NCBI GenBank assembly: GCA_009840005.1
Contig: VXOR01000002.1
Span: forward strand, 1-64,000
Direction: 5' to 3'
DNA: 64,000 nucleotides
DNA from: Gemmatimonadota bacterium
GTDB lineage: Bacteria; Latescibacterota; UBA2968; UBA8231
The notes under the pieces are model-generated. The model had not been told where the DNA came from. It saw only the letters and a list, made by a program, of their open reading frames with translations, and ran no database searches. Shown one piece after another: positions 1 through 64,000 of this stretch. Both the position numbers and the translations under genes were made by a program. Positions within the stretch are counted from its first letter, which is position 1. Each line of letters opens with the position of its first letter.

Positions 1-48
1 GCCATTCGATCCGCCTTCGAAGAGTTGCAAACACTCAAAACTGCGTAA
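1..48 (+). CDS. C-terminal end of a protein truncated by the window edge
   Basis: The first 15 codons read without interruption (ending Glu-Glu-Leu-Gln-Thr-Leu-Lys-Thr-Ala) and stop at a TAA. They look like the tail of a plus-strand gene that begins outside the window. The fragment is too short for any family assignment, and an open frame of this length can occur by chance. The gene would converge on the minus-strand dioxygenase that ends at 74. Confidence 0.3.
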   Translation, partial: AIRSAFEELQTLKTA

Positions 49-73
49 CATCAGTTATTAAAAATTTCCCCCG

Positions 74-1075
74 CTATTTTTTCTCCATAACAGCAAGCAG
101 TTCGGCAGCCCGCTGGCGCTTGTCGGGATCTTTGTCGCGGGCGATGATGCGCTGGAGCGCCGAGACGGCTAGCGGATCGCCTTGCTCGCCCAGTTCCAAG
201 GCTTGGCGGTCGCGTTCCTCGTGATAGCTGTTGTCGTATTCAACCACGTCCAGTTCGTACTGACGCCAGTAGTATTGCAAGCGGTCGTCGGGCCACTCGG
301 CGTAGATGGCCTCCCAGGTATTGGGCTGACTGTGCGGCAGCAAGCTGCCTGGGGAGATGGGATCGGCCACGCGCTGGTAGCGGGCATCGATGGAAAGGCG
401 CAGTTGCTCGCCGGTGTTGGGGACGCCGCGATGAGGCATCATGCTGTGGAAGAACAGCACGTCCCCCTGCGCGAAGGGACCGCCGGTCCATTCAAAAGAG
501 TCGGTGATCGCCAACCCTCCGGCTCCCAAGGCCGGCTGGAAATTATAAACGCCCTCCCGATGCGCCCCAGCAGCCACCTCCAGCCCACCCATCGTCGGCG
601 GCAGATCGTGGAGCGGGAACCACGCTGTATAGGTTTCAGCCGTGCCCTGAATGGGGATGAAGTCCTGATGCGGCGGCGTGGTAAAGGATTCGCGCTTGGG
701 AAAGATAGTGCGGCCGATAAGGCGGGGATGCGGCAACACCGGGCCGTCGAACAGCTTTTCGAGTAGGCCGACGAGCGCGGGATGGTGCTGCAAGGCGTGG
801 AATTCGGGCACCGCGTACATCTGGCTATAGACGTCCATATACTCGGGCGTCGGCTCGACGCAGAAGCCGTCTTGGTCGGCGATGGCATCTTCCAGCGGCG
901 CGGCGGCCTGAACCCAGCCAGCGTTGCGAGCAATGGCCAAAAAGCGCAGCCTGAGCGCTTCGAGTTCGTCGGCGGGCAGCAGGCCGCGGACAAAGAGATG
1001 ACCATCGCGCTGCATGCGGTCGCGGAGCGCGGGTGGGGCGTCGATAAGTGGGGTTGAGTCGAGAAAGGTCGGCAT
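74..1075 (-). CDS. Phytanoyl-CoA dioxygenase (PhyH) family Fe(II)/2-oxoglutarate oxygenase
   Basis: A 333-residue member of the PhyH family, non-haem iron oxygenases that hydroxylate small molecules using 2-oxoglutarate. The iron-binding triad is visible: His136-x-Asp138 in the HQD segment and His215 in MMPHRG. Arg226 in the RLSID strand is placed to bind 2-oxoglutarate. The length is typical of the family. I chose the ATG at 1075 because GGGAG lies 8 nt upstream; an in-frame TTG five codons earlier is less likely. The gene stands alone, with nhaC upstream in the same direction behind a terminator. The substrate cannot be read from sequence, and PhyH proteins in environmental bacteria act on many metabolites besides phytanoyl-CoA. 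Confidence 0.9.
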   Translation of the reverse strand: MPTFLDSTPLIDAPPALRDRMQRDGHLFVRGLLPADELEALRLRFLAIARNAGWVQAAAPLEDAIADQDGFCVEPTPEYMDVYSQMYAVPEFHALQHHPALVGLLEKLFDGPVLPHPRLIGRTIFPKRESFTTPPHQDFIPIQGTAETYTAWFPLHDLPPTMGGLEVAAGAHREGVYNFQPALGAGGLAITDSFEWTGGPFAQGDVLFFHSMMPHRGVPNTGEQLRLSIDARYQRVADPISPGSLLPHSQPNTWEAIYAEWPDDRLQYYWRQYELDVVEYDNSYHEERDRQALELGEQGDPLAVSALQRIIARDKDPDKRQRAAELLAVMEKK

Positions 1076-1240
1076 AACGCAGACTCCCAAAATAGAGAAA
1101 AATGCTAACTTGATGCGTATTTCCTAAATAGTACGGAGTTTTGTCTGCGACCAAAAGATGCCGTCGGCTTTTTGACTGGGCCGGATCACATCGCCGAATG
1201 CTTTGCCATCACCGATCAACTCGTCGAGGACTGCTCACCC

Positions 1241-1278
1241 AAAAACAATCCCCCCCAGCACACAAGGCACTGGAGGGG
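1241..1278 (-). terminator. Rho-independent terminator downstream of nhaC
   Basis: On the minus strand an 8-bp stem (CCCTCCAG pairing with CTGGGGGG, one G-U wobble) closes an 11-nt loop and is followed by ATTGTTTTT. It lies 25 nt past the nhaC stop codon, where a transcription end is expected. Confidence 0.55.
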
Positions 1279-1302
1279 AAAGGAACCGCGATCTTGCAAA
1301 AA

Positions 1303-3021
1303 CTAGGCGGTGAAAAACGCCACGGCCGTCCAGCACAAAGCCGCCGCACCCGCTGCAAGCGTCGCCTGCGGAATCTGCGTCTTGACGTGGTCCATCAGGT
1401 CGCAGCCCGTACACATGGAGCTAAGCACGGTCGTATCCGAAATCGGCGAGCACTGGTCGCCGTACACGCTGCCGTCCATGACCGCAGCAAAACACAACGT
1501 CATAAAAAGCTCTGGATGCGCCAGCCCATTGGCACCAGCCACCGCCCAAGCAAGCGGCATAGCCAGTGGAAAGGCCACTGCATACGTGCCCCAGCTAGTA
1601 CCAGTGGAAAAGGCAATGACCATCGTCAGAATCTGCAGCAGAACCGGCAGGAGGAAGTACGGAATAGCCTCACCGAGCTGTTCGACCAAAAAGATGCTGC
1701 CACCCGTCTCCTTGCTTATGCCGCCGATGGTGATCGCCAGCAGCAAAATGACCGAGCCGAGCACCACGCCCTTAATGCCATCGTGAAAGCCGGCGATGAG
1801 GTCTCTGAGCGCCATGCCCTTGGCCAAGGCCATTCCCGCAGCCAACAACAGCGCAATGCCAAAAGCCCACTGCACATTGGGCGATCCACTGACGATAAAG
1901 GTGCCTACAGCAATGGCGATGAGCGTGCCCAGCGGCAAGAAAAATTCGAGGACGTGCGGCGTGTAGCCTTTGGGGACGTTGCTTCCTTGCAGCTCCTTGG
2001 CGCTCAGCGGATCGGCACCGGGGGCGTCGAGTTGGCCGGTCGTGCGCGAGCGCTCCATTGCCGCCCTGAGTTGCTTGCCCAAAAAGAGCGGTTTTTCAAT
2101 GCTGAGGAGGAACGTCCCCAAGACGGCAAAAATGGCGTAAAAACAAAAGGGCACGCTTTGAAAAAAGAAGGCAATGCGATCGGCTTCCGTGGCCAAGAAA
2201 CTGACGCCAGAGACGAAGATGAACGCCTGCACGTAGCCAGGCCAAGCGTTGAACGCGAGCTGGGAGGCAATCGGCGAGGCCGTTGAATCCACCACGTACG
2301 CCAACTCCTCGTGGCTGATTTTCTCGTTGTCGGCAATCGGTTTGACCGTAGTGCCGACCAGTACCGTGCTGACGGTGCCGCCCTGGAAGAAGACGACCCC
2401 GAGCATCCAAGCGACTAGCTTGGCGCTTCTGGGGCCGCGCACAAAGCGCACGGTCATAAATTCGGCAAAGGCCTGGGCCGCCCCCGTGCGCGACCATATC
2501 CCCATCAGCCCGCCCAATAACCACAAGTAGAGCAGCAGGATTCCGGCCGCGCTTTCGGTCGCCAACGAGGGAATTAGTACCTCGCCGGTGAAGTCGTAGC
2601 GACCCATCAGCAGCGCACCAGCGATGATGCCGCCCAACAGCGAAGTGACCGGTTCTTTGGTCAGCCAGCACAATAGCACGGCCACCACCGCTGGCAACAG
2701 CGACCAATAGCTCCAGTGGCGCTTGGCTACCAGTTTGTAGTAGCGGCCGGTCTCCGCTACGGAGACAAATTCTTCCGCAACCGGCGGCGCGGTTCGCGAC
2801 CCGTGAATTTTGGCCGGGTCGAGTTGGGCTTGCGCCATGGGCACGGCCTCGAAATAGGCGGGTTTTTCGCGGTAGATGTAATACAGCTTGCCGTCGTCGT
2901 CCGTTTTCACGTCCAACTCGACCCGCTCGACTGTCCACGTCGGCGCTACGTTGACACCTATGATCCACGACGAGAGCAGGGCGATGGCAAAGATGGCGAA
3001 GTTGCGAATGCCTCTAGGCAT
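1303..3021 (-). CDS. nhaC: NhaC-family Na+/H+ antiporter
   Basis: A 572-residue polytopic inner-membrane protein of the NhaC antiporter family, which exchanges Na+ for H+ in pH and sodium homeostasis. Diagnostic stretches are [20 protein letters not shown], the STASPIAS segment, GTSWGTYAV, and the C-terminal [15 protein letters not shown] motif, a family hallmark. The N-terminus has one membrane segment, then about 90 soluble residues rich in charged and aromatic residues before the main bundle, so it is longer than the classical roughly 450-residue NhaC. I chose the ATG at 3021 because AAAGGAA precedes it; reading further upstream would run into the antitoxin gene. The substrate is inferred from family membership, and malate/lactate exchange (MleN-like) is an alternative within this superfamily. 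Confidence 0.9.
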
Positions 3022-3055
3022 GGGGTTCCTTTCGGTTTGAGGATGGTTGGAGCGA

Positions 3056-3325
3056 TTAGGCCGACGTTGTGGCCTCGCTTTGCAGGATTTTTTCTTGTAC
3101 CCATAGATTGAGCAACGTTTCTTCGCTAACTCCTCGCTTCTTGGCTGCTTCCCTAATTTTTTGGCAGAGTTGCCCATCTACTGGATAGTACCTGCGCTGG
3201 GACTCAATATGGACGTTAAATTCGACTTCGGTTTGTTCGCCGCTCTCCGTAGAATCGTGTTCGTCCCAGAAAGATCCGATATCCCGATAGGTTCGAGCCA
3301 TTGAAACGGGTGTTTTACTGGCCAT
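3056..3325 (-). CDS. CopG/BrnA-type antitoxin of a type II toxin-antitoxin pair
   Basis: An 89-residue protein with the pattern of the CopG-type antitoxins that accompany BrnT-like toxins. An N-terminal [15 protein letters not shown] toxin-interacting segment is followed by a C-terminal ribbon-helix-helix-like region ([20 protein letters not shown]). It should bind its own promoter and neutralise the upstream toxin. Its ATG overlaps the last 11 nt of the toxin frame, so the order is toxin then antitoxin, as is usual for brnTA loci. The partner toxin carries a frameshift, so the antitoxin may be a relic that persists without its toxin. Family assignment comes from the pattern and the context. 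Confidence 0.75.
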
Positions 3326-3597
3326 ACTTTTCCCTTTCTTTAGCAGTCATATCCCGTGCTGAAACGATGATCGCACGTCCATCACGGGTATGTACGAAAA
3401 AGACGCTCATATAACGTCCCGAAATTGTTCGACCGAATGCAGCATATACATCTTCACCAAGACGATGGCCCAGTTCTTTTGAATATGAATTTCGGCCGAT
3501 TTTCCATGACTTCTATAACTTCCGACTCTTCAACACCATGCTTCCAGAGCAGTTTTTCAACGATGTCCTCCAACCAAACTACTCTTGTAATTTCCAT
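3315..3597 (-). pseudogene. BrnT-like RNase toxin, frameshifted
   Basis: Read from ATG at 3597, the first 39 codons give a BrnT-like start (WLEDIVEKLLWKHGVEESEV). The frame then stops at a TGA after a run of four A (3477-3480 region). Skipping one A continues it as KELGHRLGEDVYAAFG...GRYMSVFF...[19 protein letters not shown], the typical C-terminal half of a BrnT-type ribonuclease toxin, ending at 3315 inside the antitoxin start. The two halves sum to about 93 residues, the normal toxin length. Either a one-base insertion has killed the toxin or the assembly carries a homopolymer error. The first would leave an antitoxin-only locus. Confidence 0.65.
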
Positions 3598-3636
3598 CAG
3601 TGACACTCAACCGTCCACATTGTTTGATGGTGAATA

Positions 3637-3663
3637 GTAGGGGTGGTTCGCGAACCACCCTAC
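3637..3663. repeat. Intergenic palindromic repeat, copy 1 (GTAGGG...CCCTAC family)
   Basis: A near-perfect palindrome: GTAGGGGTGGTTCG followed by CGAACCACCCTAC, with one extra G in the left arm. It contains the stop codon of the C39-like gene and separates that gene from the toxin-antitoxin locus. A second copy with the same arms lies at 15276-15305. It could act as a bidirectional terminator hairpin or be a REP-like mobile repeat. Confidence 0.7.
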
Positions 3664-6104
3664 TTAAGCAAAAGTAGCTTGCGCGTTTGCACGCTCCAAG
3701 GAGTTTGCAACCGATAGAAATATAAGCCCGCGGCCAAAGTGCGGCCGCCGTCGTTTACTCCATCCCAGCGCAGAGAGTATGAGCCAGCCGGATAGATTCC
3801 CTCGGCTAAGACAGCGACCTGCTGGCCGAGTAAGTTAAAAACTGCGAGCCGGATCGCCCCCGCTCGCGGCAGGGCAAAGCCAATCGCCGTGGCACTGTTA
3901 AATGGATTGGGGTAGTTCTGCGCTAGGGAGAACGCCGCTGGTATTACCGCTTGCCGCTGTTGCAGCACCGCCGTGGGTGCAGAGGTCCTAGCGGCGACCA
4001 AGCGCACATCGTCCAAATAAAACGTGCCGCGCAAGTTGCCGAACAGGCGAATGGATTCAATCGGCCCGTCGAGCCGAAAGAAGCGCTCCAACGGAATCTC
4101 TATCACTTGCCATTCTTGCCGTGCGAGATCCAAGCTACCCCCTTCAAACAGCGAGACCAGCGACGGCGTATCCCCATTGACCACGACGTTAAAAACCGGC
4201 CGGGCATCGCCTGCGGCATCGCCGGGATGGAAGGCCAGCCGCAGGGCGCGGTACCCCACCGGCTCCACTGGCACAAGCGGCTTGTATTCGAGGGTAAATG
4301 CCTCGGCGACAAGTGCCTGTGCCCAAGTGCCGGCAAAGACCTGCTCATCCACCTCGACGTTGGAGGTAAATCCCTGAGTCCAGTTCTCGCCGTACTGGTC
4401 GGCAAAAATAACCTGATCGACGACGGGCAGCACCACTAACTCCTTCACTAGCGTCGTCTCCAGTGGCCCGTCTGGAGTCTCCTGGCGCAGGTGAATCCGC
4501 ACAGATTTTAGACCATTGGGCACATCGACAGACAGCGTCCCTATTAGTTGGTACAGCCCTGCGCCAACTCGCTCTAGCGCCAACTCAGTCTCGCCCCCCA
4601 ACTCACTCAGGTCGGCGAAGACCTCGGGCACAGGTCCATCGGACACGGGGTTAGTGACACGCAGATGCTCGCGCAGGACCAAGTCGGCCCTAGCTAGCGT
4701 GGAGTCCGGCAACGCACTCTGCCAATCGGCTACTAGGCGCAAAGGCGGGAACAGGGCGCTGACCAACTCTATGTCGTCGAGATAAAACGTGCCGCGCAGA
4801 TTGCCGAAGAAGCGAATCGACTCGATCGGCTCCTCCAACGGCGCAAAAGCCCACAGCGGCACTTCCACTGTCTGCCACGCGGCCCGCGCCATGTTAATGC
4901 CACGAAAAAAACCATTGATTAACGGTTCAATCTTGCGCGAATTCTCATTGAGCTGCACGGAGAACGCTCCCCTCGAACCGACCGTCGCGTCACCGGGATG
5001 AAAGGCAAAACGCAGGGCGCGATAGCCAACTGGTTCCACAGGCGCTGAGGGCAGCAATTCCACAGTGAAGCCGCGGGTCTCCACCGCCAGCGGTGCCCCC
5101 GCTGACACCGCAAACTCCGCACCAGCAGTAAAGCCTAGGTGCCAACCAGCGCCCAACCCTTCGTCGAAGACGACTTGGTTCTCGGCTGGCATCAGCACCA
5201 CGGTTCGCTTGATCTCGATGGCGGCTTCGCCCTGGCGGATGTGAAATACGACGGTCTTGCGTCCCGCGCTCCCACTGACGGCTAGGGTCTCCACAAAAGG
5301 ATAAAACCCCGGCGAGGACTCGGTCAGCACTTGATTCGACGGACCACCCAACGCACTCAGGTCGGCTGACACGCGCAGGCCATCGCCATCGACCGGCACA
5401 TCGCGGATGCGAATACCGCCAGCAAACTCCACCGCCGCACCCACGGCAACCGAATCGGAGAAGCTCCCCTCCCACTCGGCAGCCAACGGCCCCAGAGCAA
5501 AGTAAATCTGGTGCATGCGGATGAAGCCCCGAGAGACGATGGCGTTTTCTACCGCGTCGCGGCCGTAGCGCGTGTAGCGGCCTATGTGCGGATCGTTGGT
5601 GTTGGTAAATCCTCCATTGAGCCGTTCGGTCCACTGGCTCGCTGGATCCATCGCGTAGTAAAAGCGCTCGTCATATCCGACCAGCACCATTAGATGTCCG
5701 ACCGAGGAAAAGCCGCCGTGGACGATTACTGGCCGGCCAGCGTCCAACAGCGCGTGCAATTCCCACAACAGTCCAGTTTCGGTCGATTGGTCGCGGACAG
5801 TGAGACCGCGCAGCGCGGCTTCCTCGTTAAAGACCTTTTCGAGGCCACCGGTGGTCTGGGCGACGTGCGTACCCCATTTGGCGGAGATCACGTCGGGAGT
5901 AATGTCGTCGGCTCCATAGTATTTGAGCACAATCGCGATGCAGGTGTTTTGGCAGGAGCCAGAGGGATTGATGCGATTGCTGTGCTGGTGAAAATAGGGC
6001 ACATCCGGGATGTAACCGGCCTCCGTCGGCCCCGCACTGCACCAGCCGGCGACGCACGCCGCTAGTACAACCCTGTAGTACTTCTTCAATCGCATCCTCT
6101 GCAC
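3660..6104 (-). CDS. Secreted C39-like cysteine peptidase with duplicated beta domains and a C-terminal FlgD/type-9-like domain
   Basis: An 814-residue exported protein. A signal peptide (roughly residues 1-29) is followed by a papain-like peptidase C39-like domain (30-205) with candidate catalytic Cys51 (SCQNTC), His137 (VGHLMVL) and Asp153 (MDPAS). Two homologous beta-rich units follow, about 210-450 and 450-690. Each ends in nearly the same segment (ESIRxFGNLRGTFYLDD), a jelly-roll or carbohydrate-binding-like signature. The last 90 residues (from NYPNPFN to a terminal KLLLLK) match type-9-secretion/FlgD-Ig C-terminal domains. The start is taken as GTG at 6104, 8 nt after the previous stop; an ATG three codons later is possible. 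It is the last gene of an operon with a glycosidase-like protein and an oxidoreductase, which suggests extracellular glycan or peptide processing. The target is unknown. Confidence 0.75.
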   Translation of the reverse strand: MQRMRLKKYYRVVLAACVAGWCSAGPTEAGYIPDVPYFHQHSNRINPSGSCQNTCIAIVLKYYGADDITPDVISAKWGTHVAQTTGGLEKVFNEEAALRGLTVRDQSTETGLLWELHALLDAGRPVIVHGGFSSVGHLMVLVGYDERFYYAMDPASQWTERLNGGFTNTNDPHIGRYTRYGRDAVENAIVSRGFIRMHQIYFALGPLAAEWEGSFSDSVAVGAAVEFAGGIRIRDVPVDGDGLRVSADLSALGGPSNQVLTESSPGFYPFVETLAVSGSAGRKTVVFHIRQGEAAIEIKRTVVLMPAENQVVFDEGLGAGWHLGFTAGAEFAVSAGAPLAVETRGFTVELLPSAPVEPVGYRALRFAFHPGDATVGSRGAFSVQLNENSRKIEPLINGFFRGINMARAAWQTVEVPLWAFAPLEEPIESIRFFGNLRGTFYLDDIELVSALFPPLRLVADWQSALPDSTLARADLVLREHLRVTNPVSDGPVPEVFADLSELGGETELALERVGAGLYQLIGTLSVDVPNGLKSVRIHLRQETPDGPLETTLVKELVVLPVVDQVIFADQYGENWTQGFTSNVEVDEQVFAGTWAQALVAEAFTLEYKPLVPVEPVGYRALRLAFHPGDAAGDARPVFNVVVNGDTPSLVSLFEGGSLDLARQEWQVIEIPLERFFRLDGPIESIRLFGNLRGTFYLDDVRLVAARTSAPTAVLQQRQAVIPAAFSLAQNYPNPFNSATAIGFALPRAGAIRLAVFNLLGQQVAVLAEGIYPAGSYSLRWDGVNDGGRTLAAGLYFYRLQTPWSVQTRKLLLLK

Positions 6105-6112
6105 CTATCCGC

Positions 6113-7696
6113 TCATATTCCCGACGATTCGCTCGGCCCCAGGTCTAGGTCTTGGCCGCGGTGATAATTGCGCCCCATCAGGTATTTGACATCCAACTCC
6201 ACATCGCGCACAAAAATCTCCGGCAGCGCTTGGGCGTCCCGCCGCACCAATTCGACTTCGAGTGTATTGTTCCCCTTTCTCGGCCAGTGTTTGGTGTCTA
6301 GCTTAAACGCGTACCAATACCCCGACCCCGTGCGATAGCGCGGAGCCGTCATCCGGTACATTTCGTTGATCTTGCGCAACAGACTAGCGGGCAACTCCCG
6401 GCCATTGAGATAAAACTTCAGTCGGTCGCGCTCGGTGTGGCTCATCACCCGCACCCGCAGCAACACTTCGTGTACCCGGCCGACCTTGGCCCAGCGCCGC
6501 AGATCGTCGCTGACCGACAGGGTGATGGCAGCCTTGTGCCCCTTTTGCAAGTAGGCCGGTAGCTGCATGGTCGTCCCCGGCTCGGTGGTGGGATTGGGGT
6601 AGCGCCCGGTCACGGTTGGTATGTAGTAAATTTTGTCGCACGCGGCCATGACCTCTGGATAGGGCACTTCCCGTAGCTTCTCGTAGAAGGATGCCTGGTA
6701 CGGCCAGTTCCCAAACCAGTGCGCCAAGTACAGGCCATCGACGCCCTGCGCCCAGTAGTTGCAGGCGGCCCCGCGCACCATCTCAATGGTCGCCTCCCCC
6801 AAGCGATCCGAGTCCACGTGGCTTTGCAAGGCCGCGTGCACCCGACAACCCGTGCCTTCGGCCGCCGCAACCAAGGGCCGGAAATCAATGGTCGAATCCA
6901 GCAGTTCAGGACCGGAAAACGACTGGCCGATCAGCACATCGACCAGCCCTTCGCGCAGCCACGCCTCGACGTCCATGCCGACGGCGTAGCATCCCTTGAT
7001 GCTATAGGGGATGCGAATGGCCAATTCGCGTTGCTTGCCACTCCGCTTGACCGCGCGATACACCTTGCGCACCCACTCGGTCATAATCTCGCGGCCCGCA
7101 TCGACCTCGTCTGGGTGGAAGTAGTAGGGCTGATAGTTCATCTGCAGTTCAAAGCCATCGACCGGGTATTTCTTTAGCGTCTCGGCAATCAGGGCAAAGC
7201 GCTCGGCGCGGACTTCTTGGTGCTTGAAGTCGAGGCAGGTGTAGCCGGGATAGTCGTCGGGAACGCCGTCTTGCGCACCGATTTCGAGGTGGGCGTTGTC
7301 AAAGCGGAAGTCCGAGCAGCGCACGTCCTCTTCTCTCGGCCCCCGTCCCTGCTGTACCAACAACGTCGGATACACCTGCTTGCCGTACTGGTGAGCGCGG
7401 TCGCAAATCAAGCGCAGGGGATCGAGCCCCTTGCGGATTAGATCGCGGGCATTTTGGTGGGCGCGGCGAAAAATCAAATGCGGCCACCGCTTCACGTTGT
7501 GGCCCCACAGCTCCCCCACCTCAGTGTCGTGCAGCACCGTGCGGCCGTCGCCGAGGCAGAACATGATGGCTTCAACCGGCGTGCCCAACAGCTCGTCCAC
7601 CCCCTGCTCGTATTCCTCCTTCTGCATCGGCGGCTCGTACATGTAGATCAGCGGGTGCCGGCCGTCGTGGTAAAACATGATTTTAGGCTTAGGCAT
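6113..7696 (-). CDS. Putative TIM-barrel glycoside-hydrolase-like protein
   Basis: A 527-residue protein without a signal peptide. The segment YPVDGFELQMNYQPYYFHPDE and the alternating strand-helix pattern (VEAIMFCLGDG, YGKQVYPTLLV, ELAIRIPYS, VDVLIGQSFSG, CRVHAALQS) resemble the family-10-like or GHL10-type TIM barrels common in uncultured heterotrophs. The C-terminal 150 residues look beta-rich. I do not recognise a characterised homologue, so the function as a sugar-acting hydrolase is only inferred. The start at 7696 has a GAGGAG ribosome site. It lies 12 nt after the Gfo/Idh/MocA gene and 8 nt before the secreted C39-like gene, so the three are probably one transcript for uptake or breakdown of a polymer or glycoside. 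Confidence 0.5.
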   Translation of the reverse strand: MPKPKIMFYHDGRHPLIYMYEPPMQKEEYEQGVDELLGTPVEAIMFCLGDGRTVLHDTEVGELWGHNVKRWPHLIFRRAHQNARDLIRKGLDPLRLICDRAHQYGKQVYPTLLVQQGRGPREEDVRCSDFRFDNAHLEIGAQDGVPDDYPGYTCLDFKHQEVRAERFALIAETLKKYPVDGFELQMNYQPYYFHPDEVDAGREIMTEWVRKVYRAVKRSGKQRELAIRIPYSIKGCYAVGMDVEAWLREGLVDVLIGQSFSGPELLDSTIDFRPLVAAAEGTGCRVHAALQSHVDSDRLGEATIEMVRGAACNYWAQGVDGLYLAHWFGNWPYQASFYEKLREVPYPEVMAACDKIYYIPTVTGRYPNPTTEPGTTMQLPAYLQKGHKAAITLSVSDDLRRWAKVGRVHEVLLRVRVMSHTERDRLKFYLNGRELPASLLRKINEMYRMTAPRYRTGSGYWYAFKLDTKHWPRKGNNTLEVELVRRDAQALPEIFVRDVELDVKYLMGRNYHRGQDLDLGPSESSGI

Positions 7697-7708
7697 GGTC
7701 TGGCTCCT

Positions 7709-8812
7709 CTAGGTCCAGTTGCGCGAATCAGGCACGGCCACCCAAACCGACCCTTGGGCGAGAGACTGTTGGCTGACGAGGCCGGGCAAGGTCATGTCCA
7801 TCGCCAAGTCGATGCCAATGGCCGGTTCCTTTTCCTCGCGGATGGCCGCGACAAAGTCCTGTACCTCCCAATAGTCGCCGCCGCCGTGGCCCGCGGCGAG
7901 GGCTTCTGCGGGTGGATGCCGCCAATGATCGGGCAAAAATTCCTCTAAGGCTTCCAAAGACTCCCAGCGCGGCTGCTCACTGCGATTGCGCAGCCAGACC
8001 TTGGCCGCAGCCCCAAAGCCGTCGGCCGACTCGTACGCGCCATCGGTCCCCTGCAACGCATAGTGCACCATGTGGTGCGGCCGGTCCGAGAGCATATCGA
8101 CCCGGATATGGGCCAATCCGCCGCCCGACAGCCGGCACATCATGGTCACCGAGTCCTCCATTTCGTACAAATCGCCACGCGGATCGCGGTAGTGATTCCC
8201 GGTGCCCACGGCGCAGACAGCCACCACTCGCTGCCCGGCAAACCACGTCAGCACCGGCCCCAAGCTATGCGTGCCATAGGTGCAGCCATTGACGCCCGTC
8301 TGCCAATGCCGCCGCCAAGGCGTGATCTCGTTGAGCTGTTTCAGTTCGTGGATATAAGCCCCTTCGGCGTAGTACAGCTCGCCGAAAAAGCCGCGCTCAA
8401 CCAACGCTTTTACCAGTGTGTTGGGCTTGGTGTACACGTAGTTTTCAGCCATCATATAGACGGCTTGGCTGCGCCGTGCCGCCCGCGTCAAATCGCGGCA
8501 CTCCTCGACCGATACCCCGGCCGTCACCTCGCTGAGCACGTGGATGTCGCGCTCCAAGGCCGCGATGGCCTGAGGCACGTGCCACGGCATGGGCGAGCCT
8601 ACGACGACCGCGTCCACCCCCCCAGCGTCGAGCATTTCACCGGCGTCCGTAAAGACCTGTTCAACACCCAATTCAGCCGCGTGGCGCTCGACCTCTTCCC
8701 GGCGGATGTCGCACAGCGCGGTAATTTCCGTGGCCGGATGAGCCAGCAGGGTAGGAGTAAAGCCGCTTCCGCGACCAGCAGCACCAATCACACCAAAGCG
8801 TATTTTGTCCAT
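7709..8812 (-). CDS. Gfo/Idh/MocA family NAD(P)-dependent oxidoreductase
   Basis: A 367-residue oxidoreductase of the glucose-fructose oxidoreductase/inositol dehydrogenase family. The Rossmann dinucleotide motif is GVIGAAGRGSGF (residues 7-18), and the C-terminal alpha/beta domain starts near residue 125. Classical members have a Glu-Lys-Pro motif at the end of the Rossmann fold, where the lysine acts in catalysis. Here the equivalent reads SEVTAG (94-99), so the lysine is replaced by valine, as in a minority subgroup. This may change the reaction or make the enzyme non-redox. It is the first gene of a three-gene operon with a glycosidase-like protein and a secreted C39-like protein. The substrate is probably a sugar, but this cannot be specified. 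Confidence 0.9.
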   Translation of the reverse strand: MDKIRFGVIGAAGRGSGFTPTLLAHPATEITALCDIRREEVERHAAELGVEQVFTDAGEMLDAGGVDAVVVGSPMPWHVPQAIAALERDIHVLSEVTAGVSVEECRDLTRAARRSQAVYMMAENYVYTKPNTLVKALVERGFFGELYYAEGAYIHELKQLNEITPWRRHWQTGVNGCTYGTHSLGPVLTWFAGQRVVAVCAVGTGNHYRDPRGDLYEMEDSVTMMCRLSGGGLAHIRVDMLSDRPHHMVHYALQGTDGAYESADGFGAAAKVWLRNRSEQPRWESLEALEEFLPDHWRHPPAEALAAGHGGGDYWEVQDFVAAIREEKEPAIGIDLAMDMTLPGLVSQQSLAQGSVWVAVPDSRNWT

Positions 8813-8896
8813 GTTCTATAACCGTTTGACAATCGACCCGAACAACCGTACTGTTGTAGGCCGTTTTTTCAACCCATTCCCTATAGGAGGAATCTC

Positions 8897-9331
8897 ATGG
8901 CCATTATACCTAACATCAGTTCGGATATCGCCGGGCCGCTCGGCGCGATTCACCTACCCCGCTTGTGGTCCAAGCTGCGCCTAAGCGCGGCTGGCGAACT
9001 GCCCGCAGACTACCCGGAATGCGGCGCAGGCTTCGATCAGATGGTCCTCGACGGCCTCAGCATCGATCGCGACGCGGCCGTAGCCTATGTCAAGGACAAC
9101 AAGGCCAGCTATATCGAATTTGAAAACTGGGTCAAGGCCCAGCGCGGCGGCTCCATTCCGCAGAGCGAAATCGACGCTTCCAACGCCGCCATCTGTGGCT
9201 ACAACCACGACGACGAGACCCGCACCGACATCCTCGGTGCCGCTGGTCTCAGTGACGACGGCAGCATCCTCGACGCCGTCAACCTCAACAACCTCGACGA
9301 CTGGACTGAACTGCACAACGCCCTGAGCTAA
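8897..9331 (+). CDS. DUF5069-like small protein
   Basis: A 144-residue soluble protein starting at an ATG with a strong AGGAGG ribosome site (8886-8891). The N-terminal IHLPRLWSKLRLSAAGELP segment and the acidic tail (DDWTELHNALS) recall DUF5069 proteins, whose role is not known. The gene is divergent from the Gfo/Idh/MocA operon and is followed by a terminator hairpin, so it is monocistronic. The strong ribosome site and the terminator suggest it is well expressed. Family assignment is by pattern and should be treated as tentative; no catalytic motif is visible. Confidence 0.65.
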   Translation: MAIIPNISSDIAGPLGAIHLPRLWSKLRLSAAGELPADYPECGAGFDQMVLDGLSIDRDAAVAYVKDNKASYIEFENWVKAQRGGSIPQSEIDASNAAICGYNHDDETRTDILGAAGLSDDGSILDAVNLNNLDDWTELHNALS

Positions 9332-9356
9332 CAGGAAGTCGTCCCACTCGTCTGCC

Positions 9357-9398
9357 GGCCCGCTTCCGCTCGTTGGAGGCGGGCCGCTTTGTCGTTTG
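9357..9398 (+). terminator. Terminator hairpin after the DUF5069-like gene
   Basis: An 11-bp stem (GGCCCGCTTCC with GGAGGCGGGCC, one G-U pair) and a 7-nt loop begin 25 nt past the stop codon. They are followed by a weak T-rich tail (GCTTTGTCGTTT). The stem is strong but the U-tract is interrupted, so efficiency is uncertain. Confidence 0.5.
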
Positions 9399-9507
9399 CC
9401 GCTCGCCTATTCATACCGCCTTTTGGCCGGGCTGTCAACGCCCTTGATAGCCCTCCACTAAGTTTGTACTTTGTGCCGGACACCCTCTCTGCGAAAGCGA
9501 ATCTGCA

Positions 9508-10638
9508 ATGAAACTCGATGTCGTCAAACTGACCAAGGCATTAGTCGCCTATCCCTCGGAAAGCCAAACCAGCAACGTAGAAGTCACCCAGCACGTAGCC
9601 GGGGTCTTAGACCAGCTTGGTTTCCACATAGAAGAGGTGCCCTACACAGATGAGGCGGGCGTGGACAAGCTCTCCATCGTCGGCAAGTTGGGCACTGGAG
9701 AGGGCGGGCTAGCCTTGATGAGCCACGATGATGTCGTCCCCGCCAATCCCGCCGACGGTTGGCTTCGCGACCCCTATGACCCCTACGAGGCCAACGACAA
9801 GCTCTACGGCCGCGGTTCCTGCGACATGAAAGGCCCCCTTGCCGCTTCGATTTGCGCGGCCGCCCGTTTCAAGGCCGCCGATCTCAAAGCCCCGCTCTAC
9901 ATCGTCGTCACAGCCGACGAGGAGGTCCTCTGCGTCGGCGCACAAAAGGTCACGGCCCATTCCAAGTTCTTTGCCGAGGCCAGCACCGGCTGTGGCATTA
10001 TCTGCGAACCCACCAGCCTTCGCGTGGTCCACGCCCACAAAGGCTCGCTCGCCATGCAAGTCACGGCCAAAGGACGCCCTGCACACACCAGCACCTTGAA
10101 GGGCACCAACGCCAACCTCAAGATGATTCCCTTTCTCGCGGAAATGAAGAAATTCAACGAGCGAGTGCTCAGCGCACACCGCTACCGCAACGAGGAATTC
10201 GCGCCGCCGCATTCCGAGTGGTGCATCGGCATCAACGACCACAACCGCGCCACCAACATTTCCCCCGCCCAGAGCATCTGCACCCTCAACTACCGCCCCA
10301 TGCCCGGCATCGACGTCGATGATATCATCGACAGAACCCGCAAAAGCGCGAAAAAACACGGCCTCAACTTCGAACTCAAACACCGCGGCGAGCCGCTCTA
10401 CACCGCGGTGGACGCCCCACTGGTCCGCACGGCGCTCAAGCTAACGGGCCGCTGCAAGCCCACCACAGTGGCCTACGGCACCGACGGCATGGCTTTTTTT
10501 AAGAAGATGAAACAAATGATCGTCCTCGGCCCGGGCGACATTGCGCAAGCCCACACCGCCAACGAATGGATCAAAACCGACCAGCTGCACGCAGGTGCCG
10601 ACCTCTACGCCCGCTTCATCGAGCACACCTGCGTTTAG
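9508..10638 (+). CDS. M20 family metallopeptidase (ArgE/DapE/CPG2-like)
   Basis: A 376-residue zinc-dependent amidohydrolase of the M20 family, which removes N-acyl groups or cleaves terminal peptide bonds. Visible metal and catalytic residues are His73 and Asp75 in SHDDVV, Asp106 in YGRGSCDMKG, the Glu pair 138-139 in TADEEV, and Glu167 in CEPTS. The dimerisation-lid segment begins at KGRPAHTS. Acetylornithine deacetylase and succinyl-diaminopimelate desuccinylase are the nearest named relatives, but no arginine or lysine genes are adjacent, so no symbol is given. The first HxD is usually preceded by Gly; here it is Ser. It is monocistronic, with a MITE-like element immediately downstream. 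Confidence 0.85.
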   Translation: MKLDVVKLTKALVAYPSESQTSNVEVTQHVAGVLDQLGFHIEEVPYTDEAGVDKLSIVGKLGTGEGGLALMSHDDVVPANPADGWLRDPYDPYEANDKLYGRGSCDMKGPLAASICAAARFKAADLKAPLYIVVTADEEVLCVGAQKVTAHSKFFAEASTGCGIICEPTSLRVVHAHKGSLAMQVTAKGRPAHTSTLKGTNANLKMIPFLAEMKKFNERVLSAHRYRNEEFAPPHSEWCIGINDHNRATNISPAQSICTLNYRPMPGIDVDDIIDRTRKSAKKHGLNFELKHRGEPLYTAVDAPLVRTALKLTGRCKPTTVAYGTDGMAFFKKMKQMIVLGPGDIAQAHTANEWIKTDQLHAGADLYARFIEHTCV

Positions 10639-10683
10639 ATGCCGAAAAGAGCTAACGTCGGAATTCTTTTAATTACGAAGAAT

Positions 10684-10863
10684 CTAAGTACACGACAGTA
10701 ATCCAGTGGACGTTAGGCATGGGAGCGCTGAGATGCTTCGACTCCGCTTTGCGGAGTTTATCTTGAGCGAAGCCGAAAGGCTCAGCATGACCGGGGATGA
10801 CGCCCATGTCGTCATGCTGAGCGAAGCGAAGCATCTCATACCGCGCTACTGTCGTGTACTTAG
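10684..10863. mobile_element. MITE-like 180-bp element with perfect 17-bp terminal inverted repeats
   Basis: The ends are exact inverted copies of 17 bases (CTAAGTACACGACAGTA at 10684-10700 and its complement at 10847-10863). A nested second inverted repeat lies inside. GAGATGCTTCG...CTCAGCATGAC (about 10730-10791) mirrors GTCATGCTGAGCGAAGCGAAGCATCTC (10811-10837). There is no coding capacity. The structure is that of a non-autonomous miniature transposable element or a folded intergenic repeat. I could not identify a convincing target-site duplication in the flanks. Confidence 0.7.
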
Positions 10864-10917
10864 GTAGGAATATAAAGTTACAAGATCTCTACGAATCAGC
10901 AGGCTTTCGCTACCCCC

Positions 10918-11727
10918 TCAATCCCAAAGATCCACCCCAGCCAGCTTCCGCCCCACACTCGTCAACTCAGCCGTCTTCTCTTCGTGGTGCTCGCGTTCCT
11001 CGGCGTAGCGCCCTAGCCCGGACAACCGCCGCTGCCAAAAGTCCGTGCGCAACCGCCGCGCCTCTTCGCTCTCTCCGGCTGGACTCATGGTGATGTACTG
11101 CGCCACGCGAGGCATGTCGCCGCGATTGACGCTCGCCGTATGTGGCAGGGCCGTGCGCCAGATAACCAAGTCACCCGCTTCGGCACCGATGCGCTGCGCT
11201 CCCAAGGCCAGCAAGTCTTGCTCGCGGGGATTGGTATCCTCCGGCAGTTCGTCGAGCCACGCATCTAAACGCCGGTGGAATCCCGGCACGCAGATAAAGG
11301 CCCCCTGCTCGGCCGGCGTGTCGCTTAGATAGAGCACGCCCTGCACGCCAAAGGACAACGGACGCTTATCCAAGGACGCGTCCCAGTGCAAATTGTGCTC
11401 GGGCGCGTCTTTGTCTAAGGTCGGCGGATTGATGCTGGCTCGGTCGTGGCTGACCCACAGCTTGTCCGTTCCCCAAATCTGGCTAAAGGCCCGGTGCACC
11501 CGAGGGGCCGTGCGGTTGTCCCACATGGTCTGGTGGTGGTAAATCTCGACCATGATGCCGCGCCGATCCTCTGGGTACCAAGTCCCAGAATCGTCGGGGT
11601 CCATGCCCGTAAATGCCCACACCGCCTGCCCAGTGCGCTCGGCCTGATCGCGGTCGATTACCTGACGCGCGACCACGTACCCCTGTTCGGCAAAGAAATC
11701 CAGTTCTTCCCTGCTCAAGACATTCAT
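10918..11727 (-). CDS. Phytanoyl-CoA dioxygenase (PhyH) family protein
   Basis: A 269-residue Fe(II)/2-oxoglutarate oxygenase, a distant paralogue of the enzyme at 74-1075. The iron ligands are His114-x-Asp116 (HWD) and His196 (LPHTA), and Arg207 is suited to bind 2-oxoglutarate. The ATG at 11727 is preferred because GGGGGA lies 7 nt upstream. A longer reading would begin inside asd and give a basic, low-complexity N-terminus. It follows asd by 14 nt and may be cotranscribed with the threonine-branch operon. Nothing in the sequence links its unknown substrate to amino-acid synthesis. Confidence 0.9.
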   Translation of the reverse strand: MNVLSREELDFFAEQGYVVARQVIDRDQAERTGQAVWAFTGMDPDDSGTWYPEDRRGIMVEIYHHQTMWDNRTAPRVHRAFSQIWGTDKLWVSHDRASINPPTLDKDAPEHNLHWDASLDKRPLSFGVQGVLYLSDTPAEQGAFICVPGFHRRLDAWLDELPEDTNPREQDLLALGAQRIGAEAGDLVIWRTALPHTASVNRGDMPRVAQYITMSPAGESEEARRLRTDFWQRRLSGLGRYAEEREHHEEKTAELTSVGRKLAGVDLWD

Positions 11728-11741
11728 GGCGTTTTCCCCCG

Positions 11742-12770
11742 TTATAACAATTTTCGCGCGATGAGCTCCTCGGCGATTTGCACGGCGTTTAGAGCCGCCC
11801 CCTTGCGCAACTGATCGCCGCTGACCCACAAGTCCAGCCCAGTTCCGTCGGGCCGCGAAATATCCTGGCGAATGCGCCCGACCAGTACTTCGTCGCAGCC
11901 AGAAGCCTCAATCGGCATGGGGAAATAGTTCTGCTCGGGATCATTCACGATCCGCACGCCCGCAGCCTCCGCCAAAATGGCCTCGGCCTCGGCAGCCGGA
12001 AAGGGTTCGGCAAACTCCACGTTGATCGCCTCGGAATGCGCCCGCAGCACGGGCACGCGAATGGTCGTGGCCGAGATCTGCAGCGCACCGTCGTGGAACA
12101 TCTTGCGGGTCTCGTGCACCATTTTCAGTTCTTCTTCGCAATACCCCTCCGGCCCGACAGCCGAATCGTGCGAAAACAAATTAAAGGCAATCGGGTGCGG
12201 GAATTCAGCCGGCTCGGCCTCTTCCCCGGCGAGCACCTGCCGCGTCTGCTCCTCCAACTCCTCCATGGCCCCCGCCCCTGCGCCGCTGACGGCCTGATAG
12301 GTCGAGACCACGATTCGCTTGACCGGACGCCGCTGATAGAGCGGCCAGACCGCCACGTCCATGATGATCGTCGAACAATTCGGATTGGCGATGATGCCGC
12401 GATGTGCCGCCAAGTCCTCGGGATTGATCTCGGGCACTACCAGCGGCACGTCCGGGTCCATTCGATAGGCCGACGTGTTATCGACGACCACCGCACCCGC
12501 GGCTACTGCGTGCGGATTAAACTGCTTGCTCAAACTGCCCCCGGCCGAGGCCAAGACGATATCCACGCCGGCAAAGGAATCCTCGCCGAGTTCCTGCACC
12601 TGAATCGAGCTGCCGTTAAAGGAAATGGCGCGCCCAGCCGAGCGGGCCGAGGCCAACAGCCGCAACTCGCCGACGGGAAAGTCGCGCTCGGCGAGTATTT
12701 CTAACAGCACCTGCCCTACGGCTCCAGTCGCGCCCATAATAGCTACGTTGTACGTATCAGTCACCTGCAT
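11742..12770 (-). CDS. asd: Aspartate-semialdehyde dehydrogenase
   Basis: A 342-residue enzyme that reduces aspartyl phosphate to aspartate semialdehyde with NADPH, the branch-point step toward threonine, methionine and lysine. The NADP-binding loop is GATGAVG (residues 13-19), the catalytic cysteine is Cys132 in NPNCST, and the downstream YQAVSGAG and LRAHSEAINVEF segments carry substrate-binding and catalytic residues. The length is normal. Its ATG overlaps the last 10 nt of the phosphoglycerate-mutase-like gene (12761-12770), which indicates translational coupling within a hom - PGM-like - asd operon. Confidence 0.95.
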   Translation of the reverse strand: MQVTDTYNVAIMGATGAVGQVLLEILAERDFPVGELRLLASARSAGRAISFNGSSIQVQELGEDSFAGVDIVLASAGGSLSKQFNPHAVAAGAVVVDNTSAYRMDPDVPLVVPEINPEDLAAHRGIIANPNCSTIIMDVAVWPLYQRRPVKRIVVSTYQAVSGAGAGAMEELEEQTRQVLAGEEAEPAEFPHPIAFNLFSHDSAVGPEGYCEEELKMVHETRKMFHDGALQISATTIRVPVLRAHSEAINVEFAEPFPAAEAEAILAEAAGVRIVNDPEQNYFPMPIEASGCDEVLVGRIRQDISRPDGTGLDLWVSGDQLRKGAALNAVQIAEELIARKLL

Positions 12771-13951
12771 TTCTCCGTTAGATAATCCATCAATACATGT
12801 CCGTGCTCTACCTGCATACTACCCCACTCGGCCGCCCGCTCTCCATAGGCTTGCATCGAGTCGGCCTCAATCCCCGTCCCCCATAGCACAAAGGGCACTG
12901 GCTCGCGGCTGTGAGTGCGCCGCACAATGGGCGTGCGGTGGTCAGGGGTCAGCAGCACTCGATGCGGTCCCATCGACTCTAACCCCGTCAAAATCGGGCC
13001 GACGACGCGGGCGTCGAAATCCTCAATGGCCTGTACCTTGGCCTGCGGGTCGCCGTTGTGCCCGGCTTCGTCCGGAGCCTCAACGTGGACATAGACAAAA
13101 TCGGCGTGCTGTAAAGTTTCCAACGCGTATTCGGCCTTGCCCTCGTAGTTAGTGTCGAGATACCCGGTAATACCGGGCACCTCGATGACCTCTAAGCCCG
13201 CGCTTTTGCCGATGCCGCGCACTAAGTCAACGGCTGAGATGACGCCGCCCTGCAACCCGTAGCGTTCCGACAAAGGCTTCAAGCGCAACGCACGCCCGGA
13301 TCCCCAAAGCCATATCGCATTGGCCGGCCGCTCCCCGCGAGCCGAACGAACTGCATTGACCGGAGAAGACGCGAGAATGGGGCCAGCCGCATCCATGAGG
13401 GCGCAGATTTTCTCAGCCCCTGCGCCCGTAGGCTCATGTGCGGCCATGGACTCGCCCATAATGTCGTGCGGCGGATAGGTTTCCACTTCTTCCGGGCCGC
13501 GCTCCCACACCAGCAAGTGGCGATAGCCCACTCCGGGATAGAAGCGCAAAGACGGTCCCCCCAACTCATCCGCCAAGGTCTCTACCAATTCGGCTGCTTC
13601 TTCGCTGTCAATGTGGCCGGCGCTGTAATCGACCAGCACGTCGTCCTCTCCGTAGATCAGGTTCATGCGGAAGGCCACCCCATCGTCGCCCAAATCAACG
13701 CCCATGCTCGCGGCTTCCAACGGCGCACGGCCCGTGTAGTGCACCCGGCTGTCGTAGCCGAAAATTTCGAGGTTGCCGATGTCGCTGCCTGGATGCCGCT
13801 GCGCCGGGATCATCTGCACCAATCCCCCAGCCCCCTCGCAGGCCAAGCGATCCATGCAGGGCGTGGCGGCCGCTTCCAACGGCGTCTGCCCGTCCAGTTC
13901 ATCGAGCGGATAGTCCGCCGCTCCATCAGGCACCAACACGACGTAGCGCAC
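12761..13951 (-). CDS. Phosphoglycerate-mutase-like protein, probable non-canonical homoserine kinase
   Basis: A 396-residue alkaline-phosphatase-fold metalloprotein of the archaeal-type, cofactor-independent phosphoglycerate mutase (ApgM) superfamily. Metal-site segments are VVLVPDGAAD at the N-terminus, GSDIGNLEIFGYD around candidate catalytic Ser56, HVEAPDEAGHNGD, and LTPDHRTPIVRRTHSR near the C-terminus. A subgroup of this family, often found beside threonine genes in organisms without ThrB, is annotated as proposed homoserine kinase. The position here, 1 nt after hom and overlapping asd, fits that role exactly: it would phosphorylate the homoserine made by Hom. The start is GTG at 13951 with GGAGG 9 nt upstream. 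A glycolytic mutase role is the alternative, but the operon argues against it. Confidence 0.8.
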   Translation of the reverse strand: MRYVVLVPDGAADYPLDELDGQTPLEAAATPCMDRLACEGAGGLVQMIPAQRHPGSDIGNLEIFGYDSRVHYTGRAPLEAASMGVDLGDDGVAFRMNLIYGEDDVLVDYSAGHIDSEEAAELVETLADELGGPSLRFYPGVGYRHLLVWERGPEEVETYPPHDIMGESMAAHEPTGAGAEKICALMDAAGPILASSPVNAVRSARGERPANAIWLWGSGRALRLKPLSERYGLQGGVISAVDLVRGIGKSAGLEVIEVPGITGYLDTNYEGKAEYALETLQHADFVYVHVEAPDEAGHNGDPQAKVQAIEDFDARVVGPILTGLESMGPHRVLLTPDHRTPIVRRTHSREPVPFVLWGTGIEADSMQAYGERAAEWGSMQVEHGHVLMDYLTEKCR

Positions 13952-13952
13952 C

Positions 13953-15248
13953 CTAGAGGTCCTCCATGCGAATGAGCTTCACCGACCCCTGCACGGCGTC
14001 GAGAGTGGCCACGGCCTGCTGCGCCCGCTGCATCGCGGCTTCGCGCGCCTCGTGGGTGACAATGACCAGCGGCACGGAGCCGCCCTCAAAGTCGCGCTCC
14101 TTTTGGATGACCGAGGCAATGCTGATGCGCTCCTCGGCCAAGATGCGCGCGATACCCGCGAGTACCCCGGGCTGATCGCGGACTAAGACGCGGATAAAGT
14201 AGCGCATCTGCACATCCTCAATGGGCACGACCGAGACAGCATCTTCGCCCAAGATCATATCGCCGATGGAGGTGCTAGCGCCAGCAGCTTTGCGCTCGAC
14301 CAACTCGACCATATCCGCGACCACCGCGCTGGCCGTGGGCAGCTGCCCGGCACCGCGGCCGGAAAACACTTGCGGCCCCACCGCAGACCCCTGCACCTGA
14401 ATGGCGTTGAATTCGTCGTGGATGTTGGCCAACAGCGCATCCTCCGGCACCATGGCTGGATGCACTCGGGCCTCGACGCGTCCGTCCTGCTGCTTGGCAA
14501 TAGCCAGCAGCTTGATCGCATACCCCAACTCGCGGGCGTATTCAATGTCCCGACTCTCGATCTGCTCAATGCCCTCGCAAAACACGTCGCGGCCCGTGCC
14601 CGTGCAGTGAAAGGCAATGCGGCAGAGGATGGCCAACTTCTGTGCGGCATCCATGCCGCTCACGTCCATAGTCGGGTCCGGCTCGGCGTAGCCCTGGTCT
14701 TGAGCCTCTTTGAGGACGTCGTCGTAGTCACCCACACCACGACTCATGCGCGTGAGCATGTAGTTGGTGGTGCCATTGAGAATGCCGTACAGAGACTCGA
14801 CCCGATTGGCCACCAAGCCGTTGCGCAACGAGCGAATGATCGGGATGCCGGCTGCGACGCTGGCTTCAAACATCAAATCCGCCCCATTGGCCAGCGCCAA
14901 TTCAAAAAGTTCCTCGCCCCGCTCGGCTAGCAGGGCCTTGTTGGCCGTTACCACATCCTTGCCCTGCCGCAGGGCCGCGCTCACCCACTCAAAGGCCGGG
15001 GGCGCACCCGTCAATTCCACCACCAGTTGCACATCCGGGTCGGCTACGACCGCGCTGGCGTCTGCGGTCAACAACTCCGGTGCCAAGGCCAGACTGCGCG
15101 GCTTGTCCAAGTCGCGCACGGCCACGCGCCGCAATGCAAAATCCACGTGCTTGCGCCGCCGTAGCGACACGGGCGCATCCTGCAACAGCTCAACCACGCC
15201 GCTGCCGACCGTGCCCAAACCAATCAATCCCACTCCTACTGGCATGTC
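13953..15248 (-). CDS. hom: Homoserine dehydrogenase with C-terminal ACT domain
   Basis: A 431-residue enzyme reducing aspartate semialdehyde to homoserine. The N-terminal Rossmann fold opens with VGLIGLGTVGSGV. The signature region is present (VTANKALLAERG, LNGTTNYMLTRMSRG, DPTMDVSGMDAAQKLAIL). The last 80 residues form an ACT regulatory domain (VRDQPGVLAGIARILAEERIS), which usually mediates feedback inhibition by threonine. I placed the start at the ATG at 15248, with AAGGA 13 nt upstream. An ATG at 15272 is possible, but anything further upstream translates the palindromic repeat. It is first in an operon with the putative homoserine kinase and asd; threonine synthase is not in the window. 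Confidence 0.95.
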   Translation of the reverse strand, partial: DMPVGVGLIGLGTVGSGVVELLQDAPVSLRRRKHVDFALRRVAVRDLDKPRSLALAPELLTADASAVVADPDVQLVVELTGAPPAFEWVSAALRQGKDVVTANKALLAERGEELFELALANGADLMFEASVAAGIPIIRSLRNGLVANRVESLYGILNGTTNYMLTRMSRGVGDYDDVLKEAQDQGYAEPDPTMDVSGMDAAQKLAILCRIAFHCTGTGRDVFCEGIEQIESRDIEYARELGYAIKLLAIAKQQDGRVEARVHPAMVPEDALLANIHDEFNAIQVQGSAVGPQVFSGRGAGQLPTASAVVADMVELVERKAAGASTSIGDMILGEDAVSVVPIEDVQMRYFIRVLVRDQPGVLAGIARILAEERISIASVIQKERDFEGGSVPLVIVTHEAREAAMQRAQQAVATLDAVQGSVKLIRMEDL

Positions 15249-15275
15249 TTTGCCCAATTCCTTGTTTCGCATCAA

Positions 15276-15305
15276 GTAGGGGGTGGTTTGCAAACCGCCC
15301 CCTAC
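15276..15305. repeat. Intergenic palindromic repeat, copy 2
   Basis: A 30-bp near-perfect palindrome (GTAGGGGGTGGTTTG then CAAACCGCCCCCTAC, one G-T pair) immediately upstream of hom. It shares its arm sequence and central TTYG-CRAA turn with the copy at 3637-3663. Next to it, ACTGCGTAACGTCAGTTA (15304-15321) matches 40-57 at the window start except for one base, which may be part of a larger repeat family. Confidence 0.7.
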
Positions 15306-15435
15306 TGCGTAACGTCAGTTAAAACTTATAAATATAGAGGGTATCGCACTTTTTGGGCAAGGTAGTCGCGTCGGTGGATAGCCGCACTGAGATGGCCTAT
15401 ATTAAGGGCACACACGACGATTGGAGCCGACCATT

Positions 15436-15723
15436 ATGGACCTCAAAGCCTTCAAACTGAGCCTGCAAGAACAAACCCCGCCGGCAACCTCCCAAGCCCT
15501 ACAAGCCCTCTGGTACGATGCCAAGGGCGAATGGGACAAAGCCCACGAACTAGCCCAGCAAACACCCGACCCCATCGGGGCTTGGGTCCACGCTTATTTA
15601 CACCGGGTCGAGGGCGACGAAAGCAACGCCGGCTATTGGTACCGGCGGGCGCAAAAGCCCCACAGCGAGGCGTCGCTACCCGAAGAGTGGGAGGAAATCG
15701 CCAGCGCCCTGCTCAGCAGCTAA
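15436..15723 (+). CDS. Conserved small hypothetical protein
   Basis: A 95-residue soluble protein. The pattern LQALWYDAKGEWDKAHELAQ...GAWVHAYLHRVEGD..NAGYWYRRA suggests two helical hairpins of TPR/Sel1-like type. I recall similarly patterned hypothetical proteins in many bacteria, but no function is known to me. The ATG at 15436 follows a GGAG site by 9 nt, whereas the in-frame TTG at 15421 has no site. It is divergent from hom, and its 3' end overlaps the convergent flippase gene by 4 nt. Confidence 0.65.
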   Translation: MDLKAFKLSLQEQTPPATSQALQALWYDAKGEWDKAHELAQQTPDPIGAWVHAYLHRVEGDESNAGYWYRRAQKPHSEASLPEEWEEIASALLSS

Positions 15724-17207
15724 GGCATCCGCGTCAACGCCCGCCAAGTATGGGTCAGTTCCGCACGGTCTTGCGGGTTGGCCCAAGTTACGACGGCCAC
15801 CAGCACCACAAAGCACATTCCTCCTACAACCACCTGCAAAAAGTCGCCGCCCACATCCGCGCTGACCCAGCGGCTGATCACTGCGGCTGCTCCGACACTG
15901 GCGCTGATCCTCAGCAGGCGGCCCCACGGCAGGAGCTGGTGCAGGCCACAGCGCAAATGCCAACCAATCGCCGCCAACAAGAAAGCCACCTGCAAGTACG
16001 TCACCACTGTGGTAGCCACCGCCGGGCCGAGGAAGGCCCACGCAGGGTGCGCCACCTGCAAATAGCTAATCAGCGCCAAGCTCAAGCCGATATTGCAGCA
16101 CAAGTCCCCCACGCTACCCCACAGCGCCCAGCGGGCCTTACCCATGCCTACCAGCAGCGGATTGTACGCGGCACAGCGCAGTGGCAGCACCAATAAATAG
16201 ATGCGAAATACCCAAGCCGAGCGGTCGTATTCTGGAAAGAGCCAGCCAATCAGCGGTCCGGCGAAAGCGAGCAGAAAGGCCGCCAGCGGCAACACCAACA
16301 GGGCCAAGCGCGAAACCGCGCGCTGCCACAGCGCCAGTATCTCGTCGCGCCGGTCCGCCTGAAAGAGCCGACTGATCTCCGGGATCAACACGGATGTCAC
16401 TGCGGACAGCAACAGACTAATCGGCACCTCAATGGCCCCGAAATGGTATTCGGCAAAAGTGCCGGCCGCAAAAAAGTGCAGGATCACAAAGCGATCGACG
16501 TAGCGCGAGAGGCTGTTTACCGCGTCGTTGAACCCAACCGGACGCGCATAGCGCATCAGCTCACCTAGCCCTTCCCACCCCCACCAGCGCCCACCCGCCA
16601 ATGCCAAGCGCACTAGCCAGCAGATGGCGAGCAAGCGCAACACGCCCAACCCGGAAAACAGCACAAGCACCTGCACAGGTGTCCAACCTAGCCCCAGAGC
16701 GCCCCCCGCACCGGCAACTAAGGCACCACTCATAGCCAGTTGCAGCCAAGCCAAATAGTGCTCGCGGTCGGCGGCTACCAAGGCCGCTTCGGCCCCACCA
16801 GCGGCGACTGCCGCAAAGAGATAGGGCAGGAACAACAGCAGGTACGCGGCAACCTGCTCGCCATCGCTGGTCGCTTGCACCAGTACATCGGCCAACGGCC
16901 CCCCCCACAACCACAAACTCACGGCTAATGCCAAACCCGACGCGGCCAAGCACAGCATCACTTGGCCGACGAGCAAGCGCGGCTCACCCCGCCGGGGAAA
17001 GAAGTAGAGCAGACTCGTAGGCAGCCCAAATAAAAACACTGGGATCAGTACATTGCCTACGAGCCAGACCGCGCCAAAAAGCCCGCATTCTTCCGGCGTC
17101 CAAGCGCGGGCGACCAGCGCATAAACGGCTAGGATACTGGCGGTATTGGCCGCGCGCCCGGCGGCCACAACGCCGATCTTGCGCGTCAGCCGCCCCCTCG
17201 CGGTCAT
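15720..17207 (-). CDS. Polysaccharide biosynthesis flippase (MOP/Wzx-like)
   Basis: A 495-residue integral membrane protein with about 12-14 hydrophobic segments and short charged loops, typical of the MOP superfamily flippases that move lipid-linked sugar units across the inner membrane. The N-terminal GRAANTASILAVYALVARAWTPEECGLFGA resembles the start of Wzx and MATE-like exporters. The ATG at 17207 overlaps the stop of the upstream methyltransferase (ATGA), so the two are translationally coupled. I reject the longer reading starting at 17282 because it would overlap the methyltransferase by 79 nt. It probably serves exopolysaccharide or O-antigen export, but no glycosyltransferases are in the window to define the polymer. 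Confidence 0.8.
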   Translation of the reverse strand: MTARGRLTRKIGVVAAGRAANTASILAVYALVARAWTPEECGLFGAVWLVGNVLIPVFLFGLPTSLLYFFPRRGEPRLLVGQVMLCLAASGLALAVSLWLWGGPLADVLVQATSDGEQVAAYLLLFLPYLFAAVAAGGAEAALVAADREHYLAWLQLAMSGALVAGAGGALGLGWTPVQVLVLFSGLGVLRLLAICWLVRLALAGGRWWGWEGLGELMRYARPVGFNDAVNSLSRYVDRFVILHFFAAGTFAEYHFGAIEVPISLLLSAVTSVLIPEISRLFQADRRDEILALWQRAVSRLALLVLPLAAFLLAFAGPLIGWLFPEYDRSAWVFRIYLLVLPLRCAAYNPLLVGMGKARWALWGSVGDLCCNIGLSLALISYLQVAHPAWAFLGPAVATTVVTYLQVAFLLAAIGWHLRCGLHQLLPWGRLLRISASVGAAAVISRWVSADVGGDFLQVVVGGMCFVVLVAVVTWANPQDRAELTHTWRALTRMP

Positions 17208-17941
17208 GCACGGACGCCCAACATGCAAAGGAAGGCCGGTTTGGGCACGATCTTGTTCAAGAGCGCGTCGGCCAAGCGCCAAGCTGCATAGGGCCAGCCA
17301 GCACTCAAGCTAGGAAATCCCGCCAACTCCAGCAGTTTGTTGGTCGTCAACCGCACCGCGCGTATTTCAAAGCCCTGGCCTTGGAGATAGGCGGCGAGCG
17401 TCTCCTCGTCAAAGCGGTGGAGATGCGCGTTGGCTGGCGTTAGTCTATTGCAGTGGATACACAGGTGCTCGACAATGATCTCGCGGTACGGCACACTCAC
17501 CACCAGCCGCCCTCCCGGACGCAACACCCGCCGCGCCTCAGCTAGGGCCGCGTCAATGTCTTCGAGATGTTCGACCACTTCGGAAAGCACTACCGCGTCG
17601 AAACACTCGGCCGCAAAGGGGAGATAGTACAAATCGCCGACCTGATAGGCTGCTTCCGCAAAGCGGGCCTTGGCACCGGCTACCCCTACCCAGCCGATGT
17701 CCATAGCGCAGACTAGGGCACCTCGGCGATGGCAATACGCCCCTAACCAGCCCGATCCACACCCGATGTCGAGGACGCGTTCACCACCGTGCAAGTCGAG
17801 TAGGCGCACGAGTGTCTCCAGCCGCCGTTCTTCCGAGGCTCGACGCCTCGGGTCCAATGCTTGAGGATCGACAATCGCCTCGGCATCGGCCTTGTAGTGT
17901 ACCTTGTAATCGCTGAGCTGGCCTTTTTGAGTTGTATTCAT
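17204..17941 (-). CDS. Class I SAM-dependent methyltransferase
   Basis: A 245-residue methyltransferase with the Rossmann-type SAM-binding motif I VLDIGCGSGWLG (residues 56-67), motif II around CAMDIG, and a post-motif segment (FDAVVLSEVVEHLEDIDAAL, then LRPGGRLVVSVP), all typical of the Methyltransf_11/UbiE-like group. The substrate is not readable. The 4-nt overlap with the downstream flippase suggests it modifies a sugar or lipid carrier of a surface polysaccharide. Its own start has no strong ribosome site. Confidence 0.85.
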   Translation of the reverse strand: MNTTQKGQLSDYKVHYKADAEAIVDPQALDPRRRASEERRLETLVRLLDLHGGERVLDIGCGSGWLGAYCHRRGALVCAMDIGWVGVAGAKARFAEAAYQVGDLYYLPFAAECFDAVVLSEVVEHLEDIDAALAEARRVLRPGGRLVVSVPYREIIVEHLCIHCNRLTPANAHLHRFDEETLAAYLQGQGFEIRAVRLTTNKLLELAGFPSLSAGWPYAAWRLADALLNKIVPKPAFLCMLGVRA

Positions 17942-18076
17942 TATCGACGGTCTCTTGACAACGGCGGCGCAGCCCCCATACTATGCCACTCGTTACTCTT
18001 AAAATGGTCTATTTCTCAGTCCTCGCATCCTCTAAACAGGCTGATAATAAACCTCTAACCACGGATCAAATTTTCC

Positions 18077-19039
18077 ATGACGATTAAAATCGGCTTTGTC
18101 GGCACCGGCGGCATCGCCAACCACCACCTGCGCACCCTCGCCCAACTCGACGAGGCCGAGATGGTTGCCTTTTGCGACGTAGTTGAAGAAAAGGCGCTCG
18201 ACGCGGCCAGCGAGTACGGCGGCAGGGCCTACAGCCACTACGAAGCCCTGTACGACAGCGAAGCGCTCGACGCGGTCTATATCTGCCTGCCGCCTTTTGC
18301 CCATGGGCAGCCCGAGCTGGCGGCCATTGAGCGCGGCTTGCCCATTTTCGTCGAAAAACCCGTTTCGACTTCCCTAGACCAAGCCCGCGCCGTTGAGGCG
18401 GCCCTCCGCGCCCAAAACCTAATCAGCGCCGTGGGCTATCACTGGCGCTACATGGATACGACCGCCAAAGCAGTCGAACTCCTCGGCGACGAGCCGGTGG
18501 GGTTTGCCCTTGGCGCTTGGACCGGCGGCATGCCCGGGGTGTCTTGGTGGCGGGTACTGGCCGAGAGCGGCGGCCAGATCGTCGAACAAACCACGCACAT
18601 TTTCGACTTGGCCCGCTATCTGCTCGGCGAAGTGGAAAGCGTCCACGCCATGGCGCGCACCGGCCTGATGGAAGATGTCTCCAACTACGATGTCCACGAC
18701 GCTTCTGTCACCAACCTCCGCTTCCACAGCGGCGCGGTGGCCAGCATTACCTCGGCCTGTATGCTCTCCGCGGGCGGGCATGTGGGCTTAGAACTCTACC
18801 AGAAAGACCAAGTCCTGCGCATCGCATCCAGAGCGCTCACTATCGACCGCCCCAGCGGCCGTGAAGTCGTCGAGCAGGGCAACAACCCAACGCAAGCCGA
18901 GGATCGCGCCTTTCTCCAAGCCGTGCAAACGGGCGATGCCACGGGCATCCGCTGCGACTATGCAGAAGCGGTCAAAACCTTAGCCGTGACGCTCGCGGCC
19001 ACCCAATCCGCTATAGAAGGGCGCGTCCTCTCGCTTTAG
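18077..19039 (+). CDS. Gfo/Idh/MocA family oxidoreductase
   Basis: A 320-residue NAD(P)-dependent sugar oxidoreductase. The Rossmann motif is GFVGTGGIANHH (residues 6-17), and the intact catalytic Glu93-Lys94-Pro95 motif is in FVEKPVS. The second domain carries VGYHWRYMD and the QTTHIFDLARYLLGEV helix, whose His is the usual catalytic acid/base position. It differs from the family member at 7709-8812, which lacks the lysine. The gene is monocistronic and converges on the flavoprotein with only 1 nt between their stop codons. The substrate is probably a cyclitol or sugar, not identified. Confidence 0.9.
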   Translation: MTIKIGFVGTGGIANHHLRTLAQLDEAEMVAFCDVVEEKALDAASEYGGRAYSHYEALYDSEALDAVYICLPPFAHGQPELAAIERGLPIFVEKPVSTSLDQARAVEAALRAQNLISAVGYHWRYMDTTAKAVELLGDEPVGFALGAWTGGMPGVSWWRVLAESGGQIVEQTTHIFDLARYLLGEVESVHAMARTGLMEDVSNYDVHDASVTNLRFHSGAVASITSACMLSAGGHVGLELYQKDQVLRIASRALTIDRPSGREVVEQGNNPTQAEDRAFLQAVQTGDATGIRCDYAEAVKTLAVTLAATQSAIEGRVLSL

Positions 19040-19040
19040 A

Positions 19041-19592
19041 CTATTCGTCTTCGATCAGATCGAAGTCGTGGATGTCCTCGCCGGCCTTGGCCGAAAGGAT
19101 GTCCAGCGCGGCGCAGGCTCCGTCGCCAGCGGAGATAATGGCCTGGATCTTCTTCAGGCGAGTGCTCCAGCCAAGGACGTATAACCCTTCGACCGAGGTG
19201 CGGCCATTGCGGTCGGCCGCCAATCCGTCGGCTTCTTTGGCCACACCCAAGCTCTCGGCCAGCGGGTTGCTCGGCCCGGTAACCAAGATCAGATATTGAG
19301 ACTGGTGACTTTGGCCATCAGCGGTTTCGACGACAAATCCCCCCTCGCCCTTTTCAACGCTGCTGACTTCGACGGCCTGAATCTCCCCGCCAAAGCCGCG
19401 CACCTGCTCGCGGCCGATCTGCTGGAATTCGGGTCCGGCAATCTTGGGGATGCCCAAATAATTGTATAGCATGGCCTTGTGCATGAGGGTCTTGTCTTGG
19501 CCAAAGACGGTGACGCTCATGTCATTTTTGGCGAGAAAGAGCGCGGCGCTCAATCCACCCGGCCCATCTCCAACGACGATAACATCCGGCAT
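19041..19592 (-). CDS. Miniature thioredoxin-reductase-like FAD protein
   Basis: A 183-residue flavoprotein with an N-terminal FAD motif VVGDGPGGLSAALFLA, an ILVTGPSNPLAES segment, and the C-terminal FAD-contacting segment VEGLYVLGWSTRLKKIQAIISAGDGACAALDIL. These are the two FAD-domain halves of thioredoxin reductase. The NADPH-binding domain and the redox-active CxxC between them are absent, so it is little more than half the usual 310 residues. Similar single-domain versions exist in other bacteria and archaea. It may accept electrons from a partner other than NADPH. The start is supported by AAAGGAG. There is no obvious operon partner. Confidence 0.75.
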   Translation of the reverse strand: MPDVIVVGDGPGGLSAALFLAKNDMSVTVFGQDKTLMHKAMLYNYLGIPKIAGPEFQQIGREQVRGFGGEIQAVEVSSVEKGEGGFVVETADGQSHQSQYLILVTGPSNPLAESLGVAKEADGLAADRNGRTSVEGLYVLGWSTRLKKIQAIISAGDGACAALDILSAKAGEDIHDFDLIEDE

Positions 19593-19731
19593 TACTCACT
19601 CCTTTGACTATTTGGTTAGAGGGCGCAAATAAGGCCGTTCCCATACAGATTGTCAACTTGCCCCGGCGATACCACGCGACGCGAATGCTGGTGGGCACGA
19701 CCTCTGTGACGAGAGGTTGGCTGCCGTCGAA

Positions 19732-22700
19732 TTACTCGCCCTCTGGCTCGAACACCAGTTCCGGCACCACTACCTCCCAAGCATCGCATTTCGCTCGGTC
19801 ACGGTACTGCGGCTCTGACGCTTCGCGGCTCCAAGCCACGACGGCAAAGACTGTGGCGGACCTGCACCGCATTCCCGGTGGAGGTGCAAATGCTTGAGCA
19901 AGACGCCCCACCACCATCCCCGACCGGTCCAACAATTCCCAAGATCCAGTTTTGGCAATCCGCGTTTTTAGCTGATCGCCGGGCGACAGAGCGGCAATCG
20001 CACGATGCACCGGATGATTAGCGTAGAGACGTCCCGCGAAGCCCAGATAGACCTCGCTCAGACTCGGCCGTCGATATTGACGTGCGAGTTCCGAAATTTC
20101 CGGCTGCAAGCCATCGGATGTGCGGCGCAAAATCGAGCCGTTGTTCGGAAATGTATATGGCAGCGAGTGCGAGCGCCCCAAGTACGCCGGGGGTTCAGGT
20201 TCCTTTACGAAATCAGGCCGCGTGGTACCTACTGCGGGGCTCAATCCTTGAAAACGCACGAGCGCAAGGGTCTGCTGGGCGCGCGTCATGGCCACATAGT
20301 AGAGCCTGCGCGGCGCGTCCGGGTCCTCGCCCCTAGCGACTTTGTTCCAGCCTCCATCGAGCACGGCCACGTGGTCAAACTCCAATCCCTTGGCACGGTG
20401 TGCGGTCAGCAGCAAGAGCCCACGCTGGCGGCGGCGTACGTCTCGCCCCCACTCGGCCAGCCACTCAATGAAGTGATCCACTGGCATTTCCGCGTCACTG
20501 GTTTCTAGGGAGTGCTCGTCTAAGGCTTGCCCTAGCAGGTCATTCCATAGGCCCGGCGTTTGCGCATCCAGCCAGCCCCTCAGATCAGCACTACTCACGA
20601 TCCGGGTTTCCCGTCCGCGCAGCCATTCAACAAACGTTCGAGTTTCTCGCAGGAACCAAAAGCTCGGAATTTCTTCATTCCCCATCTGCACCGGGATACG
20701 ATGGAGTTCGCAGAAGGCTCGTACTGGCTCCAGATATTTCCATTCGCGTGCGATCACCGCACACTTGGACCAGTCCCAGTCCGGCGAGAGGGTGGCGAGA
20801 CGCTGTAACTCTGTCATCGCAACCTGCGCTTGGGAGATTGGGTCGGGGGACGCTGGCAGAATCTGCACCCGACCTTGAGCAACCGAATCCAATCCACTCC
20901 AGTCGCCGCCCGGCGGATTCTTCGTACGCGCTCGGTCAATGCTAATGGGATGTCCAGTCTTCATCCGTTGTCGAGCAGGCTCGATCAACTCATTGGCCGC
21001 TGCGATGATGTGGCCGGTGGAACGGTAGTTGTCGATCAGGTAGGAGGGCTTAGGCCCGTAATCCACTTCAAAACGGCGAATGAACTCCACCGAAGCACCG
21101 TTGAAGGCGTAGATATTCTGATCGTCGTCGCCTACTGCGAAGAGCGTGAGCTTGCGATCCTCATCTTTTAGAGTCCGTCCGGCCAAGGCCGATATCAACT
21201 CGTATTGATCCGCACCGATGTCTTGGTATTCATCTACGAGTATCCAGCGGAAGCCCGCGAGGAGCCGTTCCCGCTGATCGTCGGCTTCCTCCGGCTCCAG
21301 ACCCTCTCCGCGCAACAACGCTACTGCTTGGCGCAACACCTCCCGGAATGCACCGTCGTCAAGTAGCTTCCTTTCCCGCTCCTGGAAACTGACGCCGACC
21401 AGTCGCATGGCCAGCGCATGACAGGTGAGCACGGTCACTCCGCGAGCGTCGTTCCCGATCAAATCCACGAGGCGTCGCCGGATCTCGACCGCTGCGTGCC
21501 GGTTGTAGGCCAAGGCTAGGATGCCGCGAGGATTCTCGCGCTTTACGCGCACTAGGTAGGCGATGCGATGCACTAGCACTCGCGTCTTGCCGGAACCGGG
21601 ACCGGCGAGTACCAGCACGTTTGTCTGCTCCCGATCATCCGCGACGATGCGTTGCTGAATGGGATTCTTCAGGCTCTCGACGATAGTGCGCCACGATTCG
21701 GGCGTGGTCTCTCGCACAATCTCCTGGTCCCGCTCTGGCAGCCAACGGCCGAGGAAATCCTCCTCCTTCAGGCTGAAGTAGTCAATAGCCAAATGCAGCG
21801 CGTCGGCCATGTCGTCGCGGCCCCGCTCCGCGAATTCCGCCATCACGTGGATCTGCCGCACCTGCCCCTTGTAATGGAGATCGAGCGGTGCAAAGTCGGC
21901 GCTGGCAAAGCCGCGCCGCTCTTCGGCAAGCAGGATGGTCATGGCCGGACGGAATACCGCTAGACCTTTGTTCAGACGGATGACCTCCTGCTCGTGTAGC
22001 CATAGGAGGGCGCGGTCTAGCAGTTTCTCAGGGTTTCTGCTCTTTAGAAACAGGTCGGACGTGATCGCTTCCAATAGCTTGCCGAGCGTGGTTTCAGCCA
22101 GCAGGTCCGTGCCCCGGCTCCCGGAGGGCAAACAAGCGAGCAAGTGCTCCAGCAGGCGCTTTGCCCCCTCGCGGCGGCGCGACGCGAGTTCCTCCAACGC
22201 CGACCACTCGCGCCGCAGCGTCACCTGCACTGTCTCTGTATCCCGCTGTCGTACCCCGAGGCTACCGGCGTCGCCTCCTTCACCGCGTCCGTCGCGGGCG
22301 ATACTGCCGACAATGCGCTTTAGCTTTTCCGGCAGCGGATCGGTCACCCCCGCATCGCGCAGAGTTTGCGCGGCGACGCGCAAATGCAGGGGCCACGTCT
22401 GTCCCTTGCCCATATCCGGGGCCGCCTCGCGCATCTGTGCGATCAGGGCAGTTTCCAGCTCCGCCGCCTCATCAAAGCGCTTCCGCGAGTTGCGCTCCAC
22501 CCCCGCGTGAACAAAGGCGGTCAGTGCCGTATCGTTGCTGGCGATGCCTAGCTGTTCCAAGTCGTACAAGGCACTCCGCACCCCTTCGGCACTCAGGCCG
22601 GATGCGCCCATCAACTCGTCGGTAGAGATGCCCTCGTCAGGATCGGCCCCAATGAGCGTCTCGGCGATTCTAAGCAGCCGTCGCCGGTAGTCGTCGGGCA

Positions 22701-24903
22701 TGGATGCCTTCGCCAACCGACTGTGTGCTTCCTTCACCGAATCTACCCGGAGAGACGAAGGAAACACCTGCACTCGGTTCTCCTCCCGGGTCAACAGGAC
22801 CGCCTCCTCCAGCCAAGAGACGGCGGTTCGTACGCGGGTATCGTCGGTGGCCGAGTCCCGCTCGAAGACCTTTTCCTCGTCCTCTCCGAGGATCTCGCCG
22901 GCGGTAGCCACGACCTCACCGCCCATACGCTTCTTCCGATCCAAGTTCCGCAACGCTCTCAGGACGCCGTGAATCTCTCGTCGAGTGAGCCGCGAACGCG
23001 CCGACAGGCCGAACTGTCTCTCCACGTCATCCGTCGCATAGAGCAGTACGCAACGAGCCATCTCGCGGTCGCGGCCGGCGCGGCCTGCCTCCTGCATGTA
23101 GTTCTCTAGCGACCCAGGGATGTCGGCGTGGATCACCAGCCGCACGTCCGGCTTGTCAATACCCATGCCAAAGGCATTGGTAGCCGCGATCACGCGCAGC
23201 TCACCGTCGATAAAACGCTGCTGCACGTTCTTCTTGGTCTCCGGCGGCACATCGGCGTGGAAGTAGTCTGCCGCGATCTCCTTGTTCTGTAGAAACTCCG
23301 CCACCTCTTGGGTCTGCCGTTGCGTCGCACAATAGACAATGGCACCGCCAGATGTCTCCAGCGACAGGTCGTCTATTAGGAGCTGGTGGATGTACGAAAA
23401 CTTCTCTTCCCTAGTCGTCGGCACCACCGTAAAATCCAGATTATCGCGACGGGCACCGCCGTCAAAAACCTTGAGTCCGGCGTCGAGCTCGTCCCGGAAA
23501 TGCTGCTTGATGTCCGCCACTACATCGGGCTTGGCAGTCGCAGTCAGGCACAGCACTGGCGGAATCGGGTTCTGTCCGGCCTTTTCGCGGATGAAGCGGC
23601 CCACGTAGCGGTAATCCGGCCGAAAGTCGTGCCCCCACTTCGAGAGACAATGGGCCTCGTCCAGCACCCAAGCCCCGATCTCGCGTTGACCGAGCGCACG
23701 GCGCACGGTGGTGCTGCGCAATTGCTCCGGCGAGATGATGAGAATGCCGGCGTCGCCTAGATGTACCTGATCAAGCGCTTCGGCCCGCTCCGGCATCGAT
23801 AGCAGTCCATTGATAGTCACGCAGCAGTCAATGTTCTGCTTGCGAAGGCCCGCCACCTGATCCGCCATGAGCGCAACCAAGGGCGAAATCACTACCGTGA
23901 GAGCGCCAGTTTTGTCGTAGCGGGACAGAGCCGGAATCTGGTAGCAGAGCGACTTGCCGGTACCGGTGGGCAGAATCCCCAAAATGTGCTCCCCGGCCAT
24001 TGCCGCCTCGACGATGACCCGCTGCATGGGCCGTCCGTCCTCGTCCACCGGCTCTAGCCGGAAATCGTCAAAGCCGAACCACCGCTTAAGCTCCTTGCGA
24101 GCGTCGTGTCTCTCCCGACACCAGTCGCAGTTCGCCTCACCACAGGTCATATCCCGTAGCTGGCGAACCAACTCACCGGCTGCTGGAAACTGATGTCGAA
24201 CCCACGGCGGCATCACGGAATTGCCACCAGAAACGGACAGCCAAGCCAGCGCGTACGCTAGCGGCCAACCGCTTTGGGCGGCATTCTTAAGAACATCCCA
24301 ACCGCGATTTTGACAGGCGATGCCCGCAAGCCGCTCGCGAATCGCTGCGCTCGCTGCCGCGTCGGTTGGCCGGGGCACGTCCCGTATATCAGCGAAAACG
24401 GCGTCGAATCCCTCACCGTCAGATCCTGTCCCGGTCAGCCAATGCCACGCTTCAAGCAAGCCATGCGGCGCATCGCGCAACGCGGTTTGCTGATTGTCGA
24501 AAACTTCCAGCGCAATCCGAGCGTCGAGTTCCGGATCGTTCAATCGCCCGCGTTTGAGCTGTCCATCCTGATAGTGTTTGACGAGGTGGTGATAGGGATT
24601 GCGAGGAAAGGCGAGGGGGTTGAGCCGCAGCGTATCCACCGCCGGCAGCTTCAACAACCGGAGATCGGGTTTTGCTGCTTCCAAATGAGGCAGATCGAAA
24701 TCAATCAGATTGTGGCCGAGCAGAAAATCCGCGCCATCAGCGAAGTCGTCGAGTTCTACCAACGCCGTTGCCAAGTCGCCATCGTGGAAGACCAGCGGTT
24801 GATCAACATCCGGGCGCACCGCGGCAAAGGCATGAATGCGGTGGTCCTGCTTGCCGACCTCAAGGTCGAGCGAAAGACAGCGAGACGAAAGGTTGGAGTC
24901 CAT
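19732..24903 (-). CDS. Three-module DNA repair/defence protein: DnaQ-like exonuclease, RecQ helicase and UvrD-type helicase
   Basis: A single 1,723-residue chain. Residues about 10-135 form a DnaQ-like 3'-5' exonuclease (Asp13-x-Glu15, then HNLID at 64-68 and a later acidic motif). A cysteine cluster C-x4-C-x2-C (254, 259, 262) follows. A full RecQ superfamily-2 helicase comes next, with Walker A LPTGTGKS (Lys317), DEAH (415-418) and motif VI QEAGRAGRD (604-612). After a winged-helix-like and HRDC-like middle, a superfamily-1 UvrD/PcrA helicase ends the chain (AGPGSGKT with Lys1106, DEYQD at 1224-1228, GDDDQ at about 1260, and a C-terminal TAHRAKGLEFDHVAVL). ATG at 24903 is preferred over TTG at 24909. 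It lies 17 nt downstream of an AAA/DUF4143 ATPase gene. A DNA-repair or anti-mobile-element role is inferred. Confidence 0.88.
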   Translation of the reverse strand: MDSNLSSRCLSLDLEVGKQDHRIHAFAAVRPDVDQPLVFHDGDLATALVELDDFADGADFLLGHNLIDFDLPHLEAAKPDLRLLKLPAVDTLRLNPLAFPRNPYHHLVKHYQDGQLKRGRLNDPELDARIALEVFDNQQTALRDAPHGLLEAWHWLTGTGSDGEGFDAVFADIRDVPRPTDAAASAAIRERLAGIACQNRGWDVLKNAAQSGWPLAYALAWLSVSGGNSVMPPWVRHQFPAAGELVRQLRDMTCGEANCDWCRERHDARKELKRWFGFDDFRLEPVDEDGRPMQRVIVEAAMAGEHILGILPTGTGKSLCYQIPALSRYDKTGALTVVISPLVALMADQVAGLRKQNIDCCVTINGLLSMPERAEALDQVHLGDAGILIISPEQLRSTTVRRALGQREIGAWVLDEAHCLSKWGHDFRPDYRYVGRFIREKAGQNPIPPVLCLTATAKPDVVADIKQHFRDELDAGLKVFDGGARRDNLDFTVVPTTREEKFSYIHQLLIDDLSLETSGGAIVYCATQRQTQEVAEFLQNKEIAADYFHADVPPETKKNVQQRFIDGELRVIAATNAFGMGIDKPDVRLVIHADIPGSLENYMQEAGRAGRDREMARCVLLYATDDVERQFGLSARSRLTRREIHGVLRALRNLDRKKRMGGEVVATAGEILGEDEEKVFERDSATDDTRVRTAVSWLEEAVLLTREENRVQVFPSSLRVDSVKEAHSRLAKASMPDDYRRRLLRIAETLIGADPDEGISTDELMGASGLSAEGVRSALYDLEQLGIASNDTALTAFVHAGVERNSRKRFDEAAELETALIAQMREAAPDMGKGQTWPLHLRVAAQTLRDAGVTDPLPEKLKRIVGSIARDGRGEGGDAGSLGVRQRDTETVQVTLRREWSALEELASRRREGAKRLLEHLLACLPSGSRGTDLLAETTLGKLLEAITSDLFLKSRNPEKLLDRALLWLHEQEVIRLNKGLAVFRPAMTILLAEERRGFASADFAPLDLHYKGQVRQIHVMAEFAERGRDDMADALHLAIDYFSLKEEDFLGRWLPERDQEIVRETTPESWRTIVESLKNPIQQRIVADDREQTNVLVLAGPGSGKTRVLVHRIAYLVRVKRENPRGILALAYNRHAAVEIRRRLVDLIGNDARGVTVLTCHALAMRLVGVSFQERERKLLDDGAFREVLRQAVALLRGEGLEPEEADDQRERLLAGFRWILVDEYQDIGADQYELISALAGRTLKDEDRKLTLFAVGDDDQNIYAFNGASVEFIRRFEVDYGPKPSYLIDNYRSTGHIIAAANELIEPARQRMKTGHPISIDRARTKNPPGGDWSGLDSVAQGRVQILPASPDPISQAQVAMTELQRLATLSPDWDWSKCAVIAREWKYLEPVRAFCELHRIPVQMGNEEIPSFWFLRETRTFVEWLRGRETRIVSSADLRGWLDAQTPGLWNDLLGQALDEHSLETSDAEMPVDHFIEWLAEWGRDVRRRQRGLLLLTAHRAKGLEFDHVAVLDGGWNKVARGEDPDAPRRLYYVAMTRAQQTLALVRFQGLSPAVGTTRPDFVKEPEPPAYLGRSHSLPYTFPNNGSILRRTSDGLQPEISELARQYRRPSLSEVYLGFAGRLYANHPVHRAIAALSPGDQLKTRIAKTGSWELLDRSGMVVGRLAQAFAPPPGMRCRSATVFAVVAWSREASEPQYRDRAKCDAWEVVVPELVFEPEGE

Positions 24904-24920
24904 GTTCAATAACCAGTGTA

Positions 24921-26297
24921 TTAGCCGTTGCTTTGCTTTTCTCCGAGCAACCTACGCAATTGCTCTACTAGGTAGAACGGGATCGAGACCAATTCAAAGG
25001 ATTGGTCCGCCATCTCAGGCAAGGCATAGCTGGCCGTATGCCAAGTGGGAGGAGCGCTGTTCACGCGCACCCCTATTTTCTGTGCCTTGGTCTTGAGAAA
25101 GACCTGCAACGACTTAAGCGTGCCGGTCTTGCCCGCCTTGACTTCGACGGGGATGATTTTAGTACCCATGCTGATCGCGTAATCGACTTCGGCATTGGAA
25201 GAGGGCTTCTCCCGCATCCAAAAAAATAGCTCCGGCCGGACGAAGGATGGCTGCCCGTAGAGCAGATGCTGTCCGACGAACTGCTCGCAGACACTCCCTT
25301 GGTTTACTTGCAGCACGTCCGTTGCGCTGGTAAAATCCAGCAGGTTGAGGCCACAAGCACTGGACATCAAGCCCACGTCGAGGAACAGCGGCTTGAACAC
25401 AGTCTCTTTGATTTCCGCCCGCAGTGGGACGCCGTTGCAGGCACTGTGGTGGACGCGCCAAGCGACTAGGGCCTTGCACAACAACGACAAGGCATGGGCC
25501 AGATTGCGCGCCTGATCGTCCCGGTCAATACGGGCGTATTTCAGCCGCTGACCGATCAGCAACGGAAGGCGGGAGAACACCTTGCGCAGCCGGTCGGGAT
25601 CGGCTCTGCGCGCGTACTTGCCAAAATCCTCAGCAAAGGTCTCGAGGATCGATTGCTTCTCAGACTCGGTATCGGCAAGCGACGCAGAACGGGTGTAAGC
25701 GAACACACTGGCCGGCATCCCTCCCACCACCAAGTACTGCCTCACTACGTCCAATAGTTGACGGTGCAAAGGATCGGGTATGGTGGCGGGGAACTCAAAG
25801 GAACGGAGAAAAGAAACGAGGCGCTCTTTGCCTTGGGCCAACAGAAACTCCTCAAAGGTCATAGGACCGAGATAGAGGTATTCAATGCGGCCGACAGGCA
25901 CGGCAAAGGATGGCTCTGTCAGTGCGAATTCGAGCAGTGAACCCGCGGCGACGACGTGGATATCGGGCCGCTCCTCAAAGAAGTAGCGCAGCGCCTCAAA
26001 GACCTGTGGAGCCGCTTGAATCTCGTCGAGGAACAGAAGCGTTTCTCCGGGATTGATCGCTGTGTTGTACTGCAACTCGATCAACGGGAGAATCTCGTTC
26101 GGATCTTTGGACGCAAATAGCTGTGCCAGTTCTGGTTGCCGCTCGAAGTTCAGTTCCACCGTATTGTGGAAGCACTCACGGCCGAATTGCCGGATCAGAT
26201 AGGTCTTCCCCACCTGCCGCGCCCCCCGCACCACCAGCGGCTTGCGCTTTGGTTTGGTCTGCCAAGTCTTCAGATCGCAAATTGCAGCTCGAAACAT
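24921..26297 (-). CDS. AAA ATPase with DUF4143 domain
   Basis: A 458-residue ATPase. The N-terminal AAA domain has Walker A VRGARQVGKT (residues 23-32) and Walker B TLLFLDEIQ. The C-terminal DUF4143 region carries a restriction-endonuclease-like core (FFWMREKPSSNAEVDYAISM...IIPVEVKAGKTG), the E-x-D and E-x-K pattern of PD-(D/E)xK nucleases. These proteins are common, poorly understood accessory ATPases, often near mobile or defence genes. The start is supported by AAAGGA 6 nt upstream. It precedes the exonuclease-RecQ-UvrD gene by 17 nt, so the two are probably cotranscribed. An AT-rich, palindrome-bearing region upstream may hold its promoter. Confidence 0.85.
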   Translation of the reverse strand: MFRAAICDLKTWQTKPKRKPLVVRGARQVGKTYLIRQFGRECFHNTVELNFERQPELAQLFASKDPNEILPLIELQYNTAINPGETLLFLDEIQAAPQVFEALRYFFEERPDIHVVAAGSLLEFALTEPSFAVPVGRIEYLYLGPMTFEEFLLAQGKERLVSFLRSFEFPATIPDPLHRQLLDVVRQYLVVGGMPASVFAYTRSASLADTESEKQSILETFAEDFGKYARRADPDRLRKVFSRLPLLIGQRLKYARIDRDDQARNLAHALSLLCKALVAWRVHHSACNGVPLRAEIKETVFKPLFLDVGLMSSACGLNLLDFTSATDVLQVNQGSVCEQFVGQHLLYGQPSFVRPELFFWMREKPSSNAEVDYAISMGTKIIPVEVKAGKTGTLKSLQVFLKTKAQKIGVRVNSAPPTWHTASYALPEMADQSFELVSIPFYLVEQLRRLLGEKQSNG

Positions 26298-26310
26298 TTC
26301 ATTCCTTTAA

Positions 26311-26372
26311 GCATATAAAATATGACCCTAATAAAATTCTTACACGCATATTTTTATAGGGTTAAAATATGC
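26311..26372. promoter_or_regulatory. Paired AT-rich palindromes upstream of the DUF4143 ATPase
   Basis: Two palindromes, CATAT-AAA-ATATG (26312-26324) and GCATATTTT-n9-AAAATATGC (26346-26372), together form a larger inverted repeat with ACCCTA/TAGGGT inner arms. They lie 14-75 nt upstream of the ATPase start in an AT-rich patch within GC-rich DNA. This looks like an operator overlapping a promoter, although no clear -35 and -10 pair was fixed. Confidence 0.35.
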
Positions 26373-26510
26373 GTACACTACAAAATTGCGTCAAACCTTT
26401 CAAGGCATTCGGGATGGAGGTTGACCGCGAATTACGCTCCCCTATGTTTCTTATTCACCGCAGGGACGCCGAATGCCAAGCATTCAGGTGCCAACCGCTA
26501 GGAGCCTGAA

Positions 26511-26840
26511 ATGACGTTGGATACCTATAACTTACCACCAAAAATTTCATTGTCTGAAAAACGATTGACCGTGATTCTTGCACGTGATGAGGCGTTGGTA
26601 TGCGCTTTCTGTCCTGAGTTGGATCTGGTGACTGAAATGGCAACGCCTAATGAAGCACTCGAAGATATGCTGGAAGCCATGCAGGATTATGCTGCGGAAT
26701 ATCTGGAAGAGTTGGCAATCTATCAAAACGCTCCCAATCGCGGGCACCATTTGCCTTATATCCAAGCGATTGCAGCGTGTAAAGATGCTTGGGATATTCG
26801 AATGCTAATCGAAATTCAACATGGCCGTATACAGGTTTGA
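26511..26840 (+). CDS. hicB: HicB-type antitoxin (larger, DUF-like variant)
   Basis: A 109-residue protein with a HicB-like partial RNase-H-like fold (LTVILARDEALVCAFCPELDLVTEMATPNEALEDMLEAMQDYA...). It lies directly upstream of, and overlaps by 20 nt, a HicA-type toxin. Antitoxin-first order is one of the two known hicAB arrangements. The start ATG follows AGGAG by 7 nt. It should neutralise the HicA RNase and repress the operon. Identification as HicB rests on the pattern and the adjacent HicA. Confidence 0.75.
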   Translation: MTLDTYNLPPKISLSEKRLTVILARDEALVCAFCPELDLVTEMATPNEALEDMLEAMQDYAAEYLEELAIYQNAPNRGHHLPYIQAIAACKDAWDIRMLIEIQHGRIQV

Positions 26841-27045
26841 TCAATTTCGCAAAGTGTTGCGGGTTTTGGGGTTTGAAAAAATTCGATCTCGCAAACATGA
26901 GACTGGGCGTAAAGTGCTCAAAAACGGAACGATCTTGCGAGTTAGCATCAGCCATAAACATGGACGCGACATCCCCCGCTGGCTATTCTTCGAAATGCTG
27001 CGGCAGACGGGAATTAACGAAGAAAAGTTTCGGGAGTTGATGTAG
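26821..27045 (+). CDS. hicA: HicA-type mRNA interferase toxin
   Basis: A 74-residue protein of the HicA (YcfA-like) double-stranded-RNA-binding-fold family. Features are LGFEKIRSRKHETGRKVLKNG with the conserved catalytic-type His in KHET, then RVSISHKHGRDIPRWLFFEMLRQTGI. It would cleave mRNA when free of HicB. It overlaps hicB by 20 nt, implying coupled translation. This clade (SHKHGRDIPRWLF) is distinct from the second HicA in the window at 31854-32078. Confidence 0.85.
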   Translation: MAVYRFDQFRKVLRVLGFEKIRSRKHETGRKVLKNGTILRVSISHKHGRDIPRWLFFEMLRQTGINEEKFRELM

Positions 27046-27166
27046 ATGATAAGGGCGTTTCCACGTATTGCCCTCAGTCCGCGCAACACCTATAGTTATT
27101 CAAAGCAATAGACTTCAACTCAACCGCCTCATCCTATGTCGGCGGCAGTTTCCGCAAGGTACTAGC

Positions 27167-28825
27167 TTGATCTCCCCTACAGACGACGCGCTCGTCGCAC
27201 GCTGGCAGCGCGAAACCGCTCCCCTCTTGCCGCTTCTGCACGCCTTCCACGACCGCGACGGCTATTTGTCGGAGGAAGCGCTCAAGGCCGTATCAACGGG
27301 CCTGAAAATCCCCCTCGCCGAGCTTTTCGCCACCGTCACCTTTTATCACCACTTCGCCCGCCAGGCTCCCGGCCAAAGTGCTCCGCGCGTCTGCACCGGC
27401 CCGATATGCACGCTGCGCGGGGCCGACGCGCTCTGCGCCAGCCTCGCCGACGCCACGCCTATGCCGTGCGCCGGTCGCTGCGACGATCCCATTCCGGTCA
27501 TCAAAGGCGATCAAGTGCTGGTCGGAATCGACGCGGAGGCTCTTGCACCCAGTCCTTCGCCTCTGCCTCCGCCCAATCCCGGCGGGTATGAGGAATGCGT
27601 CTTTGCCGACATCCGCACTCCGTGCCGAGCCACCCTGTCCGGCTATCGCCAAAGCGGTGGATACCAAGCACTGCAACAAGCCCTCGCCGGGGAACCTGCC
27701 GAGTTGGTAGCCCTCATTGCCGACAGCCAGCTCGCTGGCCGGGGCGGCGCGGGCTTTCCCACCGGCCAGAAGTGGCAGGCCGTTGCCGAGGCTCCGGGCG
27801 AGCCCAAAACCGTCGTCTGCAATGCCGACGAAGGCGAACCGGGCTGCTTTAAAGACCGTGCCCTCCTCGAATGGGACCCACACGCCGTCATCGAAGGCAT
27901 GCTCCTAGCCGCGTACGCCACCGGCGCTACCCGCGCCTTTATCTACCTGCGCTACGAATACCCGGAAATCAACGCCATCCTCGCCAACGCCCTGGCCGAG
28001 GCCCGCGCCGCTAACCTGATCGGCGAACACATTCTCGGCAGCGACTTCTCTTGTGCGCTCCACATCCGCCGCGGTGCTGGCGCGTACATCTGCGGCGAGG
28101 AAGGCTCTCTGCTCAACAGCCTCGAAGGCAAACACCCCTATCCGCGCAATCGCCCACCCTTCCCGGTGACGCACGGTTTTGAAGACTTGCCCACGGCCGT
28201 CAACAACGTCGAAACCTTGGCCTCGGCACCTCAAATCGTGCGGCGCGGTGCAGCGTGGTATCGCTCGCTGGGTCTCAACGGCCATCCGGGCACCAAAGTC
28301 ATCAGCCTCTCGGGCGACGTGCAGCGGCCAGGCAACTACGAGGTCCCCTTTGGCCTGCCCCTCAACACCTTGCTCCACGATTGGGCCGGCGGGCCGGGAC
28401 CAAGCCGTCAGATCCAAGCCGTTACTATGGCCGGCATCTCGGGTGGCTTTCTCGCCGGCGATGACCTCGACGTCACCCTCGACGAACCGGCGATTCGCGC
28501 CCGCGGCTCGATGCTCGGCGCGGGCGGCATCATGGCCTTTGACGACCGCCGCGACATAGTGGATATTGCCCGCCAAGCCATGGCCTTTTTTGCCGAAGAG
28601 TCCTGCGGCAAGTGCTTCCCCTGTCGCATCGGTACCCAGCGGCTGACCGAACGGCTTGATGGCGAAGGGCCTGCGGACCTAGCAACTTGGCGCTCCGAAG
28701 TAACAGACATCGGCGACGTAATGAAGGCCACTAGCGCCTGCGGCCTCGGCATGGCCGCTCCCTTTATCACCGATAGCCTCCTCAAGTACTTTCCAGACCA
28801 AGTAGCCCAGCGCGTCTGCGCTTGA
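27167..28825 (+). CDS. NuoE-NuoF fusion, NAD-binding diaphorase subunit of formate dehydrogenase
   Basis: A 552-residue fusion. Residues about 1-120 are a NuoE-like thioredoxin-fold [2Fe-2S] domain (Cys76, Cys81, Cys101, Cys105). The rest is NuoF-like, with the FMN/NADH glycine-rich loop GRGGAGFPTGQKW (191-203), CNADEGEPGCFKDR, ICGEEGSLLNSLEGK, and a C-terminal [4Fe-4S] site (SCGKCFPC with Cys480, 483 and 486, plus Cys525). It passes electrons between the formate dehydrogenase catalytic subunit and NAD(H). The gene for that subunit starts 15 nt downstream. The start is uncertain: TTG at 27167 has AAGGT upstream and gives a family-like N-terminus, whereas TTG at 27068 would add 33 unlikely residues. 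Confidence 0.9.
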   Translation: MISPTDDALVARWQRETAPLLPLLHAFHDRDGYLSEEALKAVSTGLKIPLAELFATVTFYHHFARQAPGQSAPRVCTGPICTLRGADALCASLADATPMPCAGRCDDPIPVIKGDQVLVGIDAEALAPSPSPLPPPNPGGYEECVFADIRTPCRATLSGYRQSGGYQALQQALAGEPAELVALIADSQLAGRGGAGFPTGQKWQAVAEAPGEPKTVVCNADEGEPGCFKDRALLEWDPHAVIEGMLLAAYATGATRAFIYLRYEYPEINAILANALAEARAANLIGEHILGSDFSCALHIRRGAGAYICGEEGSLLNSLEGKHPYPRNRPPFPVTHGFEDLPTAVNNVETLASAPQIVRRGAAWYRSLGLNGHPGTKVISLSGDVQRPGNYEVPFGLPLNTLLHDWAGGPGPSRQIQAVTMAGISGGFLAGDDLDVTLDEPAIRARGSMLGAGGIMAFDDRRDIVDIARQAMAFFAEESCGKCFPCRIGTQRLTERLDGEGPADLATWRSEVTDIGDVMKATSACGLGMAAPFITDSLLKYFPDQVAQRVCA

Positions 28826-28840
28826 ACGAGAGCCTTTGCC

Positions 28841-31570
28841 ATGAATACCAATGGGAAACAACACACCCTGACCTTAGACGGCGAAGAAGTCGCCTTTGCT
28901 CCCGGCGAGACCCTCTACGAGGTCGCCCAACGCCATCGCCGCGATATTCCCACCCTCTGCTACGATCCACGCCTAGAATCTTTTGGGGCCTGCCGGCTCT
29001 GCGTGGTCGAAGTCGAAGGAGCGCGCAATCCGGTCGCCTCCTGCACGTCGCAAGCTGCGCCCGGCATGGTTGTCAAAACATCGACCGCTGCCATCGAAAA
29101 GCACCGCAAGACGCTGCTGGAAATGGTCGTCTCGGAAAACCGCGAAGTCGAGGTGGATCCCCTGCGGGGGTACGCTTCGCAAGAGCTAACCGACCTCGCC
29201 GATCGCTACCAAGCCCGCTCTGGTCGCTTCCAAGGCGCGCAATCGGGTCAAGCGCATCCCACCGACGACAACCCCTTCATCTTGCGCGACTACGACTTGT
29301 GCATCTCGTGCAACCGCTGCGTCCGCGTCTGCGCCGAGCAGGAAGGTGACCACGCCATTGCCGCGATGGGGCGCGGCTTCCACAAGCAGATCACCACCGA
29401 GTTCAATGGCCTGCTCAAGGATTCGTCCTGCACCTTCTGCGGCCAATGCGTCCAGACCTGCCCCACCGGTGCCCTCGCCGACAAAAAGGCCCTGCGCGCC
29501 GCCGACCTGCCCGGCGAGATCGAAAAAACCCGCTCGGTCTGCCCGTACTGCGGCGTTGGCTGCTCAGTGGATCTGCTGTCCAAAGAGGATAAACTCGTCG
29601 GCATCCAACCAGCGATGGACGGCCCGGCCAACGAGGGCGCACTGTGCATCAAGGGCCAATTTGCCTTTGACTTCGTCCAGCACAGCGACCGGCTCGCACA
29701 GCCCCTAGTCCGCGGCGAGGACGGCCAGCTTCACCCCACCGATTGGGACACCGCGCTCGACCGCGCCGCCCAAGGCTTTGCCAAGGTGCTCGCCGAGCAC
29801 GGCCGCCACGCCATCTACGGCGTTGCCTCTGGTCGCACGCCTTCGGAGGCCAACTACTGCCTGCAAAAATTCATCCGCCGAGGCTACGGTACGCACTACA
29901 TAGACAACTGTAGCCGTGCCTGACACGCCCCCACGGTTGCCGGTCTGGCAGCCACCATCGGACGCGGTGCCATGTCGAACCCCTTGGCCGACATGGACAA
30001 ACCGGACCTGATCTTCTGCATCGGCACCAACATGACCGAGTGCCATCCGGTCGCGGCGACGCGCATCAAAAAGGCCCTCAAGCGCGGGGCCAAAATGATC
30101 GTCGCCGACCCGCGCAAGACCGACCTCGCGGATATGGCCGATCTGTACCTGCCCATCCGCGTCGGCTCGGATGTGGCCTTGCTGTTGGCCATGGCCCACG
30201 TGATCGTCCGCGACGACCTAGTAGATCGCGACTTCATGGCAGCGCGCACGGCCGATTTTGAGCAGTTTCTAGAGCACGTAGTCGAGTTCACGCCCGAGTG
30301 GGCTTCGACCATTACCGAGGTGCCCGCCGCGGACATTGAACAGGCCGCCCGTTGGTACGGTGCCGCCGATAAATCCGGCATCTACTACACCCTCGGCATC
30401 ACCGAGCACATCTGCGGCGTTGATAACGTCCAGAGCCTGTGCAATCTCGCCCTGATGACTGGCAACATCGGCCGCGAGGGCACTGGCATCAATCCCATGC
30501 GCGGGCAGAACAACATTCAAGGTGCCGGCGACGCCGGGGCCGTCCCGTCCAATTATCCCGGCTTCCAACCGACTGATCAGCCTGAAAACAAGGAAAAATT
30601 CACCGCGCTCTACGGGCGGGAGATGGACCTGGACAAAGGCATTACCAAGGTCCAAGCGCTCAACCGCTGCGGCACCGAGATTTTTGCCATGATTATCGAT
30701 GGCGAAAACACCCTCGTCTCCGACCCGGACCGCCATCACTGCGAGCACGCCCTCAAGAGCTTAGATCACCTCGTGGTCATCGACATCTTCCTCACCGAGA
30801 CCGCCGCTATGGCCGACGTGGTCTTCCCCGCCAGCGCCTTTGCCGAGACCGACGGGAGCTGCGCCAACACCGAGCGCCGGGTCCAGCGCCTGCGCCAAGC
30901 CGTGCCACCGCCTGGCGAGGCCAAACCCGACTGGTGGATCATCAGTCAGCTCGCCCAGCGGCTGGGCTTTAGCGGCTTCGACTACACCTCGGCCAAGGAC
31001 GTGTTCAACGAACTGTGCGGCCTCTCGCCCATCTACGCCGGCCTCGATTGGGACCGAATCGACAAGGGCGAGTACCACTGGCCCGTGCCCGAAAAGGACC
31101 ACCCGGGGACGCCGATTTTGCACGAGGGGGCCTTCAGAAACGGCCGCGGTCTTTTCAAAGTCATCCGCTACCGCGACCCAGCCGAGACCATTTCAGCCGA
31201 GTTCCCGGTCTGGCTGACGACCGGTCGCCGACTCCAAGCCTACCACACCCGCACCCAAACTGGCCGCTCCCAGGGGATTGACTATCTACTCGCCGAAGAG
31301 CGCCTAGAAGTCCACCCCGAGGACCTCACTGCTTGGGGCCTCGAAGACGGGGGCTTGTGCCGCCTGTCCAGCGCACGCGGTGCCATTGAAATCCGCGTCA
31401 AGGGCACCACCCGCTCGCCGCGCGGCACGGTCTTTGCCAGCTTCAGCTTCAACGACGTGCCGATTAATATCCTCACCGGCTCCGGGTACGATCCTGTCAC
31501 CCACACCGCCGAGCTCAAGGTATGCCCTGTGCACATTGAGGCGCTGGTTGAAAGTGAGGTCGCCGGGTAG
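28841..31570 (+). CDS. fdhA: NAD-dependent formate dehydrogenase catalytic subunit, selenocysteine-containing
   Basis: A 909-residue molybdenum or tungsten enzyme that oxidises formate to CO2 or runs in reverse. Cofactor sites run in order: N-terminal [2Fe-2S] (Cys40, 51, 54, 68); two ferredoxin-type [4Fe-4S] sites (CISCNRCVRVC 154-164, CTFCGQCVQTC 197-207); the Fe4S4 site of the molybdopterin domain (Cys234, 237, 241, 269); then the bis-MGD domains. The frame meets TGA at 29921 in the context NCSRA-TGA-HAPTVAGL, exactly where formate dehydrogenases carry catalytic Sec or Cys. The frame continues to 31570 as the normal C-terminal half. A SECIS hairpin follows the TGA. It is therefore one selenoprotein with Sec361, not two genes. 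It forms an operon with the NuoE-NuoF fusion. SelA, SelB, SelD and tRNA-Sec must be encoded elsewhere. Confidence 0.93.
29921..29953 (+). promoter_or_regulatory. Bacterial SECIS element with its UGA selenocysteine codon
   Basis: TGA at 29921-29923 is followed after 11 nt by a 7-bp stem, GGTTGCC (29935-29941) with GGCAGCC (29947-29953), closing the 5-nt loop GGTCT. Spacing, the GGTTGC stem start and the GGTCT loop closely resemble the E. coli fdhF SECIS as I remember it. This supports SelB-directed selenocysteine insertion. Confidence 0.88.
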
Positions 31571-31635
31571 CTTACAATTGGGAACTAAGAGGAAATGAGT
31601 TTTACGGCTGCGCGATCACTATGGAGGCGATCTAC

Positions 31636-31857
31636 ATGAGCCATATCAAATACAGGGTTCATATTGAACAGGATGAAGATGGCATTTTCGTGGCCGAAGT
31701 CCCCGCCTTGCCTGGGTGTGTTTCGCAAGGACAGACTCGGAAGGATGCCTTGTCAAATGCCCACGAAGCGATTGCGCTGTATATAGAAAGCCTAAAAGCC
31801 CACGGCGATCCAATCCCGCCACCCATTACGGAGGAAATCATCGAGGTTGAGATTTGA
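31636..31857 (+). CDS. hicB: HicB-family antitoxin
   Basis: A 73-residue HicB protein with the standard partial RNase-H-like pattern (YRVHIEQDEDGIFVAEVPALPGCVSQGQTRKDALSNAHEAIALYIESL). The ATG at 31636 is chosen because GGAGG lies 8 nt upstream; an earlier ATG at 31621 is without a site. It overlaps hicA by 4 nt. It is a different clade from the hicB at 26511, so the window carries two unrelated hicBA loci flanking the formate dehydrogenase operon. A degenerate copy of its 3' end lies at 32841-32873. Confidence 0.9.
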   Translation: MSHIKYRVHIEQDEDGIFVAEVPALPGCVSQGQTRKDALSNAHEAIALYIESLKAHGDPIPPPITEEIIEVEI

Positions 31858-32078
31858 GCCCGCTTCCGGTTGTTGGAAGCCGTGATGTTATTAGGGCATT
31901 AGGGAAAATTGGCTATGTTTTTGACCGACAAAGAGGGAGCCATATAGTCTTGCGAATGAGTCAAAAACCCTATCGTCGCATCGTAGTTCCCAAGCACAGA
32001 GAGGTCGCTAAAGGGACTTTGCGAACGATTATTCGCGAGGCAGGTCTGACTGTCGAAGAGTTCAGAGCCCTTTTATGA
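31854..32078 (+). CDS. hicA: HicA-family toxin
   Basis: A 74-residue HicA mRNA interferase with the typical dsRBD-like pattern: GSRDVIRALGKIGYVFDRQRGSHIVLR, whose GSH histidine is the catalytic residue, then VVPKHREVAKGTLRTIIREAGL. Translation starts at TTG (31854), overlapping the hicB stop codon (TTGA), so it is coupled to hicB. It appears intact. Confidence 0.88.
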   Translation: MSPLPVVGSRDVIRALGKIGYVFDRQRGSHIVLRMSQKPYRRIVVPKHREVAKGTLRTIIREAGLTVEEFRALL

Positions 32079-32085
32079 GTTCGCG

Positions 32086-32190
32086 AACTCGGTCAAACAG
32101 CTAATCATTGACGACTGGCACACCCATCTTCTTGCCGACGCAGCTTCCGATACAATTCGACGAAGGCTGTCGCGGTGTGGTCGTGCAAGA
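32086..32190 (+). pseudogene. Degenerate fragment of the uronate-isomerase-like amidohydrolase gene
   Basis: The frame reads NSVKQLIIDDWHTHLL then ADAASD, matching TSAQRLIVDDWHTHLL (near 33070) and ADAASD (near 33250) of the intact gene at 32976-34250. The 165 nt between those segments are missing in frame, and one base has been inserted just after. The nucleotide match continues over GACGAAGGCTGTCGCGG to about 32190. This is a decayed partial copy lying 0.8 kb upstream of its parent. Confidence 0.8.
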
Positions 32191-32204
32191 CATGCCCGTG
32201 AGAA

Positions 32205-32405
32205 TCAGCACTCCTCCATTGCCTCCAATTCGTCGTTAGAATAGCATAGCTCAACAGTACCGGCCAGATTGGACAGTTGACGAAGCTTTTGCATGCGCAA
32301 GTATTCATTTAATGCCATGCGCACTGCGGAGGATTTATCTTTTTGCTTTGTCGCCTTCTGTATGGCTTGGACGATTTTCGAGTCTAAGGTAACTGTTATA
32401 TCCAT
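32205..32405 (-). CDS. VapB-like ribbon-helix-helix antitoxin, orphan
   Basis: A 66-residue protein with the pattern of VapB-type antitoxins: MDITVTLDSKIVQAIQKATKQKDKSS followed by an AVRMALNEYLRMQ helix and an acidic tail. A GAGG site lies 8 nt before the ATG. A VapC PIN toxin would normally overlap its stop codon. Here GTGCTGATTCTC at the stop could be the first codons of one, but the sequence then joins the amidohydrolase fragment and no PIN motif follows. The toxin is therefore probably deleted. The antitoxin may be non-functional or provide cross-neutralisation. Confidence 0.65.
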   Translation of the reverse strand: MDITVTLDSKIVQAIQKATKQKDKSSAVRMALNEYLRMQKLRQLSNLAGTVELCYSNDELEAMEEC

Positions 32406-32446
32406 AATAAAACCTCGCTATTTTTTTCCACAAAATCTTCCTCTGG

Positions 32447-32831
32447 GTGATGTCTATCATCGTACTTTTCTGGCTGTTTCCTGACATTGGTGCACGAGGA
32501 CAATTTGGAGATACATTTGGAGCAGTTAATGCTCTATTTGCTGGTTTGGCTTTTGCAGGTATCATTTTTGCAATAATCCTTCAAAAGAAGGAACTTGAAC
32601 TCCAACGGCAGGAATTAAAGGAGACACGAGACGAAATAAGAGGGCAGAAGGAACAACTCCAAGCGCAAGACCAGACACTTCAGAAGCAGAATTTCGAGAG
32701 TTCTTTCTTTCATAGTCGAAAAATACGCGCTTCTTGAAGATATGGATTTTAGAAAACTTCTGGATCCAGAACATCGGTCACTCTACACAGAAAGGGCTTA
32801 TGGTGGATCTAGTCTAAAGGAAAATCAATAA
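32447..32831 (+). pseudogene. AbiC-like putative phage abortive-infection gene with internal deletion
   Basis: The first 80 codons match the N-terminus of putative AbiC-type proteins: two membrane segments around FGDTFGAVNALFAGLAFAGIIFAIILQKKELELQ, then a coiled-coil rich in Glu, Gln and Lys ending NFESSFFH. The frame then stops. From 32715 in the next frame the DNA encodes VEKYALLEDMDFRKLLDPEHRSLYTERAYGG and a TAA, which is the usual extreme C-terminus of the same family. The middle, typically about 150 residues, is gone, so the gene is a relic. No convincing start or ribosome site is visible, so the 5' end may also be lost. Confidence 0.65.
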
Positions 32832-32840
32832 TCTCTTCCT

Positions 32841-32873
32841 CCCAACTTACCGAGGAAAGCATCGAGGTTGAGA
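32841..32873 (+). pseudogene. Remnant of a hicB 3' end
   Basis: CTTACCGAGGAAAGCATCGAGGTTGAGA (encoding LTEESIEVE) matches the end of the intact hicB at 31824-31852 (ITEEIIEVE) with only two or three changes. It lies just before the intact amidohydrolase. The fragment pair (hicB tail here, amidohydrolase piece after the intact hicBA) suggests an old tandem duplication. The rest of the 32079-32975 interval holds only the relics and the vapB listed separately. Confidence 0.6.
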
Positions 32874-32975
32874 GGATTTCTGAGAAGCCTTTCTAATGTC
32901 CCTCGTCGATACCCTTTGACGCCCCGCTCCTCTTGGCCTACTGTTATGCCCCTTACCCCGACAGGAGCCTACGCC

Positions 32976-34250
32976 ATGAGTACCTCGCCCCTACCCCTAT
33001 TCCGCGACCAAATCCCCACCATCGTCGCCGAAGAAACCTCGGCCCAGCGGCTGATCGTCGACGACTGGCACACCCATCTCCTCGGCCCCCAAGCCGGCCC
33101 TCAGCTCTGCCTGTACGGCATTGACCAGCAACTCGCCTATCACTACGTGCGCCGCAAGCTCTTCGCCGCTGGCCACATCGACCCAGCCACCTTCTACTCG
33201 TGGAGTCTAGAACAACAAGGCGACTTTACCTGGCAAAAACTGTTTGCCGACGCGGCTTCCGACCCATTCGACGAAGGCTGTCGCGGCGTAGTCGTCGCAC
33301 TAGAAGCTCTCGGCCTCGATCCCAACGCCGATACCCTCGACGAAGCGCGCCAGTTCTACGCGGACACCGCTCCGGAAGAAATCCAGCGCCGCTGCATGGA
33401 GCTGGCTGGCGTGCGCCGCATCGTCGGTACCCAAGACGTGTTCAACGACCAAGAGCGCACTTACTACGAAAGTGGCGAGTGGGACGAGTGCTATTTGTCC
33501 GGCTACCGCCTCGACGAACTCGTCTTGCACTACCCGCGTGCAGCCGTGAAGCTCAACGCCTGGGGCTACGAGGTTGGCAACGACCCCAGCCAACCCGCCA
33601 CAGCCCATGCGATCCGCCGCTTCCTCGCCGACTGGTACGACAAGCTGCACGGCGTCGCGTACGGTGCGTGCTCGTTCCCACCTCACTGCCAAGTCCACGA
33701 CCTCAGCGGCCTAGAAGGCGCTGTCCTCCATCACGCCGTGCTGCCGGCCCTGCGCGAACTCAACTTGCCCTTCTTTATGATGCCCGGCCCCATCCGCCAA
33801 CTCAAACCCGAGTGGCGCGACGCCGGCGACGGCGTGGGCCTAGCCGACATGTATCCCTACCAGCAGCTAGTGCGCCGCCATCCCGACAACGCTTTCTTCA
33901 TCACCCCGCTCCACAACGCCAACCAGTACGACGCCAGCGTCCTCTCCTGCCACAACGACAACATCATGGTCATTGGCCACTGGTGGTTCAACTACCATCC
34001 GGGCTTGGTCGAACAGGACTTGCGGATGCGCTTGGAAATGACCGGCGACCGCTTCATCCCCTTCAACTCAGACGCCCGCGTGCTGGAAAACCTCATCCCC
34101 AAGTGGCAGCGCTTCCGCGACATCCTCGCCAATGTCCTAAGCGAAAAATACCAAGACCTACACGACGCGGGCCGACAAGTAACCCGCGCTGGCATCGCCC
34201 AAACGCTACAAACCCTCTTCACGCCCAACCGCTTTTCCCAACTCACCTGA
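32976..34250 (+). CDS. Uronate-isomerase-like amidohydrolase superfamily protein
   Basis: A 424-residue metal-dependent TIM-barrel protein. The N-terminal DDWHTHLL contains the His-x-His metal motif of amidohydrolases. The C-terminal GHWWFNYHPGLVEQDLRMRLEMTGDRFIPFNSDARVLEN resembles the end of glucuronate isomerase (UxaC), including the final Asp position. It is close in size to UxaC (about 470). The next gene, 10 nt downstream, encodes an enolase-superfamily sugar-acid dehydratase, which supports a role in uronic or aldonic acid catabolism. ATG at 32976 is chosen because AGGAG lies 8 nt upstream; the longer frame from 32868 would translate the hicB relic. Substrate specificity is inferred only. 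Confidence 0.75.
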   Translation: MSTSPLPLFRDQIPTIVAEETSAQRLIVDDWHTHLLGPQAGPQLCLYGIDQQLAYHYVRRKLFAAGHIDPATFYSWSLEQQGDFTWQKLFADAASDPFDEGCRGVVVALEALGLDPNADTLDEARQFYADTAPEEIQRRCMELAGVRRIVGTQDVFNDQERTYYESGEWDECYLSGYRLDELVLHYPRAAVKLNAWGYEVGNDPSQPATAHAIRRFLADWYDKLHGVAYGACSFPPHCQVHDLSGLEGAVLHHAVLPALRELNLPFFMMPGPIRQLKPEWRDAGDGVGLADMYPYQQLVRRHPDNAFFITPLHNANQYDASVLSCHNDNIMVIGHWWFNYHPGLVEQDLRMRLEMTGDRFIPFNSDARVLENLIPKWQRFRDILANVLSEKYQDLHDAGRQVTRAGIAQTLQTLFTPNRFSQLT

Positions 34251-34260
34251 GCAGGCTCCC

Positions 34261-35418
34261 GTGAAAATCAAGGAAATCCGCGCCGCGCAAATCGCACTCA
34301 AGCCTCCCCAAAAGACAACCCCGCGCCCCGCCCAACGGCCCGACCACACCCTACACCGACCGCTCGATCGCTACGACCGCTTCCGCGCCGACCGCACCGG
34401 CACCCCACCGTGGCACCGCATCGCCTGCGTCGTGACGGCCGAGGACGGCACTTGGGGCCTCGGGCTGACCGCTCACTCGCCGCCCGTGTTGCCCATCATC
34501 AACGATCACTTCGCCTCCCTGCTCACCGGCGAAAACTGCATGGCCACGGAAAAGCTGTGGGATGTCATGGTGCGCTCCACCGCGCCCTTTGGCGGCCAAG
34601 GGCTGGCCAGCTACGCCATCAGCGCCGTAGATACCGCGCTGTGGGATCTCAAGGGCAAGCTGCTGCAAAAACCCGTGTACGAACTGCTCGGCGGCCCGCA
34701 AAAGGACAAAATTTTCTGCTATGCTTCTGGGTTTGAACAGGAGTGGTACATGGAGCTAGGCTTTAAGGCGACCAAGCTCTTTACCCCGTGGGGCGCGGCC
34801 GACGGCCTCGACGGCCTCAAAAAAATCGAAGAACTCGTAGCCTCCACGCGCCAGCTCATCGGCGAAGACATCGAGCTGTGCCTCGACTGCTGGCTGTCGC
34901 AGGACGTGGAGCACGTCGTTCGCCTCGCCGAGATGCTCCGCCCCTACCGCTTGAAGTGGATTGAAGACTACCTGCCCGCCGACGATTGGATCGGCTACGC
35001 CCAAGTGCGCCAGCGGCTTCCTTGGCAAACCCTCGCCTCGGGCGAGCACTGGTACTTGCCGCGCTCCTTTGCCCAAGCACTCGACGGCCGCTTCGTCGAT
35101 ATCCTGCAACCGGACGTGCTATGGGTTGGGGGCATAACGGCCGGAGTCAAAATCTGCCACCTCGCCGAGGCCGCGGGCGTCTCGGTCATCACCCACGGCG
35201 GCATGAACTACCCCTACGGCCAGCACCTTTCTTTTGCCATGCCCGCCATCGTCTGGGGCGAGCGCTCGGAAAGCGTGTCCCCGCCCGGGGTGCCGCTCCA
35301 CGAAATGGTCCTCTTGCCCGGCACGCCAGCCATCCAAGACGGCTACCTCGTGCCCAGCGACGCACCCGGCTTTGGCATTGAGGTGGATTTGCCGTGGCTC
35401 GAAGGAGTCGCGGTCTGA
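34261..35418 (+). CDS. Enolase-superfamily sugar-acid dehydratase, L-rhamnonate-dehydratase-like
   Basis: A 385-residue member of the mandelate racemase/muconate lactonising family, which abstracts a proton next to a carboxylate and eliminates water. Metal ligands are in LCLDCW, KWIEDYLPADD and ASGEHWYL, and DILQPDVLWVGGIT and VITHGGMNYPYGQHL follow. The DCWLSQDVEHVVRLAEMLRPYRLKWIEDYLP run is close to L-rhamnonate dehydratase as I know it. Translation starts at GTG, 10 nt after the uronate-isomerase-like gene, so the two likely act in one sugar-acid pathway. It converges on the FG-GAP gene. Confidence 0.82.
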   Translation: MKIKEIRAAQIALKPPQKTTPRPAQRPDHTLHRPLDRYDRFRADRTGTPPWHRIACVVTAEDGTWGLGLTAHSPPVLPIINDHFASLLTGENCMATEKLWDVMVRSTAPFGGQGLASYAISAVDTALWDLKGKLLQKPVYELLGGPQKDKIFCYASGFEQEWYMELGFKATKLFTPWGAADGLDGLKKIEELVASTRQLIGEDIELCLDCWLSQDVEHVVRLAEMLRPYRLKWIEDYLPADDWIGYAQVRQRLPWQTLASGEHWYLPRSFAQALDGRFVDILQPDVLWVGGITAGVKICHLAEAAGVSVITHGGMNYPYGQHLSFAMPAIVWGERSESVSPPGVPLHEMVLLPGTPAIQDGYLVPSDAPGFGIEVDLPWLEGVAV

Positions 35419-35427
35419 GGCTCAGCG

Positions 35428-37089
35428 TCATTCGCTCCCTTCTTCCTCCACGACCAAGTACTGGTTGATCCGCAGGTTCTTCAACACCTGCACGGCCCCG
35501 CTCGGCCAGCGCACCTGCAGCGAATCCACCCTTTCAATCTGGCCCAAACCGAAGTGGGCTCGCGGATCCTCGCTGGAGAGAAAACTACTGCCGCTGATAA
35601 TATCGCATACTTGCACTTTGCCACCGGCTGCCAAGAGCAAGCGGGCGCCGATCCCACCCCGATTGCTCTCTCTGCCGACCAACGCGATCCCCAGCCAGTT
35701 CTGCTTATTCCCCACATCGTTGCGCAAAAGCGTCGGGCGGTCGTCGAGATTGGTGACGAGCAGGTCCAGATCGCCGTCGTTGTCGTAGTCGGCAATCGCA
35801 CTCCCCCGACTCACCTTAGCCGCACCCAAGCTGTCGCCATAGCTGGGCAATAACAACTCGAAGCGACCGCCGCGATTGTCGAGGAGCTGGTTGGGTTGGG
35901 CATACGAGGTGCCGCTGCCCGCACGCTCTATCTGTGGATAAACATGGCCGTTGGCCACCAGCAGGTCTAGGTCGCCGTCGTTGTCGCGGTCGAAAAATCC
36001 AGTGCCAAAACCCACCAAGTGAAAACTGGTCCTGCCCAGACCCGCCGCGACGGACACATCGGCAAACAGACCTGCTCCCTCGTTGCGGTAGAGCGTATTG
36101 TAGTCGTCCTCAAAGTGCGTCGAGAAAATATCGGGGCGGCCGTCCCCGTCGTAATCGCCCCACGCCACGCCCATGCCGGCCTGTGCGTGGCCCATCGCCC
36201 CATACGCCACTTGGGCTTGTAGCCCCACCTCGGCGAAGGTCCCATCTCCCTCGTTGCGCCACAGGAAATTGGGCGTGGAGTCATTGGCCACATACAGATC
36301 GACATCTCCATCGTCTTCTACATCGACGAAGAGCACCCCAAAACCGTAGCCCGGCTCTGGATGCGCCAAGCCGGTCTCCTCAGTAACCTCCACAAAGGTC
36401 CCTCCATCGTTGCGGTAGAATGAGTCGGCCTCCGGTGCCAATCCCAGCGGTCCGACGAACACATCTACGCCTTTCCACTGGCTGCCCAACCGAGGGATTT
36501 TCTCGGGTTCGAACTCAGCGTAGCCAACCACGTACAGATCGACGTCCCCATCCCGGTCGTAGTCCCCAAATGCCGCACCCGTGCTCCAAGCGGCCCCAGC
36601 CGCCCCGGCCTCGCCTCCCACTTCGGCAAAACCCGCATCCCCCTCGTTGCGGTAGAGTATATTCGCGCGCAGGTTGGTGACGTAGAGATCCGCATCCCCG
36701 TCGTTGTCATAATCGGCACTGACAGCACCCATGCCCCAGCCTCGGCCCGCTGCGTTTAAGGAGTTGGCCACATCGACAAAACCGCTTTCCCCATCGTTGC
36801 GGTAGAGAGCATTGCCGCCTCCTTGTGCATCGTCCAGCGCGGCTCCGTTCACCCCGTAGAGATCCAAATCGCCGTCGCCGTCAAAGTCCAACCAAGCCGC
36901 ACCCCCTCCTTTGGCCTCGGCGATATAGCCTTTTTCCGCACTGCCGCCCGTGTGGACTTTCGTCAGGCCGATAGCTGCGCCTACCTCGACAAAGTGGGAC
37001 TGTTCAGACGCCCTAGGCTCCGAATCGAGCGGCTGCTCTTCTAAAGGTGAGCAAGCCAGCAAAAGCAAGAACAAAATGCACGCCTTCAT
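35428..37089 (-). CDS. CRTAC1-type FG-GAP/VCBS repeat lipoprotein with ASPIC/UnbV domain
   Basis: A 553-residue exported protein. A lipoprotein signal (FLLLLACSP, Cys13) is followed by about seven beta-propeller repeats of the VCBS/FG-GAP type, each with a calcium-binding D-x-D-x-D-G-D-x-D-L loop (for example DFDGDGDLDLYGVN, DYDNDGDADLYVTN). The C-terminal ASPIC/UnbV domain (about 470-553) contains ERVDSLQVRWPSG. Such proteins are surface or periplasmic adhesion or carbohydrate-binding proteins of unknown detail. Its ATG overlaps the stop of the upstream TPR lipoprotein (ATGA), a pairing seen repeatedly in heterotrophic environmental bacteria. The partner ligand is unknown. Confidence 0.85.
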   Translation of the reverse strand: MKACILFLLLLACSPLEEQPLDSEPRASEQSHFVEVGAAIGLTKVHTGGSAEKGYIAEAKGGGAAWLDFDGDGDLDLYGVNGAALDDAQGGGNALYRNDGESGFVDVANSLNAAGRGWGMGAVSADYDNDGDADLYVTNLRANILYRNEGDAGFAEVGGEAGAAGAAWSTGAAFGDYDRDGDVDLYVVGYAEFEPEKIPRLGSQWKGVDVFVGPLGLAPEADSFYRNDGGTFVEVTEETGLAHPEPGYGFGVLFVDVEDDGDVDLYVANDSTPNFLWRNEGDGTFAEVGLQAQVAYGAMGHAQAGMGVAWGDYDGDGRPDIFSTHFEDDYNTLYRNEGAGLFADVSVAAGLGRTSFHLVGFGTGFFDRDNDGDLDLLVANGHVYPQIERAGSGTSYAQPNQLLDNRGGRFELLLPSYGDSLGAAKVSRGSAIADYDNDGDLDLLVTNLDDRPTLLRNDVGNKQNWLGIALVGRESNRGGIGARLLLAAGGKVQVCDIISGSSFLSSEDPRAHFGLGQIERVDSLQVRWPSGAVQVLKNLRINQYLVVEEEGSE

Positions 37090-38030
37090 GGCTCTTTACT
37101 TAGCTGTTTCAATTTTTCCCGAGCCTTGGCATGGTCTGGATCGAGCCCTAGGGCTTCCTGCAGGGCCTTTCGCGCCTCGTCTATGGCCCCGCGCTCGGCA
37201 TATAACGCGCCTTGCTTGAAATGCCGCTGGGCCGCGCTCAGGCGCTGGAAGGTGCTCAAGACTTCCGCTCGTTCGTCCGGCTGGCCGCTGAGCAAATACA
37301 CTTGGCTCAACAGATAGAGCGCATGAGTATTGCGCGGTTCGAGTTCGAGGGCGCTTCTGAGCACTTCGGCGGCCTGCGGGTATTGGCCCTGCTGCATATA
37401 GACCTGGCCCAGTTCCCATAGGATGTCCGCGCGTCGGCTGTCTAACTCACTCGCCCGTCTATATCCTTGCTCGGCTTCCTCCGGGCGGTTGCTTGAGGCC
37501 AGCAGTCCAGCACGCAGGAAATGAGCATCTACGTGCGTCGAATCCACGCGGATTGCCGCGGCAAACGCCGCGAGCGCCTCCTCGACCTCACCTAGGGCTT
37601 GGCGGGCCTCTCCGAGACGGAAATGATATTCGGCGCGGTCTGGTGCCAAGGCCGCCGCCTTCTCAAAGTGTTCGGCTGCATCGCGCTGGCGCTGTTCAAC
37701 CCCCAAGGCAATCCCCAAGGCAAAATGCGCGCCTGGATTTTCCGGTGCCAATGTCACGGCGCGCTCAAAGGCCGCAATGGCCTCGGCGTACTCCTTCAGG
37801 TGCGTATGCGCCACGCCCATATTGTAGTGGACTTCCATGCTCGCCGAGTCTTTCTCGGCAGCCCGCTGTAAAAGGATCAGCGCTTCCTCAGTCCGGCCCT
37901 GTTGCAACAAGCGGAACCCCTCGGCGCTCTCCTGGCTTATGTTGGCACGGTCCCCTGGTCCTACAGTCGGCTTTTCGCCGCTATCGCAGGCCGCCAGCAA
38001 CCCAATAATTAGCCAAAACTCTAGACGCAT
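37086..38030 (-). CDS. TPR-repeat lipoprotein
   Basis: A 314-residue lipoprotein. The signal ends in LLAAC (Cys15-16 region), followed by about eight tetratricopeptide repeats, for instance SMEVHYNMGVAHTHLKEYAEAIAAFERAVTLAPENPGAHFALG. Tetratricopeptide repeats mediate protein-protein contacts. ATG at 38030 is chosen; GTG two codons upstream is possible, and neither has a strong ribosome site. It overlaps the FG-GAP lipoprotein gene by 4 nt, so the two probably form one complex at the cell surface or periplasm. Confidence 0.85.
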   Translation of the reverse strand: MRLEFWLIIGLLAACDSGEKPTVGPGDRANISQESAEGFRLLQQGRTEEALILLQRAAEKDSASMEVHYNMGVAHTHLKEYAEAIAAFERAVTLAPENPGAHFALGIALGVEQRQRDAAEHFEKAAALAPDRAEYHFRLGEARQALGEVEEALAAFAAAIRVDSTHVDAHFLRAGLLASSNRPEEAEQGYRRASELDSRRADILWELGQVYMQQGQYPQAAEVLRSALELEPRNTHALYLLSQVYLLSGQPDERAEVLSTFQRLSAAQRHFKQGALYAERGAIDEARKALQEALGLDPDHAKAREKLKQLSKEP

Positions 38031-38117
38031 CGGCACTTACTTGACGCTCGATTTAGACAAATCTATTATCCCTTCGCCTTTTCCCACCCTGCTCAAGGAA
38101 GTCAAAGAGATCTACCT

Positions 38118-39572
38118 ATGGCCAGAAATCTACTATTCATCACCACGGACCAACAGCGTTGGGACAGCCTACCGTGCTACGGCCTCGACTTCATGCAGAC
38201 GCCCGCCCTCGACCGCTTGGCCGCAGAGGGCATGGTCTTTGAAAACTACAGCGTCTCCTCTCCGGTCTGCGTACCCTGCCGAGCCTCCTTTCTCAGCGGC
38301 CAGTACGCCTCGACCACCGGCGTACTCGACAACGGCGGCTGGCTCCACCCGTCCGTACCAACGTGGCCATCGCGACTGGGGGACACGGGGCGACGCACCG
38401 TTGGCATCGGCAAGATGCACTTCAGTCCCTGGGACGATTTGGGCGGCTTTGACAAGCGCATTATCGCCGAAGACAAGCGCCACGTGTACTTGCCCGACGA
38501 CCACGTCCACTTCCTCAAAGCCCACGGAATGGACCGGCCGCATCCAGTGGCTCTGCCCCAGTATTTCGAGAGCCTAGGTGCGCCGATCACCCCCCGACCT
38601 AAGCGCTTCCACGTCGATGGCTTCATTGGCGACCAAGCCGCAGAGTGGCTAGCGGGGCACGGAGCCGAGCCGTTCGCTGCATGGGTGAGTTTTGCCGGGC
38701 CGCACGACCCGTACGACCCCCCCGAAGAAATGGCCGACCTCTACTACGACGCTCCCATCCCCGAACCCATCGGTTCCGCAGAGGAGCTGGCGACCAAACC
38801 TCCCGCCCAACGTCACAGCCAGAATTCGCTCGGCAACTCCATGTTCCGCATCGACCCCTCGCTCGCCACCCCCGAGCAGTATCGACGCTGGCGAGCACAC
38901 TACTACGCCAATATCACCCTCATCGACGAGGGCATTGGCAAGATGCTCCAAGCCTTGGAGGCGGCCGGCACCCTCGACGACACCCTCATCATCTTCACCT
39001 CCGACCACGGCGACGCCCTCGGCGACCACGGCCTTAGCTACAAGGGCTTTTTCTACGACTCCATGGTACACGTGCCGCTGATTATGCGCGGTCCAGGCGT
39101 GCCGACCGGGCAACGCAGTCCAGCCCTAGTCAGCACCCTAGACTTGGTGCCTTTGTTCTACCGCGTCTGCGATGCGGAATTGCCTCCTACGCTGCAAGGC
39201 GAGGACATCGCGCCGCTGTTTGACAATCCCACCGGCTCCATCCGCAACGCCGTCTTCAGCGAAATTCAGACGCGGATCATGGTATTGACCAAAGAGCACA
39301 AGTACGTCCACTACGCCGATGGCTCGACCGAACTCTACGATGTAGTGGCCGATCCCCACGAGTTGAAAAACCTAGCCGGCGACCCTCAGTATCGGGAGGT
39401 CGAGCACCACCTGCGCGGCCTGCTCGCCGAGCACTGGCTCGGCAATCTGCCCTATCAGTCCAAAGTCCACAGCCAACCCCAGTACCGAGTGCGCGCCGTG
39501 CTCGAAAGAGAATACCGCGCATTTCGCCAAGCGGGCGGACGGCCTGAAGACGCGCCAGCCCCGAGCTTCTAG
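38118..39572 (+). CDS. Sulfatase (arylsulfatase family, formylglycine-dependent)
   Basis: A 484-residue sulfatase. The metal-binding TDQQRWD (Asp11) precedes the signature C-x-P-x-R at Cys51-Val-Pro-Cys-Arg55, in which Cys51 would be converted to formylglycine. VGIGKMHFSP supplies catalytic Lys/His, and IIFTSDHGDALGDHG the second metal-binding half. It has no signal peptide, so it is probably cytoplasmic or periplasmic by another route. It would remove sulfate esters from sugars or similar compounds, in keeping with neighbouring sugar-acid genes. A sulfatase-maturing enzyme is not in the window. It converges on the enolase-superfamily gene 18 nt away. Confidence 0.9.
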   Translation: MARNLLFITTDQQRWDSLPCYGLDFMQTPALDRLAAEGMVFENYSVSSPVCVPCRASFLSGQYASTTGVLDNGGWLHPSVPTWPSRLGDTGRRTVGIGKMHFSPWDDLGGFDKRIIAEDKRHVYLPDDHVHFLKAHGMDRPHPVALPQYFESLGAPITPRPKRFHVDGFIGDQAAEWLAGHGAEPFAAWVSFAGPHDPYDPPEEMADLYYDAPIPEPIGSAEELATKPPAQRHSQNSLGNSMFRIDPSLATPEQYRRWRAHYYANITLIDEGIGKMLQALEAAGTLDDTLIIFTSDHGDALGDHGLSYKGFFYDSMVHVPLIMRGPGVPTGQRSPALVSTLDLVPLFYRVCDAELPPTLQGEDIAPLFDNPTGSIRNAVFSEIQTRIMVLTKEHKYVHYADGSTELYDVVADPHELKNLAGDPQYREVEHHLRGLLAEHWLGNLPYQSKVHSQPQYRVRAVLEREYRAFRQAGGRPEDAPAPSF

Positions 39573-39590
39573 CAGCGGTTCTATAGAGAA

Positions 39591-40748
39591 TTATCGGGTC
39601 TGTCCCATAGCCCTTGCGAGGGTACTGGTCTCCGTTTTGGGCGGATGCTCAGCGATGCGCTCTTCGACAATATCGCAGCCAAAACCCGGGCGGTCCGACA
39701 GCTCGATACAGCCGTCCTCAATGGCGATCGGATCGGTCGCGATGTCGTTGCGCCAAGGCACATCGTCGTGCTCGTACTCGAGAATCTTAAAATTCTCGCA
39801 AGTGGCGCACAGGTGGGCGGCCTGCAATCCTCCCAGCACGCCGTGGGAGTTGTGCGGCGCAAAGAGGATATCATAGGTATTGGCGTAGTCGGCTACCTTT
39901 TTGCCCATAGTGATCCCATTCCACACCGTATCGGGCATGATGATATCGAGCGCGTGCTCCTCCAGATAGGGCTTAAAACCCTGGGTCCGGTACAAACTCT
40001 CGCCAATGCAAATGGGCGTTGATGTCGATTCCCGGACGGACTTCAGCGCCCGCGGGTCGAGGGTTTCGGCTTCGAGCCAGAGCATATTGAAGGGCTCGAG
40101 CGCCTTGGCCAGTTTGGAAATCCCCGCCATCTTGAAGGCAAAGGCCACGTCGAGAGCTATGCTGCACTCCGGCCCTAGGGCCTCCTGCCAAGCGCCGATC
40201 CACTCGACTATCTTCCCGAGCGTACCCGGAGTGATATCGCCGCGGTCTTCCGGGGTCAGCGGATAGTTGACTTTGACGTCGCGGAATCCCAGGCTCTTTA
40301 CATAGGCGGCACAGGCCGGGATATCGGCAGGCGATTTGACTGGTGGGACCTCTGGATTTTGCGGTTCCGCCCGCCCGCAGTGGGTGTAATAAGTCCGGAT
40401 CCGGGTTTGGAATGCGCCACCGAACAATTCGTAAACCGGTACTCCAAGCGCCTTGCCCTTAATGTCGAGCAACGCCGCGTCAATGGCCGAAATGGCCTGA
40501 TGCGCTGCACCGCCCAACTGCCGCTGGGTCGCCCGGTAGAGATCGAACTGGATTTTCTCGGTCTGGAACGGATTGCGGCCCATGACCAGCGACCCCAGAT
40601 AGGTGATCGCCGCTCGCAAAATAGCCTCCGAGCGGACGCAATTGCATTCCGCATAACCGGTAATGCCTTCGTCTGTCCCAACCTTGACGAAATTCAGCGT
40701 GCGCCAGCCACCCTCACAGGAAAAGACGTCGATAGAGGTAATTTTCAT
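39591..40748 (-). CDS. Mandelate racemase/muconate lactonising (enolase superfamily) enzyme
   Basis: A 385-residue enzyme. Likely general-base DVKVNYPL, metal ligands in SIALDVAFAF, LWLEAETLD and ICIGESLY, and the His-bearing APHNSHGVLGGL near the end together fit an acid-sugar dehydratase of the galactonate-dehydratase-like group. ATG at 40748 has GGAG 7 nt upstream; the longer start is rejected because it overlaps the PHP gene. It is the last gene of a five-gene cluster (binding protein, two permeases, PHP-domain protein, this enzyme), so its substrate is probably the imported sugar acid. It is a different subgroup from the enzyme at 34261. Confidence 0.82.
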   Translation of the reverse strand: MKITSIDVFSCEGGWRTLNFVKVGTDEGITGYAECNCVRSEAILRAAITYLGSLVMGRNPFQTEKIQFDLYRATQRQLGGAAHQAISAIDAALLDIKGKALGVPVYELFGGAFQTRIRTYYTHCGRAEPQNPEVPPVKSPADIPACAAYVKSLGFRDVKVNYPLTPEDRGDITPGTLGKIVEWIGAWQEALGPECSIALDVAFAFKMAGISKLAKALEPFNMLWLEAETLDPRALKSVRESTSTPICIGESLYRTQGFKPYLEEHALDIIMPDTVWNGITMGKKVADYANTYDILFAPHNSHGVLGGLQAAHLCATCENFKILEYEHDDVPWRNDIATDPIAIEDGCIELSDRPGFGCDIVEERIAEHPPKTETSTLARAMGQTR

Positions 40749-40765
40749 GGAATGCTCCGTTCTCG

Positions 40766-42274
40766 TCATTCCTCAAACCAAATGGGACTGCTCCAAGCCA
40801 ATTGGCCGTTCTCTTGGGTGACGCGCAGATAGTAATAGGCCGGCGTCTCGCTCCGGTCGATGAAGTGGCCTTGTAGGGCGTAGAGCACCTCGGGCAAGGC
40901 TCGGTGGGCCACGATCCAAGTCGGTAGCCCATCTACGCGCCAACCCCTACGCCCCTGCAAAAGTTCGCCGATGCTGAAGCTAGCCCGGGAACCGCCGAGT
41001 TTACCCGTGAGCGACCAGTCGGTGGCCGTGGCTAGCAGGCTCTTGCTAGTGCGGCAGTCGAATTCGAGTTCGATTCGCGTCTCTTGTGTCCCCTCCACCT
41101 CCACGCACAGGGCGTCGTTGGCCCTTGGCGCAGTGGAGCCATTGCGCGTGGTGAAGACAGAACCGCGCGAGGTATGGGACTGCCAAGCGCACTGCCTCTC
41201 ATCCCATTCGAGGACGCGCTTGCGCCGCACTTCGTCAAAGGGATCAGAGCTAAAGCAGGGCACGATCTGCAAAAGCCGTCCTCCCGCAACCCGCAGTTGC
41301 CCCTGCCAGTCATAGACTTGGTATCCCTTCATCGGCCCCCAGCCCCACTCAAAGCGCAGGCGATAGGGCTGCGGCTGTCCGGTCCGCGGTGCGCTGTAGT
41401 CGGGCACCTCTATGTGCACTGGCAAATTGTCGCGCACGACTTCCACGCTTTTGATCACATCCCACCCCTCGACCCGGTAGTCCAGCCTGCGCTCTGCTGG
41501 CCCACTCACCACCTCGCCCATCCAGGCCTCTCCAGCGCGAAAACACACCTCGATCCGATCTCCGGTGACGGCTGTGGTGCGCCGCTTCTGCAAGGCGTCA
41601 AAGAGCGCAGCGCGGCTATTCTCCTTGGCCCAAATCCCCGTCAGTCCCAACCCGTACCCCCCTGGGTAGCCATCGTGGTTATCGGTGCCGGCCACAAGGC
41701 CAAACCGCTTGCCTAGCGCCAAGCCGTGTTGTACGGTGTATTGATATCCAGCCGGACCGCCGCTGTGCCCCAGCATGGGATAGAGGCCACTGTCGCGCTC
41801 CGACGAGCCGTGCTCGGAGAAAATTTCCACTACCGGCGACAATGCCTCGTCAAAGCCCTCCCAGTCCACCCCGCGCTCATAGGCCGTGTGATGGGGCACC
41901 AAGATGGCCTGCCTATTCCTGAAGTGGTCCTGCAAATCAGCCAAACTCCGCGCACAGTACATCGACTCCATATCCTCGGCGCTGAGTACGTGTAGATGCC
42001 CCCAAGCCGAGGAGTGCCACTCGTAGGCCGGAAAACAGGTAAACTCGCCCGGTCGGTTGTTTTCGCTGGCAGCCCGGCGGATCCGCTCCCAATTGGCGAC
42101 CACTACTGGGTAGCCGTCCGGCACACCGCCGTCGGCGTGTAGCCCGTGCGGGGTGAATGCGTAGAAGTCGAGGTGTGAGCGGGCGATCTCATAGCTGCGC
42201 TCGAGACTGCCCTGGGCATAGCCGAGTTCGTTGTGATTGTGCAACTCGCCCCAGTACAGGTTCAAATCCGGCAT
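40766..42274 (-). CDS. DUF3604-like PHP-domain metal-dependent hydrolase
   Basis: A 502-residue protein. The N-terminal PHP-type metallohydrolase domain carries WGELHNHNELGYAQG, LDFYAFTPHG, AYEWHSSAWGHLHVL, LVPHHTAY and VAGTDNHDGYPGG, the successive His and Asp metal ligands. The C-terminal half is beta-rich, with a hint of a DUF3604 accessory domain. PHP domains act as phosphoesterases or other hydrolases; the reaction here is unknown. ATG at 42274 follows AAGGA by 8 nt. Its position between the permease and the dehydratase genes suggests it processes the imported compound. Confidence 0.75.
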   Translation of the reverse strand: MPDLNLYWGELHNHNELGYAQGSLERSYEIARSHLDFYAFTPHGLHADGGVPDGYPVVVANWERIRRAASENNRPGEFTCFPAYEWHSSAWGHLHVLSAEDMESMYCARSLADLQDHFRNRQAILVPHHTAYERGVDWEGFDEALSPVVEIFSEHGSSERDSGLYPMLGHSGGPAGYQYTVQHGLALGKRFGLVAGTDNHDGYPGGYGLGLTGIWAKENSRAALFDALQKRRTTAVTGDRIEVCFRAGEAWMGEVVSGPAERRLDYRVEGWDVIKSVEVVRDNLPVHIEVPDYSAPRTGQPQPYRLRFEWGWGPMKGYQVYDWQGQLRVAGGRLLQIVPCFSSDPFDEVRRKRVLEWDERQCAWQSHTSRGSVFTTRNGSTAPRANDALCVEVEGTQETRIELEFDCRTSKSLLATATDWSLTGKLGGSRASFSIGELLQGRRGWRVDGLPTWIVAHRALPEVLYALQGHFIDRSETPAYYYLRVTQENGQLAWSSPIWFEE

Positions 42275-42301
42275 ACTAGTTTCCTTCCGTCCTTTCGCCA
42301 A

Positions 42302-43240
42302 TTACCCCTTGACTGACCCAAGCTGGATGCCGCTGATGAACCAGCGCTGGCAGAGCACAAAGACGGCGATCATGGGAATGAGCATCAGCACCGTGCCAGC
42401 GCAGATCAGCCCGTAGTTATTGCTGTACAGATCCGAAAGCTTAGCCAAGCCCACCGACAGCACCATCATCGAATCCGAGTCGATCATGATTAAAGGCCAT
42501 AAAAAGGCGCGCCAGCGCCCTAGGAACGTGAAAATGGCTAGCGCGGCCAGCGCCGGCTTGGCGAGTGGCAGAATCACGTGCCGGAACACCCCCCAAGGCG
42601 AGCAGCCGTCAATATAGGCGGCCTCTTCAATCTCGTGCGATATGCCCAACAGAAATTGTCTGAGCATGAAGGTGCCATAGGCGCTAAAGCAGCCCGGGGC
42701 GATCAGCGCGAAAAAGCTGTCCAGCCCCACGGGACGCCCCACGTAGTGATGGCGAAAATAGACGAATCCGCCGAACGCCTCCGTGCCAAAGACCATGTTC
42801 AGCCATTCTGGTATTTTCTTCATCAACACGAACTGCGGGATCATCAGCACGTCGGACGGAATCATCATCGTCGCCAAGTAGCCCAAAAAAACTAGATCGC
42901 GCCCCCGGAACTGGAGCCGCGCAAAGGCATAGGCCGCCATGACGCTAGTGGCCACCTGCACCAGCGTCACAGCACAGGCGATAAAAAGCGAGTTGAGGTA
43001 GTAGCGCAGAAAGGAGAACGCCTCCACTACCCCCACGTAGTTGTCCAAAGTCCAGCGCGGCGGAATCCAACCCAAGGTCACATCGACGTTGTATTTGAAC
43101 GAAGTCAGCACGGTCCACAGCAAGGGCAATACCATGCCGCTGAGCAGAAAGAGCAGCGCCACATACGTGAAGGTTCCGGCTTGGTCCCGCCGCGGCCCTC
43201 GACTTTTATCGACGCCAATGTCTGCGCGTTCGTCCGCCAT
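42302..43240 (-). CDS. Carbohydrate ABC transporter permease (CUT1, MalG-like)
   Basis: A 312-residue inner-membrane permease with six hydrophobic segments and the cytoplasmic EAA loop (EEAAYIDGCSPWGVFRHVILPLAKP), which docks the ATPase. It is the MalG-type half of a CUT1 sugar transporter and follows the MalF-type gene by 1 nt. An unusual insertion of about 30 residues (FGTEAFGGFVYFRHHYVGRPVGLD) lies before the fourth helix. ATG at 43240 is chosen over an earlier start because it sits immediately after the previous stop (TGAG-ATG). No ATPase gene is nearby, so a shared MsmK-type ATPase is likely used. Confidence 0.9.
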   Translation of the reverse strand: MADERADIGVDKSRGPRRDQAGTFTYVALLFLLSGMVLPLLWTVLTSFKYNVDVTLGWIPPRWTLDNYVGVVEAFSFLRYYLNSLFIACAVTLVQVATSVMAAYAFARLQFRGRDLVFLGYLATMMIPSDVLMIPQFVLMKKIPEWLNMVFGTEAFGGFVYFRHHYVGRPVGLDSFFALIAPGCFSAYGTFMLRQFLLGISHEIEEAAYIDGCSPWGVFRHVILPLAKPALAALAIFTFLGRWRAFLWPLIMIDSDSMMVLSVGLAKLSDLYSNNYGLICAGTVLMLIPMIAVFVLCQRWFISGIQLGSVKG

Positions 43241-43241
43241 C

Positions 43242-44189
43242 TCAGGCCGCCTCCAGTCTTTTGCCGCCAAAGCGCCAGTTGATCATCGTCAGCGCAAAAA
43301 TCAGCCCGAACAGCACCATGGACACCGTTGCGGCATAGCCGATTTCCAAGCGCTCGTACGCCTGGGTGTAGATGTAGTAACTCATGGTCGTCGTCGATCC
43401 CTCCGGCCCGCCCGCAGTCATGATATAGGCCGCCTCAAAACCGCCCTGCAATCCGCCGATGATGCTGGTGACAAAGATGAAAAAGGTCGTCGGTGCCAAC
43501 TGCGGTACCGTGATGTGGCGCAATCGCGCCCACCAGCCAGCTCCGTCCATCTCCGCGGCCTCGTAGAGTTCCGGTGGGATATTCTGTAGCCCCGCCAAGT
43601 AGAGGATCATGTTAAATCCCCCGACGCTGGCCCACACGAACATGATAATGAAAGCTGGCTTGGCCCAGTTTTTGTCAATCAGCCAGCCCGGCAAAAGCCC
43701 GATGGCCTGCTCGGCGGGAATGCCCAAAAATTTGTATAGACTCCACAATAGTCCGTTGACGATGCCGACGTTTGGCTCGAAAGTGAAGACCATCTTCCAC
43801 ACCATGAAGATGGCCACGCCGTGGCACAGATGCGGGATGAAAAAAAAGGTGCGGAAGACGATGCGTCCCTTCAGATTTTTGTTAAGCAGCACCGCCAAGA
43901 TCAGGGCCCCAGCCATTGAGAAGGGGATGTTGAGCATGAGGAACAAGGTATTGCCCAGATATTGCCAGAAGTAAGGGTCGAGCGCCTTCCACTCGCCGTC
44001 CACCCGATCAAAGCCCACTAACTCGGCAAAGTTAGCCAGTCCGATGAAATCGGGCGCTTGGCCGCTGGCCAGTTGGTAGCGGTAGAAGCTCAGCCCCGCA
44101 GCCGCCACCACCGGCCCCAAGGTGAAGATCAAGAAGCCGACTAAATTGGGCGTGAGGAAACCGACGGCGGCCCATCCCTGGCGCTTCAT
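43242..44189 (-). CDS. Carbohydrate ABC transporter permease (CUT1, MalF-like)
   Basis: A 315-residue inner-membrane protein with six predicted helices and the EAA motif (ELYEAAEMDGAGWWARLRHITVPQLAP). It forms a heterodimer with the permease encoded downstream. It starts 4 nt before the end of the solute-binding-protein gene (ATGA overlap), so expression is coupled. The substrate is probably a mono- or oligosaccharide or a sugar acid, judged by the neighbours. Confidence 0.92.
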   Translation of the reverse strand: MKRQGWAAVGFLTPNLVGFLIFTLGPVVAAAGLSFYRYQLASGQAPDFIGLANFAELVGFDRVDGEWKALDPYFWQYLGNTLFLMLNIPFSMAGALILAVLLNKNLKGRIVFRTFFFIPHLCHGVAIFMVWKMVFTFEPNVGIVNGLLWSLYKFLGIPAEQAIGLLPGWLIDKNWAKPAFIIMFVWASVGGFNMILYLAGLQNIPPELYEAAEMDGAGWWARLRHITVPQLAPTTFFIFVTSIIGGLQGGFEAAYIMTAGGPEGSTTTMSYYIYTQAYERLEIGYAATVSMVLFGLIFALTMINWRFGGKRLEAA

Positions 44190-45469
44190 GGTGCGTCCTT
44201 GTAGATCCGATCCAGATAGGCGTTGGTCACTTCGTGGGCCTGCCGCAGCGACTCCGCCACTGTCTCCCGACCCGCCAAAGCCGCGTCCAACTCATCCTGC
44301 ATGCGCCGGAACAGATCTTCCCACCACACCTCCTGCGGAAAGATTTGCACCTCGTAGTCCATGGCCCGCACAAAGACCTCTTCGTCCCACGGCGTGTCCT
44401 CGCGCAGGAAGGCGGTTCTAGCCACTGAGCGCTGCGGCGGCAGATCGCTGCCCAAAACCGCCATCTTGGCCATGGACTCAGGCCCCACTAGGAACTCGAC
44501 CAGTTTCCAAGCGGCCTCGGGTTGCGGCGTGTCCTTCCAGATTGAAAAACCCGAGCCAGCGTAGCGCGTCTGCCGCCCGCCCGGCCCCTCGGGAACCAGT
44601 GCCAGATTCCAGCGAAAGCGATCTAAGAGTTGGTAATCCGGTATGCGCCACGGACCGGTGATGGCCATGGCCACCCTTCCGGCCTCAAACGTGAAGGTGC
44701 TCATCGGGTTGTCGCTGCGCATTCCCGGCCGCGGCGGGCTTACTTTGTTCTCAAAGTAGAGATCCACGTAGAATTGCGTACCTAGGAGCACCTTGGAGTC
44801 GTCCAGATTAGACACCCAACGCCCGTCCTCCTGCCGTAGAAAATCCCCGCCTGCACTCCACACGTAGTTGGCGATATCGTAGGGCGTCAGCCCGTAGATA
44901 TCCGTCATGCCGTCGCCGTCTTCATCGACCGTCAGCTTCCGGGCTTTCTCCACCAGTTCCTCCCAGGTCCAGTCGTCGGTCGGATAGTCCACCCCGTAGC
45001 GGTCGAAGAGGTCCATATTGTAATAGCAGGAGATGGTCGATCCTTTGACTGGCAGGCCGTAGAGAACGCCTCGATAGGTATAAGCCCGCAGGCCCACCGG
45101 GTAGTAGTCGCCGCGGTCAATCCCGTGGCGATCGACCAACTCATCTAGGGGCAAAAGCTGGCCGGTGCTAGACACTTGTGGCATATCTCTCCAGTGCAAA
45201 TTGAACACATCGGGCGCGTGCCCCGCGTCAATGCCGGCCAAAAGTTTTTGCACAAAGCGCCGCGCTGGCATCACCTCCACCCGCAGCTTGGCCTCCGGGT
45301 TCAGGGTGCGGAACTCGTCGATGATCTGGCGATAGATGGCCGTCTGCTCGGGCGTACCTCTGACCCAGATGGTCAGCACGTCTTCGGTGGGGTACAGGCG
45401 AAACTGGCTAGCGCCGATCAAGACGCTGAGGACGATGACCGCCAGTCCTCCCAAGCGCAAAAATCGCAT
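44186..45469 (-). CDS. ABC transporter extracellular solute-binding protein (family 1)
   Basis: A 427-residue exported protein. An N-terminal hydrophobic signal (residues about 5-20, ending IGASQ) is followed by a periplasmic-binding-protein fold characteristic of family 1 sugar-binding proteins (LTIWVRGTPEQTAIYRQIIDEF, DVFNLHWRDMPQ, GLPVKGSTISCYYNMDLFDRYGVDYPTDDWTWEEL, GRVAMAITGPWRIPDYQ). No lipobox Cys is seen, so it is soluble or anchored by its signal. It is the first gene of the five-gene transporter and catabolism cluster, behind a strong terminator. It should decide the substrate taken up. Confidence 0.92.
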   Translation of the reverse strand: MRFLRLGGLAVIVLSVLIGASQFRLYPTEDVLTIWVRGTPEQTAIYRQIIDEFRTLNPEAKLRVEVMPARRFVQKLLAGIDAGHAPDVFNLHWRDMPQVSSTGQLLPLDELVDRHGIDRGDYYPVGLRAYTYRGVLYGLPVKGSTISCYYNMDLFDRYGVDYPTDDWTWEELVEKARKLTVDEDGDGMTDIYGLTPYDIANYVWSAGGDFLRQEDGRWVSNLDDSKVLLGTQFYVDLYFENKVSPPRPGMRSDNPMSTFTFEAGRVAMAITGPWRIPDYQLLDRFRWNLALVPEGPGGRQTRYAGSGFSIWKDTPQPEAAWKLVEFLVGPESMAKMAVLGSDLPPQRSVARTAFLREDTPWDEEVFVRAMDYEVQIFPQEVWWEDLFRRMQDELDAALAGRETVAESLRQAHEVTNAYLDRIYKDAP

Positions 45470-45489
45470 AGTGTCGTGCCCGTTTTGCG

Positions 45490-45526
45490 AAAAAAAGAGA
45501 GCCCGCCTAGAAAGACGGGCTCTCTG
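45490..45526 (-). terminator. Strong rho-independent terminator
   Basis: On the minus strand a perfect 10-bp stem (AGAGAGCCCG with CGGGCTCTCT) closes a 10-nt loop and is followed by TTTTTTT. It lies 27 nt past the stop of the CBM9-like gene and separates it from the transporter operon downstream. Confidence 0.9.
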
Positions 45527-45552
45527 CTACTCGGCCAATACTCGTAGGCTTA

Positions 45553-46464
45553 CTACTGGTACTGAGCCTTAATCCGCCCCCAGCTCTCCGCTTCCACCGC
45601 GGTGGTCGGTTCGCCCCACTCGATGCCGGGGTCTATGGGTGAGAGGAACACATCGGTCACTGGTCTGCCAGCCGCCCCCCCAGGGCTGGTACTCCACTGG
45701 CCATGGCGATAATCGTCGTCGCCGGTGAGCACATCGACGTCGGTCACCATATTGCCCCAGTGGATGATCTGCCCTTCCTCAAAGTCCCAAACCACTACCT
45801 GATCCTCGGTGGCTTCATCGCTACTTGGCATCTGCGCGATTGGCAGGATGCGGATTTCGTAGATATACGTACTTTCGCCGAACTCCTCGCCCGTAAAGCT
45901 CCAGGCGATTTCGACGTAGCGCGTGCCATTGACCAGCCACGGCAAATTGAGAATGGGCCTAAAGAACTCAAAGGCACCGTCCTTGGGCGGCAGCGCGTAC
46001 TTGTAGTAGAACCCGTTGGCAACATCCCCTTGGTTCTGGTCGTCAATAGCAGTGTGGTCGGCGTTGAGCCCCATCTCGTAGCTGTCGTCCCAGAAGAATC
46101 TGCCCGGATCCTGGCGGTTGGTCACGTGCAAATTGTCGTACACCGAGGTGGTGATGTAGAACATATTCTGGCTATCGCTCCAGCCGAGCAAATGGCGGAA
46201 ATTCATATCGCTGGGATCAATCTCACCCTGCGAGGCAAATTCCAGCGCTCTCCCCTCTCGGGTCGAAGCACCCACCGGATAGGTCGTCTCGGCGAAAATG
46301 CCGTACTGGTCAACGGGAATGGCAGACCAGTCGTCGTCGAATCCGTCGATTACCGGCACATTGGTATCAGGGAACTGCACCGCGAGCAACAGCAAGTCAG
46401 GTGGATCGTGGGCCTGAGCAATAGATGCAATCCCTACCCCTAACACTAGGAACAGTTTCCGCAT
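45553..46464 (-). CDS. Exported CBM9/DOMON-like carbohydrate-binding protein
   Basis: A 303-residue secreted protein. Signal peptide residues 1-18 (ending AQA) are followed by a beta-sandwich resembling CBM9-like domains, with the typical opening VPVIDGFDDDWSAIP, a central YITTSVYDNLHVTN strand and aromatic loops suited to bind a sugar. The terminus TAVEAESWGRIKAQYQ is shared with the unrelated exported protein at 62243 ([12 protein letters not shown]), so it may be a sorting tag. The ATG at 46464 has the near-perfect site AAAGGAGG. The next gene is the ABC sugar-binding protein behind a terminator, so a related function is plausible. Confidence 0.8.
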   Translation of the reverse strand: MRKLFLVLGVGIASIAQAHDPPDLLLLAVQFPDTNVPVIDGFDDDWSAIPVDQYGIFAETTYPVGASTREGRALEFASQGEIDPSDMNFRHLLGWSDSQNMFYITTSVYDNLHVTNRQDPGRFFWDDSYEMGLNADHTAIDDQNQGDVANGFYYKYALPPKDGAFEFFRPILNLPWLVNGTRYVEIAWSFTGEEFGESTYIYEIRILPIAQMPSSDEATEDQVVVWDFEEGQIIHWGNMVTDVDVLTGDDDYRHGQWSTSPGGAAGRPVTDVFLSPIDPGIEWGEPTTAVEAESWGRIKAQYQ

Positions 46465-46562
46465 GATAATACCCTCCTTTACATAGGGCGGCGAAAGTGG
46501 ATGATAGTGCAAATACTTAATTCATTGAGTACCCAAAAGCAAATAAAAATGTCGCTCTCTTG

Positions 46563-46594
46563 CTGTAAAATCTCAATAAATTTAATGTTTACAG
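46563..46594. promoter_or_regulatory. Inverted repeat in the AT-rich gap before the CBM9-like gene
   Basis: CTGTAAA at 46563-46569 pairs with TTTACAG at 46588-46594 around an 18-nt AT-rich loop, inside the AT-rich gap 46465-46619. The gap probably holds the promoter of the CBM9-like gene and the transcript end of the envelope operon. No clear terminator or -10/-35 pair was fixed, so operator or terminator hairpin are both possible. Confidence 0.25.
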
Positions 46595-46619
46595 TAGATT
46601 ATCGACCCCTAACAACCTG

Positions 46620-49352
46620 TCACTCCAGCCCCGCGTAAATTGTAATAAACGCCTGCGTTGTATTTATCGCTTGACGCTCTTTGAAGTTTTTGTGCTCCAA
46701 GACGATGCCCGTCAATAACCGGATGCTGTAGCCTTGATAGGCCGACGTATTGGCGAATTGCAGCCCCACCGTCAGGGAATTGAAATCGCTGGAGTCGTCG
46801 TCAAAGTCGTCGAACCACACGTACTCCATCCCCGCCTGTACTTGCGTCACCTCTAGGAGCTGCATCCGCGCCAAGGCACCGAACAATTCCATCAGGCTGG
46901 TGTGCTGGCCCGCCGCAAACAACGTGCGGCTCTGCTTGCGGAACTCGCTTTTCCAACGCGGCTCAACAATCAGCCGACCCAACTCGTACTCGTACCTAGC
47001 CTTGTTGATAAAACCAAAGAAAAAGTCGGTCTCGTCCAGCCCCAATCGCCGCAGTTGCGCCTCGTCCAGCCGTTGGTGGAAATACACGTAGTTCAATTTG
47101 CTCAGCAAAAGGAGCGAGGCCGTCCTCAGACTGTGGCCGACAAAAAGCTGGTTCACCCAAGTGTCGCGTCCCAGTAGCGGATCGTCCAACGGGGTCAGGG
47201 CCCCGCCCCTGATCGTATTGTCCGGGGCCCACTGCAACAGCGGGTTGGGGATGTCGTCCTCCACCCGCTTGGCCATCTCAAAGATCCGCAGGCGGCCGTA
47301 GCGCGGCGACAGCCCATCGTAATTGAGCACCGCGTAGGTACCGTAGTTCTTTTGGTCTGAAGAGATCAGCCCCTCGCGCAATACCCCGGCCATCAGCCGC
47401 AGTTGCGGCGTCAGATATACACCGCCGTACGCGTTGTAGCCCCGATGGTCGCGTCGGTAGGGGTAGTCGGGTTCCTCGTCGTTTTCGTACTGATCGACCC
47501 AGAAATTGTTGTTCATGTCCACCCCGAACAAAAACTCCGGCCGATCGACGCCAAAGCGCATGAAGGGCTCTTCGTAGTCGGGCGTATTGTTGATCTTGAC
47601 CCTATTGTCGTTCTGATTGAGATCCGGCACAAAGTCGTTGTTCTGATCCCACCCTGGGAAGACCTGCAAATCCGGCTGCACCCAGTCTCTGCGGAAGGCG
47701 TCGGGGACCCGGTCTTGGTCGTCGTTATCCTCGACCAGTTCCACGCGGTCCCGGTCGGCACTGTAGTCAATCTGGCCGTTATCCGCAGCGACAAATGCCT
47801 GGCTATTGTAGAAGGGATCCATGCTGTAGGCCTCGCCGTAAAAAAAGAACGGCTCGGCCCGCTTGGACGCGTTCACCATCCAAGCCGGTGCGTTGGGACG
47901 GCCTTTGATGCCCGAAGAAGCTCTGTGCTTATTCTCCAGCACATTGGGATACTTGCGGTAGCTCCAGCTCAGGTCGTACTCGCCGTACAAGTCGAAACCG
48001 AGCACCTCGTTCACTGCAAGCGTACCCCCCAAGATATGGGTAGCCGTGGGCAGGCCGTACTCAAAGCTGATAGTGCGCAAATTGGTCAGATCGCGGATAT
48101 TGCCCTGCGCTTGGTCCACTAGCAGCAGCACCGGATTGCCCGACACATCGAGTTGGTTGTTCGACGTCATCCAGATCTGGTAATCGTTGGCCACGACCAA
48201 GCGGAACTCCACCCCGACGATTTCGCCTACTTCGCCACTGGCCCGGTTGGTAAAATCGGACTGGCCAAAATCGTAGAACAGCCGGATCTCTTCGCTGCCG
48301 TTGGCCGAGATAAAGCCCTGCTCTGTCAGCCCCCCTTCAACCAGTGGTTCTAAGCCTATATCTCTGCCGCGATCGACGCTGCCGTCCCTGTAGGTGATGA
48401 GCACATCGGAGCCGGTCGGGAAAAAGGCCGCCCCACCGACGCCGTCCTCGGGCGAATCGTCGCGCAACACAATCTGGATCCCGGTTATCGCATTCGAGCC
48501 CACGGTCCCGCCTTGGGGCCCTCCGAACAAGCCAGCCGCGGTCACTGCTTGGCTGGTCCCTTGAAAATTTTGCCTCTCGGTCAGTGCACCGGTGATCATA
48601 TTCTTAAAGAAATCCCGATCCGTCAGCGCATTCGCTTGGTGGGCATTCACCATGTGAATCCCCATCTCAGTGAAGTCGCCTACTTGGGCCGTAAAGCGCC
48701 CTCCGAACAAGGTGGTGGCGCTCGTTCTCCGCACCTCGCGTTCCCGGACCCCCCGCGGACCGCTGATGCGCGAATAAATCAGCGTGCCCTCGTATTTGTC
48801 CGAGGCCAAGTCAGCCTGCACCCCGTCCAGCCGCGCCTTGGAAAAGGTCATGGGCGTCAAGGTCGTGCGCAGGTCGCGGCTCACTGTCAGCGCATAGAAA
48901 TACGAACCCTTCTGGTCTGCGGCCACCACCACCCCGGAAAACCATCGGTCAAAACGGCTGGATTGAAATACGACGTTGCCAAATTCTTGCGGCCTTTCCT
49001 GGGACGTATTGTAGACTAGCCACCCCTGATTGATGAAATTGCCGTAGAGATCGTAGAAATAGCTCCCCTCTATATCGGCGTTTATATAGCGCTGGTAGGG
49101 GGAGCGGGCGTAGTTGGTGTATTCCCACTGGCGCCAGCGGTATTCGGCGAAGAGTTCCTGCGGCACGTACCAGCGCCGCACCGCCGGGTCGATTGCGTCC
49201 AACATCCCCTGAGCCCCTTGGGGCCGGAAGTTAGTCGCAGTGCCCTGCCCAACCCCCAAGCGCGAGCCGTAGTCGGGCTGCTGACCCCAAGTCGCCTCTG
49301 CGAGTATGGCTAGGAGTAAGATCCCCCTGAGTATGTTGCGCTGCTGTCTCAA
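46620..49352 (-). CDS. Large predicted outer-membrane beta-barrel protein, paralogue A
   Basis: A 910-residue exported protein. A signal peptide ends near Thr-Trp-Gly-Gln. Alternating aromatic and polar beta strands follow. A central segment rich in D-x-N and D-x-D loops (DNDDQDRVPD, GWDQNNDFVPDLNQND, GVDMNNNFWVDQYENDEEPDYPYRRDH) resembles calcium-binding type-3-repeat loops, and the rest is barrel-like, ending ITIYAGLE. It is homologous along its length to the protein at 54476-57133. I chose TTG at 49352 as start, with GGAG 10 nt upstream and a good signal peptide; TTG at 49388, overlapping the previous stop, is the alternative. It is the last gene of the envelope operon. I do not recognise a named family. 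Confidence 0.75.
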   Translation of the reverse strand: MRQQRNILRGILLLAILAEATWGQQPDYGSRLGVGQGTATNFRPQGAQGMLDAIDPAVRRWYVPQELFAEYRWRQWEYTNYARSPYQRYINADIEGSYFYDLYGNFINQGWLVYNTSQERPQEFGNVVFQSSRFDRWFSGVVVAADQKGSYFYALTVSRDLRTTLTPMTFSKARLDGVQADLASDKYEGTLIYSRISGPRGVREREVRRTSATTLFGGRFTAQVGDFTEMGIHMVNAHQANALTDRDFFKNMITGALTERQNFQGTSQAVTAAGLFGGPQGGTVGSNAITGIQIVLRDDSPEDGVGGAAFFPTGSDVLITYRDGSVDRGRDIGLEPLVEGGLTEQGFISANGSEEIRLFYDFGQSDFTNRASGEVGEIVGVEFRLVVANDYQIWMTSNNQLDVSGNPVLLLVDQAQGNIRDLTNLRTISFEYGLPTATHILGGTLAVNEVLGFDLYGEYDLSWSYRKYPNVLENKHRASSGIKGRPNAPAWMVNASKRAEPFFFYGEAYSMDPFYNSQAFVAADNGQIDYSADRDRVELVEDNDDQDRVPDAFRRDWVQPDLQVFPGWDQNNDFVPDLNQNDNRVKINNTPDYEEPFMRFGVDRPEFLFGVDMNNNFWVDQYENDEEPDYPYRRDHRGYNAYGGVYLTPQLRLMAGVLREGLISSDQKNYGTYAVLNYDGLSPRYGRLRIFEMAKRVEDDIPNPLLQWAPDNTIRGGALTPLDDPLLGRDTWVNQLFVGHSLRTASLLLLSKLNYVYFHQRLDEAQLRRLGLDETDFFFGFINKARYEYELGRLIVEPRWKSEFRKQSRTLFAAGQHTSLMELFGALARMQLLEVTQVQAGMEYVWFDDFDDDSSDFNSLTVGLQFANTSAYQGYSIRLLTGIVLEHKNFKERQAINTTQAFITIYAGLE

Positions 49353-49384
49353 CGCGAACTTTCTCCGGTAAATGGCCGGCCTCG

Positions 49385-51430
49385 TCAATAGGCCACGGCA
49401 ACCAGACCACTGGCCGCTTGGCTGCCCCGGTCTGTATCGAGCGATATTTTGTACACGTATATTCCGGGCGCAACCACTTTCCCCCCTGCGTCTCGCCCAT
49501 CCCACAGGTGCTCAAAAACGCCGCTTTGAGTTCCAGTTCCAGCTACATCTGCCACTAGGCGTCCGGCTAGGTCGAAAATCTGCACCTCTAGCTGCCGCAA
49601 GGTGCCCAAGTTGCGCACATCGTGGGCAATGCGCACGCGGTCGTTGACTCCGTCGCCATTGGGCGTAAAAGTCGGCGGCATCACCCGCAAATCGCTGATC
49701 AGCTCCCCGCCCATGGGCGTGTTGACCGAAAGCACGTCCCCGCCAAAGCGAAAGGTCGCGTTTCCCGCCTTTACCTGCTGCTTCAAGGTCGGCTCGGCGC
49801 TGTTGTAGACCCAGCCGCTGAACTCGGTGCCAAAGCGCAGCACCTTGGCGTCAAAGACCACCTCGACCCGCTTCTCGCTATCTTCTACCCCCTGCAGCAG
49901 TTCAAAGCCCACCACGATGCGATCGTCTTGGATCTCGGGCGGGAAATCCGCCGTTGTGTCCACCCCATCCACCAGCACGGCCCGCACGGCTTCAGCCCGA
50001 GTCTGGGTCGCAATTTCCAAGCGGTCGAACCCGGTATTGTTCTCTTCGAGGAGGGGCCGCACCACATACGTAAAGGTGTGGGGCGCAAAACTCTCCGTCT
50101 CGATCGGCCAGACCTCGGCGATTACGTCCCGGGCCGCCGATTCCTCGCCAAAAAGCAGCGACAACTCGTCGATGCGGGGCGCTTGGTCGCGGTCGGCAGT
50201 TAAGACGATTTCGAGTTGCAGATAGCGGCTCGGCCCGGGCGACATCAGGGCCGTGCCATCCGTCCAGGCTGCGGCCGGCACGGCCTCGTCGCGGAGGCCA
50301 CTAGCAAAGTCGTAGGGGGGCGACCAGGAGTTCCAGTTCTCTGCGTCGATGCTTCTAGTCACGTCGTTGAAAGACCCGGCACTGAACGTCAGGTCGTAGT
50401 TCTTGCGATCGATCTCGACGAAATTGCCCGTTCGCTCAATGCTGAAGAACCGGTTGGGCTGAGGCGTATTGCCGGTGCGGGTGCGCAACTGAATCTGTGT
50501 GCCCTCGGGCATGGCACCGCGCCAGCGGATCTTGCTCCAAGACACCGGATGACCAAAGTCGAGGATAGGCGTGCGGTACTCGGTGTGGGTGACAAAACCC
50601 TCGCCGTAAATCTCGAACTCGGCGATTTCCCAAGTGCGCTCGGGGTCCAAGGGCCGAATGCCAACCCACTTTAGGTCGCGCGTTGGGAAATGGTAATCTA
50701 CTACCACGTCGAGGTTTTCCAGGTTCCGCTCCAAGATATCAAAGGCCGGATCGTTTTTCGCGCCGAGCGCGCGGCTTATGTCTTCGTACCAGCGCTTGCC
50801 TGGGCGGCGCTGACCGGGCAGGTCTACAAAGGGTGCCGTAGCGTCGGCTACGCTAATTTCGTACCAAGCCAAGTAATTGTCCTCAAACCCCGGCCGCGGA
50901 TAGAAGCGAATGCGGTTGATGGGCAACTCGGCCCCTAGGTTGACCACTATATTCTTGACATTGCCTATGTTGACTCCGGCGAGGCGCGGCGAGATATCCA
51001 CGGGGCGCAGCGTCGCTGTTTCGATATTGCCGTCGACGATTGGTTCGACGGTCTTTCTCTCCTCTTTGGTATACCCGATGTGGATGCTGGTGTTGATGTC
51101 GCCTCCCCTCTCGGCAATGGACAGCGACAGGTTTTCCGCAGGATCAATCAAAACCGGCCGCAGGCTATTGTCGGCGAAATCGATCATGACGACTTTGCCG
51201 GAGTCCTTCATCAAAGGATCGGCCACCGGCTCCTGCGGCACCGAGGAGACGGGAAAGACCCCGACGATATTCCCTTCGGCGTCAACTGCCGCGTACTCCC
51301 CTTCTCCGCCTTCGACTAGCTCCTGCCAGACATTGCCTTCAGTACCACCGAGGTGGAACTCCGCCCGGCCCCAAGCCTCGGTGTTAATAAAAGTCCCCAA
51401 TCCGCAGATCATCAGTCCTAGGCGCAGCAT
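49385..51430 (-). CDS. Secreted discoidin-like protein with C-terminal FlgD-Ig-like domain (member 1)
   Basis: A 681-residue exported protein. Signal peptide about 1-20; a discoidin-like segment (NVKNIVVNLGAELPINRIRFYPRPGF); a central beta domain with SKIRWRGAMPEGTQIQLRTRTGN and NWNSWSPPYDF; and a C-terminal FlgD-like/type-9-like domain of about 100 residues beginning PPTFTPNGDGVNDRVRIAHDV and ending with a beta strand (LVAVAY). It is related to the two neighbours at 51443 and 57177, which share the same module order. The start has AAAGGAGG, 12 nt after the previous stop. The C-terminal domain usually marks proteins delivered to the cell surface or outer membrane. Ligands are unknown. Confidence 0.85.
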   Translation of the reverse strand: MLRLGLMICGLGTFINTEAWGRAEFHLGGTEGNVWQELVEGGEGEYAAVDAEGNIVGVFPVSSVPQEPVADPLMKDSGKVVMIDFADNSLRPVLIDPAENLSLSIAERGGDINTSIHIGYTKEERKTVEPIVDGNIETATLRPVDISPRLAGVNIGNVKNIVVNLGAELPINRIRFYPRPGFEDNYLAWYEISVADATAPFVDLPGQRRPGKRWYEDISRALGAKNDPAFDILERNLENLDVVVDYHFPTRDLKWVGIRPLDPERTWEIAEFEIYGEGFVTHTEYRTPILDFGHPVSWSKIRWRGAMPEGTQIQLRTRTGNTPQPNRFFSIERTGNFVEIDRKNYDLTFSAGSFNDVTRSIDAENWNSWSPPYDFASGLRDEAVPAAAWTDGTALMSPGPSRYLQLEIVLTADRDQAPRIDELSLLFGEESAARDVIAEVWPIETESFAPHTFTYVVRPLLEENNTGFDRLEIATQTRAEAVRAVLVDGVDTTADFPPEIQDDRIVVGFELLQGVEDSEKRVEVVFDAKVLRFGTEFSGWVYNSAEPTLKQQVKAGNATFRFGGDVLSVNTPMGGELISDLRVMPPTFTPNGDGVNDRVRIAHDVRNLGTLRQLEVQIFDLAGRLVADVAGTGTQSGVFEHLWDGRDAGGKVVAPGIYVYKISLDTDRGSQAASGLVAVAY

Positions 51431-51442
51431 TGCGGCCTCCTT

Positions 51443-53524
51443 TTAATAAATCACGCCCACTGGACGAGCACTCGCACTCTGGCGCGCGTCGCCGCCCACT
51501 TCGAGACGCACCAAGTAGATCCCAGGCCGAACCAGTTCTCCCACCCCATCCTTCCCATCCCATACCAACTTGGGAAAACGCACGGCGTCGTACACGCCGC
51601 TCTCCCCGTCGAATTCGAAAAGATGGCGCACGCGGCGGCCTGCTAAGTCGAAAATATCCACCCGGACCCGGGCCGTGCCCACTACGGCCAGCACTTCGCA
51701 GGACAGGGCCAAGTGGTCGTTGGCCCCGTCGCCGTTGGGCGTTAGCACGTTGCGGTCGAGGGAAAAACTGCCGATCAGACTGCCCTGATTCACCGCCGGG
51801 CTTAGAACCGTAACTCCGGATCGAGTGGCCTGGTCCGCGTCGGCTAACTGAGCGGCGTCGCCGGCAATAACCCCTTGGAACTCGTCCTCTGCTAGCAGCA
51901 TGGCTCTGCCCGCAAAGGACGTGCTATACGACAACACCCGAGTGACAAAGTGGATTTTCAGCACGGTATTGTCCTCTGCTATGCGCGGAAAGCGCACCGC
52001 GAAACCCACATCCGTCAAACGAGTGATGGCCACTTCGCCTTCTTCCGTCACATCGTCCTGTACGGCAAAGGCGTGGTCGAGCCGCTTTTCGCCTGCTCCG
52101 TCGATGATCTCGATGCGCTCGATGCGGTCCACTCGTTGGACAGTGGCAATTTCGACGCTGTCAAAGCCCTGTAGTCCAGCGTTCTCCATTTCGACTTTCA
52201 GGGCGAAGACAAAGGAAATATCCGTGGCCGCCGGCACTTGGCGCGGGAAGACCTCGCCGACCAAGCGGTCGGCCAGCGGCGGCGAGGTGTAATCGAACGA
52301 GAGATCTTTGAGTACAAAGGCCGATCCCAGATCGTCGCTGAGGAAGTCGACCCGGAACTGGAAGTAGCGCCGTGGCGAGGGCGACAGGATCGGCGTACCC
52401 GCTTCGCTGGTGCCCGCCTCTATGCCATAGGGCGGCGACCAAGGGCTCCAATTCGCCAAATCGTCTCGCACCGGGCCGCGCTCCCAAGCATCGGTCTGCC
52501 CGCCCCTCAGCGGCAGATCGAGGAACTCGTCCCGTAACAAAGGCTGGGATGGGTCTTCCACCGAGAATGGAATTGGCTCGGCGTTTCTCAGACCGACCTG
52601 CTTGCGGGTATAGGAAAGCGGTGAGGGGTCGTCGCCACTGCGGGTGCGGATCTGCATTTGCGCCTTGTCCGCTTGGCCCACTAGTTCCTGTGCCCAGCGC
52701 AACTGGCCCCAATTGGCCGGCGTGCCCATGTCAATGATCGGCGAGATATAGCGCACAGTGGGCAGGAAGCCCTCGCCGAAGATTTGCAGCTTTTCTATTT
52801 CAAACGGAATCGACGAAGTGGCCTTCAAGCGCACAAAGCGGATGTAGCGCGGCGGCGCAACGTCGACTGTAGTGACGGCCTGGGTGTTGTTGTTGCGGAT
52901 TTCAAATATCTCCCAGATTGGATTGCCGCCCTCGGTCAGCACCAGCCCATCGTTGACGTGGACCTCGAAATTCTTGAGAAAATTGCTCTGGAACGGCGTC
53001 ATCGGTGCGGGAAAAACCGTGTTGCGCGGGAAAAAGCGGATCTGGTTGACCCCAAAGCGAGCCCCCAAATCCATGACCAGCAGGGTGCCCAAAGCGTCGT
53101 TCTGCTGGCGCGTGAAGGCCTTGCCCGTGGATTTTTCCGCAGCCACTTGCGCCAAGACCTCTTCCAGTTGCGCTCGGCCGAGATTGACGACCGTCGGCGC
53201 ACTCATGCCGCCGCCGCGCGCGTAGATACCAGTAGCCAGATTCTCGCCTTCGGCCACCTGCCGTGGCAGAATGCTACCGGTAAAATCGGCACTGGCGAAT
53301 TCGACCAAATCGGCCGGTGAGGTGCCGATCTCGGTGAGGTTCGGGTTGAGGGTAGAGCGGTGCTCGGGCTCGATCGTCTCGATGCCCGCCGCGTCCAAGA
53401 CCTGTCCCTCCCACGAGATCTGTCCCTCCCCTCCGAGCCTCAGTACTTGGCGGGCTTGTCCCGCGCTAACCATCAGGATTAGTGCGCCGCATACCGGCCA
53501 TGTAATGTAGTAGAGGTGTCTCAT
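51443..53524 (-). CDS. Secreted discoidin-like protein with C-terminal FlgD-Ig-like domain (member 2)
   Basis: A 693-residue exported paralogue of the 681-residue member 1. Signal peptide about 1-25 ending GQA; a discoidin-like segment (LVMDLGARFGVNQIRFFPRN); an LRWAQELVGQADKAQMQIRTRSG strand pair followed by the NWSPWSPPYG tryptophan motif; and a FlgD-like end beginning RNVLTPNGDGANDHLAL with the terminal strand ARPVGVIY. It lies between the TPR protein and member 1 in the operon, with 3-12 nt gaps. The translation start at 53524 has no clear ribosome site, so coupling with the upstream gene is likely. Confidence 0.85.
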   Translation of the reverse strand: MRHLYYITWPVCGALILMVSAGQARQVLRLGGEGQISWEGQVLDAAGIETIEPEHRSTLNPNLTEIGTSPADLVEFASADFTGSILPRQVAEGENLATGIYARGGGMSAPTVVNLGRAQLEEVLAQVAAEKSTGKAFTRQQNDALGTLLVMDLGARFGVNQIRFFPRNTVFPAPMTPFQSNFLKNFEVHVNDGLVLTEGGNPIWEIFEIRNNNTQAVTTVDVAPPRYIRFVRLKATSSIPFEIEKLQIFGEGFLPTVRYISPIIDMGTPANWGQLRWAQELVGQADKAQMQIRTRSGDDPSPLSYTRKQVGLRNAEPIPFSVEDPSQPLLRDEFLDLPLRGGQTDAWERGPVRDDLANWSPWSPPYGIEAGTSEAGTPILSPSPRRYFQFRVDFLSDDLGSAFVLKDLSFDYTSPPLADRLVGEVFPRQVPAATDISFVFALKVEMENAGLQGFDSVEIATVQRVDRIERIEIIDGAGEKRLDHAFAVQDDVTEEGEVAITRLTDVGFAVRFPRIAEDNTVLKIHFVTRVLSYSTSFAGRAMLLAEDEFQGVIAGDAAQLADADQATRSGVTVLSPAVNQGSLIGSFSLDRNVLTPNGDGANDHLALSCEVLAVVGTARVRVDIFDLAGRRVRHLFEFDGESGVYDAVRFPKLVWDGKDGVGELVRPGIYLVRLEVGGDARQSASARPVGVIY

Positions 53525-53527
53525 TTT

Positions 53528-54463
53528 TTATTTTAGGATATTCCGCAAAAGGCCCTCGATCTCTTCCTCCATGCGCTCGTGCACCTGCGCCGTCCGTCGA
53601 CCGCGTTCGTACGCTGCGAGCGCCTCTAATCCTTCTGCTTCCCTGCCCGTGCGGCCGTAGAGCTTGGCGAGCAAGAAATAGACGCGATAGTCCTCCTGGT
53701 CCAGCGCCCGCAAGCGCTCGAAGCAGACCAAGGATTCGCTGTAGCGCTCCGCGCGAAAGAGTAACCCTCCCAAGCTCCACAGCGCCGACCTCGCTTCGGG
53801 CTGGCGCTCCAACAAATCTCGCAGCAGCTGCTCGGCCTCCACCACTTCCCCTGCTTCCAAGAGCAGATCGGCCAAGCGCTGCCCGGCCTCGTCCGCCCAA
53901 GCGGGATTTTGCAAAAGCTGCCGGTACCCGGCAATCGCCTCCCGGCACTGTCCCTGTTCTGCCCAAAGCTGCGCCAAGCTATAGCGCACCCGAGTGCTAT
54001 CCGGCACCGCTGCGAGCATCTTTCGATACGCTTCCTCAGCCCCTTCCGCATCGCCGGCTACGAGCCGGGCATCTCCCAGCCGTCCCCACAATCCCTCCCA
54101 CGGCTCCCCCGCGGCCAAGAGCGCTTCGTACAGGGCACCCGCCTCCGCGGCTCGTCCCACCGCTAGATACTGATCCGCTAAACCCTTGCGCGCCTGCTCC
54201 TCCTCCGGCCACTGCCGCAGCAACGCGCGGTAGGTGCCAATGGCCCGCTCGTGTTGCTCCTCCTTCCCGTACACTGTGCCCAGCGCGTAATAGGCCTCCA
54301 TCATCCCCGCAGCCGCGGCCTCCTCGTACTCCCGCGCTGCACTGGCCGGCATGTCCTGCGCTTCGTATTCGACCCCCCGTTGGTAGTGCTGTTGGGCGCG
54401 GACCTCTGGCCCGGTTTCACTACAACTCCAAAAGAGCCCTATCCCCAGCAGAATCGGCGCCAC
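53528..54463 (-). CDS. TPR-repeat envelope protein
   Basis: A 311-residue protein with a hydrophobic N-terminus (MAPILLGIGLFWSCSE, a possible lipobox Cys) and about seven tetratricopeptide repeats, such as AYYALGTVYGKEEQHERAIGTYRALL. Translation starts at GTG (54463), only 12 nt after the barrel gene's stop codon, and it is followed by member 2 with a 3-nt gap. TPR proteins commonly scaffold envelope secretion or assembly complexes, a role that fits this operon. No catalytic domain is visible. Lipoprotein status is tentative because the lipobox is weak. Confidence 0.8.
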   Translation of the reverse strand: MAPILLGIGLFWSCSETGPEVRAQQHYQRGVEYEAQDMPASAAREYEEAAAAGMMEAYYALGTVYGKEEQHERAIGTYRALLRQWPEEEQARKGLADQYLAVGRAAEAGALYEALLAAGEPWEGLWGRLGDARLVAGDAEGAEEAYRKMLAAVPDSTRVRYSLAQLWAEQGQCREAIAGYRQLLQNPAWADEAGQRLADLLLEAGEVVEAEQLLRDLLERQPEARSALWSLGGLLFRAERYSESLVCFERLRALDQEDYRVYFLLAKLYGRTGREAEGLEALAAYERGRRTAQVHERMEEEIEGLLRNILK

Positions 54464-54475
54464 CCTGACAACCGC

Positions 54476-57133
54476 CTATTCCAGCCCCGCGTAAATAGTC
54501 ACGAAGGACCGGCTCGTAGTACTAGGCTCGGCTTCCTTAAAATCCCGCCGTTCCAGCGCAATACCCACCAAGGCCATCACTTGGTAGCCGTGGTAGGCCG
54601 ATGTATTGGCAAACTGCAGGCCCACGGTCAGAGAGTTGAAATCGTCGGCGTCGATATCGAAGTCGTTGAAAACCACGTATTCGACTCCCGCCTGCAGCCG
54701 CGTCACCTGTAGGAGCTGCACCTCCATTAGAGTCGAGAAGAGCTGCATTAGGCTGGTGCGCTCGACCGCGTCGAAGAGGCTGCGACTCTGCTTGCGGAAC
54801 TCGCTCTTCCAGCGCGGTTCTAGGACTAACTGGCCCAGTTGGTAGCGGTAGCTGGCCTTGTTGATCAGCCCGAGGAAGAAATCCGTCTCGTCCAACCTCA
54901 ACTCCTGCCGTTTTGCCTGGCCCATCAGTTGGCGGAAGTACACGTAGTTCAGCTTACTCATCAGGTGCAGCGCCGTGCCCTGCAAGCTGTGGCCGACAAA
55001 GAGTTGGTTGACCCAGGTATCGCACGCCAGCAGCGGATCGTCCACCCGCGTTAGCACCCCACCCAAAACGGTGTTGTCCGGCGACCACTGCAGCAATGGG
55101 TTGGGAATATCGTCCTCCACTTTCTTACTCATCTCAAAGACGCGCAAACGACCAAAGCGCGGCGAATCTTCATCAAAGGTCAAAGCCGCGTACACACTGT
55201 GGTTTTTCTGGTCTGAGGAAATCAGGTCTTCGCGCAACACGCCGGCCGTCAGCCGCAACTTAGGGGTCGCGTTGACGCCGCCGTACACATTGTAGCCCCG
55301 GTGGTCTCTGCGGTAGGGATAGTCGGGCTCTTCGTCGTTTTCGTACTGATCGACCCAGAAATTGTTGTTCATGTCCACTCCGAACAAAAACTCCGGCCGA
55401 TCGACGCCAAAGCGCAGAAAGGGCTCTTCGTAGTCGGGAATGATATTGGTCTTGACCAAGTTGTCGTTCTGATTGAAGTCTGGCACAAAGTCGTTGTTTT
55501 GGTCCCAGCCTGGGAAGACCTGAGGGTCACCCGCCTGCCAGTCGGCCCGAACCGTGTCGGGAAAGCGATCTTGGTCGTCGTTGTCCTCGACCAGTTCGAC
55601 GATGCCTTCGCGCTCGCTCTCGTAATTGATCTCACCCGTTCCCAGGGTGACAAAAGTGCTGGTATTGTAGAGGGGGTCCATGCTGTAGACCTCGCCAAAC
55701 ATGAAAAACGGATGGGCGCGCTTGGCCACGTTCACCATCCACGCTGGTGCATAGCGCCGTCCCTCGACCCCCGACGAAGTCCGGTGCGTCTCTGCAAAGG
55801 TGTTGGGGTACTTGCGGTAGTTCCAGTTCAGATCGTACTCGGCGTACAAATCAAACCCCGCCACATCGAGTAACTCTAGAGTTCCCCCAAAAATGTGCGT
55901 AGCCGTGGGCAGACCGTAGGCAAAGCGAATCGTGCGCAGATTGGTCGCGTCCTTGATATTGCCCCTAGCTTGGTCGACCAAGAGCAACACCAACTCTCCC
56001 TGCCGGTTGGTCTGGTTGTTCGAAGTCATCCAGATCTGGTAGTCGTTGCCGACTACTAGTTCGAATTCCACGTTGACAATGGAATCCTTGGCAGCGCTGG
56101 CCCGCTCGATGAAGTCGAGGCTGTCAAAATCGTAGAGCAGGCGGATATCCTCAACGCCCTTGGCCGCGATAAAGCCCTTCTCCACAAAACCGCCTTCCAC
56201 CACGGGCTCAAAACCAATGTCCTTGCCCCGCTCCTTGCGGCCGTCGCTGTAGGTGATGACCACATCGGAACCAGCCGGGAAGAAAGCAGCCCCGCCGACC
56301 TCGTCTTCGGGTGAGTCGTCGCGCAGCACAATTTGCACCAGATCGATCGTCCGGTTTTGCCCCACGGTCAGCAGGCCGGAGAACGGATTCCCAGCCAGCC
56401 GATCCGTCAGCGTATTCGACTGATGCGAATTGGCCAAATTGAAGCCCAGCCGGGCGTACTCGCCGATTTGGCCGACAAAGCGTCCGGCGACCAAGGTCGT
56501 GTTGTTGGTGCGCAGCACTTCCTGGCCGCCGGTCTCGCCCCCACCTGGGCTGCTGATGCGCGAATAGATCAGCGTCGTCTCGTAGCGATCCGTAGCTAGA
56601 TCAAATTGCACCCCGTCCATCCGCGGTTTGGAGAAGGTCATCGGCGTCAGGGTGGTACGCAACTGGCTGCTCAAGGTCAGCGCGTAGGCGTACTCCCCTT
56701 TCTGATCGCCGGCCACCACCACCTCTGAGAACCACTGCCGGAAGCGCTCCGACTTGAACAGGGTATTGCCAAATTGCTGCGGCCGGGTCTGAGTGTTGTT
56801 GAAGATCAGCCAACCGCGCGTGACAAAATTCCCGTAGATATCGTAGAAGTAATCCCCCTCCAGGGCCGTATTGACGTAGCGATCAAAGTGATCGCGGGCG
56901 TAGTTGGTGTATTCCCACTGGTGCCAGCCATATTCGTTGTAGAGCTCCTGCGGCACGTACCAGCGCCGCACCGCTGGGTCTAAGGCGTCCAGCATCACTC
57001 CCGTCCCTTGGGGCCGAAAACTGGTCTCGGCACCCTGCCTGAGCCCGAGACGCATGCCATAGTCCATCTGCGCCTCAGCCATCCCGGCCAAGACGCCAAG
57101 CAACAAGCACAGTGTTAAAAATTTGGCTCTCAC
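54476..57133 (-). CDS. Large predicted outer-membrane beta-barrel protein, paralogue B
   Basis: An 885-residue exported paralogue of the protein at 46620-49352. A signal peptide ends in AEAQ, a strongly conserved N-terminal domain follows (AVRRWYVPQELYNEYGWHQWEYTNYARDHFDRY), then the D/N-rich loops, a barrel-like C-terminal half and a VTIYAGLE end. The D/N-rich central section is almost identical to paralogue A at the protein level and also at many DNA positions, which points to strong constraint or recent conversion. The start is GTG at 57133 with GGGGA upstream. It sits between the 1041-residue secreted protein and the TPR gene, so each large secreted protein type is linked to a barrel. The function is unknown. 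Confidence 0.75.
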   Translation of the reverse strand: MRAKFLTLCLLLGVLAGMAEAQMDYGMRLGLRQGAETSFRPQGTGVMLDALDPAVRRWYVPQELYNEYGWHQWEYTNYARDHFDRYVNTALEGDYFYDIYGNFVTRGWLIFNNTQTRPQQFGNTLFKSERFRQWFSEVVVAGDQKGEYAYALTLSSQLRTTLTPMTFSKPRMDGVQFDLATDRYETTLIYSRISSPGGGETGGQEVLRTNNTTLVAGRFVGQIGEYARLGFNLANSHQSNTLTDRLAGNPFSGLLTVGQNRTIDLVQIVLRDDSPEDEVGGAAFFPAGSDVVITYSDGRKERGKDIGFEPVVEGGFVEKGFIAAKGVEDIRLLYDFDSLDFIERASAAKDSIVNVEFELVVGNDYQIWMTSNNQTNRQGELVLLLVDQARGNIKDATNLRTIRFAYGLPTATHIFGGTLELLDVAGFDLYAEYDLNWNYRKYPNTFAETHRTSSGVEGRRYAPAWMVNVAKRAHPFFMFGEVYSMDPLYNTSTFVTLGTGEINYESEREGIVELVEDNDDQDRFPDTVRADWQAGDPQVFPGWDQNNDFVPDFNQNDNLVKTNIIPDYEEPFLRFGVDRPEFLFGVDMNNNFWVDQYENDEEPDYPYRRDHRGYNVYGGVNATPKLRLTAGVLREDLISSDQKNHSVYAALTFDEDSPRFGRLRVFEMSKKVEDDIPNPLLQWSPDNTVLGGVLTRVDDPLLACDTWVNQLFVGHSLQGTALHLMSKLNYVYFRQLMGQAKRQELRLDETDFFLGLINKASYRYQLGQLVLEPRWKSEFRKQSRSLFDAVERTSLMQLFSTLMEVQLLQVTRLQAGVEYVVFNDFDIDADDFNSLTVGLQFANTSAYHGYQVMALVGIALERRDFKEAEPSTTSRSFVTIYAGLE

Positions 57134-57176
57134 AGCATCCCCATTTCTCAAAGGGTACAGCCGTCGGACCTCTCTT

Positions 57177-60100
57177 CTAATACACCACTGCAATCAGACG
57201 CGACCGCTTTTGTCCCGCCGCCCCGGCCTGATCCGCATCAACCTCTATCTGGGCCAAATAGAGTCCCGGAGGCACCAGCGCACCGTTGTCGTCCCTTCCG
57301 TCCCAAGCAAAGTTCTGTCTCCCCCCCAAGGCCCTCATGGCTACCGTGTGCACCCGCGTCCCGTCTAGACGGAAGATGCGCAGCTTGAGCGACCGGACTT
57401 CATACACTTTGAAAAGCGAGAAGCCAACTTCCGCCACGTCGTTGATGCCGTCGCTGTTGGGGGTGAATGGATTGGGGCTGACCTGCAAATCGTCCACTAC
57501 ATCACCGGCTCCCAAGGCCCCGATCACCAAGCCCTGGCCAGGTCGTATATGGGTAACATCGCCGGGATCGCTTTCCTGCCAAGGGCCCTCAATGGCGCTG
57601 TTGCGCATCGCGGTCTTTAGTTTGGTTCCGTGCAAAAAGACCGCCGCGGCAAAGCGCAGGCGCACCAAACGGCCATAACCCAAAACCCATCCCTTTGCCC
57701 TCCCGAGTCGGTTGTACTGGGCCACACTCAGCGTATCGCCCAGCGAATCGAAGAGCGACTGGTTGCCCACTCCTGTCACCTTGCGAAAATAGCGCACCGG
57801 ACCCCGCTCATCTTCTTCCAAGGCTTCAAAAGTCGCTGCATCTACTTCCTCCAACTGTGCGCCGTCGCGATCAGTTTTGCGGAAGTAGCGGATTGCTCCC
57901 TGCAATTCTTCGTCGAGCCGCTCGTAGGAAAGCAAGTCGAGCAATCGACCGTCCGACCGCGTTGGCACCTCATCCTCCTCGACTAGCAGCCGATAGTAGC
58001 GGTGCGGCAGGACGTCTGCGGACTCACCGCGCTTCACTTGGGGGAAACGCACCTGTAGTGAATCCCCCTGGCTGCGCAGGATCTGCAGTACTGCACCATC
58101 GGCACTGGCCGCGTCCTCTGCTCGCTCTACCGCGAAGAACTGCAGCGGCTGTCCACGGGCGAATTCCTCTTCCGTTCCCAGAGCCACATCCAGCAAACGC
58201 ATATCGAGGCTTGGCTCCGAACTCAGCAGCACCTCGTCGTAACCAGGACTCCGCTCTGAGCGGGGTTCTTCCAGCAAAGTCGGCTGGAGATAAACCTCAA
58301 AGGTATCTACTTGGCCCACGCTCGTCTCCTCCGGCCAGACCTCGGCCAGCAGATTTTGCAGAACTGGACGGTGCATATCGACTTCAATCCTGCGGAGCAG
58401 GGGAGCGACGTTGCGGTCATTGCTGACCAGTTTCGCCTGGAGCTGCATGAATTTGCGCAGACTCGGAGACATCACCCGGGCGCCCGAATGCAAGTAGCGC
58501 TGACTCCAGGGAGTCCAATCCGGCCCGATTACGAACGAGGTGTCAACGGGTCCTGCGCGAAAGCCCGGCAGCTTCTTGTGCTTGTCCGCTGTGACCTCGC
58601 CGCCGCCACTGTCGAAGTAGCGGATGTGCTGCAGCAGTTGGTCCCCGGTGCGCGTGCGAATCTCCACATCGGTACCGGGAGGCAACTCGGCCTCCCAGCG
58701 CACTGACCCCAGCACCACCAATCCGGGCAGTTCGATCGCATCGGATTCGAGCACTACCTCGGCCGGCGATCCTTTGGAGAAGATCATGAACTCCCCAATA
58801 CCGGGGTTGTAGAAACCCTGCGTGCCCGTGTTGCCGGGCGGTTGGTTTTTGAGGGTGATAAATTCAAAAAATCGCAGCTTTATAGGTGGACTCTGCACGT
58901 CGTTGAGCAACGCGTAATACCCCTCATCGATGTTTTTGTCGCGCTGTTTCGGACTAATGAGTTGCCATTTGAGCCGGCCTTGGGCGTCTCGAACTCCCGA
59001 CGAGCCCCGCATGGTATAGCCCCGCACTGTCGGGGCCTGGACGTAGCCTTCGGAGAGGATCCGCATTTGGTCCATCCACACAGTGCCCCCTACATCGGCG
59101 ATCAGGATGTTGTCGTCGGGAACCTCCTCGAGGAAATAGGTGTGGCGATAGAAGGATGCCACTTGCCCATCAAAGGCCTTGCCCGTGCCGCCCGAAGCGG
59201 CGATGGTGTGCTCGATCCCACCACCCGTTTCGAGCATGCCCAGCGCGATATTATCTCCCCAGCCCCAGGCGTCCACTTCGGCCAAGCGCGGCAGTTCCCG
59301 CCGATAATAGACCCTTCGCCCTTGTCGATCCGGCCCCAGGACCTCGTAGGTGGCCTCGTCCACGGGTTCCTCCCGTCCGGCCACATCGCGCACAAAATAC
59401 ACCACATCGCCGCGCTCCCCCTCGGGCAGCGCTTCCCACTCCTCTTGGGTTATTTGCTCGCTTCGGGCCCCGCGGGTGTCCGTTATGGTGATGCGGATGA
59501 CCTCTACCAGCCGGCCCGTCCAGTTGGGATCGGCATTGCCCATGGGCAGCCGCTTCGCCATAAGTCCAGACACATCGGCGGGCAACAAGCCACTGGTGCG
59601 CTCGCTGTCGAACGCGAAGATCCGCTGGTCTTTGTTGACCCCGTCAAAAGGCGCGAAAATCGAAAATCTGAGCTTGCTGTCGTCCCGCACCAAGGGCAAC
59701 TGTTTTTTCTCGAAGAACAGCAGGAACTTGAGGAAGGGGTCGCCCAGTTGCTCGTCGACGAATTGCAGCCTGAGCCGCTCCAGCGGCACCACTCTCCCGA
59801 GGTGTACCTCGATCCACCAGTCGCCGATTGGATCGTCTGGATTCGGTTCCCAGAATGTGGTCGGATCGTCGTCGAGAATGTTGGAGGCCAAGTGCGGGTT
59901 GGAGCCCACCCGGCTAACGCCCGGCCGCACTATGTAGTCGTAGATGAAATTTTTGCTGACGTCTTGCAGGGGGTTACCCAGCACATCTAAGCGCAGGGTA
60001 CTGTCGACGGTTGCAATCCGCGGAGCTTTTTTGTCGATCTCTACCGGGCGCTCAAAATTCCTGTCGTCTAACAGGTTGTAGACTTGGCGCAGTTCGCGGG

Positions 60101-60302
60101 GCCGCACGGCCCCGGAAGCATCTATGGCGGTCAAGTGGCCGGGCCGCTTCCAGTTGACCCAGTGCTGCTCACCTTCGACGACGACTTGGTCGCCGACAAT
60201 ATCGTATCCTTGCTGGGCATTGACCGAACTAGGAGCGCACATTCCGGCCAGCCAGACTGCTGCGTACGTAATCCCCTTACTGAATTTGCGGCTCGCTTTC
60301 AT
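57177..60302 (-). CDS. Large secreted discoidin-like protein with C-terminal FlgD-Ig-like domain (member 3)
   Basis: A 1,041-residue exported protein. Signal peptide ends near VNAQQ. A discoidin-like module (about 110-210) contains DDDPTTFWEPNPDDPIGDWW and RLRLQFVDEQLGDPF. The RWEAELPPGTDVEIRTRTGD strand pair follows, with DWTPWSQRY, and a FlgD-like end (FTPNSDGINDVAEVGF, terminal strand LIAVVY). Two pairs of roughly 30-residue modules with a [YF]-E-x-L-x5-G-x-[VI]-x-[YF]-[FY]-R pattern lie at about 285-337 and 790-842. It shares module order with members 1 and 2. The start has an AAGGAAAA site. It is preceded by the SurA-like foldase in the same operon. Confidence 0.85.
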   Translation of the reverse strand: MKASRKFSKGITYAAVWLAGMCAPSSVNAQQGYDIVGDQVVVEGEQHWVNWKRPGHLTAIDASGAVRPRELRQVYNLLDDRNFERPVEIDKKAPRIATVDSTLRLDVLGNPLQDVSKNFIYDYIVRPGVSRVGSNPHLASNILDDDPTTFWEPNPDDPIGDWWIEVHLGRVVPLERLRLQFVDEQLGDPFLKFLLFFEKKQLPLVRDDSKLRFSIFAPFDGVNKDQRIFAFDSERTSGLLPADVSGLMAKRLPMGNADPNWTGRLVEVIRITITDTRGARSEQITQEEWEALPEGERGDVVYFVRDVAGREEPVDEATYEVLGPDRQGRRVYYRRELPRLAEVDAWGWGDNIALGMLETGGGIEHTIAASGGTGKAFDGQVASFYRHTYFLEEVPDDNILIADVGGTVWMDQMRILSEGYVQAPTVRGYTMRGSSGVRDAQGRLKWQLISPKQRDKNIDEGYYALLNDVQSPPIKLRFFEFITLKNQPPGNTGTQGFYNPGIGEFMIFSKGSPAEVVLESDAIELPGLVVLGSVRWEAELPPGTDVEIRTRTGDQLLQHIRYFDSGGGEVTADKHKKLPGFRAGPVDTSFVIGPDWTPWSQRYLHSGARVMSPSLRKFMQLQAKLVSNDRNVAPLLRRIEVDMHRPVLQNLLAEVWPEETSVGQVDTFEVYLQPTLLEEPRSERSPGYDEVLLSSEPSLDMRLLDVALGTEEEFARGQPLQFFAVERAEDAASADGAVLQILRSQGDSLQVRFPQVKRGESADVLPHRYYRLLVEEDEVPTRSDGRLLDLLSYERLDEELQGAIRYFRKTDRDGAQLEEVDAATFEALEEDERGPVRYFRKVTGVGNQSLFDSLGDTLSVAQYNRLGRAKGWVLGYGRLVRLRFAAAVFLHGTKLKTAMRNSAIEGPWQESDPGDVTHIRPGQGLVIGALGAGDVVDDLQVSPNPFTPNSDGINDVAEVGFSLFKVYEVRSLKLRIFRLDGTRVHTVAMRALGGRQNFAWDGRDDNGALVPPGLYLAQIEVDADQAGAAGQKRSRLIAVVY

Positions 60303-60326
60303 AACGGATTTTCCTTCCGTTGCCGC

Positions 60327-61964
60327 TCATTGCAGGCGGTCGGTAAAAAACACTACCTGAGTTTCGCCTTTGGCCCGCAGGGCTCCGATCAGTTCGACAA
60401 TACCCTCTTGCTCGCGACGCTGTCTCAGCAGGGCCTCCGCCCTTTTCCGCACCCGTTCAAAGGGCAGGGTCTGCCCTCCTTTTCGTCCCAAAACCCTAAA
60501 AACCGCAAAGCCATCGTGCGTCTCCACCGGCCCCACTAGTTCGCCTTCCTCAGCAGCAAATGCAGCGTCAACTAATTGTGGATAGCGGGATCGGAAGAGG
60601 CGGCGCAAAGTCATTTTTCCCGTTCTACCCGGTCCTGCGTGGGAGCCGACGCCCGATCTGTTCATCAGTGCAGACATCTCGGCACCTTGTTCGATCTCCT
60701 CCCGCAGGGACTGAGCTTGCGCTTCTGTCGCCATTAGGGCCTCGCGGATTTCCACCTCCTCTGGGCTGCGGAATTTATTTGCGTTGGCTTGGTAATAAGC
60801 CCGACTCTCGGCTTCTGAGATCGGCTCCTGCAAAGCCGTCTGCGCCTGCACCAAGGTCCGCAGAACCAACCATTCCCGTTTGCGCGCCAACCACTCCGCA
60901 AACTCCGGCTCCCGCTCCCAGCCCTTAGCCCGGGCGGCTGCGGCGAAAAGCCTAGGCCGCACTACCAAGTCCTCTAAAAGATCAACCCCTTGCTGGCCGC
61001 CGGGCAATTCTCCGCCCATCCCCGCTTCTCTGAGCTCGGTCAAACCCTCCCCGAGCGCAATTTTCTCCTTCGAAAAGCTGTATAAAGTCTGGGGCGCTTC
61101 GTCCGGTGCCAGAACGAGATCCCGAATCGGTCCTTGCCGCAGCCGTTCCAGACCTTCGGCGTGCAGGCGCAGCCCGTAACTCTGGCTCAAGAGCTCAAAC
61201 TCGCGCTCTAGTTCCGCTTGCCAAGCCTCGCTTTCCAGCAGACGGTGCACACCTTCCGAGTAGTCGGTCAACTCGGCCTTGCGATCCTCTGCAAAACGAT
61301 AAATCTGCCACGCTCCCGGCAGACGCACTGGTCGAGCCACCCGTCCCTTTGGCAGAGAGAAAAAAGCCGCTCTCGGTACTTTGTACCAGTCCAAGTGGGA
61401 CAGCCCAATCCACCCTACTACCCCGTCTTGTTCTGCCACGGGATCGTTGTCGGCGAAGCGCTGCGCCAATTCGGCAAAGGCCCTGCCTTCCCGCAGTTCG
61501 CTCAGCACTTGGTCGCGCTCCTCTGGGCTCTCCACCACAATGCGACTGAGCAGCCGCTCCCGGTCAAAACCTCGGTCGAGAAAAGCGCGTTCCACCTGTG
61601 CCGCCTCCACTTTTACCCTCGGTGCTACTATCCGCAACTGATAGGTATTGACCAAGCGATTCCTGGCTAACCTTTCGACCGACCCTTTTACAGCCGCGCT
61701 CGAATCTATCCCCTTGGCCCGGGCTTCGTGGAAGAGCAGTTCCCGATCGATCATTGATTGCAGGTACTCCAAATCACCCGCCCGCCCCTCCTGCTCACTC
61801 TGCAGGCTAGCGGGTAGGCGCTCGACAAAACGCCGATATGCACTGGCCCGGATATCCACATCGCCGACCCGAGCAAGTACTGGATCGTCTTTGCCGCACC
61901 CCGCGAGCAATAGCGCGGCTGTAGCTAGACAAAAACCCGATGTGAGCAGCAGGGATCTTTTCAT
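60327..61964 (-). CDS. SurA/PrsA-like periplasmic peptidyl-prolyl isomerase lipoprotein
   Basis: A 545-residue lipoprotein. The signal ends in LLLAGC (Cys23), so it is lipid-anchored. A SurA_N-like chaperone arm comes first (ARVGDVDIRASAYRRFVERLP...ELLFHEARAKGID). Two parvulin-type (PpiC) domains follow, at about residues 150-235 and 400-505; the second has LRRLFRSRYPQLVDAAFAAEEGELVGPVETHDGFAVFRV. Such proteins fold outer-membrane and surface proteins. It is the first gene of the envelope operon, 24 nt before member 3, so its clients are probably the operon's secreted and barrel proteins. A candidate promoter lies upstream at 62032-62058. Confidence 0.88.
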   Translation of the reverse strand: MKRSLLLTSGFCLATAALLLAGCGKDDPVLARVGDVDIRASAYRRFVERLPASLQSEQEGRAGDLEYLQSMIDRELLFHEARAKGIDSSAAVKGSVERLARNRLVNTYQLRIVAPRVKVEAAQVERAFLDRGFDRERLLSRIVVESPEERDQVLSELREGRAFAELAQRFADNDPVAEQDGVVGWIGLSHLDWYKVPRAAFFSLPKGRVARPVRLPGAWQIYRFAEDRKAELTDYSEGVHRLLESEAWQAELEREFELLSQSYGLRLHAEGLERLRQGPIRDLVLAPDEAPQTLYSFSKEKIALGEGLTELREAGMGGELPGGQQGVDLLEDLVVRPRLFAAAARAKGWEREPEFAEWLARKREWLVLRTLVQAQTALQEPISEAESRAYYQANANKFRSPEEVEIREALMATEAQAQSLREEIEQGAEMSALMNRSGVGSHAGPGRTGKMTLRRLFRSRYPQLVDAAFAAEEGELVGPVETHDGFAVFRVLGRKGGQTLPFERVRKRAEALLRQRREQEGIVELIGALRAKGETQVVFFTDRLQ

Positions 61965-62031
61965 TGGTGATAAAGCCTACTCGCGGCGGGCGGTGAAAGT
62001 CTTGAACAACTGGCCAATAATTGTCTAACTA

Positions 62032-62058
62032 AATGTAAAATCCCTATTCCCGTGTCAA
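62032..62058 (-). promoter_or_regulatory. Candidate sigma-70-type promoter of the envelope operon
   Basis: On the minus strand a perfect TTGACA (62058-62053) is followed 15 nt later by TACATT (62037-62032). The pair lies about 70 nt upstream of the foldase ATG at 61964. The -35 matches consensus but the spacing is short and the -10 is only 4 of 6, so this is tentative. Confidence 0.35.
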
Positions 62059-62100
62059 TTTTTCTTTTTAACATGCACGCCCGATTGCCCTTTTTTGTGT

Positions 62101-62166
62101 CCGGCTATCTAGTCCAACCGCGCCGTATCCTCAACGACCTAGAAGCCGCAGACAACAACCGCTTCC
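62101..62166 (+). pseudogene. Degenerate fragment of the fumarase gene
   Basis: CCGGCTATCTAGTCCAACCGCGCCGTATCC... aligns with the fumarase gene at 62996-63061, with about 83% identity over 65 bases by hand count. The encoded SGYLVQPRRILNDLEAADNNRF mirrors [22 protein letters not shown] in the intact gene. It lies 0.9 kb upstream of that match, beyond the small exported gene. It is a short relic copy, like the amidohydrolase fragment at 32086. Confidence 0.8.
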
Positions 62167-62242
62167 CCAAGTGCGCTTTTGTAATATATTCTATTCTATG
62201 CTAATCGCATCCCACGGAGGTTTTACCTCAAGGAGGCTCCCA

Positions 62243-62803
62243 ATGTTTGCACTCGCCCCCATTATCCTCTCTGTCCTCGCCGTTTCTACAGCTTGGACCG
62301 ACAGCGAAGTCGAAACTGTCACCCTGCTCACTACGCCTTGGGAAGGCCCCGTCGAGACAGAAGATGCCGCGATTATTTCACCTGAAATCCTCGGCGTGCG
62401 ATTCTATCTAAACGACGAGGGTGAGGTAACTGACTTGCAATTCGAGTTTAGCCTCGTGCCGGATATCACATACTATCGGATTTGGCGAGAAGTCGAGATC
62501 ACTCGCGGCATAGACGAAAACGGCAACGTGGTGACGCTCGAAGAGCCGGCTAGCGAATTTGTTCCTTGGGCGAACGTGAAAGCCGACGAGATAGCAAACG
62601 CCGAGAAGGGCACTGTCATTGTCTCTCCCCTCGGCTTAGTACTAACCGAACTAACCGACTGGGCTATCTCCGCCACTATCGAACGCGAAGGCGCGCTCTA
62701 TCGCTCGCCGCTAAGTTACTTTGATCTACCCTCGTCGCTGCCAACAGCCGTCGAAAGCAAAAGTTGGGGACAGATCAAGTACCACACTATTGCCCCTAAC
62801 TAA
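62243..62803 (+). CDS. Small exported protein with C-terminal TAVE-SWG-IK motif
   Basis: A 186-residue protein whose N-terminus ([19 protein letters not shown]) is a signal peptide. The rest is beta-rich and acidic ([55 protein letters not shown]), suggesting a fibronectin-type or other Ig-like domain; I could not name it. It ends [19 protein letters not shown], sharing TAVE-x2-SWG-x-IK with the CBM9-like protein at 45553. ATG at 62243 has AAGGAGG upstream; the longer frame to 62171 is rejected. It lies 8 nt before fumarase but is not obviously related to it. Confidence 0.65.
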
Positions 62804-62811
62804 GGATTCCA

Positions 62812-64000
<1,189 letters not shown>

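Follow-up and report, generated by a model that had tools for sequence, protein, structure and literature searches.

The window, a stretch of 64,000 nucleotides, carries on its minus strand a compact run of seven genes: PPI (60327–61964), FLG1 (57177–60302), OMP-A (54476–57133), a TPR gene (53528–54463), FLG2 (51443–53524), FLG3 (49385–51430) and OMP-B (46620–49352). All seven open reading frames were found where the first-pass annotation had placed them, with gaps of 24, 43, 12, 3, 12 and 32 nt between them; the third gene is read from a GTG start at 57133, which gives a protein of 885 aa, and the seventh from a TTG start at 49352. The seven genes had been taken to form one operon, and they do form a unit, but its end had been set one gene short. 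SEC8 (45553–46464, minus strand), which lies 155 nt past OMP-B, also belongs to it, and we regard it as virtually certain that the eight genes constitute a single cassette. Beyond SEC8 and on the same strand follow the solute-binding protein of a sugar-type ABC importer (44186–45469; SBP_bac_1, 9.6e-40) and two permeases (42302–44189; BPD_transp_1, 8.3e-16 and 3e-14). This order of solute-binding protein and permease after SEC8 recurs in loci L023 and L041.

The first gene encodes a protein of 545 aa in which two parvulin stretches (Rotamase_2, 1.2e-24; Rotamase, 1.4e-15) and an LAGC lipobox bear out its earlier description as a lipid-anchored foldase. The second, fifth and sixth genes encode secreted proteins that had been described as FlgD-type. 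FlgD_ig or CHU_C C-termini were found in them, but not all of these matches exceed the Pfam cut-off. In FLG1, a discoidin-like protein of 1041 aa whose last residue is Tyr, FlgD_ig (1.4e-6) is over the cut-off, and F5_F8_type_C (5.6e-5) and CHU_C (6.5e-6) are below it. FLG3 (681 aa) is over the cut-off for both CHU_C and FlgD_ig and FLG2 (693 aa) for neither, its CHU_C match standing at 3.6e-5. FLG2 and FLG3 are paralogues, 27% identical along their length. The structure model of FLG3 contains a CBM32-like (discoidin) fold at residues ~95–280, a beta-sandwich middle and, at residues 574–681, the beta-sandwich fold of a T9SS C-terminal domain (CTD). All three proteins score below the cut-off of TIGR04131. 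A terminal Tyr was present in 137 of 139 cases by a strict count; a looser count, which accepted Tyr or a Phe-ending pattern, gave 138.

Genome-wide tests were run in three relatives, namely G001 and G002, which are single contigs, and G003, the genome of locus L002. SprA, PorU and PorV are over cut-off in all three. SprA was matched in 63 of 64 genomes of the phylum of G001 (61 over cut-off), including 24 genomes that are without the barrel, and the search for the motor family GldL gave no match here or in any other genome. The CTD-like fold of FLG3 and the export components of the relatives agree with the surface targeting that had been proposed from the FlgD-type C-termini, although several of the scores behind it are below cut-off. 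We therefore consider that FLG1–3 are probably displayed on the surface through T9SS. Elsewhere in the window (3660–6104, minus strand), a C39-like peptidase has a C-terminus of FlgD/CHU_C type, both matches being below cut-off, and is perhaps another T9SS cargo.

The AlphaFold2 model of OMP-A (pLDDT 76.7, pTM 0.77) is a large beta barrel whose ~22–24 membrane strands span residues 123–883. OMP-B (910 aa) is 65% identical to OMP-A. Thus the two large proteins are paralogues of one barrel family, as had been proposed, with the barrel fold itself modelled for OMP-A. Two insertions interrupt the OMP-A barrel, a beta domain within residues 241–407 and an Asp/Asn-rich stretch at residues 486–610 that is modelled with low confidence. 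By our reading of the DSSP string, counted from the periplasmic C-terminus, the tight turns would be periplasmic and both insertions would lie outside. With 7997 scored, 1014 homologues of OMP-A reached E ≤ 0.001. Conservation, expressed as the average fraction of the commonest residue in 101 sequences, is 0.80 for residues 46–110, 0.77 for 486–610 and 0.74 for 241–407; it is 0.59 for the C-terminal half of the barrel (706–885) and lower still only in the region of the signal peptide (0.39). Residues up to 100 have a pLDDT of only ~23–40, and the conserved segment 46–110 is mostly disordered in the model. A segment that is conserved yet unfolded on its own suggests a partner-binding role for residues 46–110.

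OMP-A (P0003) matched no Pfam family at E ≤ 1, no NCBIfam family at E ≤ 0.1 and, by sequence, no credible entry of the PDB. The Pfam search with OMP-B (P0007) gave nothing relevant and no TonB plug. Structural matches of OMP-A, by Foldseek and by alignment, were generic and pointed to no clear family. The large barrels of the usher FimD/PapC and of LptD are among the longest alignments, and by analogy the cassette barrel could be an exit gate that exports FLG1–3 without SprA, its mobile N-terminus reading their sorting domain. We consider this quite improbable, since the usher and LptD alignments, that with the usher being partial, have 5.5–6.7 Å rmsd and tie with those of many other barrels, and since the relatives already possess SprA, PorU and PorV, components appropriate to the CTD. 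The gene neighbours also differ, and the inserted domain of OMP-A lies by strand counting on the long-loop side, unlike the plug of the usher, a 24-strand barrel in which the plug sits between strands 6 and 7.

The gene after OMP-A encodes a protein of 311 aa that had been called a TPR scaffold. It is a TPR protein by Pfam and has no PMT_2 membrane domain; it matches the TPR portion of a family of PMT_2-like/TPR proteins (39% identity to residues 354–642 of P0190). In loci L001–L067, 48 complete genes of the TPR family directly follow a barrel gene, 41 of which code for 638–785 aa with at least five hydrophobic segments, while the other seven, including those of L001 and L002, which are nearly identical to the window, code for TPR proteins of 311–355 aa. 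Seven of the long homologues were scanned; PMT_2 is over the cut-off in five, below it in one and without a match in one. The protein of the window is thus related, in truncated form, to a fusion of glycosyltransferase-like and TPR parts that occupies this place in 41 of 48 cases. The closest kind to the long homologues is the TMTC-like proteins, which are GT-C glycosyltransferases with TPR tails. The polytopic nature of the 41 proteins agrees with such GT-C protein glycosyltransferases (PMT_2), whereas the copy of the window retains the TPR half only and some copies show no recognisable loop motif with Asp: among the 41 long ones the motif has Asp in 17, Glu in one and Ala in three, and the pattern misses 20, several of which read VDA by eye. 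We read this sequence pattern as pointing to a glycosyltransferase-like/TPR protein that has decayed in the two-barrel type and has lost its membrane half in the line of the window.

A PMT_2-like/TPR protein after the barrel in many loci would suit a glycosylated coat, and the cassettes could accordingly be envisaged as building an S-layer, a gliding apparatus or another structural coat of patchy protein, their number being a product of antigenic or phage-driven variation and not of different ligands. The many paralogues, the Asp-rich loop of OMP-A, which by eye looks calcium-binding, and the high Foldseek rank of the S-layer barrels SlpA and SDBC are in keeping with this. However, the TM-scores to SlpA and SDBC are only 0.21–0.26, and CBM32 domains, CBM9-like domains and linked importers would be unexpected in a coat, which leaves this explanation very improbable.

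SEC8 is a secreted protein of a CBM9-like family; of 24 family members, 11 match CBM9_1 at E ≤ 0.1, the best at 2.8e-5, and the SEC8 of the window is not among them. In all 24 aligned sequences a His directly follows the likely cleavage site of the signal peptide, which was placed by eye, and two further His residues, H113 and H137, are invariant. It is possible that these residues form a metal site. The C-terminus of SEC8 carries the motif T[AS]VExx[ST]WGxIK. P0129 (62171–62803, plus strand), located just upstream of the cassette and without a Pfam match, has the 12-residue SEC8 motif near its end. The motif common to the two proteins may perhaps be a C-terminal docking peptide.

The cassette is conserved as a unit in relatives. 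The nearest loci, L001–L003, are on MAG contigs and have a barrel 98% identical to that of the window. Among 67 barrel-anchored loci, the exact order PPI-FLG1-OMP-TPR-FLG2-FLG3-OMP is present in 13. In the 34 loci of at least 20 kb, PPI was found in 30, FLG1 in 33, FLG2 in 31, FLG3 in 30, TPR in 30, the SEC8 family in 26 and a second barrel in 11. Alternative layouts occur; many loci have a single barrel and an FLG2 gene of opposite orientation. Gene calling in these loci used a greedy script that takes the longest ORF, and some genes were thereby lost (e.g. the barrel of L013).

Within single genomes the cassette is present in many copies. The barrel profile gave 51 matches in G001, 62 in G002 and 51 in G003, some of which are split pieces of one protein. 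Among the matches listed for G001, 41 barrel genes of at least 190 bits were retained (one weaker match was dropped), and these form 28 clusters. The core genes inside these clusters add up to 358,644 bases, or 6.0% of the chromosome, for the barrels among the matches listed; the share is 6.5% when all core genes of the fetched stretches are counted and 7.1% when the clusters are measured end to end. Of the 41 listed barrels, 40 have the start of an FLG gene no more than 12 kb away, 26 that of SEC8, 27 that of PPI and 24 that of a second barrel. When windows of 15 kb are instead centred on these 41 barrels, FLG is present in 40, SEC8 in 14 and PPI in 24. Twenty control windows of 15 kb from G001 contained no barrel, SEC8 or PPI; one of them had a strong FLG1-type gene (423 bits), one had a TPR match, and weak FLG matches (31–45 bits) occurred in four, seven of these matches in two windows.

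The partners have also diverged together. Across the paralogous loci of G001, Mantel tests (Spearman, 999 permutations, p 0.001 for each partner) of the barrel gave rho 0.79 with FLG1 (22 loci), 0.77 with FLG2 (24 loci), 0.77 with FLG3 (22 loci), 0.72 with SEC8 (19 loci) and 0.60 with PPI (20 loci). Because all the loci compared reside in one genome, this co-divergence is free of species history. The notion that unrelated genes for secreted proteins stand together by chance is refuted by the order conserved in 13 loci, the adjacency and the Mantel co-divergence, and its probability is negligible.

The barrel was found in 39 of the 64 genomes of the phylum of G001, which is apparently Latescibacterota; with at most 14 candidates scored per genome, this figure denotes presence and not copy number. 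One of the 25 genomes without a barrel is only 0.8 Mb in size. The labels of the 67 loci contain Latescibacter- in 41 and Gemmatimonad- in 23 cases, and L013, L021 and L045, which bear Gemmatimonad- labels, grouped in the same phylum as G001. When the distant barrel of L085 was used as query, 60 proteins were retrieved, those with names being from three Latescibacterota MAGs and one Gemmatimonadetes MAG. Distant barrels also occur in arrays of three beside FLG3-like genes (L086, 6260–19274; L087, 5515–16375), and these arrays are a more divergent branch of the barrel family. A typical cassette is borne by L011, a contig of a MAG labelled Woeseia sp. that is outside the 64 genomes; this contig is probably mis-binned.

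The neighbours of the cassettes bear on whether the system serves uptake. In G001, all 155 neighbouring genes of 150–1200 aa were scanned, together with 124 of 155 control genes; tallies are those of the 25 commonest Pfam families, and a family absent from the control tally was counted as at most one. FG-GAP_3 (18 vs 4, p 0.013), UnbV_ASPIC (13 vs at most 1, p 0.004) and TPR_2 (16 vs at most 1, p 0.0007) are enriched among the neighbours, and DUF6785 weakly so (9/155 vs at most 1/124, p 0.05). Glycoside hydrolases are absent from the 25 families that occur most often in the neighbours. Polytopic proteins with at least six hydrophobic segments make up 30 of 263 proteins near cassettes and 7 of 224 controls (p 5e-4), some of the 30 being PMT_2-like/TPR proteins under the TPR threshold and not importers. 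Families enriched near the G001 cassettes are also seen in the window, ~7.5 kb beyond SEC8, where an UnbV_ASPIC/FG-GAP protein and a TPR protein are encoded (35428–38036, minus strand).

DUF6785, a family of membrane proteins for which literature and structure searches returned no paper and no solved relative, is itself expanded, with 44 matches in G001 and 50 in G002. Its association with the barrel was assessed by circular shifts, using 42 of the 44 G001 matches (two small ones were dropped) and 41 barrel starts in G001 and 48 in G002, taken from the matches listed and merged by hand. Starts within 15 kb of a barrel number 16 of 42 in G001 (6.2 expected) and 26 of 50 in G002 (7.9 expected), with p 0.001 each; at 10 kb there is no excess in G001 (6 vs 4.4) and an excess in G002 (16 vs 5.5).

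Taken together, we favour, with slightly less than even confidence, the reading that the cassette is one copy of a multi-copy set in which T9SS-displayed lectins dock on a dedicated barrel for glycan capture and perhaps import. FLG1–3, with their CBM32/discoidin domains and T9SS-type sorting domains, would be exported by the T9SS of the cell and would dock, together with the CBM9-like SEC8, on the OMP, where the inserted domain and the Asp-rich loop on the outer side would make the contacts; PPI, with its lipid anchor, would aid the folding of barrel and cargo. Each cassette may bind its own glycan-like ligand, and lectin-like capture by these proteins appears likely from their domains. The ligand could then pass inward through or beside the barrel and be handed to an inner-membrane importer often encoded nearby, a sugar-type ABC importer here and DUF6785 proteins elsewhere. 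Glycan import itself is slightly less likely than not. Since neither a TonB plug nor another energy-coupling part was seen in OMP-A, active import would proceed without a visible motor. This and the absence of glycoside hydrolases from the 25 leading neighbour families speak against the favoured reading, as do the conventional TonB receptors of the relatives, the sub-cut-off scores of FLG1–3, the SprA genes of genomes without the barrel and the weak enrichment of DUF6785.

The same proteins could instead serve attachment only, the barrel being a shuttle or anchor for T9SS type-B cargo and the lectins fastening the cell to tissue, particles or other cells, with no import. Domains of CBM32 and CBM9-like type are suited to adhesion, several relatives are presumably sponge MAGs, as judged from their isolate names, and the barrel has no TonB plug. 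The gene pairing is also that of Bacteroidota, in which, according to two reports, type-B CTD proteins are held by their own PorP/SprF-like barrel, a 14-stranded member of the FadL family (PMC9143113), and 9 of the 12 type-B substrates of F. johnsoniae are encoded beside an SprF-like gene (PMC12618676). Like SprB-SprF and PG1035-PorP, the cassette encodes CHU_C/CTD-type cargo beside its own barrel, has several paralogous sets per genome and occurs in genomes with SprA, PorV and PorU. It differs from them in a barrel of ~885 aa with 22–24 strands, lectin-like cargo, a CBM9-like partner, a foldase of its own and the 28 clusters of G001. TIGR03519 (PorP/SprF) has no match over cut-off in G001, G002 or G003, and a sub-cut-off match in G002 (3637922–3638698) lies 18 kb away from the closest barrel among those listed. 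Membership of the PorP/SprF family was rejected on this count and on the strand number, so the cassette resembles the type-B cargo/PorP pair in gene logic but has a barrel from outside that family. The different barrel argues against a role in attachment only, and the enrichment of polytopic proteins near cassettes and the 28 clusters fit uptake better; we regard attachment alone as rather unlikely.

Glycan capture with possible import, the reading that we favour, invites comparison with SusC/SusD loci. Both comprise many paralogous loci with a barrel and predicted surface sugar-binding proteins, often with inner-membrane importers nearby. In contrast to SusC/SusD, the cassette has a barrel in which no plug was found and sugar-binding-type proteins with CTD-type ends, and SusD (PF07980) is nearly absent from the relatives, with no match in G001 and G002 and one match with an internal stop in G003, the Bacteroides control being positive. 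TonB Plug matches number 20 in G001, 28 in G002 and 28 in G003. Identity with SusC/SusD was rejected, there being no TonB plug in OMP-A or OMP-B and no SusD in the cassette. The enriched membrane neighbours and the near absence of SusD fit a SusCD-like role that is filled by other parts. A bolder and rather unlikely proposal is that Latescibacterota evolved an independent counterpart of SusC/SusD for nutrient capture coupled to T9SS. Lectins with sorting domains would dock on a family of large barrels unrelated to TonB receptors, with a dedicated foldase and, in the ancestral state, a dedicated protein glycosyltransferase, and the system would have expanded to ~6% of a genome.

The first-pass annotation knew of no named system with this layout, and our searches of the open-licence literature likewise found none with this make-up, nor a paper on T9SS together with Latescibacter-. 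In the 2015 Latescibacteria genome paper, uptake is assigned to non-specific porins and that of B12 and iron to TonB-dependent receptors (PMC4454575), and a demosponge survey lists the Latescibacteria class UBA2968 among those enriched in glycoside hydrolases (PMC8163846). With 6.0% of the genome of a relative given over to it, such a surface system could account for feeding or attachment in an uncultured phylum that is widespread. If our reading is correct, T9SS-linked surface display would extend beyond Bacteroidota, and a barrel family without known relatives would gain a testable set of partners and represent a second solution to the problem solved by SusCD.

At some distance from the cassette, the window also encodes a 1725-aa protein in which a DEAD/Helicase_C helicase is fused to one of UvrD type (19732–24909, minus strand), which adjoins an AAA_14/DUF4143 gene (24921–26297).
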